Assembly (NCBI GenBank): GCA_014237365.1 | Contig: JABZFQ010000237.1 | Location: 1 to 37,857 of the forward strand | DNA length: 37,857 nucleotides | DNA from: Desulfobacteraceae bacterium | Lineage (GTDB): Bacteria; Desulfobacterota; Desulfobacteria; Desulfobacterales; ETH-SRB1 | Direction of reading: 5' to 3' | Shown here: piece by piece, positions 1 through 37,857 of the stretch | Layout: each line of letters opens with the position of its first letter | Position numbering within the stretch: the first letter of the stretch is position 1 | The notes under the pieces: model-generated | Told to the model about the DNA's origin: nothing | The model's database searches: none | The model's input: only the letters and a program-made list of their open reading frames with translations | Position numbers and translations under genes: made by a program

Positions 1-111
1 AACGTAAGGCGGGACAGCCTGCAAATTCAGTTAGTTAGCAATTCCTTAGATTTTGCTTGATTGTGGAATTGTCATAGAGTCAAAATGTCGGAAAATGTCC
101 CGCTTTAAGTT
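1..111. repeat. Palindromic intergenic element
   Basis: Positions 1-16 pair with 96-111 as an imperfect inverted repeat (14 of 16 bases, core GCGGGACA/TGTCCCGC). An inner 7-bp pair (40-46 with 65-71, CAATTCC/GGAATTG) lets the whole segment fold. No open frame is convincing here. It may begin outside the window. It looks like a small MITE or REP-like element upstream of the lipid operon. The rest of the stretch to 284 is AT-rich leader with no gene. Confidence 0.5.
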
Positions 112-143
112 GGTAGCCCTAAAAACAATTCAGCGAATATATG

Positions 144-149
144 TATAAT
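144..149 (+). promoter_or_regulatory. Possible -10 box for the lipid operon
   Basis: A consensus TATAAT lies about 135 bases before the first gene of the operon. No good -35 box is seen 16-18 bases upstream, so this is weak evidence on its own in AT-rich DNA. Confidence 0.25.
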
Positions 150-284
150 AAGGTGTTTGAAGTTCAAGCGCAAATATCCTGAAATGTATCGACGATATCG
201 CGAGTTATGTGAAGCTCGCAGGACAGTTTAGATTTCGGTGAAACATGAATCTCTGAACGGTTACGATAATAATTTGGTGGATCA

Positions 285-764
285 ATGAATGTGCGACGTA
301 AAAAAGAAGCCTATTTTGAAAGCATTGCAGGAATGCCGGACCCGCTGACAGTTTATATTAAAAGACGGGTAAAATTCAGTGAAGCAGATGTAATGGGTAT
401 CGTCTGGCACGGCAGATATCCCGAATATTTTGAAGAAGGGTCCGCTGAACTCGGAAGGCGTTACGGTCTTTCGTATAAAGATTTCCATGAAGCTCAACTG
501 AGGGCACCGATTGTACAGCTCCATATAGACCACTTTAAACCTCTTTTTTTGGATGAAGAATTTACCATAAAGGCATCATTGATATGGAATGAAGGCGCCA
601 GGCTAAATACTGAATATTCACTAATTAAAAAAGGTGCTGATATAGCTGCAACCGGTTATACTGTACAGATGTTTATTGACGGAAAAAGCAGTGATGTTCT
701 GATTACCTCGCCAGAGCTTCTGAAAGAATGCCGCAGGCGCTGGAAAAATGGTGAATTTTCATGA
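285..764 (+). CDS. Hotdog-fold acyl-CoA/ACP thioesterase (YbgC/FadM-like)
   Basis: This 159-residue protein has the size and N-terminal motif of single-domain 4-hydroxybenzoyl-CoA thioesterase-type hotdog proteins. The segment RVKFSEADVMGIVWHGRYPEYF (residues 28-49) corresponds to the family signature with the catalytic acid (D35) and the W/Y-H pair before the long helix. Such enzymes hydrolyse acyl thioesters in the cytoplasm; in lipid or polyketide clusters they can release or edit ACP-bound chains. The start at 285 is supported by a GGTGG eight bases upstream; an internal Met at residue 17 also precedes the fold and is possible. It is the first gene of a tightly packed operon and overlaps the next gene by four bases (ATGA). 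The substrate is unknown; a dehydratase-like use of the hotdog fold is less likely given this motif. Confidence 0.8.
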   Translation: MNVRRKKEAYFESIAGMPDPLTVYIKRRVKFSEADVMGIVWHGRYPEYFEEGSAELGRRYGLSYKDFHEAQLRAPIVQLHIDHFKPLFLDEEFTIKASLIWNEGARLNTEYSLIKKGADIAATGYTVQMFIDGKSSDVLITSPELLKECRRRWKNGEFS

Positions 765-1891
765 CAGGAACAAAAGCGGTTGTTGTTGCATGTGACATCG
801 TAACTCCTTATGGCTGGGGAATAGATTCCTGCTGGAATGGGTTGTTATCAAAGAAAACAGCAATAGGGCGTTTGGACAGATTCCCCACAAAGTCTTTTCT
901 TACGCAAAATGCTGCTGTTGTTCCCGGCCTGACGTACGGACAAAATGAATCAATTGTCATTAAAATGCTAAAACCATTACTTCAAAAAAACATTTCTTCA
1001 ATCCCTGAAGATGCATTTCTGATTTTGGCAACTACGACCGGTGAAATTGACAAATTGGAAAGACATGTTCTGAATAAGAGCACTGATGCTGCAAGCAGCC
1101 ACCCTGATAAATTGCTTGAAAAGATATCGCTTCTTTGCCGGATAAACAGCCACGGTATTGTTGTTTCCGCAGCTTGCGCCTCATCAAGTATAGCTATAGC
1201 TCAGGCTGCCGGAATAATTGTCAGCAATGAAAATGACTGTGTTATGGTTGTTGCCTGCGATAGTGTAAGTGAATTTGTTTTTGCAGGATTTTCTTCTTTA
1301 ATGGCGCTTGATAAAGATATGGCAAAACCTTTTGACAGGGACAGAAACGGGTTGAGCCTTGGTGAAGCATCCGGATTTTTATTATTGATGAGCGAATCAA
1401 GAGCATTAAGAGAAAACAGACCTATAATTGGAAAAATCGCGGGATGGGGATTAACAAATGACGCAAACCATATGACAGGCCCATCACGGGATGGAAGCGG
1501 ACTTGCCATGGCTGTACGCAAAGCGCTTAAATCCGCAAATATCTCAGAAAAAGATATCGGCTGCTTTTCAGCCCACGGCACAGGAACCATATACAACGAT
1601 TCTATGGAAATTAAGGCATTAAGAGCTGTTTTTGGAAACCATAAAATTCCTGTATATTCCATTAAAGGTGGAACAGGCCATACCCTTGGAGCAGCCGGTC
1701 TTTTAGAAATAATTATAGCATTTGAGTCCTTAAATAAAAAAATTGTTCCACCTACCGTAAATCTGTGTAATGTTGATAATGAAGCTTCAGGATGGGTTTC
1801 TTCTGAGCCTTTGATATTCGATGCTTCGGTAACAATTTCGACAAACTCCGGATTTGGTGGAGTGAACTGTGCTGTAGTGCTAAAAAAATGA
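761..1891 (+). CDS. Beta-ketoacyl-ACP synthase (FabF-like, complete catalytic triad)
   Basis: The 376-residue protein is a thiolase-fold condensing enzyme. The nucleophile lies in SAACASSS (C139), and the two histidines in AHGTGT (H272) and GGTGHTLGAAG (H307), so the Cys-His-His set is complete and decarboxylative condensation on an acyl carrier protein is expected. It is shorter than FabF (about 410 residues), as is common for KS enzymes of aryl-polyene and ladderane-type clusters. It starts inside the end of the thioesterase gene (ATGA overlap), pointing to coupled translation. A second complete KS is encoded at 7741-8964, and two Cys-less KS-like proteins are also in the locus, suggesting KS/partner heterodimers; which pairs form cannot be told from sequence. 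Confidence 0.88.
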   Translation: MTGTKAVVVACDIVTPYGWGIDSCWNGLLSKKTAIGRLDRFPTKSFLTQNAAVVPGLTYGQNESIVIKMLKPLLQKNISSIPEDAFLILATTTGEIDKLERHVLNKSTDAASSHPDKLLEKISLLCRINSHGIVVSAACASSSIAIAQAAGIIVSNENDCVMVVACDSVSEFVFAGFSSLMALDKDMAKPFDRDRNGLSLGEASGFLLLMSESRALRENRPIIGKIAGWGLTNDANHMTGPSRDGSGLAMAVRKALKSANISEKDIGCFSAHGTGTIYNDSMEIKALRAVFGNHKIPVYSIKGGTGHTLGAAGLLEIIIAFESLNKKIVPPTVNLCNVDNEASGWVSSEPLIFDASVTISTNSGFGGVNCAVVLKK

Positions 1892-1921
1892 TAACTGTTA
1901 AAAAACCCTGAACCTTAAACT

Positions 1922-2596
1922 ATGATTGTCATTAAAGGAATAGGCTGGATTACACTAACAGAATACGGCAGTATTATAAAAAAGCTGCAAGGTAATTATA
2001 ATGATTTAAAATCGTTACATTCTCATTTGCAGCATGAATCAGTGTTAAAATCTGCGATTAAAAATTTCGGAAGATTTGATACTGCTTCAAAGATGACTTG
2101 CTGCTCCATAGCCCTTGCCCTGAATGATGCCGGAATAACATATTCTGAGCATATGAAACATGATGTCGGAATTCTCGGCACAAACAATGATGGATGCTTT
2201 GAGTCTAACCTGGCTTATTTTAAGGATTATGTGTCATGCGGTCGTACAATCGCAAGAGGGAATCTTTTTATCTATACCCTGCCCTCAACCCCTTTGGCTG
2301 AAGCAGCAATTTATTTTGGGTGCCGGGGGCCTCTGCTATATATTAAGTTCCAGCAAAATCAAATACCGTCGATGCTGCGTTATGCCGGCAAAATGATCCT
2401 TCGTGGAGAAACATCAAAAATGATTGCAGTTGAGGCAAGTGAAAAAAAAGCTGTTTGCTTTGTTTTGGGCAATAAAGATAATACTTCAACTATGAAATCG
2501 CTATCCCTTGAAGACGTAGTTGATACTATTGAAAAAACATCTGATTTCGATGAAATGTTAATCCAGAGCACCCCCTATCCCCAAGGGGAAAATTAA
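1922..2596 (+). CDS. Short KS-like protein, catalytic Cys replaced (chain-length-factor type)
   Basis: This 224-residue protein matches only the N-terminal half of a ketoacyl synthase and resembles the short 'beta-ketoacyl synthase, N-terminal-like' family found in aryl-polyene-type clusters. It keeps the region before the nucleophile (KMTCCSIALALNDAGI, residues 57-72; YFGCRGPLL, 131-139). Counting from the conserved GP, the active-site position holds Gln (Q145, in IKFQQNQ) instead of Cys, and the C-terminal half with both catalytic histidines is missing. It is therefore unlikely to condense; by analogy with KS-beta/chain-length factors it may partner the upstream KS. The 30-base gap from that gene contains an AACCCTGAACC-like repeat unit. 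The role as partner is inference. Confidence 0.7.
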   Translation: MIVIKGIGWITLTEYGSIIKKLQGNYNDLKSLHSHLQHESVLKSAIKNFGRFDTASKMTCCSIALALNDAGITYSEHMKHDVGILGTNNDGCFESNLAYFKDYVSCGRTIARGNLFIYTLPSTPLAEAAIYFGCRGPLLYIKFQQNQIPSMLRYAGKMILRGETSKMIAVEASEKKAVCFVLGNKDNTSTMKSLSLEDVVDTIEKTSDFDEMLIQSTPYPQGEN

Positions 2597-2613
2597 ATAA
2601 CGAAAAGGTTAAT

Positions 2614-3885
2614 GTGAAAATTAAGCTAATATACCCGAAATGGCCAAAATTAAAAAATCAGCCTGAATTTAATTTGCCGCCTCACGGCCCGGTTGTTTTT
2701 GCTGCGACAATAAAAGATGATGTTGAAATTTCTTTTTGTGATGAAAATGTAGAAGAACTCGACTTATATGAAGAAGCTGATTTAATTGCCATTTCAGTTC
2801 TGCTGACCTGCCAGATACCACGTGCATGGGAAATCTCTGACTGGTACAGAGCTCACGGAAAAATGGTTATATTCGGCGGGATTGCAACAATGCTGCATGC
2901 AGAAGAAACCATGCAACACGCTGATTCTGTGTTCATTGGCGAACCGGAAGGACGTTTTGATGCCGTTATTGAAGATTTTAAGAAAGGTCAGTTAAAAAAG
3001 ATTTACAACTATCATCAAAATTTTCCTGAAATATCACTGGTTGGAACTGCCAGGAGAAGTATTTTGAAACGCGAACTGTATAACTTCCGTGGTGTTCAAA
3101 TGGTTGATCTTGTCCATGCTTCACGTGGATGCCGTTTCAACTGCTTCCCCTGCTGCACCCCATTTCTTGGAGGAAGGCAGTTCAGACCTCGCCCTATTAA
3201 AGCAGTAATAAAAGAATTGGAAAGTATTAATAACAATCGTCTGTTTTTTGTTGATAATTCCCTGGCTCAAAACGATGAATGGGAAAAGCTGCTGTTTAAA
3301 TCTATTGCGCCCCTAAAAAAGAAATGGATATCTCATCCGATAAAGGATGATGATGAGATACTTGATTTAGCTGTAGAGGCTGGATGCTGGTATGTATATC
3401 AGGCTATTGTGGACACTTCTGATCATATCCGCAAAAAAATAAAGCGGCTGAAAGAACGCGGCATTGGAGTTGAGGGCACTATTCTTCTGGGATTAGATGA
3501 TCATGATGAAGATTATATTAAACGACTGGTGGATTTTCTCCTGGAAATAGATCTGGATCTTGCAGAGTTTACTATCCTTACGCCTTTTCCCCATTCTCCT
3601 GTCAGAAAGCAATTGGAAAAGGAAAACAGAATAATTCACAATGACTGGAAACGTTACACTGCAGGGGAAGTTGTTTTTAAACCAAAAAAAATGAGCGCAG
3701 ACTCACTGCAAAAAATGTATGAATATGCTTGGGAAGCATTCTATGCTGATTGCTGTAAAGAAATAAAGATGGCAAAGCTATATCTTACGGTTATTGAAAA
3801 AGAAAAAAATGACGGAATATATAAAAACATCCGCCTGAGTACAAATCGCTCATGGCCGGTACCCGGCAAAAAGGATATAACCTGA
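2614..3885 (+). CDS. B12-binding-type radical SAM protein 1
   Basis: The 423-residue protein has a Rossmann-like cobalamin-binding-type N-terminal domain (about 1-135, with the strand-turn FGGIATML at 87-94 and IGEPEGRF at 108-115) followed by a radical SAM barrel whose cluster motif is CRFNCFPC (C173, C177, C180, a CxxxCxxC). The classical DxHxxG cobalamin-histidine motif is not visible, as in many members of this class. Such enzymes use a 5'-deoxyadenosyl radical for methylation, cyclisation or rearrangement at unactivated carbons. It starts with GTG after AAAGG and is followed five bases later by a second protein of the same class. It resembles the radical SAM proteins annotated in ladderane-type lipid biosynthesis regions. 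The actual reaction is unknown. Confidence 0.83.
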   Translation: MKIKLIYPKWPKLKNQPEFNLPPHGPVVFAATIKDDVEISFCDENVEELDLYEEADLIAISVLLTCQIPRAWEISDWYRAHGKMVIFGGIATMLHAEETMQHADSVFIGEPEGRFDAVIEDFKKGQLKKIYNYHQNFPEISLVGTARRSILKRELYNFRGVQMVDLVHASRGCRFNCFPCCTPFLGGRQFRPRPIKAVIKELESINNNRLFFVDNSLAQNDEWEKLLFKSIAPLKKKWISHPIKDDDEILDLAVEAGCWYVYQAIVDTSDHIRKKIKRLKERGIGVEGTILLGLDDHDEDYIKRLVDFLLEIDLDLAEFTILTPFPHSPVRKQLEKENRIIHNDWKRYTAGEVVFKPKKMSADSLQKMYEYAWEAFYADCCKEIKMAKLYLTVIEKEKNDGIYKNIRLSTNRSWPVPGKKDIT

Positions 3886-3889
3886 CTTT

Positions 3890-5254
3890 ATGAAAATCCT
3901 GCTAATTTCTTCCAATATCGCAAGCACTCCTTATCCTACATATCCGCTTGGATTAAGTATGGTTGCCGCAGCACTGAAAAATGCCGGATACGATGTATAT
4001 CAATTCGATTTCCTTGAAAACAACTGTTCTCTCGAAAAGCTCGGATATGAAATCAAACAAATTGATCCAGACATTATCGGCATATCAATACGAAATATTG
4101 ATAATGTAAATCTGCTAAATGAACAGAGATATATTGATGTCGTCAAGAATATAGTAAAAAAAATACGGCAGGAAACAGATGCAAAGATTGTTATCGGCGG
4201 TTCAGGGTTCTCTATTATGCCGGACGTAATTTTGCGCGAAATTGGTGCTGATTACGGGATCGTAGGAGAAGGCGAAACATTAATGGTTGAGTTTGTCAAT
4301 AATGCCAGGCAGGGAAAATATCCGGAGCACAGGTGTATCAAAACCTCATTAAAGCTGAGCGGAGATGAAATTCCTTCAGCATTTTATGATCCAGGTATTA
4401 TGGAATTTTATCTGAAAAGCGGCAATATAGCTTCTGTCCAGACAAAACGCGGCTGTACTCATAAATGCGTGTATTGTTCTTATCCTGTCCTTGAAGGTTC
4501 AACCATTCGTTGCAGGGACCCTATAGAGGTTGTTAATGATATTCATACCCTGATGAATAAACACAAGGTCAAATATATATTCTTTACTGATTCTGTATTT
4601 AATGATGACAATGGCCGCTATCTTGATGTGATCAATGAGATGAAAACGCGCGGCATATTTATTCCATGGACGGCTTTTTTCAAGCCTGAAGGCCTTGATG
4701 ACAAACATGTAAAGCTCATGAAACAAACCGGCCTTAAAGCTGCGGAAATGGGAGCTGATGCTGCATCAAACATCACACTGAAAAAACTGGGCAAATCATT
4801 TCAATTCAATGATGTTATCAAATGTAACGACATTTTTAACAGCAACGGCATTGCCACAGCGCATTATTACATGTTTGGCTGCCCCGGGGAAACACGAGAA
4901 ACTGTTATGGAAGGAATACATAATATAATAAACCTGAAAAAAACTGTTTCATTTATTTTTATGGGCATACGTATTCTTCCTGATACCGCTCTTGCCAGGA
5001 CTGCAATTAAGCAAGGCATTATTTCGCCTGACCAGGAATTGCTTGAGCCCGTATATTATATTGCGCATGGAATAGATAAACAGTGGCTTAAAAATACATT
5101 AAATAATGCTTTTAAAGGAATAAGGCATTGTATTTTCCCGCCGGATGTTCTGGATAGCAGCTTACAATTTCTTCATAAACTTGGGTACTCTGGATCCTTG
5201 TGGGACATGCTTATCCCAAAGGATGATAAAACAGCAAACAAAAAAGCAATATGA
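3890..5254 (+). CDS. B12-binding-type radical SAM protein 2
   Basis: At 454 residues this has the same architecture as the preceding gene but is clearly a different subfamily. The N-terminal B12-type domain (YPLGLSMVAAALKNAGYDV at 18-36; VIGGSGFSIMP at 101-111; GEGETLMVEF at 126-135) precedes a radical SAM domain with CTHKCVYC (C189, C193, C196) and a GCPGET segment in the barrel. The C-terminal 100 residues are extra and of unknown role. It starts four bases after the upstream gene and overlaps the glycosyltransferase gene by four bases, so it is firmly within the operon. Two consecutive radical SAM enzymes suggest an unusual chemical step on the ACP- or lipid-bound chain. Magnesium-protoporphyrin cyclase-like or methyltransferase activity cannot be separated by sequence alone. 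Confidence 0.83.
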   Translation: MKILLISSNIASTPYPTYPLGLSMVAAALKNAGYDVYQFDFLENNCSLEKLGYEIKQIDPDIIGISIRNIDNVNLLNEQRYIDVVKNIVKKIRQETDAKIVIGGSGFSIMPDVILREIGADYGIVGEGETLMVEFVNNARQGKYPEHRCIKTSLKLSGDEIPSAFYDPGIMEFYLKSGNIASVQTKRGCTHKCVYCSYPVLEGSTIRCRDPIEVVNDIHTLMNKHKVKYIFFTDSVFNDDNGRYLDVINEMKTRGIFIPWTAFFKPEGLDDKHVKLMKQTGLKAAEMGADAASNITLKKLGKSFQFNDVIKCNDIFNSNGIATAHYYMFGCPGETRETVMEGIHNIINLKKTVSFIFMGIRILPDTALARTAIKQGIISPDQELLEPVYYIAHGIDKQWLKNTLNNAFKGIRHCIFPPDVLDSSLQFLHKLGYSGSLWDMLIPKDDKTANKKAI

Positions 5255-6444
5255 AACAGAACAGCTCATTTTCAACTGAACATATCTGGTGTGTTATTCC
5301 GGTATTTAACAATAAAAATACTGTTAAAGATGTTGTTTTGGGTTGCCGTTCATATTTGCAAAAAGTGGTTGTTGTTGATGATGGCAGCGCTGACACCAAT
5401 ATCTCAGCATTATTTTCCGGCAGCGATATTGAGGTATTGAAGCATAAGAAAAACAGAGGCAAGGGACAGGCTATTCTTACTGCTTTAAGGCATATTGTAG
5501 CCAATGGCGGTCGTTTTATGATTACCATTGATGCGGATGGCCAGCACTATCCCAGGGATTTAGAAAAATTTATACCTTTGCTTCAGGATGATGAAACATC
5601 TGTAATTATCGGGTGCAGAAAATTCAATGGGAAAAACATTCCCAATTCAAGCCGGTTTGGAAGAAAGCTTGCAAATTTCTGGCTTAGAGTAGAAACCGGT
5701 GTATCCATTGATGATTGCCAGAGTGGATTTCGAGCTTACCCTGTAAAACATCTTTTACAGTTGAATATGAAAGGTTCTCATTACGATTTTGAGGCTGAAG
5801 TTCTGGCCAGAGCGGTTTGGGCCGGACTGTATTTAAAAACTGTTGAAATTGACGTCTGGTATCCTGAACCTCATATGCGAATTTCGAATTTTAAACCATT
5901 TATAGATAATTCCCGTATTTCATGTATGCATACCAGGCTGGTTGGAAGGCGTCTTTTGCCGTTTCCGCACCGAAAACTTGTTGCGGTCCATAAAAAACAG
6001 GTTGACTTCAGTTTAATGCGTCATCCTGTAAAATTGTTAAAAAAATTACTGAAAGAAAACGCAAGCCCCGGCGGATTGGCCATATCAGCCGCAGTTGGAA
6101 CCTTTTTTGCAGCACTGCCTCTTATATCAATGCATACCTTAGTAATTGCCTATGTTGCAACACGCCTGCATCTGAATAAAATAATGGCGCTGAATATACA
6201 ACACTTATGCATGCCTCCTTTTGTTCCTCTGATTTGCATTGAGCTTGGTTATTATATGCGAAATGGACAATGGCTGACAGATATTAACCTGAATACAGTT
6301 TTCGGCCAGCTTCCGGCAAGACTTATAGAGTGGTTACTTGGTTCCTTGATTGTTGCACCAATAGCAGCGTTATTAACAGGTATGATTGTATTTGGCGCTG
6401 CGCAAATGTTTCGCAAGAGAATTAGTAATTATGAAGCCAAATAA
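5251..6444 (+). CDS. Glycosyltransferase family 2 fused to DUF2062 membrane domain
   Basis: Residues about 10-235 form a GT2 (GT-A fold) domain of the dolichyl-phosphate-mannose-synthase kind: IPVFNN at 16-21, VVDDGS at 41-46 and the metal-binding DADGQH at 94-99. Residues about 255-390 match DUF2062, with GGLAISAAVGTFFAALPL and two or three hydrophobic segments that should anchor it in the inner membrane. GT2-DUF2062 fusions next to LpxL-type acyltransferases and ACPs recur in aryl-polyene-type and related lipid clusters, which fits transfer of a sugar or headgroup to a lipid on the cytoplasmic face. It overlaps the radical SAM gene by four bases and the acyltransferase gene by fourteen. The donor and acceptor are unknown. 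Confidence 0.85.
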   Translation: MKQNSSFSTEHIWCVIPVFNNKNTVKDVVLGCRSYLQKVVVVDDGSADTNISALFSGSDIEVLKHKKNRGKGQAILTALRHIVANGGRFMITIDADGQHYPRDLEKFIPLLQDDETSVIIGCRKFNGKNIPNSSRFGRKLANFWLRVETGVSIDDCQSGFRAYPVKHLLQLNMKGSHYDFEAEVLARAVWAGLYLKTVEIDVWYPEPHMRISNFKPFIDNSRISCMHTRLVGRRLLPFPHRKLVAVHKKQVDFSLMRHPVKLLKKLLKENASPGGLAISAAVGTFFAALPLISMHTLVIAYVATRLHLNKIMALNIQHLCMPPFVPLICIELGYYMRNGQWLTDINLNTVFGQLPARLIEWLLGSLIVAPIAALLTGMIVFGAAQMFRKRISNYEAK

Positions 6445-7339
6445 ACAGTCACAAAATATAACTATCCGGAAAAGAGGAAATAAATTCGGCTTCTGGTTTT
6501 TTAAAGCTCTCCTGAAATTATTCGGGCTACGCAAAACATATGGTTTTTTGTATATTGTTTGCCTTTATTATTTGGTTTTTGACCGGACTGCGGTTTCGGC
6601 TGCCCTGTCATATATAAATAAAAGATTTCCCGATTGCAGCTATTTAATAAGGCTGTTGCATGTTTACCGTCTGTTTATTAGTCAGGGGAAGCAGCTTATT
6701 GACAGATATGCGTCTGTTTCCGGGCATACAAGATTTGATATTCAACTTAATGGATACAATGAGTTGATAGCCCTGCTTCAAAATAATAAACAAGGAATAA
6801 TTTTGTTAACATCACATGCAGGTAGCTGGCAAATCGCCTTAACCGCCTTAAAAAAAACAGGAAGAACAGTATATCTTCTTATGCGCCCCGAAGACAACAT
6901 AGCGGTACGAAGTTCGCTGAATATTGACAGAGAACAGGATAATATAAAAATTATTTTTCCGGATCAATATCTTGGTGGTATAGTAGAAATAATGGCTGTT
7001 TTGAAAAAAGGCCATATTGTATCTATCATGGGAGACAGAAGGTACGGGGCTAAATCCGTTGAAGTTGCATTTTTAGGTGAAAAAGCATGGTTCCCTTTCA
7101 GCGGTTTTGCTGTCGCCGCCGCAGTTGAATCTCCTGTAGTGGTTTTGCTGTCAAATAAGGTTTCAAGCCATAAGTATATTGTTGATGTATCCAATGTGAT
7201 ATATCCGCGCTATGATAGAAAATATAATAAGCGACAACAACTCAATCAGTGGGTTCAGAATTACGCAAAAATAATTGAAGCGTTTGTTAAAAAGTATCCA
7301 TACCAATGTTTTCTGTTTCATGACGTCTGGAGTGGATAA
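6431..7339 (+). CDS. LpxL/HtrB-like lysophospholipid acyltransferase
   Basis: A 302-residue protein of the lipid A late acyltransferase family. The catalytic block is LLTSHAGSWQIALTAL (125-140), in which the usual HxxxxD/E reads H129-AGSW-Q134, so the acidic partner is Gln, a variation also met in some distant homologues. A second block, GDRRYGAKSVEVAFLGEKAWFPFSG, matches the family's GxR..G..V.FFG region. A hydrophobic stretch near residues 36-50 suggests membrane association. An ATG further upstream in frame at 6386 would overlap the previous gene by 59 bases; the ATG at 6431 gives the usual N-terminus and a 14-base overlap. It probably moves the ACP-bound acyl or polyene chain onto a glycerol- or sugar-containing acceptor. 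Confidence 0.82.
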   Translation: MKPNKQSQNITIRKRGNKFGFWFFKALLKLFGLRKTYGFLYIVCLYYLVFDRTAVSAALSYINKRFPDCSYLIRLLHVYRLFISQGKQLIDRYASVSGHTRFDIQLNGYNELIALLQNNKQGIILLTSHAGSWQIALTALKKTGRTVYLLMRPEDNIAVRSSLNIDREQDNIKIIFPDQYLGGIVEIMAVLKKGHIVSIMGDRRYGAKSVEVAFLGEKAWFPFSGFAVAAAVESPVVVLLSNKVSSHKYIVDVSNVIYPRYDRKYNKRQQLNQWVQNYAKIIEAFVKKYPYQCFLFHDVWSG

Positions 7340-7349
7340 GGAGATATCG

Positions 7350-7622
7350 ATGAAAGACCAAAAAGAAAAGGAATTGCCTGAAATACGAAAAAAGTTAAAA
7401 GAACTGCTGGTAGAAAATCTTTCATTAGAAGATATAAAACCGGAAGAAATTAAAGATGATGAAATTTTGTTTGGAGAAGGTCTGGGGCTGGATTCTCTTG
7501 ATGCAGTGGAAATTGTTGTACTGCTTCAGCGCAATTTTGGTATAGAAATCAAAGATATGAAGGAAGGTCAAAAAATATTCTATTCAATTGATACACTGGC
7601 TAATTACGTATATGAAAACTGA
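7350..7622 (+). CDS. Acyl carrier protein
   Basis: A 90-residue, highly acidic protein with the phosphopantetheine attachment motif GLDSLD; the modified serine is S49. The start is fixed by AAGGAGATATCGATG, the strongest ribosome-binding site in this operon; an earlier in-frame ATG at 7275 lies inside the acyltransferase gene and is not needed. It lies ten bases after the acyltransferase gene. As a dedicated ACP it should carry the chain made by the KS enzymes around it and present it to the radical SAM, glycosyl- and acyltransferase steps. The lysine-rich first 12 residues are slightly longer than in the housekeeping AcpP. Confidence 0.92.
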   Translation: MKDQKEKELPEIRKKLKELLVENLSLEDIKPEEIKDDEILFGEGLGLDSLDAVEIVVLLQRNFGIEIKDMKEGQKIFYSIDTLANYVYEN

Positions 7623-7634
7623 TAATCGTTCATG

Positions 7635-7716
7635 GGTTCAAGGTTCAGGGTTCAAGGTTAAATATGATGAAGATTGAGGCAAACAACTGTAAACCGTAAA
7701 CCATGAACCGTGAACC
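7635..7716. repeat. Heptad-periodic inverted repeat (GGTTCAA/TGAACC)
   Basis: Between the ACP and the second KS, 7635-7659 is a run of near seven-base units (GGTTCAA, GGTTCAG, GGTTCAA) and 7689-7716 a run of the complementary type (GTAAACC, GTAAACC, ATGAACC, GTGAACC). The two arms can pair across a 29-base loop. Similar units appear at 1899-1915 and 14010-14027. The array lies within the operon and may act as an RNA structure between acpP-like and KS genes; it may also be a neutral spreading repeat. Confidence 0.6.
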
Positions 7717-7740
7717 TGACAACCTGAGCAGTTACGATAA

Positions 7741-8964
7741 ATGAAAATATTTATCACAGGAATTGGCGGAATCTCTGCTGCCGGAAGAAATATAACAGAG
7801 CATCTTGAATCATTTCAGCTCATGAAAAGAAATGCCGGCACGGTTAGTTTGTTCGACACATCTTTATCATATCCGGTTTTTGAGGTAAAAAGCCCCCTGA
7901 TTAATAAACAAATTAATAAGCAAAAAAATGAAATGCGCACCCTGTCTCTCGCTATGTTTGCACTAAAAGAAGCTTTACATGATGCCGGCCTGCAAAAAAA
8001 CCTTTCCGGCATTAAAACAGGGGTATGTTTTGGGACCAGCGTGGCAAGCCAGTTGAATGACATTGATTTTTACCGAACATATCGGAATACAGGAGCGGCA
8101 GACATGGCCTCTGTTGACCGCTTTCTAAAGGGTAACCTTGCCGAAGCTGTTGCTAAATCAATAAAAGCAAACGGGCCATCAGTCACCGTAGTTAACGCCT
8201 GCTCGTCCGGTGCTGACGCAATAGGAGTGGCTCTGTCATGGTTAAGAAACGGTGTATGCGATATTGCCATTGCCGGTGGAGCAGACGAATTGAACAGAAT
8301 TCCTTTATGTGGTTTTGGAGCACTTGGGATTTTAAGCAAATCTTTATGCAGACCTTTTGATAAAGACCGCTCAGGATTGAACCTGGGTGAAGGAGCAGGA
8401 GTTCTGATTCTTGAGACAGAAAAGTCTGCATCCCTAAGAGGTAAAAAGTCAGCGCTGCTGCTTGCAGGATACGGTGCAGCAGGAGATGCATACCATCTCA
8501 CAGCCCCTCGTCCTGACGGTTCAGGACTGGAGTCAGCATTGCGCAAATCTTTCGCTGATGCAAATATTACTCCACAAGATGTATGTTTTGTAAATGCTCA
8601 CGGCACTGCGACTCATGATAATGATAAAGTTGAAGGAATTGTGCTTGAAAAAGTTTTTGGGTCAGAAATAAAATTTCTTTCAACAAAAGGTTACACTGGC
8701 CATACTCTTGGCGCCGCAGGAGGTTTGGAAGCAGCATTTACAGCTTCTGCCCTGAGAGAATGCTGGATACCTGCCAGCGCAGGTTTTGTTCAACAGGATG
8801 ATGATATACCTATCAAACCGATTACAGAGCAAACACAAATAAATGGTAGTTTTGCTGTATCCACATCGCTGGCTTTCGGCGGGAATAATGCCTCTATTGT
8901 TATTGCCAGAGTTCTCGACCATCTGAAGATTGGGCACGATCTTGTTAAAGAGTGGGGTAGCTGA
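7741..8964 (+). CDS. Beta-ketoacyl-ACP synthase II-like (FabF-like)
   Basis: The 407-residue protein has the normal FabF length and all catalytic residues: C154 in VNACSSGAD, H287 in NAHGTATHD and H321 in KGYTGHTLGAAG. FDKDRSGLNLGEGAG (206-220) is the usual loop near the active site. It should extend ACP-bound chains by two carbons with malonyl-ACP. It follows the ACP after 118 bases that hold a repeat, and is the last gene of the compact run. It differs from the KS at 761-1891 in length and motif context, so the two probably have different partners or chain lengths. The start is the ATG at 7741, with weak upstream signals. Confidence 0.88.
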   Translation: MKIFITGIGGISAAGRNITEHLESFQLMKRNAGTVSLFDTSLSYPVFEVKSPLINKQINKQKNEMRTLSLAMFALKEALHDAGLQKNLSGIKTGVCFGTSVASQLNDIDFYRTYRNTGAADMASVDRFLKGNLAEAVAKSIKANGPSVTVVNACSSGADAIGVALSWLRNGVCDIAIAGGADELNRIPLCGFGALGILSKSLCRPFDKDRSGLNLGEGAGVLILETEKSASLRGKKSALLLAGYGAAGDAYHLTAPRPDGSGLESALRKSFADANITPQDVCFVNAHGTATHDNDKVEGIVLEKVFGSEIKFLSTKGYTGHTLGAAGGLEAAFTASALRECWIPASAGFVQQDDDIPIKPITEQTQINGSFAVSTSLAFGGNNASIVIARVLDHLKIGHDLVKEWGS

Positions 8965-9015
8965 AAGCTATTGAAATCCCAACATGCTGATCTGAGAATT
9001 AGAAACAGGTGCGAT

Positions 9016-9201
9016 ATGCAAATATCTGATATTAAACCAAACGTAATCGTTAAATGCCCAATTTTCCCGGAACGTGTAAAGGTCATCGCTAAGGATTTCT
9101 GGCTTTATGTAGTATTCAACTGTGCCTCGACACCGGAAATCCACCTGATTCGAGACCCCGTGAAATCAGGGTGGAAACCGCTTATAAAAATTGAGCATTA
9201 G
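9016..9201 (+). pseudogene. Fragment resembling the N-terminus of a helicase-like protein
   Basis: A 61-codon open stretch starts MQISDIKPNVIVKCPIFPE, which resembles the first residues of large SNF2/DEAD-type helicase proteins of defence islands (pattern 'I.PG..V.GP.FPEPV.V'). The similarity stops after about 25 residues, and the stop codon TAG at 9199-9201 is part of a solitary end of the TAAGGAAC-type repeat (9198-9210). It is most likely a truncated remnant. The match is from memory of the family and is weak; a short unrelated gene is possible. Confidence 0.3.
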
Positions 9202-9240
9202 GAACGTGGAAAGCAGCAGGCGGTTTATTGCAATTTCAAA

Positions 9241-9484
9241 TGAGTGTAACCAAAATAGAACAAAATTAGAGAACTCTCGGGATCATAGCATGTTGATTTT
9301 ATAGCGAAATTTCCTGTCGGTATTTAAGTCTCAAACTTTGCTACCACAACATATTGTGACAGTACTTTCTGAACCCACTATATGAACTATTGTTTTTACT
9401 ACAAATAGTTGAATTTTATCTATCCTTTAATCCAGAAAATTCTGGGTTCATCAAGCTGGTATTGTTCTATTTTGGTTACACTCA
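9241..9484. repeat. 244-bp element with 23-bp perfect inverted ends
   Basis: Positions 9241-9263 (begins TGAGTGTAACCAAAATAG) are the exact reverse complement of 9462-9484. The inside has no credible gene but contains a smaller hairpin (CTGAACCCA near 9369 with TGGGTTCA near 9443). The 23 of 23 match over 198 bases of spacer indicates a MITE-like mobile element or a recent palindromic insertion in the gap between the KS and the KS-like gene. Confidence 0.65.
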
Positions 9485-9493
9485 ATTGTTTTA

Positions 9494-9720
9494 AGGTATA
9501 TTGGCATCCTTCATTCACCAGTTTACACTTTTTTCGAAAAAGTGTGTATTATCGAATTGAATGCCGATATCGAAACTGGAAATTTGAAATTAGCTAACGC
9601 ATCTACATCTTTATATTTTTTCCAATTTCCAATTTCTAGTTTCAAATTTCACTGCCAAAATACAAGATCAACAAAGTGTAAACTACTTTTGACTTGTCGT
9701 GAAGGATGCCGGGTATATTG
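9494..9720. repeat. Nested inverted repeat abutting the KS-like gene
   Basis: Two nested pairs of perfect 11-bp arms occur: GGCATCCTTCA (9503-9513) with 9700-9710, and AGTTTACACTT (9520-9530) with 9674-9684. Inside are a hairpin around TTTTTTCGAAAAA and GAAATTTGAAA-type inverted units. The right arm ends immediately before the ATG at 9722. A related single arm (AAGTGTAAACT then TGAAGGA) occurs at 27920-27943, so this is a dispersed family. Confidence 0.5.
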
Positions 9721-9721
9721 C

Positions 9722-10792
9722 ATGAATATTGCGGGCATAGGAATAGTTTCTGCCAGAGGACGCGGAATTAATAGCCTCGACATCGCATTGCGAGAAGGCT
9801 GGATCGCACCATCTCAAATAAAGCCGCGTAACGATCAAAATGCTTTTTATCCCGCATACATCGTTGGGAAAGAAACTATAAATGATATAAATCTGTTAAA
9901 AAAAATACGCAGAGCAGACAGATTCAGCAAAATGGCTGTGCTGGCCGCATGGGATGCAGTCGTTGACAGCGGTATTCAAATTAATGACAAAGAATCAACC
10001 ATTGGAATTATTCTCGCAACAGCTTTCGGGCCCCATGTAACAACTTTTCGGTTTCTTGATGATATTATAGATTATGGCGATGGCAGTGTCTCTCCGACAA
10101 CGTTTTCGCATTCAGTTCATAATGCCGCAACATCATATATCTCAAAGGTGTTGAATTGCAGGGGTCCAACTTTAACGCTTACCCAGTTCACTTCGCCGAT
10201 TCATCAGGCTCTTATTCTTGCTCAAGCATGGCTGGAAGAAGAGCGCTGCAAATACGTCCTTACCGGCTGTGTTGATGAATGCGGGAATGTTATGGACTAT
10301 ATATGTAATCAAAAATTACGAATTGCGGATGACGGTAAAATTAGACCGTTTAATTTTTCGGCTTCACCATCGGCTGTGCCAGGAGAAGGAAGTGTATTTT
10401 TTATGACAACCTTGGAAAAATGTCGGAATAAATATTGCGTAATCATACCTGCCCCTATGACTAATTGCGACACTATAAAAAAATCTGATATATATATTAT
10501 AGAAGCTGATGGTATGGCAGGAGATGAAACATCATATCAAGATACACTTCCTGTTGATGTTCCTATCGGAGGATATGCGCCAATATTTGGAAGTATAAAG
10601 ATTATCAGCGCATTCCATTGCGCTGCAGGTGCGCTTATGATAAAAAAACAAATTAAATACGTTTGCCCAGTTCAGGAAAATCCGTATGATCTTAATATAA
10701 TTACAAAAACAGAATTATCCAAAATCGAACAAATCTGCTGCATTAGAAAAAATTGTGCCAATGAAACAAACATAATTAGACTAATGCGATAA
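9722..10792 (+). CDS. KS-like chain-length-factor-type protein without catalytic Cys
   Basis: A 356-residue ketoacyl-synthase-fold protein. Its N-terminal half aligns with the KS at 7741 (GIGIVSARG at 5-13; GIILATAFGP at 95-104; CRGPTLTLTQFTSPIHQALILAQAWLEE at 146-173), but the nucleophile position, eight residues after the conserved GP, is Thr157, with Gln155 nearby. The AHGT histidine motif is also absent (the region reads IIEADGMAGDE) and the C-terminus is about 50 residues shorter than FabF. It therefore looks like a KS-beta/chain-length factor that needs an active KS partner. The frame is open to 9542, but homology and GTATATTGCATG at the start favour 9722. It is separated from the operon by about 750 bases of repeats, so it may have its own promoter. 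Confidence 0.75.
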   Translation: MNIAGIGIVSARGRGINSLDIALREGWIAPSQIKPRNDQNAFYPAYIVGKETINDINLLKKIRRADRFSKMAVLAAWDAVVDSGIQINDKESTIGIILATAFGPHVTTFRFLDDIIDYGDGSVSPTTFSHSVHNAATSYISKVLNCRGPTLTLTQFTSPIHQALILAQAWLEEERCKYVLTGCVDECGNVMDYICNQKLRIADDGKIRPFNFSASPSAVPGEGSVFFMTTLEKCRNKYCVIIPAPMTNCDTIKKSDIYIIEADGMAGDETSYQDTLPVDVPIGGYAPIFGSIKIISAFHCAAGALMIKKQIKYVCPVQENPYDLNIITKTELSKIEQICCIRKNCANETNIIRLMR

Positions 10793-10844
10793 TAGAATAT
10801 GTATAGTCTTTCAGAGAATTCAATATTTTGATCAATTTTATTAA

Positions 10845-10915
10845 TAAGGAACGTGGACGAAATAACTTCCCCAAGGCGCATAGATTTGGGGAAGTTATTT
10901 CGTCCCTGTTCCTTA
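10845..10915. mobile_element. Short internally deleted copy of the TAAGGAAC palindromic element
   Basis: The ends TAAGGAACGTGGACGAAATA... and ...TATTTCGTCCCTGTTCCTTA pair over about 29 bases with a very short loop. Compared with the 186-bp copies at 27611 and 32351 the centre is deleted. It lies between convergent genes (KS-like end at 10792, M16 protease end at 11052) and could act as a two-way transcription stop, although no T-run follows the stem. The rest of the gap to 11051 shows no gene. Confidence 0.75.
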
Positions 10916-11051
10916 CACTATTTTGTCAGTAAAATGGGTGTCGGGCGGCAAATATTGGGCTTGTTTTTCTATTAATGTTTTCAGTATATTATAAAAAAGA
11001 GCAGAAAAATAATGACGGTCATCTTTGCGACATTATATTGATGACACTACA

Positions 11052-13991
11052 CTATTTTTTTACTGCTTTTTCCGGCTTGATAATAATTGTTGCTGCCTTT
11101 TCGTTATCCAGATATTTTTTGGCAATGGCTGACATATCATCAGTTGTAATTGAGGAATAACCTTTCATTATTGTCCGGCTCCAGTCAAGCTTTTGGGGAT
11201 GCTTTAGAGAGCCTGAAAGAACGGTATTTAGCCAGTAATTATTTTTTCGCAGCAAATCTTTTATACCGGTTAGTGTCGGATCAAGGGCTCGCCGGAGCTC
11301 ATCTTCCGGAATTTCTTTTTCAACCAGATCTGAAGCAATTTGCTTTATTTCTTTTATAATCAAATCTGAATCATCAGGATCAACATGGGCGAATGCCTGA
11401 AAAATTCCATATCCTGGATAGGCTCTGCCTGGCTGGTTATAGGCTGTGGAGGAGTAGGCTGCCCCGAGCTTTTCGCGTATCGTCTCGCGAAGTCTGTTTG
11501 AAAAAATATCTGCCAGCACGGAAAGGCGGCGGGTTCTATTGATATCCCAGATATCTTCTGTTGGATATGCAACTATTACCAGACCTTTTTGAATTTTTGT
11601 GGGTACGATTATCTCAAATAATTGAGCAGCAGGAAATTCTGGCGCACTTGATATTTTATTTTTTTGAAGATCGGATCTTGATGGCAGGGCACCAAGATAT
11701 TTAGCTGCGATTTCAATTAAAGAATCCATATCAAAATCACCCACTACTGAGATTTCAAGTTTATCTTGTTTTAATGGAATATGGATCCATGATCTGACCT
11801 GTTCAATGGCCAGATTTTTGAACAACTCGTAAGGAGGAAGACCGAAACGACTGTTTCCTCCTGCCAGAAAACGCTTGCCTGAAAGAAGCATTGCACCGTC
11901 GATTGAGCTGGAAAGTTTGCGGTATTGTTGCTTGAAACGTTCCATGGATAGAGAATACGCTTCCTGCCTGTAAGCCGGATCAACAACATGAGCATATATG
12001 AGCTGAAAGAGCAGAGGGACTTCTTCTGACACGGTTATACCTTTGAAAAAAAAACAATCTTCATCAAAGCCGAAACTAACATTTGTATTTTTACCGGCCA
12101 TTGCTCTTTTTATTTCATCTTTTTTAAGGTAACCCAAGCCGCTTTCATTAATTACTTTTTTACTCAGTTCAGCAAGCCCAGCCATATTAGCCGGTTCAGC
12201 AGATTTGCCAAAACCAAAAGAAAGATTAACAAGTACTTCATCTGCTTCAAAATAAGTTTGTTTTAAGTTGAGGCGGATTCCATTATCAAAATCAATCTGA
12301 ACAATACCAAGGTCGGATATTTCCGTTTTGTTAATAATTTTGCCTTTTTTCTCAGGTTCGGCAAGATAAGGAAAAACAGCGGGTTGTATTTCAGATGGTC
12401 TCAATACTTTAACCTTGCTACTTGTATCAAATACTTCACATATTATATCTTCAGGCGCGTTATTGTTTGCTGTAATTTCTGCATTTCCGGTTACCATTAT
12501 GAGCCTGTGGCCAGATGGCCAGGCATCTTTAAATGCATCAAGGGCGTCCTTTAAGGTAATGGAATTTATAATAGGAGCAAGAAAATTTTTTTCCTGTTCA
12601 GGAGACATAGTAACTCTTTCATTGTTAAGGTCTTTAATTACAACGCGGGCCAGCATTTTGCTGTTTCTGGTGGGCATTTTTTTTACAGCATTATCCAGCA
12701 TTGACAAAAAATCTTTTTTTACTATTTCAAGCTCTGATTTTACAAATCCATATTTTAAAGATTTTCTTAAGGTTTTTTCCAGGAGTGAAAGCGATTTTTT
12801 CCAGTTTTCCGGACTGGTTTCAGCAGAGATTTCAGAAAATTCTACCTGATAAAAGCTGGTTCCTGAGCTGACAGAAGCTGAAGTAAATGGAGAGGCTGTT
12901 TTACTGACAATTTCATCAAGCCTGTTCTGGACTATCTGATTTGCAATATTTTTTACAAGCTGCTTTCTTTGAAAAGCAACAGAATCGGGCTGTATTGTTT
13001 TCTTGTTTATAACTTCTATTGTTACCGTTGTTTTCCCTGTTTCCTTTTCAAAATGATAGAATGTTTTAATTCCCTTATGATTTATCTGACCGATATCAGG
13101 AGGTGGTTGTATTGATGCCCCGGCATATAATGTAGAGAACTCTTTTTCAATGAGCTTTGTCGCCTGCTTTTGATCAAAATCACCTACCATTACTAAAATC
13201 ATATTATCAGGTCTGTACCATGTATCATAATAATCTTTTATAAGATTATGGTCGGCATTTTTAATAACTTCCTCTTCGCCTATTGGAAATCTTTTAGATA
13301 TTCTTGTTTCAGGCAATAAGAACTTCATAACTGAAACAAATGTTCTATATGATGCTGAATCGCGGGTTCGTTTTTCAGCCAGAATTACCTTCCGTTCTCT
13401 GTCAATCTCAGATTGCAGAAGAAGGGCGCTTTCTGCAAAGTCTTTCATTACGGTAAGTCCACTTTCCAGGCTTTTCTTATTGCCCTCCGGCAACAGCATA
13501 TCATACACAGTTTCATAAAATCCTGTATGAGCATTTGCATCGTGTCCAAACTGCATGCCTATGGACTGAAAATATTTTACAAGCTCTCCTGGTTTGAAAT
13601 GTTTTGAACCGCAAAAAAGCATGTGTTCAAGAAAATGCGATATGCCCAGTTGCTTGTCGGTTTCATAAATTGAGCCCACCTGAACATTCAAATGCAAGCT
13701 CACCCTGTCCTTTGGATCGACATTTTTCATTAATACATATCTGAAGCCGTTGGGCAGTTTGCCGAATAATAAGGCCGGATCAGGTATAAGATCGCTATTT
13801 TCATGCGGCCAATCAGGTTGTGAGTTGATGTTGGAATCAGCGGTATTCGCGATTGCCGGATAGTTATTGAAAAAGTTTTTACTATTGCTGTCGTGGCTGT
13901 AATTACAGGCCGGCGAAAATAATAAAGTGCATATAATAAGAGCAGAAAGTGAAAGTCTTGCAGCAGATGAGTTTAACAGTTTTTTTAACAT
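11052..13991 (-). CDS. M16 family zinc metalloprotease, lipoprotein
   Basis: A 979-residue insulinase/pitrilysin-type protease. The inverted zinc motif HFLEH is at 119-123, with the distal glutamate expected in ERKVILAEKRTRD some 75 residues later. Two M16 catalytic/inactive halves repeat along the chain: a second peptidase_M16_C-type segment (LEISVVGDFDMDSLIEIAAKYLG) lies near residue 745. The N-terminus is a lipoprotein signal (hydrophobic 11-25, lipobox FSPAC with C29), so it should be an envelope-anchored peptidase, probably facing the periplasm. Full-length pitrilysins have about 960 residues, so it is complete. The gene stands alone on the minus strand, convergent with the lipid locus; its substrate is unknown. 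Confidence 0.92.
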   Translation of the reverse strand: MLKKLLNSSAARLSLSALIICTLLFSPACNYSHDSNSKNFFNNYPAIANTADSNINSQPDWPHENSDLIPDPALLFGKLPNGFRYVLMKNVDPKDRVSLHLNVQVGSIYETDKQLGISHFLEHMLFCGSKHFKPGELVKYFQSIGMQFGHDANAHTGFYETVYDMLLPEGNKKSLESGLTVMKDFAESALLLQSEIDRERKVILAEKRTRDSASYRTFVSVMKFLLPETRISKRFPIGEEEVIKNADHNLIKDYYDTWYRPDNMILVMVGDFDQKQATKLIEKEFSTLYAGASIQPPPDIGQINHKGIKTFYHFEKETGKTTVTIEVINKKTIQPDSVAFQRKQLVKNIANQIVQNRLDEIVSKTASPFTSASVSSGTSFYQVEFSEISAETSPENWKKSLSLLEKTLRKSLKYGFVKSELEIVKKDFLSMLDNAVKKMPTRNSKMLARVVIKDLNNERVTMSPEQEKNFLAPIINSITLKDALDAFKDAWPSGHRLIMVTGNAEITANNNAPEDIICEVFDTSSKVKVLRPSEIQPAVFPYLAEPEKKGKIINKTEISDLGIVQIDFDNGIRLNLKQTYFEADEVLVNLSFGFGKSAEPANMAGLAELSKKVINESGLGYLKKDEIKRAMAGKNTNVSFGFDEDCFFFKGITVSEEVPLLFQLIYAHVVDPAYRQEAYSLSMERFKQQYRKLSSSIDGAMLLSGKRFLAGGNSRFGLPPYELFKNLAIEQVRSWIHIPLKQDKLEISVVGDFDMDSLIEIAAKYLGALPSRSDLQKNKISSAPEFPAAQLFEIIVPTKIQKGLVIVAYPTEDIWDINRTRRLSVLADIFSNRLRETIREKLGAAYSSTAYNQPGRAYPGYGIFQAFAHVDPDDSDLIIKEIKQIASDLVEKEIPEDELRRALDPTLTGIKDLLRKNNYWLNTVLSGSLKHPQKLDWSRTIMKGYSSITTDDMSAIAKKYLDNEKAATIIIKPEKAVKK

Positions 13992-14032
13992 AAGCTGAAT
14001 TCCTTTAAAAACGGTTCAGGGATCAGGGTTTT

Positions 14033-14090
14033 TTGTGAAACGCCCGGTGCGGACCCGCAAGCCGTAGGGCTGAGGGACTGGGAAAACTAC
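14033..14090. other. Possible group II intron 3'-end-like remnant
   Basis: The stretch contains GTGCGGACCCGCAAGCCG followed by a G-rich run, similar to the conserved GTGCGGACCCGCA segment near the 3' part of many bacterial group II introns. Nothing else of an intron or its maturase is visible. Weak evidence, from motif memory only. Confidence 0.22.
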
Positions 14091-14314
14091 GCAGCAAACT
14101 CAAATACAGGCGTCTGAATGATACGGCGAGGCTTTCTTTGTCCCCAAATCGTTTGCTGCAATTGTTCTACAGTCTTTGGCGAGAAAAATCGCTCTCCAGT
14201 TTTTATGCACACTCTAGCCGGCACATTCTCAATAATAACGAACCTATCATCTACTTCAAGCGTGTAAGTGACTTTTTGTTCAATTATCGTTTCTTTCCAA
14301 ATATGAGTTCTCAT
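14087..14314 (-). CDS. YgiT-type antitoxin-like protein (zinc-binding Cys mostly lost)
   Basis: A 75-residue protein beginning MRTHIWKETII. Its middle, VIIENVPARVCIKTGERFFSP, is the core of YgiT/MqsA-type N-terminal antitoxin domains, where a CxxC pair normally precedes and another sits at V-C-xx-C; here only one Cys remains, so zinc binding is doubtful. The start at 14314 is preceded by AGGAGG. It overlaps the upstream DUF4258 gene by 35 bases, the typical layout of a DUF4258 toxin followed by a YgiT-like antitoxin. It probably neutralises that toxin and may autoregulate the pair. A frame extension to 14341 is possible but lacks a ribosome-binding site. Confidence 0.7.
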   Translation of the reverse strand: MRTHIWKETIIEQKVTYTLEVDDRFVIIENVPARVCIKTGERFFSPKTVEQLQQTIWGQRKPRRIIQTPVFEFAA

Positions 14315-14627
14315 GTTTAGTCCTCCTAATCTTGAAATCAATCCACAGTTTTACGTCTGGTTCGTATAGGGTGATGATTTTAACCAAAGGACGAGATGGA
14401 TAACTGCACTGAATATGCAAAGGTTTCTGTTTAAGCGTAAAACCGAATATCAAACAGCTTGGCCCATACTTGTCGTCGGGATAATCTTCAATAATTTCAC
14501 CGTGCGCTATTGCTTCGCTGAGTTCCGACACGCCGATATGACGAATGATACTTTGGTCAACAGCGTGTTGTGAGTACTCAAACCGGTTCTGTGCGATCTT
14601 TTTGCGGATTTCTTCAATCACTGGCAT
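14280..14627 (-). CDS. DUF4258 family protein, probable toxin
   Basis: A 115-residue protein with FEYSQHAVDQSIIRHIGVSELSEAI (early) and CSYPSRPLVKIITLYEPDVKLW (late), the pattern of DUF4258, a RelE/BrnT-like small-nuclease fold usually paired with a YgiT-like antitoxin. The ATG at 14627 is used; the codon before it is TTG. The partner antitoxin overlaps its 3' end. Likely activity is RNA cleavage under stress, by analogy with the superfamily; not proven for this family. It is the most intact pair in the toxin-antitoxin row between 14.0 and 15.5 kb. Confidence 0.75.
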   Translation of the reverse strand: MPVIEEIRKKIAQNRFEYSQHAVDQSIIRHIGVSELSEAIAHGEIIEDYPDDKYGPSCLIFGFTLKQKPLHIQCSYPSRPLVKIITLYEPDVKLWIDFKIRRTKHENSYLERNDN

Positions 14628-14694
14628 CAAATGAAGCTATAAATGGGTATTGGTACCGTCCACATGATATTTGCAGTACGTTGCTTACCATGTC

Positions 14695-14796
14695 TCAAGC
14701 AGGAACATTATCTAACGTTAAATAGCAGTTTTTACGATTAATATGTAATGGAGCTGTTCCTTTTTTCATATTTCCTTGGCAATGGATGCATTTCAT
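14695..14796 (-). pseudogene. Truncated YgiT-type zinc-finger antitoxin remnant
   Basis: Reading leftward from the ATG at 14796 gives 33 residues, MKCIHCQGNMKKGTAPLHI through LDNVPA, then TGA. This is the first half of a YgiT-type antitoxin, with the CxxC (C3, C6) present and the second half missing; intact relatives run to about 75 residues. It overlaps the 3' end of the chimeric toxin fragment by four bases (ATGA), the normal toxin-antitoxin overlap, so the two were once an operon. Confidence 0.6.
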
Positions 14797-14897
14797 GTTT
14801 TTTCCCTCTTCGTATAATTTTCTTCCCATTCTTCCATGCTCAGAATATATGCTGTAATTTCGGCTCGGGCATCGGGATTAAAAATTACCGAGGTCAT
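14793..14897 (-). pseudogene. Chimeric toxin remnant (ParE-like head, DUF4258-like tail)
   Basis: A 34-codon frame starts on the ATGA overlap with the PF09720-like antitoxin gene. Its head, MTSVIFNPDARAE, is like the start of RelE/ParE toxins that follow such antitoxins; its tail, ITAYILSMEEWEENYTKREK, is like the C-terminus of DUF4258 toxins, and a YgiT-type fragment follows directly. The simplest reading is a deletion that fused two neighbouring toxin genes and removed most of both. Non-functional as a toxin, in all likelihood. Confidence 0.5.
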
Positions 14898-15124
14898 TTC
14901 AGCATCCGATCTGCTTCGGCAAATACATCCTGTGCCGCAATACCTTGTCGTTTACCTTCCTTGTATTCCTTATAGCGGTACTCAGCCTCTACTATCCACG
15001 CAATATCTACATCATTTAGGACGTCTCCGTCAAGAGAGCTAAGTAATCGGTCGGCCAAAAATGCACGCTGTTGTTGAGAGAGGCTGAATGCCTCAAGTTC
15101 TAATTTTTCTAGCTCGGCAGACAT
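14894..15124 (-). CDS. Addiction-module antitoxin (PF09720-like), orphan
   Basis: A 76-residue protein with SLSQQQRAFLADRLLSSLDGDV followed by an IVEAEYRYKEYKEGKRQGIAAQDVFAEADRML tail, the exact layout of the small 'addiction module' antitoxins that pair with RelE/ParE toxins. The start at 15124 is preceded by AGGAGG. The expected toxin gene begins right at its stop codon but is reduced to a 34-codon chimera, so the antitoxin is probably an orphan. Orphan antitoxins can protect against related toxins from plasmids or elsewhere in the genome; that role is inference. Confidence 0.8.
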   Translation of the reverse strand: MSAELEKLELEAFSLSQQQRAFLADRLLSSLDGDVLNDVDIAWIVEAEYRYKEYKEGKRQGIAAQDVFAEADRMLK

Positions 15125-15181
15125 ATAATACCTCCTGAAACAATGATCTATTTAAAATAATAATAGCACTTCTTTCGCTTT

Positions 15182-15439
15182 TCACTGATTAGTTTTGACG
15201 GTAGCGCCTTGTTCGGCACTTTCAGGATGCCACTTCATGTGTAGTTTTCGGTGATGAACCGCGCAGTCACGAAGATAAAGATTGATCAGGTTCTGATAAG
15301 GAATACCTGTTTCCTCCGCCATGGACTTGAAATAGGAAACGGTGTCACGGTCCAGCCGTATAGTTACCGGTTGTTTTAGATGCTTGATGTAAGGATTTTT
15401 ACGCCCTTTCATTTTGGAGAAATCGTAATGGTCTCTCAT
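15182..15439 (-). CDS. BrnA-like antitoxin (ribbon-helix-helix), orphan
   Basis: An 85-residue protein with MRDHYDFSKMKGRKNPYIKHLKQ, then the DNA-binding ribbon VTIRLDRDTVSYFKSMAEETGIPYQNLINLYLRDCA, matching the BrnA-type antitoxins that bind BrnT toxins. No BrnT gene precedes it on the minus strand (15440-15680 has no open frame), so it seems orphan here. A BrnT-like toxin is present 7 kb away at 22747, but that one has its own antitoxin gene. The C-terminal HPESAEQGATVKTNQ tail is typically variable. Confidence 0.8.
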   Translation of the reverse strand: MRDHYDFSKMKGRKNPYIKHLKQPVTIRLDRDTVSYFKSMAEETGIPYQNLINLYLRDCAVHHRKLHMKWHPESAEQGATVKTNQ

Positions 15440-15533
15440 CGTCTATGCCTCCAATACTCATTCCTGAATCTTCTACGCAGGCCATTTCTCTACTTATAAC
15501 TATCTGAAAACAAAGTGAATTACAATTTTATTT

Positions 15534-16137
15534 GTGTAGTGACAATTGTTTTTCTATTTTTCCCAATTCAAAGATTCTCAAAAGCTTTTCTTGAACAGCA
15601 ATCTCGAGTATTAACTTTAATTCTACTTTGTTACATTAGATCGAATACTAATGTTGATGCAAATTAACAAAGCCCAATAAATTCAAGCAGTTACCTTGTA
15701 ATCTAACAAAGTAGGATTAACCGGACTTCTATTTCCCCTAATACATTTAAGAATGGTTTCAGCAGACCCAAGGAATTGAACGAGTGTAAACTTTACTTTT
15801 TCCCGAGCCTCAACTTTTTCCAAAATCTTTCTTGCTAATTTTTTTACGATATGTTTCATTATTAAAAACAATAATCTGTTTATGCTAATATTTTAATAGG
15901 TTAGGTTGATTACTATGCTTGAGTACAATTTTTAGTAGTAATCAATGATAATAGGCTGAATATATTGCAAAATAACAGATTGCAAGGTAGTACTTTTCAA
16001 CACCCTTAATAAGTATTATTTTCTTATTTTCGTGTAATAATTGTTCCTATAGTTAACCTCGTTTAAAATCTATTACTACACTTAGCATCTAAATGCAACA
16101 ATATCAATCAAATTTAGTATTAATTATGTCACTACAC
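15534..16137. mobile_element. Possible degenerate insertion element (inverted ends GTGTAGTGACA)
   Basis: GTGTAGTGACA at 15534-15544 is the exact reverse complement of 16127-16137, and the match extends outward with one extra base (TATTT/TATTTA). The inside is very AT-rich, holds one doubtful small frame and a 10-bp hairpin (15906-15915 with 15936-15945), and has no complete transposase. The right end lies about 50 bases before the point where homology to the Mod gene begins, so the element may have removed the Mod 5' end. An 11-bp repeat could also be chance. Confidence 0.35.
15683..15871 (-). CDS. Small hypothetical protein or transposase remnant
   Basis: A 62-codon frame starting MFLIMKHIVKKLARKILEKVEAREKVKF. 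I recognise no family. It is basic at its start and lies wholly inside the possible mobile-element remnant 15534-16137. It lacks a clear ribosome-binding site. It may be the end of a decayed gene or not expressed at all. Confidence 0.22.
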   Translation of the reverse strand: MFLIMKHIVKKLARKILEKVEAREKVKFTLVQFLGSAETILKCIRGNRSPVNPTLLDYKVTA

Positions 16138-16299
16138 TAAATATTTTAAAAAAACCTATAAAATCAGAGACTTGATGGTAGGATTATAAGCCGCCGGGAA
16201 GATTCGGGTGGGATTAAATACGGCAGTAACTTTCAGCCATTTGTAAATAAGCGGGATGTAAAAGACGGCAAAGACGAAGACCTGTCTGCAGAGCCGGAA

Positions 16300-18240
16300 A
16301 TGATTAAGGCCTTTCGGGATATCTGGGAGCTGGGCATTCATTCGTATCTGACTTATCTGCGGGATCGCCTGCTGCTTGCTCGTGAAATGCTGCATGAAAG
16401 CGGTAGCGTGTTTGTGCAGATTAGTGATGAGAATGTGCATCATGTTCGGGAGATTATGGATGAAGTGTTTGGGTATCAAAACTTTATGGGTCAAATAGTT
16501 TTTATTAAAACTGCAGCACTTATGGGCAATCATTTATCTAGTAATTATGATTATTTACTGTGGTTTTCGAAGAATAAGGAAAAAGCAAAATATAGACAAT
16601 TATTTATCCCTAAAAAGGAAAGAACGGAATTAGGTACGTTTTCTTGGGTTGAGCTTACTAATGGGGAATGTAGAAGATTGTCAAAGGTTGAAATGAAAGG
16701 AGAAATCCATGTTCCTGAAGGTTATAGGAGATTCAGAGCTTCTGATTTATCTGGTCAAGGAGAAACAAGTAGCGGTTCATATGAACTTGAATTTGAAGGA
16801 GGTAAATATTTCCCTCCAAATGGTAGACACTGGACAACGAATCTTGCAGGAATGAAAAAACTCATAGCAGCTAAACGAATTATAAAACAAGGGAGTGGCT
16901 TAGCTTATAAAAGATTTGAAGATGATTATCCTGTTATGCCAATTGTTACTGTCTGGGATGATACAATAATTGGAACATTTTCGCAAAAAATATACGTTGT
17001 GCAAACTGGTAAATTAGCCGTTGAAAGATCTCTGTTAATGACCACCGATCCGAGCGACATAGTCCTCGACATAAGCTGTGGCAGCGGCACAACAGCCAAT
17101 GTAGCCGAGCAATGGGGCAGACGATGGATAACCTGCGATACTTCAAGAGTAGCTCTCACACTTGCCAAGCAACGGCTAATGACCGCAAATTTTGATTATT
17201 ACAAACTGGCACATCCAAACGAAGGCATCAGCAGTGGTTTTGAGTACAAATCCGTGCCGCATATTACGCTAAAAAGCATTGCCAACAATGAACCTCCGGC
17301 AACGGAAACACTTTACGATCAGCCTTATATTGACAACAAGAAAACCCGCATCACCGGCCCCTTCACAGTCGAAGCCGTCCCTGCTCCTTATGCCAAAAGC
17401 TTTGATGAACTGAGAAATGATGATAGCGGTTCAGACACCTCTATTGCCCGCACCGGTGAAACCCACCGCCAAAGCGAATGGCGGGATGAGTTATTAAGAG
17501 CAGGTGTAAGAGCCAAGGGCGGAAAGATAATTCAGTTCACCCGAGTCGAGCCGCTTTCAGGCACAAAATTCATTCAGGCAGAAGCGGAAACTAAAGAAGA
17601 TGTTCCCCAAAAAGTATTGGTTATCTTTGGCCCGGAACATGCGCCGCTGGAACAAAGACAGGTGGAAAACGCCTGGCAGGAGGCCCGTGCTTTAAATCCC
17701 GATATGCTTTTGTTCTGCGCTTTCCAGTTTGACGATGAAGCGGCCAAAGATATTGATGAACTTACTCCTGAAATTGCTGGCATGCAGCTCTTAAAAGCAC
17801 AGATGAATGCGGATATGTTTACCGATGATCTGCGTAAAAAACGTTCAAGCAATGAAAGTTTCTGGCTGGTGGGTCAACCTGATGTAAAGGTTCATAAACA
17901 AAAAGACGGTAAACTACAGGTGGAAGTAATGGGTTTTGACTATTATAATCCCAAAACCGGTAATGTGGAAAGCGGAGGTAAAAAGAACATTGCCATGTGG
18001 ATGCTGGATACCGATTACGACAATCGGTCGCTTTTTCCATCACAGGTATTCTTCCCAATGGCAGGAGCAAAGGACGGATGGGCAAAACTGGCCAGGAACT
18101 TAAAAGCTGAAATAGACGAAGAAAAAATCGAAGCTTTTAAAGGTACCATTTCCCTTCCTTTCAAACCTGGCAGTGCTGTTGCAGTAAAAATCATTGATGA
18201 TCGCGGGATTGAATCCCTGCGGGTAATAAAGGTGGCATAA
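16300..18240 (+). CDS. Type III-like DNA methyltransferase (Mod), 5'-truncated
   Basis: The 646-residue frame is the middle and end of a beta-class adenine methyltransferase of type III-like systems. The cofactor motif reads VLDISCGSGTTANVAEQWGRRW (about 254-275; usual form DPTCGSGT). Homology continues upstream of the ATG in the same frame (GGIKYGSNFQPFVNKRDV, near 16207-16260) and stops at a point where the catalytic DPPY motif and the N-terminal 100 or so residues should be: the sequence there reads REDSGGIKYGSNF in place of DPPYGIKYGSNF, and a stop lies at 16159. No start codon precedes 16300. The enzyme should therefore be inactive. The next gene starts on its stop codon (TAATG). Confidence 0.85.
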   Translation: MIKAFRDIWELGIHSYLTYLRDRLLLAREMLHESGSVFVQISDENVHHVREIMDEVFGYQNFMGQIVFIKTAALMGNHLSSNYDYLLWFSKNKEKAKYRQLFIPKKERTELGTFSWVELTNGECRRLSKVEMKGEIHVPEGYRRFRASDLSGQGETSSGSYELEFEGGKYFPPNGRHWTTNLAGMKKLIAAKRIIKQGSGLAYKRFEDDYPVMPIVTVWDDTIIGTFSQKIYVVQTGKLAVERSLLMTTDPSDIVLDISCGSGTTANVAEQWGRRWITCDTSRVALTLAKQRLMTANFDYYKLAHPNEGISSGFEYKSVPHITLKSIANNEPPATETLYDQPYIDNKKTRITGPFTVEAVPAPYAKSFDELRNDDSGSDTSIARTGETHRQSEWRDELLRAGVRAKGGKIIQFTRVEPLSGTKFIQAEAETKEDVPQKVLVIFGPEHAPLEQRQVENAWQEARALNPDMLLFCAFQFDDEAAKDIDELTPEIAGMQLLKAQMNADMFTDDLRKKRSSNESFWLVGQPDVKVHKQKDGKLQVEVMGFDYYNPKTGNVESGGKKNIAMWMLDTDYDNRSLFPSQVFFPMAGAKDGWAKLARNLKAEIDEEKIEAFKGTISLPFKPGSAVAVKIIDDRGIESLRVIKVA

Positions 18241-19379
18241 TGGCAGGCAGAGTTGAAAATATAAATAAGGACATATTGCGTCAATGCCGTAAGCAGATTG
18301 GTTTGAGTCTTCCTGCCGTTGCAAAAAAAGTGGCAAAGATTGCTGTCATAGAGCAGGGAGATCAAAAACCGACCTTTAAACAATTAGATACTCTTGCGGA
18401 GCTATATAAAGTGCCGCGCTGGGTATTTATTTCAGAGCATCTTCCTGAAAAATATCAGCTTGATAAGGCAATACCCGCCTTCCGTCAGTTTATCGACAGC
18501 AATGCAGATGTTTTCAGTGAACATAAGGTTCGCAGCCTGATCGCTCGGGTTGACCGTTTCCGTGAGCTGATTTTAGAACTGCGCGAAGATATGGACGAAC
18601 CGGTGACTGACTTTCATCCGCTGGCGTTGAAAAGAAATGTTGCGTCGGATTTTGCGGCGCAACAGGTGCGTGACTGGTTAGACATAACAGAAGAGAGTTT
18701 TAAGTTTTCTAAATGGAAAGAAATGCTGGAAGAAAAAAACATTTTTGTTTTTATGACCAGTAAGTATAAGGGGTGGTCTCATGTGGATAAGGCGCTGTTT
18801 CGTGGGCTGGCCATTTACCATCAGAAATTACCGATCATCATTATCAATGATTCAGATGCAAAAAAGGCCCAATCATTCACCTTGTTTCATGAGTTAGGAC
18901 ACCTGCTTAGAAAGGAAAGCGCGATTGATGACTGGGGCGCGTATCACCAGCGGGTTGAAAGATGGTGTGATGAGTTGTCCGGCAATGTATTGATGCCTGC
19001 TGCTCAGTTTCAAACCGCTATTCACAACATAAATATAGATGACCTGGATGAGATAAAAAGTATCGCCGGTAATTTTCAGGTCAGTGCTTATGCCTGCCTG
19101 GTGCGACTCCGACAATTGCGGCTAATTGATCAGGACGATTATCTGCATTTTGAAGCACAATTAAAGGCTGAATATAGAAAGTTGCAAAAGAAACTTAAAG
19201 AAAGTGCTGGCGGGCCTGCCAGAAACCGTCCGCAGGAAGTGCTTAATCAATACGGACATATTTACGCGAATGCCCTTTTTCAGGCATATCGCAACAAGGA
19301 GTTTGGGTTACATAAACTTTGTCAAGCATTTGATTTAAAGCGCGTTCCTTATGTTTTAGAGATAGGCAGGCAACTATGA
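18240..19379 (+). CDS. XRE-type HTH plus ImmA/IrrE metallopeptidase
   Basis: A 379-residue protein. Residues about 10-60 form a helix-turn-helix resembling the Cro/C1 (XRE) type (QCRKQIGLSLPAVAKKV..KIAVIEQGDQKPTFKQLDTLAELY), and the middle carries the zinc-peptidase motif FHELGH (H217-H221) with the third ligand expected in the following WCDELSGNVLMP segment. ImmA/IrrE proteins cleave repressors to switch genes on; this kind is often found next to DUF4411 genes, where a toxin-antitoxin role has been suggested. It starts on the Mod stop codon and overlaps the DUF4411 gene by four bases, so the four genes 16300-22705 form one transcription unit. Confidence 0.86.
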   Translation: MAGRVENINKDILRQCRKQIGLSLPAVAKKVAKIAVIEQGDQKPTFKQLDTLAELYKVPRWVFISEHLPEKYQLDKAIPAFRQFIDSNADVFSEHKVRSLIARVDRFRELILELREDMDEPVTDFHPLALKRNVASDFAAQQVRDWLDITEESFKFSKWKEMLEEKNIFVFMTSKYKGWSHVDKALFRGLAIYHQKLPIIIINDSDAKKAQSFTLFHELGHLLRKESAIDDWGAYHQRVERWCDELSGNVLMPAAQFQTAIHNINIDDLDEIKSIAGNFQVSAYACLVRLRQLRLIDQDDYLHFEAQLKAEYRKLQKKLKESAGGPARNRPQEVLNQYGHIYANALFQAYRNKEFGLHKLCQAFDLKRVPYVLEIGRQL

Positions 19380-19888
19380 GTGGTCAATATTGCCTTGATG
19401 CCAATATTTTTATCACTGCCTGGAACAGCAGCTATCCCATGAAGGTGTTTCCATCTTTATGGGAACACCTTGCACAATACCGAAATAATCTTGTTTTGAT
19501 CAAACCTGTCTTTGATGAGATTGACCCCATTTCATCGGCAGATAAAAAACTGCCAAAGAACAAAAAAAAAGAAAAATATTCACTGCGTGTTTGGATGATA
19601 GATAATCATTTTGACGCAAAGCCGATTACTGATGAAATAAATGCTGTTTCTCTGGAGTTAGAGAAAGAATATGAAACAAATAATAATCCAAAAGGCGCTA
19701 ATCAAAATGATATTACCTTAATTGCCCACGCAAAGGTAAAAGAGAAAATTGTTGTAACCTGTGAAGAAGAGCAAACTCAAAAGCCGGGAAAGAAAAAAAA
19801 TTACAAGATTCCTCTGATTTGTAATGAACAAGGCGTTGAGTGGATCAAATTTGTAACAATGCTGGATCGTCTTGGTATAAGGATATAG
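19376..19888 (+). CDS. DUF4411 family protein (PIN-like)
   Basis: The 170-residue protein starts MSGQYCLDANIFITAWNSSYP, the DUF4411 signature, with acidic residues spaced as in PIN-domain nucleases (D9 in LDANIF, D/E in PVFDEIDPI, D in NQNDITLIAHAK). PIN domains are Mg-dependent RNA nucleases and the usual toxin component. It overlaps the ImmA/IrrE gene by four bases and lies three bases before the res gene. A toxin paired with the HTH-peptidase as antitoxin, embedded in a restriction-modification operon, is a reasonable inference, not shown by sequence alone. Confidence 0.8.
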   Translation: MSGQYCLDANIFITAWNSSYPMKVFPSLWEHLAQYRNNLVLIKPVFDEIDPISSADKKLPKNKKKEKYSLRVWMIDNHFDAKPITDEINAVSLELEKEYETNNNPKGANQNDITLIAHAKVKEKIVVTCEEEQTQKPGKKKNYKIPLICNEQGVEWIKFVTMLDRLGIRI

Positions 19889-19891
19889 CGG

Positions 19892-22705
19892 ATGGCAAAA
19901 AATATTGACAAGCTGATTATAAACAGCCCTTACAAAGAGCCAAAACAGCATTGGTCTTATATTAGGGAAACAAAAGAACATACATTAAAAGAAGGAAGAA
20001 GATCAGCAGGCTACATAATTGCTACTCCTGGTTCAAAATCGCATGACGACCCGGGAATTTTTGTGGAAATTAAATTGGTTAATAAGATTCGACCAAGAGT
20101 AAAAACATGGCGGGAAGCCGGTTATCCCGGAGTAACCGGCATTACCAAACGGCTTTTGGATCATTGGCAAGACCCGGAGGAACGTAAAGACCGCAGATTT
20201 TTCTTTTGCCAGTTGGAGGCGATTGAAACGCTTATCTGGCTGATCGAAGCTCCTGCTGCTGAAAAAGTCGGTATAGATATTCATGGAGACGGCGGCGCTT
20301 TTGAACGCTGGTGCAGTAAAATGGCCACAGGTTCAGGCAAAACCATTATTATGGCAATGATTATTGCCTGGAATTTTTTGAATAAAGTAACCAGCCCGAC
20401 CGATGCGCGGTTCAGTAAAAATGCTCTTGTTGTAGCTCCCGGTTTGACAGTAAAAAGCAGGTTACAGGTATTACAGCCAACCCACTCTGAAAATTACTAT
20501 AAAGAGTTTAATATCGTACCGGCATCTTTGATGGACAAACTCCGACAAGGAAAAGTGCTGATACAAAACTGGCATACACTGGCATGGGATACCCAGGAAA
20601 AATTGAATGTTAAAATCAAAAAAGGTCATTTGCGGTCTGTGGACAAAAGAAAGCGGACAGAAATAAGCGGCGTGGCTTATGTCCGGCAAGTCTTGGGCGA
20701 TATGGCTAATTCACGAAATATTCTTGTGATTAACGATGAAGCACACCACGCATGGCGTATGAACCCGGAAGCAATCGGAAAATATAAGCGAACCGGTTCA
20801 GAAAAAGACAGTGCGGAAGAAGCTACAATCTGGGTCGGAGGCTTAGACAAAATACATAAACAAAGAGGGATTCTGCGCTGTTTTGACCTTTCTGCCACTC
20901 CGTTTACACCATCCGGTAAAAAATCAGCAGAAGAGGCATTGTTTACATGGATTGTCTCTGATTTTGGACTGAACGATGCCATTGAATCAGGGCTGGTAAA
21001 AACACCTCGGGTTGTCGTTCGTGATGATAGTATCGTGACCAAAGAACTCAAATCACGGCTTTATCATATTTATGCAGATGATGAGGTAAAAGATGATATT
21101 AATCGTAAAGCAGAAGAAACAGAACCTCTTCCGGATTTATTGATAAATGCATACTACCTTTTAGGAAAAGACTGGCAGGAAACCAGAAATAAATGGGTGG
21201 AAGCTGGTCATAAAGTGCCGCCTGTGATGATTGCTGTTGCAAATAGAACTGAAACTTCGGCGCGCATAAAATATGCTTTTGACCACAAGCAGATATTAAT
21301 CCCTGAACTGTGTGATGCAGATAAAACTCTGCAAATAGACAGTAAGATACTCAATGAAGCTGAATCGGAAACAGAGACTGTTGAAATAAAAAATCACCCA
21401 AAACTTACAAAAAAACAGCATGCTGAGTTATTGCGTCAAATCGTTGATACTGTTGGCAGAGAGGGCAAGCTTGGCGAACAGATTCAAAATATAATCTCTG
21501 TAGGTATGCTTTCAGAGGGGTGGGATGCCAGGACAGTAACTCATATCATGGGACTAAGAGCTTTTTCCAGCCAGCTATTATGCGAGCAGGTCGTTGGGCG
21601 TGGACTCCGAAGAGTGAGTTATGATGCAGGCGATGATGGTTTATTTCAACCGGAATATGTTAATATATTCGGTGTTCCGTTTACGTTCCTGCCACATGAA
21701 GGAGGTGATGGCCCACCGCCTCCACCGCCTCCGCCAAAAACTAAAATAGAGCCTGTAAAAGAAAAATCAAAACATGAAATTACATGGCCGAACATTCTCA
21801 GAATAGATCATGTATATCGACCGGTTTTAAAGATGGATTGGGGCAAGGTTAAGATTTTAGAGATAGACCCTTACGAGTCTATTACAGAGGCAGATTTAGC
21901 TGCGATTATTTCAGGGAAACCAAACAAGGCAGTTAAAGCTGCAATTGGTCTGGAAAAAATTGCAGAAGACACAAGAGTGCAGACAATAGTTTTCAGAATT
22001 GCTTCTACAATATACAATTCAGAAAAACGACCGGATTGGAAAGGAAGCAAGGAAATATTTCTTGCACAGGTTGTAAGAATTGTTGGGGAGTTTATTCTGT
22101 CCGATAAAATCACAATCAAACATGATTTGTTTCATCAGGATGATTCAAAAAAGAAGATATTGATGATTCTCAACATGAATAAAATCATTCAGCACATCTG
22201 GTCAGAAATACGAGTTGAAAATACTGAAAAATTAACTCCTGTTTTTGACAAGGAGAATTCAATCAGATCAACATCCGGTGTAAGAACCTGGTTTACAAGT
22301 AAACCTTGCGAATGGATTGAAAAATCACATATCAGCCATTGCGTATATGACAGCGGATGGGAAGCCACGGAAGCATATTTTCTTGAAAAATCGGATTTAG
22401 TCACATCTTTTGTAAAAAATGATCATTTAGGATTTACAATTCTATATAATCACAAAGGGGTCATAAGAAAATATTATCCCGACTTTATTATCAGGCTGGC
22501 AAACGGCGAATACATGATACTTGAAACAAAAGGTAAAGATAGTCGGCAAAACCAAACGAAACGAGAATATCTAAATGAATGGATAAAAGCAGTTAATGAA
22601 CAAGGCGGCTTTGGCAAATGGCATTGGGATGTTTCTTTTGAACCATCGGATATTGAGAGTAAAGTTAAGAATTCAATATCCATGTCCTCTGGGCATGGAT
22701 ATTGA
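19892..22705 (+). CDS. Type III-like restriction helicase-nuclease (Res)
   Basis: A 937-residue DEAD/DEAH-type protein. Walker A is ATGSGKT (145-151), the DEAH box is NDEAHH (D282-H285), and motif III-like SATPF follows near 345. Motif VI lies in EQVVGRGLRR near 565-575. The C-terminus carries a PD-(D/E)xK-like nuclease core: D864 in YYPDFIIRL and E878-T-K880 in LETKGK. It belongs to the same class as the large restriction subunits of type III-like systems (often named BPTD_3080 family). A proline-rich PPPPPPPP linker near 610 separates helicase and nuclease parts. Res remains intact while Mod has lost its catalytic motif, which is hazardous for a cell unless Res needs Mod to cut, as type III enzymes do. 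Confidence 0.88.
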   Translation: MAKNIDKLIINSPYKEPKQHWSYIRETKEHTLKEGRRSAGYIIATPGSKSHDDPGIFVEIKLVNKIRPRVKTWREAGYPGVTGITKRLLDHWQDPEERKDRRFFFCQLEAIETLIWLIEAPAAEKVGIDIHGDGGAFERWCSKMATGSGKTIIMAMIIAWNFLNKVTSPTDARFSKNALVVAPGLTVKSRLQVLQPTHSENYYKEFNIVPASLMDKLRQGKVLIQNWHTLAWDTQEKLNVKIKKGHLRSVDKRKRTEISGVAYVRQVLGDMANSRNILVINDEAHHAWRMNPEAIGKYKRTGSEKDSAEEATIWVGGLDKIHKQRGILRCFDLSATPFTPSGKKSAEEALFTWIVSDFGLNDAIESGLVKTPRVVVRDDSIVTKELKSRLYHIYADDEVKDDINRKAEETEPLPDLLINAYYLLGKDWQETRNKWVEAGHKVPPVMIAVANRTETSARIKYAFDHKQILIPELCDADKTLQIDSKILNEAESETETVEIKNHPKLTKKQHAELLRQIVDTVGREGKLGEQIQNIISVGMLSEGWDARTVTHIMGLRAFSSQLLCEQVVGRGLRRVSYDAGDDGLFQPEYVNIFGVPFTFLPHEGGDGPPPPPPPPKTKIEPVKEKSKHEITWPNILRIDHVYRPVLKMDWGKVKILEIDPYESITEADLAAIISGKPNKAVKAAIGLEKIAEDTRVQTIVFRIASTIYNSEKRPDWKGSKEIFLAQVVRIVGEFILSDKITIKHDLFHQDDSKKKILMILNMNKIIQHIWSEIRVENTEKLTPVFDKENSIRSTSGVRTWFTSKPCEWIEKSHISHCVYDSGWEATEAYFLEKSDLVTSFVKNDHLGFTILYNHKGVIRKYYPDFIIRLANGEYMILETKGKDSRQNQTKREYLNEWIKAVNEQGGFGKWHWDVSFEPSDIESKVKNSISMSSGHGY

Positions 22706-22714
22706 ATTCTTAAC
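22664..22714. terminator. 21-bp perfect hairpin at the res stop codon
   Basis: GTTAAGAATTCAATATCCATG (22664-22684) pairs perfectly with 22694-22714 around a 9-base loop. The res stop codon (22703-22705) lies inside the right arm, so the last res codons are part of the stem. It contains two EcoRI sites. No T-run follows, so it may stabilise mRNA ends or be a site for a DNA-binding protein rather than a true factor-independent terminator. Confidence 0.6.
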
Positions 22715-22746
22715 ACTGTTAGGCCAAAAAAAATATAAGGTGAAAC

Positions 22747-23019
22747 GTGAAATTTGAATGGGATCAAAGAAAAGCGAAGTCCAACCTAAAGAAACATGGG
22801 ATTTCTTTTCAGGAAGCTACTACAGTGTTTGGGGATGCCTTGTCGATAACATTTGACGATCCCGACCATTCAATCGACTATCATCGGCTTTTGACATTTA
22901 GATTATCACGAACCGGCAAACTGCTCATTGTATCCCATGCAGAGAGAAGCAAAACAATGAGAATTATCGGTGCCAGACCTGTGACAAAACAAGAGAGGCA
23001 GATATATGAAGAAGGTTAA
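22747..23019 (+). CDS. BrnT-family toxin
   Basis: A 90-residue protein with GTG start after AAGGTGAAAC. FEWDQRKAKSNLKKHGISFQEA and DHSIDYHRLL..RIIGARPVTKQERQIYEEG are the BrnT signature. BrnT is a RelE-like ribonuclease that arrests growth under stress and is neutralised by its antitoxin. The partner gene overlaps by 14 bases. It lies at the right end of the restriction operon, behind the 21-bp hairpin. Confidence 0.85.
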   Translation: MKFEWDQRKAKSNLKKHGISFQEATTVFGDALSITFDDPDHSIDYHRLLTFRLSRTGKLLIVSHAERSKTMRIIGARPVTKQERQIYEEG

Positions 23020-23242
23020 GAAAAAAGATGGAATAAGGCCTGAATATAAAAGGGAAGACCTTGGTGTTGGAGTACGCGGCAAGTATTATGATGCGTACCA
23101 AGAGTCACACAACGTTGTGTTGCTTAAACCAGAAGTAGCGAAAGCGTTTCCGACAGAAGAAGCTGTAAATGAAGCCTTGATGTCGTTAATCAGGGTGGCC
23201 AAAACATCGATGGGCCTAACGAAAGACTCAACCTCAACCTGA
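23006..23242 (+). CDS. Antitoxin of the BrnT pair
   Basis: A 78-residue basic protein, RPEYKREDLGVGVRGKYYDAYQESHNVVLLKPEVAKAFPTEEAVNEALMSLI, the common small antitoxin type that follows BrnT or related toxins and contains a ribbon-helix-helix-like tail. It overlaps the toxin gene by 14 bases, as usual. It is a different family from the BrnA-like protein at 15182-15439. The following 207 bases up to 23449 hold no gene that I can support. Confidence 0.75.
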   Translation: MKKVKKKDGIRPEYKREDLGVGVRGKYYDAYQESHNVVLLKPEVAKAFPTEEAVNEALMSLIRVAKTSMGLTKDSTST

Positions 23243-23449
23243 CCCCGCAGTAAGATGCAAAGTTATGTGGAATATTGTACATTTAAACTCTATAGCAAAC
23301 TTTCAACTTCTTGATTCTGGCACTAATAGAGGCAAAAAAAATGAAAACATCACGAAAACCCAACTAAGATTGCCGAATCGGCTAGCCTGGGGTCTTTTTC
23401 CCTGATAAATATGATTGATTTTAGTGGCAACGGGTGTAACCGGGCACTA

Positions 23450-25378
23450 TTAATCATGTCGAAAATGATCGCCATCTGCCTCTGACCCCTTTTCAAGACT
23501 TTCAAGCGCTTCCCAGCGAAGGTAGGCTGCTTTGATTTCATCTTCCAATTCAGTGAGATGTGCCTGGGCACTTGCAATCTCTTCTTTTCTCTTTTTGTAA
23601 AACATGGGATCGGACATGATCGCATACAGTTCCTTTTGCTCAGCTTCAAAGGTGTCGATCTTAAGGGGCAGCTCTTTAAGTTCCCGCTTTTCCTTAAATC
23701 CGAGCTTGCGCTCCTTCGGGCGACTGGTTTCAGGCCCATGTTTATTGCAAGACTTTTTTGCCGGCAAACGCTCCTGTTTGGGCTGCGGTCTTTGAATCAG
23801 CCAGTCATCATAACCACCGGCATATTCGTTTACCTGGCCTTGACCCTCAAAGACCAGTGTGCTTGTAACCACATTGTTCAAAAAAGCCCGATCATGGCTT
23901 ACAAGTAAAAGGGTTTCCTGGTACTCTAAAAGAAGTTTCTCTAAAAGTTCCAGGGTTTCCGCATCAAGGTCGTTGGTGGGCTCATCCAGCACAAGAACAT
24001 TGGCCGGCCTTGTAAAAAGCTTTGCCAGCAGCAGCCTGTTTTTTTCTCCCCCGGAAAGAACATGCACCGGTGTACGGCATCTCTCCGGTGAAAAAAGAAA
24101 ATCCTGAAGATAACTTATCACATGGCGCTTTTGGCCGTTAAATATGATAAAATCGTTGCCTTCGCCGATATTTTCCTGGACGGTTTTGTGTGTATCTAAT
24201 TGCGCCCTGAGCTGGTCGAAATAGGCCACCTGGAGATGAGTGCCATGGCGGACACGCCCTTTGTGCGGAAAAATTTCTTTTAAAAGAATTTTTAACAAAG
24301 TTGTTTTGCCGACTCCATTGGGGCCGATAATACCTACCTTGTCCCCGCGCATGATTACAGTGGAAAAATTCCGGATGATAGGGGTTGCGCCATACAGAAA
24401 ACTGATATTCGTTGCTTCTATAACGAGCTTTCCGGTTTTTTCCACTTCCTGAACCTGCATTCTGACATTACCGCTTTGCTTGCGGCGTACCCGAAAAGCT
24501 GCTCGCATCTTTTTCAGGGCTCTGACACGCCCTTCATTCCTGGTTCGGCGGGCCTTGACGCCCTGCCTGATCCAGATTTCCTCCTTTGAAAGTTTTTTAT
24601 CAAACACCCTGTTCCGGTTTTCTTCTGCTTCAAGAAAAGCCTCTCTTCGTTCCAAATAAGTTGCATAATTACAGTTATAAGAAACAAGGCCGCCTTGATC
24701 CAGCTCTATGATCCGGTTGGCTATCTTTTTCAGGAAAGCACGATCATGGGTGATAAAGAGCAGGGTTGTTACGTTGCGCAGAATAAATTCTTCCATCCAT
24801 ATAATGGAGTCAATGTCAAGATGGTTGGTCGGCTCGTCCAGCAAAAGAATGTCCGGCTGCATGGCAAGGGCACTGGCAAAAAGCGTGCGTCGTTTCATGC
24901 CTGCTGAAAGGTCTGCGAATTTTTTTCCAGGATCAAGCAGGGTTCTGGACAGAATGCTTTCAACCTGCCTTAAAAGTTCCCATCCGTTGTCAGAATTCAA
25001 CCTGTTTTGCAGTTCATCCCGCCTTTTTACAAGTTCGGGAGTGTCAACAGTCTCAAGCTGTCTACAGATTCTGTTGTGCTCTGCCAGCGCTATGCCCTTT
25101 GGCCCCAGACCTTCGGCAATCACATCAAAAATAGTGCCGTCGAATCCGGTGGGCACATCCTGGTCCAACACAGCCACGGCAGCTCCCTGCTGACGCCAGA
25201 CATCACCGCTGTCAGGAAGAATTTCGCCGGCCAGGAGCTTCAGAAGGGTGGACTTGCCCACGCCGTTGCGACCCAGCAAGCAGACACGTTCCCCTTTTGC
25301 AATCTGAAACATTACCTTTTCAAGCAGGGGCGGATCACCAAAGCCCCAGCATACCTCCCGCATACCGATCAGCGCCAT
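23450..25378 (-). CDS. uup: ABC-F ATPase (Uup-like)
   Basis: The 642-residue protein has two ATP-binding cassettes and no membrane segment. Walker A motifs GRNGVGKST (36-44) and GPNGVGKTT (352-360), signature loops LSAGMKRR (157-164) and LSGGEKNR, and Walker B motifs LDEPTNHLD (180-188) and LDEPTNDLD are all present. The charged coiled linker between them and the C-terminal lysine/glutamate-rich tail (about 570-640) match Uup-type ABC-F proteins, which act on ribosomes or branched DNA. It lies downstream of prfC on the same strand with a 100-base gap, both linked to translation. Confidence 0.9.
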   Translation of the reverse strand: MALIGMREVCWGFGDPPLLEKVMFQIAKGERVCLLGRNGVGKSTLLKLLAGEILPDSGDVWRQQGAAVAVLDQDVPTGFDGTIFDVIAEGLGPKGIALAEHNRICRQLETVDTPELVKRRDELQNRLNSDNGWELLRQVESILSRTLLDPGKKFADLSAGMKRRTLFASALAMQPDILLLDEPTNHLDIDSIIWMEEFILRNVTTLLFITHDRAFLKKIANRIIELDQGGLVSYNCNYATYLERREAFLEAEENRNRVFDKKLSKEEIWIRQGVKARRTRNEGRVRALKKMRAAFRVRRKQSGNVRMQVQEVEKTGKLVIEATNISFLYGATPIIRNFSTVIMRGDKVGIIGPNGVGKTTLLKILLKEIFPHKGRVRHGTHLQVAYFDQLRAQLDTHKTVQENIGEGNDFIIFNGQKRHVISYLQDFLFSPERCRTPVHVLSGGEKNRLLLAKLFTRPANVLVLDEPTNDLDAETLELLEKLLLEYQETLLLVSHDRAFLNNVVTSTLVFEGQGQVNEYAGGYDDWLIQRPQPKQERLPAKKSCNKHGPETSRPKERKLGFKEKRELKELPLKIDTFEAEQKELYAIMSDPMFYKKRKEEIASAQAHLTELEDEIKAAYLRWEALESLEKGSEADGDHFRHD

Positions 25379-25478
25379 AAATCAATTCGCCAGGTCTGAT
25401 GCCTATTGCACAGGTCATCCTTCAACATAATATCAACTTCGACTCCGGGTATTATATCTTGCAAAGCCCAATCCCGCA

Positions 25479-27065
25479 TCAGTTAATCTCCCTTGTCTTA
25501 AAAAACTCTATCTCAGGCCACTCTTTCATACAGTAGTCGAGCTGCCATTCACTGCTTGTCAGAAAGGCGAGACAGCCTTCAGCATCTCTTGCCATGTTGG
25601 TTATATTCTTTTTCTCAAATTCAGCCATTTTTTTGGGATCATCACACCTGACCCAGCGTGCCACATTAAAATTCACAGGTTCATATATGGCATCCGCACT
25701 ATATTCTGCCTTGAGACGAGCCATGGTCACCTCGAACTGGAGGACACCGACCGCCCCCAGAATATAGTCTCTGCCCGCAACAGGTCTGAAAACCTGGACA
25801 GCCCCCTCCTCTGCGAGTTGGATCAATCCTTTCTGAAGTTGCTTGGCCTTTAACGGATTCTTCAGGCGCACACGCCTGAAATGCTCAGGTGCAAAATTGG
25901 GAATCCCGCTGAATTTCAAAGGTTCTTTTTCGGTAAATGTATCGCCGATCTTTATGGTTCCGTGGTTATGGATACCAATAATATCTCCCGGAAATGCCTC
26001 CTCCACATTTTCCCTGTCCTGTGCCATGAAGATTGTCGCATTAGCAAAAGTTACCTCTTTTCCGATTCTGTGGTGGACAACTCTCATCCCTTTTGTAAAT
26101 TTTCCTGAACAGATCCTGACAAACGCAATCCTGTCCCTGTGAGCAGGGTCCATATTGGCCTGTATTTTAAAAGCAAAGCCTGAAAACTCTTTTTCGTATG
26201 GCGAAACCTCACGGGAAACAGCCGATCGCATACCTGGATGGGGGGCCAGTGCCACAAATGCATCCAGCATCTCTTTAACACCAAAATTATTAATGGCGCT
26301 TCCGAAAAAAACCGGCGTCTGGCTGCCTTTTAAAAAATGTTGGCGCTCAAACGGTTCGACGGCGCCTTCAAGCAGTGCAATATCTTCCCGCAATTCATCT
26401 GCCTGTTCCCTTAAAACTTCATGCAGAACAGGATCAGACAGATCATTAATAACGATCCCTTCCTGCCCAAGGGTTTTTCTGCCGGGTTCAAAAATATGCA
26501 ATTGTTTGTGAAAGAGATTATATACACCCTTAAAGCGCTTGCCCATACCAATAGGCCAGGAAAGCGGTGTACATTCGATCTGCAGTTTATTTTCAATATC
26601 ATCCAGGATATCAAGCGTTGTCATGCCTTCACGATCAAGCTTGTTTATGAATGTAATGATCGGGGTGTTACGCATCCTGCAGACTTCCATGAGTTTTTCA
26701 GTTTGAGGTTCTACCCCCTTGGCGCTGTCAATCACCATCAAGGCACTGTCAACAGCAGTCAGCACCCTGTATGTATCTTCTGAAAAGTCCTGGTGTCCAG
26801 GAGTGTCGAGCAAATTAATCTCAAAATCCCTGTAGTTAAACTTCATTACAGAAGTTGTAACTGAAATACCTCTTTCCTTTTCAATCGACATCCAGTCACT
26901 GGTAGCATGCCTGGCAGCTTTTCTTGCCTTAACGGCCCCTGCCTGCTGGATCGCCCCTCCAAAAAGGAGAAGCTTTTCCGTCAGCGTGGTTTTGCCTGCA
27001 TCAGGATGGCTGATAATTCCGAATGTTCGTCTCCGGTTAATTGCTTTTTGATTAAAACTATCCAT
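25479..27065 (-). CDS. prfC: Peptide chain release factor 3
   Basis: A 528-residue translational GTPase. The GTP-binding loop HPDAGKTT (20-27), the switch motif [12 protein letters not shown] and DTPGHQDF with NKLDRE are clear. The length and the [19 protein letters not shown] stretch (41-59) distinguish RF3 from EF-G. It releases RF1/RF2 from the ribosome after peptide release. The gene starts at the ATG at 27065 and is followed by uup. The 1-kb region beyond its start is filled with repeats. Confidence 0.95.
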
Positions 27066-27192
27066 AAATTTTAAAACCCCGCAAGCCGTTCAAGCGCTTT
27101 GTTATAGCCGCTGATAACATTTTCCCACAAAAAAACCTCATTTTCTTTGCCAGCCTGCTCTAAATTTTTTCATATCTCGTTTAAAATGTATG

Positions 27193-27385
27193 CTTAGGAA
27201 CGTGGAGGAAATAACTTCCCCAAGTAGGCGCACATATTTAGGTCGAATTTGTTCGATCTCAAATCACAAAAGTTGATGGAATAGCGAGCTATTTCAATAC
27301 CGCAGTCCAACCCCAGTGTCTCTTTTCGTTTGCTGAAGAGGAGTAAGCTTCCATCTCGGCGCGGCGGTTTTTCCCCGTTCCTAAC
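27193..27385. mobile_element. Recombined copy of the TAAGGAAC palindromic element
   Basis: The left half (to about 27299) is close to the 186-bp copies (CTTAGGAACGTGGAGGAAAT, then a GTAGGCGCACATATTTAGG region). The right half is unrelated sequence, yet a degenerate right end (GTTCCTAA at 27378-27384) lies at almost the expected distance. This suggests replacement of half the element by recombination. No gene is seen. Confidence 0.55.
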
Positions 27386-27481
27386 GCAGTGAAATTATTT
27401 GTCTGAAAATCTATATGCAAAGACGACACATATTCATAAACTGAAGTGGAGCCCAAGTCAAGGACAAGCGTGTCCAAATTG

Positions 27482-27507
27482 CCTAAGGAACGGGGACGAA
27501 ATAACTT
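27482..27507. mobile_element. Solitary end of the TAAGGAAC element
   Basis: A single terminal repeat, CCTAAGGAACGGGGACGAAA and a few further bases, without the rest of the element. The sequence from 27508 to 27610 is unrelated to the other copies and has no gene. Confidence 0.6.
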
Positions 27508-27610
27508 GGCCCTATGTTCTCTTGAAGCTAATTCTGGCCGTTCAGCCGAACCGAGAAGTACGTACCCGTATGCTGCATTGTGAGATGTCCCTATCCCGAC
27601 AGTCTTAACG

Positions 27611-27798
27611 CTTAGGAACGTGAACGAAATAACTTCCCCAAGTAGGCGCACATATTTGGGTCGAATTTGTTCGATCTCTGATCACAAAAATTGAAGGAAT
27701 AGCGAGCTATTTCAAGATGTTTATGATCTGAGATTGGATAAAGGCGGCCTGAAGCTGTGATGCATAGTTGGTGAAGTTATTTCGTCCACGTTCCTTAG
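27611..27798. mobile_element. Full-length TAAGGAAC palindromic element
   Basis: A complete copy, with terminal inverted repeats beginning CTTAGGAACGTGAACGAA and ending TTCGTCCACGTTCCTTAG. The inside contains the shared blocks CGAATTTGTTCGATCTC and AGCGAGCTATTTC and can fold on itself. Together with 32351-32536 and 35272-35460 it defines a family of about 186-189 bp without coding capacity. Confidence 0.8.
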
Positions 27799-27858
27799 TA
27801 AGAATGAATCGTTGGTAGTCCCTATAAAACAGTTCAGGTCAATAATTTCAATAAATTA

Positions 27859-27882
27859 GCGCACCTTTGGTGCGGGCTTTTA
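27859..27882 (+). terminator. Short hairpin followed by T-rich bases
   Basis: CGCACC-TTT-GGTGCG followed by GGCTTTTAG. It resembles a small factor-independent stop, but no gene lies upstream on this strand. It may act as an attenuator before ppaC or be coincidental. Confidence 0.25.
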
Positions 27883-27979
27883 GCTAACGGTTGATGGCTG
27901 GCATTTGCAAATGTTGAAAAAGTGTAAACTACAAAATGAAGGACACCAAACAATTTGCAAAATTTCCGGTTTTTGCTTC

Positions 27980-28008
27980 TTGACACCAGCATCATATTAT
28001 GCTATTTG
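27980..28008 (+). promoter_or_regulatory. Likely promoter of ppaC
   Basis: TTGACA at 27980-27985 and TATTTG at 28003-28008, spaced by 17 bases, about 70 bases before the start codon. A GTGTAAACT-type unit related to the arms near 9520 lies at 27922. The gene also has GGGAGGTTTAATATG as ribosome-binding site. Confidence 0.5.
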
Positions 28009-28079
28009 ATAAGAAATATTTTTTAACTATAGTTTGGCAATAAAACAGTAAAGTTTAATTAAAATTTGGGAGGTTTAAT

Positions 28080-29003
28080 ATGGCAGTTTATGTTTACGGG
28101 CACAAAAATCCTGATAGTGATTCTGTGTGTGCCGCAATTGCTCTTGCTGATCTGAAAAGCAAGATAGGCGTTGAGGCTGTACCCGTTGTACAGGGCGAAT
28201 TGAACCCTGAATCCAACTTTATTCTGAAAAAATTCGGAGTCAGCGCACCCGAAATCATGACCAGCGGTGCCGGCAAGCAGGTTATCCTGGTTGATCATTC
28301 TGATCTTGCACAGAGTCTGGATGACTTAAAAGATGCTGAAATTCTGGGCATTGTTGACCATCACAAACTCGGCGATGTAACTACTACAAATCCCCTGGAA
28401 TGCTGGATTTGGCCTGTCGGCTGTACATGCACCGTGCTAAAAGCAATGTATGGATTCTTTGGAGTTGAAATCCCCAAGCCTATCGCCGGCATTATGCTAT
28501 GCGCCATCCTGAGCGATACAGTCATTTTCAAGTCAGCTACCTGCACAGACCAGGACAAGGAAGCTTCTGAGGCTCTGGCCAAGATTGCCGGCGAATCAGA
28601 TTTGGCCGCACTGGGTATGGAGATGTTCAAGGTTAAGTCAGCGGTTGAAGGCACACCCGCAAGGGAACTTGTATTGCGGGATTACAAAGATTTTGATATG
28701 AGCGGCAACAAGGTGGGAATTGGCCAGCTTGAGGTTGTTGATCTGTCCATTCTGGATAGCGTCAAGCCTGCTCTTGCTGAAGATATCAAGGCTCTTAAGA
28801 CAGAAGGCGGCAGACATTCTGTATTCCTGCTATTGACCGACATCATGAAAGAAGGCTCTGAAATGCTTATTGCATCTGATGATGAGTCTGTTGTCCAAAA
28901 GGCTTTTGGAATTGCTCCTGAGGGTGGAAAAGTCTGGCTGGAAGGAGTTATGAGCCGCAAAAAACAGGTTGTTCCAAATTTCGAAAAAGCCTTTGCAGGC
29001 TAG
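28080..29003 (+). CDS. ppaC: Manganese-dependent inorganic pyrophosphatase (family II)
   Basis: The 307-residue protein has the DHH-type motifs of family II pyrophosphatase: GHKNPDSD with H8, D12 and D14, LVDHSD with D72, the DHHKLGD block at 93-99 and the C-terminal SRKKQ that binds phosphate. It hydrolyses pyrophosphate to phosphate in the cytoplasm; in sulfate reducers this pulls the ATP sulfurylase reaction forward. Its length is typical. A strong hairpin terminator follows the stop codon. Confidence 0.95.
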   Translation: MAVYVYGHKNPDSDSVCAAIALADLKSKIGVEAVPVVQGELNPESNFILKKFGVSAPEIMTSGAGKQVILVDHSDLAQSLDDLKDAEILGIVDHHKLGDVTTTNPLECWIWPVGCTCTVLKAMYGFFGVEIPKPIAGIMLCAILSDTVIFKSATCTDQDKEASEALAKIAGESDLAALGMEMFKVKSAVEGTPARELVLRDYKDFDMSGNKVGIGQLEVVDLSILDSVKPALAEDIKALKTEGGRHSVFLLLTDIMKEGSEMLIASDDESVVQKAFGIAPEGGKVWLEGVMSRKKQVVPNFEKAFAG

Positions 29004-29021
29004 TATTTTATTGTTTTGCAT

Positions 29022-29064
29022 AAAAAAGCCCGGATATGCATATGCATGCCGGGCTTTTTCTTTA
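29022..29064 (+). terminator. Factor-independent terminator of ppaC
   Basis: AAAAAAGCCCGG (29022-29033) pairs with CCGGGCTTTTTC (29049-29060) around a loop of ATATGCATATGCATG, followed by T-rich bases. It begins about 19 bases after the ppaC stop codon. Confidence 0.85.
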
Positions 29065-29229
29065 ACCTAAATTGAGCGATTTTTTGCTCGATCTGCGCCT
29101 ATCTCTTGCGCATAAAGGCTTCGCAAAAATCCTCGATATATCCACGGGTATACCTGCGGTTTTTGCAAATCCTTATGCATCAAGATCTCAGCACATATCT
29201 TCGCAAAAAATTGCTCAACTTAGGCTTAA
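29063..29229. repeat. Long imperfect palindrome upstream of the GerMN gene
   Basis: The left arm starts TAACCTAAATTGAGCGATTT and the right arm, read in reverse complement, starts TAAGCCTAAGTTGAGCAATT; shared parts include TTGAGC, TTTTTTGC, GCATAA and TTGCAAA-type blocks. The pair spans 167 bases and ends four bases before the start codon at 29233, so the GerMN mRNA may start in a hairpin. Confidence 0.6.
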
Positions 29230-29232
29230 ATT

Positions 29233-29802
29233 ATGAGCAGAAAACGTCATATTTTATATATTGTAATAGCTATTATAGCCTTAACTGCTATATATCTTAT
29301 TGTTCACAACATGCCCGAAAAATCGCCGCGTTTAAATGAATTTGAAAAAAATATCCAAAATGTAAACCCGCAACAATCAGATAAAAAAAAAGTTCATCTA
29401 TACTTTGCTGATAAAGGTAATTCCTTTCTAATAGCTGAAGAAAGAATCATCGCTCAATCTCCTGATCCTGCAGAATTTGGCAAAACCATTATTGAGGCTC
29501 TTATAAAAGGACCGATTGAAGGACTTATGCGAACAATACCTGTGGGCACAGCTCTCAGCGCTTTCTATATCACACAAGATGGAACCGCTTATGTAGACCT
29601 AACAAAAGAGGTTAAAGAGCGTCATCCAGGCGGAATTAAAACAGAACTTATTACAATATACTCAATAGTTAATTCATTAACTCTAAACATTTCCGGAATC
29701 AATGCCGTAAAAATACTGATTGGGGGATACGAATCCATGACTCTATCAGGCCATATTGATCTGCGGTTTCCCCTTAAAGCCAACATGCTATTGATAAGAT
29801 AA
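29233..29802 (+). CDS. GerMN-domain protein, membrane anchored
   Basis: A 189-residue protein with a single N-terminal membrane segment ([20 protein letters not shown], about 6-25) and a GerMN-type domain after it: [38 protein letters not shown] and [12 protein letters not shown] are its landmark segments. GerMN domains were first seen in Bacillus germination proteins but occur widely in non-sporulating bacteria; they are extracytoplasmic with unknown ligand. No good ribosome-binding site is seen before the ATG at 29233, possibly because of the palindrome. Its stop overlaps the EF-G start (TAATG), so the two are co-translated. Confidence 0.8.
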
Positions 29803-31832
29803 TGAAAAAAAACAATATTAACAGAATAAGAAATATTGGTATTATAGCGCACATTGATGCCGGAAAGACAACCGTTACAGAGCGAATACTTTATTATACG
29901 GGCAGATCACACAAAATCGGCGAAGTCCATAACGGTGAAGCCGTAATGGACTGGATGCCCGATGAACAGGAAAGAGGCATCACTATAACTTCTGCCGTTA
30001 CCACTTGCATGTGGAAGGATAACGAAATCCATATCATAGATACTCCAGGGCATGTTGATTTTACAATTGAAGTAGAACGCTCTCTGAGAGTGCTTGACGG
30101 TGCCATAGGTATTTTTTGTGCCGTCGGAGGCGTGGAGCCGCAATCGGAAACAGTCTGGAGACAGGCTGACAAATATCTTGTCCCCAAAATAGCCCTTATC
30201 AACAAGCTGGACAGAATCGGAGCTGACTTTTTCGGCACAATAAATATGATGAAAGAAAAGCTTAATGCAAATCCTCTTATTATGCAACTGCCAATCGGAA
30301 TTGAAGAAAACTTTGCAGGCATAATTGACCTTATTACAATGAAACAAACCATCTGGGACAATGATACACTTGGAGCAACATACACAACTAAAGATATATC
30401 CAGTGACTATCTTGATAAGGCAAATGAATATCGCGAAAAGCTTATTGAAACAATAGCCGAAATTGATGACGAAATAATGGATGCCTATCTTTCCGAATCT
30501 CAAATCACCAATGAAAGCCTTCTTAATGCCATACGAAAAGCAACTATTAATTTAAATCTGGTTCCTGTATTATGCGGAAGCGCCCTGAAAAATAAAGGAA
30601 TTCAGCCGCTTCTTGATGCAATTGTCAGCTTCCTTCCAGGCCCTGTGGACATTCCTCCTATTAAAGGATCGCATCCCGATACCGGCAAAACGATTGAATG
30701 CCCGGCAAAAGATACTGAGCCGCTGGCAGCGCTGATATTCAAGGTCTCAATGATTGAGGGAAGAAAACTTTCCTATGTCAGAATATACAGTGGAAAAATG
30801 GAAGCCGGACACGAAGTTTACAATCCTTTTCGCAAGAAAAAAGAGAAACTTTCCCGCATTCTAAGAATGCATGCCAATAAAAAGGAGCGTGTAGAAAAGG
30901 CTGGTGCAGGCAGTATTATTGGGGTTATAGGATTAAAAGAATCTTCAACAGGTGAAACGCTTTGCAACATTGATTATCCCGTATTGTTTGAAAAAATAGA
31001 ATTTTATGAACCAGTAATATCTGTCGCCATAGAGCCCAAAACCCATGCCGACCAGGAAAAATTAGACCAGGTTCTTAATAAATTTATAGCGGAAGATCCA
31101 ACATTGAGGCTTCGTGAAGATGAAAATACAGGGCAGAAAATTCTTTCCGGAATGGGAGAACTTCACATGGAAGTCATAATCAGCCGGATGCAGCGTGAAT
31201 TTAACACAAGCGTTAATGTAGGAAAACCACAGGTTGTTTACAGAGAAACCATAGCTAGTGAATCTGAAGCCTCTGCTGTATTTGACAAGGAAGTCGCCGG
31301 GCGTCACCTTTTTGGCGAAGTAAAATTAAAACTCAGGCCGCTGGCCAGAGGAAAGGGTAAAAAATTCAGATCGGAAATTTCCCCTGAAACAATCCCTGAA
31401 GTCTTTATTAATGCTATCGAAAAAGGAATTATGGAATCTCTGGAAAACGGGGCATTGATGGGATACCCTGTTGTAGATGTTGAAGCAATTGTTACAGGCG
31501 GATCCTGCAAAGAATCGCTTGCCTCGGAACTCGCATATACCGTTTGTGCGTCCATGGCCTGCAAAGAGGCTCTATTGAATGGAGAACCTTTTCTTCTGGA
31601 TCCGATTATGTTTGTTGAAGTGTTTGTTCCGGAATCTTTCCTGGGAGACGTTATCGGTGATCTTAATTCCCGGGGAGGAAAAATTGAATCTATAGAGCCT
31701 AAAACAGGATTACAGTCAATAAAAGCAAAAATACCCCTGGCTCAGATGTTTGGTTACTCAACTTCATTAAGATCCGCAACCCAGGGTCGAGCGACATTTA
31801 GTATGCAGTTTTCCCATTTTGACCGAATATAA
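29802..31832 (+). CDS. fusA: Elongation factor G (paralogue-like)
   Basis: A 676-residue translational GTPase with AHIDAGKTT (16-24), [16 protein letters not shown] and NKLDRIGAD in the G domain, followed by domains II-V ([15 protein letters not shown] and GMGELHMEV in domain [12 protein letters not shown] near the end). It drives ribosome translocation with GTP. It lies outside the ribosomal str operon and begins in the GerMN stop codon, so it may be a second EF-G of the organism; paralogues of this kind are common in this group, but the main gene is outside the window and could not be compared. Confidence 0.9.
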
Positions 31833-31837
31833 AGGAC

Positions 31838-31893
31838 AGGCTGAAGGTGAAAGGCTGAAGGCTAAAACCAAAGCTTCCTTCTACCTTCAGCCT
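31838..31893. repeat. Hairpin of the AGGCTGAAGG repeat type
   Basis: AGGCTGAAGGT (31838-31848) pairs with ACCTTCAGCCT (31883-31893) just after the EF-G stop codon; a direct copy of GGCTGAAGG follows the first arm. No T-run is present. It may end the EF-G transcript or be a repeat seed. Confidence 0.45.
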
Positions 31894-31904
31894 ATCCCTG
31901 CTCC

Positions 31905-31982
31905 TCAGCGATTTTCTGTCTTCTCATGACTGATTGGCTTGCTTGTGGGGTGTCCGAATACTTCAGCCGGATGCTTTGCCAT
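31905..31982 (-). pseudogene. Possible N-terminal remnant of a NotI-like restriction gene
   Basis: A 25-codon frame, MAKHPAEVFGHPTSKPISHE..., is preceded by GGAGGAAAGGATAAC, a good ribosome-binding site. The first ten residues resemble the starts of NotI-family restriction enzymes. It stops after 25 codons. Just upstream in this direction another broken frame (CHDCGTALG-stop-FLGSDASEEDIKKGW) is seen. Both look like decayed genes. The gene family is a recollection, not a computed match. The remaining bases up to 32350 have only repeats. Confidence 0.28.
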
Positions 31983-32097
31983 TGTTATCCTTTCCTCCGA
32001 TTAAACGTTTCCATCCTTTTTTGATATCTTCTTCGCTGGCATCTGAGCCCAAAAATCAGCCCAGAGCTGTTCCGCAATCATGACAAAAACTATATAG

Positions 32098-32175
32098 ACT
32101 TTCAGATAATTAATTTCACAAGGCCAGAAGGAGGAAGGCGTATTAGTTATACGTCGACGACTGATAACACAGTGA
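32098..32175. repeat. Partial copy of the ACTTTCAGATA repeat
   Basis: ACTTTCAGATAATTAATTTC... and, 50 bases later, CGTCGACGACTGATAACACAGTG match blocks of the element at 36308-36426 but the right inverted end is missing. The stretch 32176-32350 shows no gene or clear repeat. Confidence 0.55.
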
Positions 32176-32350
32176 AGGTTTTAACCATTTCCCTGGTTTC
32201 TCTTTTGCAATAGTTGGTTGCAGGACCAGCACGGTATCGTGTTTCAGAGATTTTAAACCCATAATATGAACGTCAATAATCGACACAACCATACTCGAAA
32301 AAATTTTGACAGGTCACTATATTGTACGCGGTCAAAGTATGGAGGATCGG

Positions 32351-32536
32351 TAAGGAACGGGGACGAAATAACTTCCTCAAGTAGGCGCATAGATTTGGGT
32401 CGAATTTGTTTGATCTCAGATCACAAAAGTTGATGGAATAGCGAGCTATTTCAATATTTTTGGGGTTTGAGATCGAACAAAGGCGGCCTGAATCTGTGAT
32501 GCATAGTTGGGGAAGTTAATTCGTCCACGTTCCTTA
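32351..32536. mobile_element. Full-length TAAGGAAC palindromic element downstream of acnA
   Basis: 186 bp with ends TAAGGAACGGGGACGAAATA and the reverse complement TTCGTCCACGTTCCTTA. The halves are imperfect reverse complements of each other throughout (CGAATTTGTTTGATCTC with GAGATCGAACAAAGG), so it can form one large hairpin. It ends three bases beyond the acnA stop codon (32540-32542) and may serve as the acnA 3' end. Confidence 0.85.
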
Positions 32537-32539
32537 GGT

Positions 32540-35254
32540 TCAATTATAATTGTTGCTTATATTGCGCAGAACGTAAGCCAGTATTCCGCCATGCCTGTAG
32601 TAACTGAGCTCTATTGGAGAGTCAATTCTTGCAATGACCCGAAATTCAGTTTTTTTGCCATCTTTTTTTTGAGCAAAAACACTGAGTTCCTTCAACGGCT
32701 TAAATTTATCTTCTATTCCAGCTACTTCATAAATCTCTGTCCCATCTAAGTCCATGGATTTATGGTTTTCACCTGGTTTGAACTGAAGAGGCAGGATTCC
32801 CATACATATTAGGTTGCTTCTGTGTATGCGTTCAAAACTTTCAGCAATTACCGCCTTAATACCCATGAGATATGTTCCCTTGGCGGCCCAGTCGCGTGAA
32901 CTGCCGGTACCGTAATTTTTACCTGCAATTACAAGCAAGGGCGTATCTTCTTTTTGGTATTGCATTGCCGCATCATATATTGTCATTTTTTGACCATCTG
33001 GTAAAAAAACCGTCCAGCCGCCGTCAATACCGGGTACAAGCTTATTTTTTAAGCGGATGTTTCCGAATGTTCCTCTCATCATTACTTCATGATTCCCGCG
33101 GCGTGAACCAAACGAATTAAATTCAGAAGGAGTTAAACCCAGATCGATAAGATATGACCCTGCCGGGCCGTCAGCCGGAATTGCCCCTGCCGGTGATATG
33201 TGATCGGTTGTTATACTATCGCCTAACAATGCCAGAATCCTGGCTCCTTTTATATCCTGAAGTTCAGGAATTGTTTTGTTTATGTTTTTTAAAAAAGGGG
33301 GTTCTTTGATATATGTGGATTTTGAGTCCCAATTAAAAAGAGTTCCTTCGGGAACAGGAAGCGTTTTCCATTGGTTAGATCCTTCAAACGCATTTTCATA
33401 AGCTTTTTTATACATTTCAGGACGTATAACTCTTTTTACGGTGTTTTTGATTTCTTTTGTGGATGGCCAGATTTCACGAAGATATACAGGCTTGTCGTTG
33501 TTATCCAATGCGATTGGTTCTTTATCAAAATCAATGGTAACTTTTCCGGAAATAGCAAAAGCAATGACTAATGCCGGTGAAGCAAGGAAATTTGCTCTGG
33601 TAAGAGGAGAAATTCTTCCTTCAAAATTACGGTTGCCGCTGACAACAGATGCTGCCACAAGGTCATGGTTTTTTACTGCATCAGCCACTGCCTTTGGCAG
33701 AGGGCCGCTGTTTCCAATACAGGTAGCACATCCATATGCCACAAGATGGAACTTTAAAGCCTCAAGATACGGCATAAGCTCCGCTGCTTTTAGATAATTG
33801 ATTGCAGCTTTTGATCCTGGAGCAAAGCTGGTTTTAACCCATGGTTTTACTGATAGTCCCCGTTCAACTGCTTTTTTGGCCAGCAGTCCGGCGCCAATCA
33901 GGACATTTGGATTTGATGTATTGGTACAGCTTGTGATTGATGCAATTACAACTGATCCGTGGCTGAGCTTAAATTTTTCGCCATGCATATCTACATCAAT
34001 TTCGTTTTTTATAGTAATTTCTGTAGATGATCCATCAGTTGAAGACTCCTCCTTAAAGTCATTTAAAAAAGTTTTTTTAATTTTAGAAAGAGGAATTCTT
34101 TCTTGTGGACGTCTTGGGCCTGCCATGCTCGGCTCTATGTCGCTCATGTCGAGTTGGATTGTATCGTTAAAAAGAGGATCTTTTGTTGTTTTTGTTCTGA
34201 AAAGCCCCTGTTCTTTACAATAGCTTTCTATCAGGGCAATAACTTTTTCAGAGCGACCGGTTAAGCGAAGGTACTTTATTGTTTCATCATCCACAGGGAA
34301 AAAACCCATTGTTGCACCGTATTCAGGAGCCATATTTGCTATAGTAGCACGATCTTCCAGGCTTAAGGCATTAACGCCGGGTCCAAAGAATTCAACAAAT
34401 TTTCCAACTACTCCTTTTTTTCTCAGCAACTCAGTAATGGTAAGTACAAGGTCTGTGGCTGTTGTCCCTTCAGGTAAATCGCCGGTTAATTGAAAACCTA
34501 TCACTTGTGGCGTAAGCAGGTAATATGGGCTGCTCAGCATAACAGCCTCCGCCTCAATACCTCCAACGCCCCAGCCGACTACACCGATTCCATTGATCAT
34601 TGTTGTATGTGAATCAAGGCCTACAAGGGTGTCAGGGAAAGCCATCCTCTGACCGTCATTATTTTTGACAAAGATAACTCTTGCAAGATATTCCAGGTTT
34701 ACTTGGTGTATTATACCCGTAGCTGGAGGAACGACGCTTAAATTTTCGAAATTTTTCTGGCCCCATCGCAAAAAGGTGTATCGCTCAAAATTACGCTTGA
34801 ATTCTTTTTCAACATTATATTCAAAAGATTCTTTGGATCCGAAAGAATCAACCTGAACCGAATGGTCTATGACCAGCTCAACAGGAATATGAGGATTTAT
34901 TTTTATTGGATTTATCTGCAAACGTTTTGCAGCTTCACGCATACCGGCCATGTCCACCAAAGAGGGGACTCCGGTAAAATCCTGCAGCAGTATGCGAGCA
35001 GGCATAAAAGGCACTTCATGATACACCGAGGCATCAGCATTCCATCCGGCCATATTTTCTATATCAATTGTTGTAATAATATTGCCGTCTTCATTTCTAA
35101 CAAGGTTTTCAAGCAGGATTTTTATGCTAAAAGGCAAACGGTCAATCCCGTTAAAACCTGAATCTGCCAATTTGCTGAGACTGAAATAACCAACTTGATC
35201 ATCTGAGGTGTTTAAAATGGATTTTGCTCCAAAACTGTTCTTAAAATCAGCCAT
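32540..35254 (-). CDS. acnA: Aconitate hydratase (AcnA type)
   Basis: A 904-residue protein starting MADFKNSFGAKSIL. The cluster cysteines lie in SITSCTNTSNP (about 440) and YGCATCIGNSG (about 506-509), and the swivel domain with TDHISPAGAIP and YGTGSSRDWAAKG is at the C-terminus. It interconverts citrate and isocitrate in the cytoplasm through a 4Fe-4S cluster and may bind mRNA in its apo form. The start is set by GGAGGTCATATG at 35254; the open frame continues upstream into a mobile element to 35350, which is not gene sequence. Repeats lie 17 bases before the start and three bases after the stop. Confidence 0.95.
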   Translation of the reverse strand: MADFKNSFGAKSILNTSDDQVGYFSLSKLADSGFNGIDRLPFSIKILLENLVRNEDGNIITTIDIENMAGWNADASVYHEVPFMPARILLQDFTGVPSLVDMAGMREAAKRLQINPIKINPHIPVELVIDHSVQVDSFGSKESFEYNVEKEFKRNFERYTFLRWGQKNFENLSVVPPATGIIHQVNLEYLARVIFVKNNDGQRMAFPDTLVGLDSHTTMINGIGVVGWGVGGIEAEAVMLSSPYYLLTPQVIGFQLTGDLPEGTTATDLVLTITELLRKKGVVGKFVEFFGPGVNALSLEDRATIANMAPEYGATMGFFPVDDETIKYLRLTGRSEKVIALIESYCKEQGLFRTKTTKDPLFNDTIQLDMSDIEPSMAGPRRPQERIPLSKIKKTFLNDFKEESSTDGSSTEITIKNEIDVDMHGEKFKLSHGSVVIASITSCTNTSNPNVLIGAGLLAKKAVERGLSVKPWVKTSFAPGSKAAINYLKAAELMPYLEALKFHLVAYGCATCIGNSGPLPKAVADAVKNHDLVAASVVSGNRNFEGRISPLTRANFLASPALVIAFAISGKVTIDFDKEPIALDNNDKPVYLREIWPSTKEIKNTVKRVIRPEMYKKAYENAFEGSNQWKTLPVPEGTLFNWDSKSTYIKEPPFLKNINKTIPELQDIKGARILALLGDSITTDHISPAGAIPADGPAGSYLIDLGLTPSEFNSFGSRRGNHEVMMRGTFGNIRLKNKLVPGIDGGWTVFLPDGQKMTIYDAAMQYQKEDTPLLVIAGKNYGTGSSRDWAAKGTYLMGIKAVIAESFERIHRSNLICMGILPLQFKPGENHKSMDLDGTEIYEVAGIEDKFKPLKELSVFAQKKDGKKTEFRVIARIDSPIELSYYRHGGILAYVLRNISNNYN

Positions 35255-35271
35255 ATGACCTCCGAAATCTG

Positions 35272-35460
35272 TTAAGGAATAGGGACGAAATAACTTCCCA
35301 CAACTATGCATCACAGATTCAGGCCACCTTTGCCCGATCTCAAATCCCAAAAATATTGAAACAGCCAGCTATTACATCAACTTTTGTGATTTGAGATCGA
35401 ACAAATTTGACCCAAATCTATGCGCCTAGTTGGGGAAGTTATTTCGTCACTGTTCCTAAT
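35272..35460. mobile_element. Full-length TAAGGAAC palindromic element upstream of acnA
   Basis: 189 bp, reverse orientation compared with 32351-32536 (TTAAGGAATAGGGACGAAAT on the left, TATTTCGTCACTGTTCCTAA on the right). It lies 17 bases before the acnA start codon, so any acnA promoter must be within it or beyond it. The left end is slightly diverged. The bases 35461-35583 beyond it are AT-rich without a gene. Confidence 0.85.
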
Positions 35461-35583
35461 TTATTTTTGACAAAGAAAAATTTAAAAACATAAAAAAATT
35501 AACTTTACAACCTTTTGTTTTTTTCTTGAGAGTCCAAAGTTTTGCCGAGCCCTAAGAATTTATTTGATATTATTTTTTTGTTC

Positions 35584-35612
35584 TTGACAAAAATTTCTAA
35601 TTTGATTATAAG
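35584..35612 (+). promoter_or_regulatory. Strong promoter for the RsbRD-dsrM-dsrK transcript
   Basis: TTGACA (35584-35589) and TATAAG (35607-35612) are separated by exactly 17 bases. They lie 120 bases before the RsbRD-type gene in an AT-rich leader. This is the best housekeeping-sigma promoter seen in the window, in keeping with high expression of the dsr genes. Confidence 0.6.
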
Positions 35613-35731
35613 ATTTTCTTTAATAACCTGATTTATATCTTACTATTTATTTAATTTTTATTAAACTATTGTTAATATAGAGCAGGTTTTATTTTTATTT
35701 GAGAATGGGATATCAGAAACGGGCTTGAGTT

Positions 35732-36262
35732 ATGAATCTGGACAACTTATTAAAGCAAAATAAAGACGCTATAGTAAAAAAATGGCTGATCTTAATTTTT
35801 GAGACCTATCCTGCTGACACCGCCAAATTTATGAAGAGGCAGAAAGATCCTTTTGCTAATCCAGTCGGCAATACCCTTTCTGTAAATTTAGGGCCGCTTT
35901 TTGATGAACTCCTTAATGAGATGAATTATGAAACCATCACATCTTGTCTTTATCCTATTCTAAGGGTTAGAGCTGTACAGCCCATTTTATCCTCGTCACA
36001 ATCAACCGGTTTTATCTTTTTGTTAAAAAAAGTTATAAAAGAGAGTTTGAAGAAAGAACTCTCGGATAAAAATATTTTAAACGAGTTATTGTATTTTGAA
36101 ACAAAGATAGATGAATTGACCTTGATTGCTTTTGATATTTATCTAAAATGCAGAGAGAAAGTTTATGAGATAAAGGCAAACGAGGAGAGAAACAGAACCT
36201 TCCGTGCATTTGAGAGGGCGGGTTTGTTAACTGAGATTTCGGCAGATGGACCGAGTCTTTGA
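35732..36262 (+). CDS. RsbRD N-terminal-domain protein upstream of dsrM
   Basis: A 176-residue protein starting MNLDNLLKQNKDAIVKKWLILIFETYPADTAKF, the pattern of the RsbRD N-terminal (globin-like sensor) domain. This family is a known neighbour of dsrMK in many sulfate reducers. It has no STAS domain, so it is not itself a full stressosome protein; it probably senses or binds something and may affect the dsr complex or its regulation. Start at 35732; the ribosome-binding site is weak. A repeat element lies between it and dsrM. Confidence 0.8.
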   Translation: MNLDNLLKQNKDAIVKKWLILIFETYPADTAKFMKRQKDPFANPVGNTLSVNLGPLFDELLNEMNYETITSCLYPILRVRAVQPILSSSQSTGFIFLLKKVIKESLKKELSDKNILNELLYFETKIDELTLIAFDIYLKCREKVYEIKANEERNRTFRAFERAGLLTEISADGPSL

Positions 36263-36307
36263 AGATTCAAATATTACTATGGAGGCTTCAGGCAGCAAGC
36301 AATAAAT

Positions 36308-36426
36308 AGACTTTCAGATAATTCATTTCACAAAACTAGAATGAAAAATCTGAGTAAGACGCGCTGAGTTGTAAGTCGTCGAAGATTTTGACTGATAACA
36401 CAGTAAAATTATTTATCTGAAAGTTT
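36308..36426. repeat. ACTTTCAGATA inverted-repeat element
   Basis: ACTTTCAGATA (36310-36320) pairs with TATCTGAAAGT (36414-36424), and the inside shares GTCGTCGA and GACTGATAACACAGT with the partial copy at 32098-32175. About 119 bp, no coding capacity. It sits in the transcript between the RsbRD gene and dsrM, 60 bases before the latter. Confidence 0.7.
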
Positions 36427-36485
36427 AAAGTCGTTCAAAATAAAATTTGAAAGTTGCTGTGAAGCCATAAAGCGAGGTAATGTTA

Positions 36486-37487
36486 ATGAATGAAAAGTAT
36501 TTGTATTCCCTCATAGCAGTTTTTGCTCTTTTTCTGGTCGCCTATGTGGGCGTTGAAGCAGCGGGGTTTTATTGGCTGTTTGGAATTATTATTCCCTACC
36601 TGGCCTTGATTACATTTATTGTGGGATTTGTAATGCGAGTCAATGACTGGGCGCGTTCTCCGGTTCCATTTGCTATTCCCACAACATGTGGCCAGCAAGA
36701 ATCGCTTCCATGGATCAAACCCAATAAGATTGATAATCCATTTTCAACAGGTGGTGTTATTATAAGGATGATCCTGGAAATATTGTTATTCCGTTCATTA
36801 TTCAGGAATACAACATGCAAATTGAATGAGGGGCCGACGATTTCTTATGTATGGGAAAAGTGGCTGTGGTTGTTTTCGCTGGCTTTTCACTATTCGTTCC
36901 TTGTTGTGCTGGTGAGACATCTGCGTTTTTTCCTTGAGCCCGTTCCTGTGTGTTTTCAAATTCTTGATAAGATTGACGGGTTTCTTCAGATCGGGCTGCC
37001 TGGTGTCCTGATTTCCGGTGTAGTTCTTTTGGCGGCGGCAATGTTTTTGCTTCTCAGAAGAATAATAATCCCACAAGTAAGATATTTTTCACTTGCTGCA
37101 GACTTTTTTCCTTTATTTCTAATTATCGGTATCGCTGTATCCGGAATAATGATGCGTTATTTTACAAAGGTAGATATCGTTGGCGTTAAGGAGCTGACAA
37201 TGGGCCTGGTAACGTTTCATCCCCACATTCCGGATGGTATAGGGGCCATTTTTTATGTTCATGTATTTTTTGTCAGCGTTTTGCTGGCATATTTTCCTTT
37301 CAGTAAATTAATGCATTTAGCTGGAGTATTCATGAGTCCGACGAGAAATGTCCGTTGTAACACCAGGGCTCATAGGCACATAAATCCCTGGAATCCGGAA
37401 GTTAACGTTCATACATATCAAGAGTATGAAGATGATTTTAGGGAAAAAATGATAGAAGCTGGACTCCCAGTGGAAAAGGAGTTGTAA
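36486..37487 (+). CDS. dsrM: DsrM, membrane cytochrome b subunit of the DsrMKJOP complex
   Basis: About 333 residues with five or six hydrophobic segments (LIAVFALFLVAYVGVEAAGFYWLF near the start; GLPGVLISGVVLLAAAMFLLL in the middle; FYVHVFFVSVLLAYFPFSKLMH near the end) and membrane-facing histidines that should bind two b-type hemes (for example in FHYSFLVVLVRHLRFF). It is the NarI-like quinone-reactive subunit that passes electrons to DsrK. Two ATGs are in frame; GAGG lies two bases before 36480 but eight before 36486, so 36486 is the better start. It ends on the dsrK start (TAATG). Confidence 0.92.
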   Translation: MNEKYLYSLIAVFALFLVAYVGVEAAGFYWLFGIIIPYLALITFIVGFVMRVNDWARSPVPFAIPTTCGQQESLPWIKPNKIDNPFSTGGVIIRMILEILLFRSLFRNTTCKLNEGPTISYVWEKWLWLFSLAFHYSFLVVLVRHLRFFLEPVPVCFQILDKIDGFLQIGLPGVLISGVVLLAAAMFLLLRRIIIPQVRYFSLAADFFPLFLIIGIAVSGIMMRYFTKVDIVGVKELTMGLVTFHPHIPDGIGAIFYVHVFFVSVLLAYFPFSKLMHLAGVFMSPTRNVRCNTRAHRHINPWNPEVNVHTYQEYEDDFREKMIEAGLPVEKEL

Positions 37488-37857
37488 TGGCAGATTTAAA
37501 AGCAGATGAACTAATTGCAAGGACAGATTTTACCCCGCCCAGAACTGGGTGGATGGACACCCCCACTGTAATTAGAGAGGGGATGTTTTGCTATGCTGCT
37601 AAACCTAAGAGCGTTGAAACACTTGGCCTTCCATATCCAAGAGAATGGAATCCCCTTCATGATGATTGGAAACTTCCCGAAAATTGGAAAGAAATCATTA
37701 TAGAGGGGATGAAGGACAGGCTGGAAAGGTTTAGAACATTTAAAATTTTTATGGACATCTGTGTGCGGTGCGGTGCATGCGCTGACAAATGTCATTTTTT
37801 TATCGGAACAGGCGATCCAAAAAATATGCCTGTTGTTCGAGCAGAGCTTCTCAGGTC
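37487..37857 (+). CDS. dsrK: DsrK, iron-sulfur subunit (partial, runs off the window)
   Basis: The first 123 residues are in the window; the gene continues beyond 37857. It begins MADLKADELIARTDFTPPRTGWMD, and carries a 4Fe-4S motif CVRCGACADKC (C92, C95, C98, C102), the heterodisulfide-reductase-D-like feature expected of DsrK. DsrK receives electrons from DsrM and hands them to DsrC trisulfide in the cytoplasm. Translation is coupled to dsrM by the overlapping TAATG. Confidence 0.93.
   Translation, partial: MADLKADELIARTDFTPPRTGWMDTPTVIREGMFCYAAKPKSVETLGLPYPREWNPLHDDWKLPENWKEIIIEGMKDRLERFRTFKIFMDICVRCGACADKCHFFIGTGDPKNMPVVRAELLR

Follow-up and report, generated by a model that had tools for sequence, protein, structure and literature searches.

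The window analysed here is a 37,857-nucleotide stretch of contig JABZFQ010000237.1 from a Desulfobacteraceae bacterium (hereafter the host). Positions 285-10792 contain ten intact ORFs, all on the + strand, which encode, in order, a thioesterase (TE), a ketosynthase (KS1), a short KS-like protein (CLF1), two radical SAM proteins (RSa and RSb), a GT2-DUF2062 glycosyltransferase, an LpxL-like acyltransferase, an ACP, a second ketosynthase (KS2), and a further KS-like protein (CLF2). The gene set, coordinates and catalytic residues given for this run in an earlier note, made from the sequence, agree with the ORFs, residue positions and Pfam/NCBIfam domains found here (4HBT thioesterase, two FabF-type KS, two B12-binding/radical SAM, GT2 plus DUF2062, Lip_A_acyltrans, PP-binding ACP, and KS-like). 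The same note described a single operon in which most genes overlap or touch; the spacing is close only as far as ACP, with gaps of -14 to +30 from TE onwards, as KS2 starts 118 bp past ACP and CLF2 757 bp past KS2. The latter gap (8965-9721, no strand assigned) contains a MITE-like repeat element, whose 27-bp inverted ends lie at 9237-9263 and 9462-9488 and whose family is present in the host genome. In a congener (L126) the insertion is absent and the KS2 and CLF2 ORFs are adjacent/overlapping.

Gene order in the core is conserved in many Desulfobacterota, including several genera of the order, which answers the check on gene order that the earlier note had proposed, and it is also retained on Omnitrophota and Nitrospirota contigs. 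The dN/dS values, 0.05-0.40 across the ten genes, show that purifying selection acts on every one of them. Given the recurrence of the gene order in several genera and other phyla, together with these dN/dS values, the block is not a chance assembly.

TE (285-764, +) is a YbgC/FadM-type hotdog thioesterase (Pfam 4HBT_2, 2e-13) that resembles E. coli ApeK (28% identity, 2e-17). The GT2-DUF2062 glycosyltransferase (5251-6444, +), recognized by Pfam, matches the N-terminal half of ApeJ (33%, 2e-29), and the LpxL-like acyltransferase (6431-7339, +; Pfam 6e-20) matches its C-terminal half (2e-12). The catalytic HX4(D/E) motif of the latter reads HAGSWQ (His129), with Gln replacing the acidic residue. 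The ACP (7350-7622, +) is of the ApeE type; its best NCBIfam model, PRK09184 (76 bits, cut-off 70), is also the best model for E. coli ApeE.

While the earlier note counted four KS-type proteins, active-site triads are found in two of these, KS1 (761-1891, +; C139-H272-H307) and KS2 (7741-8964, +; C154-H287-H321), whereas CLF1 and CLF2 are catalytically dead, partner-type subunits. In our tree KS1 forms a separate clade with no counterpart in the E. coli aryl polyene (APE) cluster. KS2 is of the ApeO type: it is sister to ApeO (support 93/77; 35% identity, 2e-64), and its best NCBIfam model, PRK09185, is ApeO's own best model (289 bits for KS2, below the cut-off of 407). CLF1 (1922-2596, +) is half the size of a KS, lacks the active-site Cys, and matched no Pfam or NCBIfam family. 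Profile comparisons relate it to the N-terminal half of KS (7e-10) and to the actinorhodin chain-length factor (1.4e-5), and its AlphaFold model (pLDDT 79.5) is half a thiolase fold with a structural match to 1tqy_B; it is thus a probable chain-length factor of KS1. CLF2 is full-length, carries TQFTS in place of the catalytic Cys, matches Pfam ketoacyl-synt (9e-14), and is the probable chain-length factor of KS2; it most likely starts at 9722 rather than 9542 (9722-10792, +). Both KS2 and CLF2 match PDB 9s5h, in which KS-like chains form a heteromer; our literature search found no paper on this entry. As expected of an aryl polyene cluster, an ApeO-type KS is thus adjoined by a KS-like partner subunit.

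The radical SAM pair was said to recall ladderane-type regions, and a profile search bears this out for one member only. RSb (3890-5254, +; CxxxCxxC at 189) is a full-length B12-binding/radical SAM member of TIGR04072 (rSAM_ladder_B12), scoring 634 bits against a cut-off of 360 over model positions 1-442 of 443. RSa (2614-3885, +; GTG start; CxxxCxxC at 173-180) reaches 50 bits against the same cut-off, and belongs instead to an unnamed B12-binding-like/radical SAM family. It is highly conserved (mean column identity of 71% across 19 sequences) and scores marginally below the gathering cut-offs that Pfam sets for B12-binding and Radical_SAM, such that cobalamin binding by RSa is putative. The nearest solved fold is that of AprD4, a radical SAM diol dehydratase (PDB 6fd2, TM 0.79); while the folds are alike, the two proteins share only 17-18% identity, AprD4 acts in a separate pathway, and the AprD4 model gives RSa 36 bits against a cut-off of 500.

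The earlier note placed the steps that have no genes in the window elsewhere, and targeted searches of the host genome located the absent ketoreductase (KR), ligases, and dehydratase pieces on contigs C212, C59, C56, and C66. In relatives, KR, dehydratase, ligase, and exporter genes adjoin the core. Reliance on general FASII for the KR, dehydratase and ligase, the other option, was dropped in view of the genes on these four contigs. C212 carries a further ketosynthase (KS0), the KR, and a second ACP (ACP0). KS0 falls in a clade that includes ApeR (support 100/100; 44% identity, 3e-115) and KR resembles ApeQ (43%, 6e-61), so that an ApeR-type KS, an ApeQ-type KR, and two ACPs, one of them in the window, are all present. 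A SPASM radical SAM protein matches ApeP at its C-terminus (6e-10), MMPL matches ApeM (1e-9), and Pfam matches to LolA, DUF3261, and ApeI-like proteins occur in the full set of genes. The LolA/MMPL/DUF3261 export module is found in congeners and other relatives; the host assembly yielded no MMPL exporter, and the flanking genes lie at contig ends, which carry the 5' end of LolA (the only part of the module found) and the 3' portion of the ApeI-like gene. The host exporter therefore probably lies within an assembly gap.

Homologues of 13 of the 18 E. coli CFT073 ape genes (apeA-R) are contained in the full set, which, with the ApeO- and ApeR-type KS and the ApeE-type ACP, upholds the suggested resemblance to aryl polyene clusters. 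Shared features comprise KR, both KS types, a half-size KS partner, ApeE/F-type ACPs, ApeI/ApeP-like dehydratases, an ApeK-like TE, PlsC, and, as seen in relatives, LolA/MMPL/DUF3261 export, with ApeJ represented by the split GT2 and LpxL genes. Distinguishing features here are the additional KS1-CLF1 pair, RSa, RSb, the SPASM radical SAM protein, phytoene-desaturase-like FAD proteins, and a FlxY-like ligase in place of ApeH; comparison with the E. coli ape genes found no counterparts of the ApeH-type ligase, ApeA, ApeB, or ApeG in the full set. ApeC is reported to be half-size (PMC8358021), as is CLF1, but neither sequence nor profile comparison gave a match between the two; CLF2 matches ApeC weakly (hhalign 3.8e-4).

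Flexirubin clusters (Chitinophaga pinensis flxA-Y), going by the part of the published account consulted (PMC3992019), share a FlxY-like aryl-CoA ligase, a FlxB-like reductase, LolA, an exporter, a glycosyltransferase, an acyltransferase, and, with individual relatives of the host, an aromatic lyase and a polysaccharide deacetylase (the latter in a Nitrospirota locus). Unlike flexirubin enzymes, the ligase (on C212) and reductase of the host upstream module score 484.5 and 305 bits, below the FlxY and FlxB equivalog cut-offs of 520 and 340, these being the nearest curated families, and B12-radical SAM genes go unmentioned in that part of PMC3992019. Among relatives, an aromatic amino-acid lyase lies within one core cluster (L032) and directly adjoins RSa at five other loci. 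No PF00221 protein was found in the host genome, which leaves the host starter without a local aromatic lyase as its source and makes the aryl acid invoked below a putative one.

Based on gene content, order, conservation, catalytic residues, and homology, we infer a starter, a series of reactions, and a product, and consider it fairly probable that the core encodes a highly reducing type II PKS of the aryl-polyene/flexirubin kind. Its product, akin to pigment-type polyene lipids, would be tailored by radical SAM enzymes, joined to a lipid, and delivered to the outer membrane. The FlxY-like ligase would activate an aryl acid for loading onto ACP, the ApeR-like KS0 would start the chain, and KS2-CLF2 (ApeO-type) and KS1-CLF1 would extend it with malonyl units, with the ApeQ-like KR and hotdog dehydratases generating a polyene. 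RSb, RSa, and the SPASM radical SAM protein may then act on the chain while it is bound to ACP, or on the aryl head, by methylation, dehydration, or ring formation, which are indistinguishable here. TE, the LpxL-like and PlsC-like acyltransferases, and GT2-DUF2062 would free the chain and attach it to a lipid or sugar anchor, and the LolA/MMPL/DUF3261 system would carry it to the outer membrane. Several results tell against this reading: the host genome yielded no aromatic lyase and its assembly no MMPL exporter, CLF1 does not match ApeC and CLF2 does so weakly, the ApeH-type ligase, ApeA, ApeB, and ApeG have no counterparts, and the LpxL-like protein carries Gln at the acidic catalytic position. 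The likeness to aryl polyene clusters seen by the earlier note is upheld; the radical modification and glycosylation that it envisaged for the chain are presumed steps, and a ladderane product is not supported.

Clusters of this kind have been known since 2009, when they were described by Rattray et al. for Kuenenia stuttgartiensis and Desulfotalea psychrophila (PMC2649909). By that description they share with the host cluster radical SAM/B12 proteins, several KS with and without catalytic residues, a PCL-type ligase, a phytoene-desaturase-like protein, a glycosyltransferase, and a membrane transporter. In D. psychrophila, which contains C31:8/C31:9 hydrocarbons, the authors proposed a role in polyunsaturated fatty acid/hydrocarbon synthesis, and an anaerobic pathway forming non-aromatic polyunsaturated chains via a modified FASII is a credible if unlikely explanation of the host cluster. 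It draws on published synteny and lipid data, and the mix of phytoene-desaturase-like, ligase, glycosyltransferase, and SAM genes recurs with the clusters surveyed here, as does a membrane transporter; however, the link between cluster and hydrocarbons was that paper's own inference, made without a genetic test (PMC2649909), and the correspondence, gene by gene, with aryl polyene and flexirubin clusters, the FlxY-like ligase, the lyases beside RSa, and the outer-membrane export module argue against it.

It is very improbable that this non-anammox cluster makes fused-cyclobutane ladderane lipids, a reading in which RSb and RSa would close the rings on a polyene bound to ACP. Despite the strong membership of RSb in a family named for ladderane clusters, and the synteny reported between Kuenenia and a deltaproteobacterium, ladderanes were sought and not found in D. 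psychrophila, which carries syntenic clusters (PMC2649909); evidence for ladderanes is confined to anammox bacteria, where even so the pathway is unproven (PMC9821293). Least credible is a mere duplicate of a fatty-acid or lipid A modification operon with no dedicated product: housekeeping relatives exist for the KS, ACP, TE, and LpxL-like genes alike, but such a role is difficult to reconcile with two pairs of KS and partner, a conserved pair of radical SAM genes, the export module, and conservation of the block between phyla. More speculatively, and with a rather low probability, RSa and RSb may work jointly on a polyene, aryl or aliphatic, bound to ACP and close rings by radical chemistry of a kind not yet described. 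This widespread anaerobic cluster family would then be the parent of anammox ladderane synthesis, and the dead KS paralogues in Kuenenia would be chain-length factors.

So-called "ladderane" clusters, a poorly understood group that includes the host cluster, have been reported from many anaerobic phyla without a product assigned to them (PMC9902471), and an aryl-polyene/flexirubin-like pathway with radical SAM steps would provide a concrete product class to seek for them. Chain-length-factor partners would give a plain account of the KS-like proteins that lack catalytic residues. The operon is small enough for testing in a laboratory host, and its function bears on the origin of the ladderane pathway.

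Ten intact genes, all on the forward strand, occupy positions 285-10792 in the order thioesterase (TE), ketosynthase KS1, CLF1 (a ketosynthase-like, putative partner subunit without the active-site Cys), radical SAM proteins RSa and RSb, GT2-DUF2062, LpxL-like protein, ACP, KS2, and CLF2 (a second, Cys-less putative partner). The domain calls made for these genes in the earlier note were borne out, and the catalytic residues it named are right. Spacing from TE to ACP ranges from -14 to +30 bp, followed by gaps of 118 bp between ACP and KS2, and 757 bp between KS2 and CLF2. The latter gap is an insertion, as it carries a repeat with inverted ends and the KS2 and CLF2 open reading frames are adjacent and overlapping in a congener (G001, locus L126). 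This MITE-like repeat (9237-9488; inverted ends of 27 bp here) belongs to a host-genome family of dozens of partial copies with inverted ends of about 27-40 bp, often located near contig ends on many contigs, and is probably a cause of both the fragmented host assembly (3.49 Mb in 382 contigs, of which the window is one entire contig) and the break-up of the cluster. Comparison with congeners revealed purifying selection on every core gene, with dN/dS values from 0.05 (ACP) to 0.40 (CLF1), and 0.10 for RSa.

Relatives carry, ahead of the core, genes encoding a ketoreductase (KR), a phytoene-desaturase-like FAD protein, an ApeR-like ketosynthase (KS0), an ACP, PlsC, the AMP ligase LigA, a SPASM radical SAM protein whose C-terminus is ApeP-like, LolA, an MMPL/RND exporter, a protein with DUF3261, and a dehydratase resembling ApeI. 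After the core come genes for a small secreted protein, ACP2, a ~445-aa protein without family, an FAD oxidoreductase, and another AMP ligase. The same pathway pieces are scattered over several host contigs: C212 carries KR through SPASM, followed by an argJ-like gene; C59 terminates in the start of LolA; the 3' end of the gene for the ApeI-like protein stands at the end of C56; and C66 starts with ACP2. A search of the host assembly did not turn up the exporter. In G001, LigA to ApeI lie on the core's own contig, about 15 kb upstream of the core. The host SPASM protein (L116:12978-14474, on C212) is an unusual fusion, its C-terminal part resembling the ApeP dehydratase.

Counterparts were identified for 13 of the 18 genes of the E. 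coli CFT073 aryl polyene (ape) cluster, LolA and DUF3261 being entered on Pfam matches. The strongest matches were KS0 with ApeR (44%, 3e-115), KS2 with ApeO (35%, 2e-64), and KR with ApeQ (43%, 6e-61), while the two halves of ApeJ were matched by GT2 and the LpxL-like protein, respectively. ApeO and KS2, ApeR and KS0, and ApeE and ACP share their best NCBIfam models, with KS2 and KS0 scoring below the cut-offs. In the ketosynthase tree, the KS0 clade includes ApeR with full support, KS2 is sister to ApeO (93/77), and KS1 forms a separate clade. Host LigA and KR are nearest to the flexirubin proteins FlxY and FlxB, respectively, with scores 7-10% below cut-offs. A limited literature search found no statement of a gene-for-gene match of such clusters to aryl polyene clusters. 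One core cluster (L032) encodes an aromatic amino-acid lyase, as do five other loci, in which it stands beside RSa; none was found in the host genome. Loci in which RSa directly adjoins such a lyase (MIO motif ASG; L159, L160, L167, L168, and L169), and where TE, GT2, and a large protein of MMPL type are mostly present as well, are a further cluster type.

The earlier note had likened the region to ladderane-type clusters, in which radical SAM and ketosynthase genes occur together. Profile searches against the ladderane-named family TIGR04072 placed RSb in it as a full member, and not RSa. The latter belongs to an unnamed family (mean column identity 71% over 19 sequences), and its predicted model (pLDDT 85) most closely resembles that radical SAM dehydratase known as AprD4 (TM 0.79), followed by B12-dependent methylases. 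Clusters of this kind were found in Kuenenia and Desulfotalea (Rattray et al. 2009, PMC2649909). A ladderane product is not supported, given that no ladderanes were found in Desulfotalea, for which a PUFA/hydrocarbon route was proposed (Rattray et al. 2009, PMC2649909), that the 'ladderane' clusters reported since then from many anaerobic phyla are of unknown function (PMC9902471), and that heterologous expression of anammox genes yielded no ladderanes, as cited in PMC9821293. For the Kuenenia ketosynthase paralogues without Cys/His/His, recruitment of foreign chains was proposed as a possibility (Rattray et al. 2009, PMC2649909); a partner-subunit role of Cys-less proteins would be a simpler reading.

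CLF2 is full length and lacks the catalytic Cys in alignment. CLF1 had no family match; its profile picks up ketosynthases over their N-terminal half, as well as the actinorhodin chain-length factor, and its predicted model is half a thiolase fold (pLDDT 79.5). ApeC has likewise been described as half as large as its ketosynthase, with a single thiolase domain (PMC8358021); attempts to demonstrate direct homology between CLF1 and the E. coli protein were unsuccessful. Chains B and C of PDB 9s5h/9s5i, a solved heteromer of two ketosynthase-like chains, are among the nearest structures by sequence to KS2 (7741-8964) and CLF2 (9722-10792). Activity of the LpxL-like protein is uncertain, since its motif reads HAGSWQ (His129 at 6815) versus the family HX4D/E in all core clusters examined; Gln replaces the acidic residue in every core-cluster protein read, and Glu is retained in ApeJ and more distant relatives.

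In the proposed mechanism, KS0 would initiate a chain on an aryl starter, which the two ketosynthase-CLF pairs would elongate without enoyl reduction; the product would then be tailored by radical chemistry, attached to an anchor (lipid or sugar), and, finally, exported. PMC8253772 summarises what ApeC, O, R, K, J, D, L, M, and N do in E. coli.

Elsewhere in the window, positions 16300-22705 hold a type III restriction-modification island that also includes additional genes; it encodes a DNA methylase, an IrrE-type peptidase/HTH protein, a DUF4411 PIN protein, and a ResIII helicase. In congener G005 (L039), KS2 is followed by a Mod start resembling this one, along with other defence-like genes. 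Cytochrome-b-type and ferredoxin-type subunits at the contig end (36480-37855), assigned by reading, resemble DsrM/DsrK, as expected of a sulfate reducer.

RSa is present in 30 of 247 genomes sampled from the phylum, and genes for a ketosynthase, ACP, KR, thioesterase, or aromatic lyase lie close to RSa in 19 of the 20 such loci read. Conservation of gene order, whose absence in relatives the earlier note had named as one ground for refuting its proposal, holds: all or most of the ten-gene arrangement is kept by congeners and by other genera within the order (L032, L033, L040, L041, and L043), as well as in metagenome-assembled contigs labelled Omnitrophota and Nitrospirota, and at least RSa and RSb occur in one labelled Kiritimatiellia. 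A contig binned as Bacteroidales is nearly identical in layout to an Omnitrophota contig (L060 and L063), likely reflecting misbinning or very recent transfer. Trees of KS1, KS2, CLF2, and RSb give the same grouping, with the Omnitrophota and Nitrospirota sequences falling in the window's subgroup, and this concordance suggests that the core block may move between phyla as a unit.
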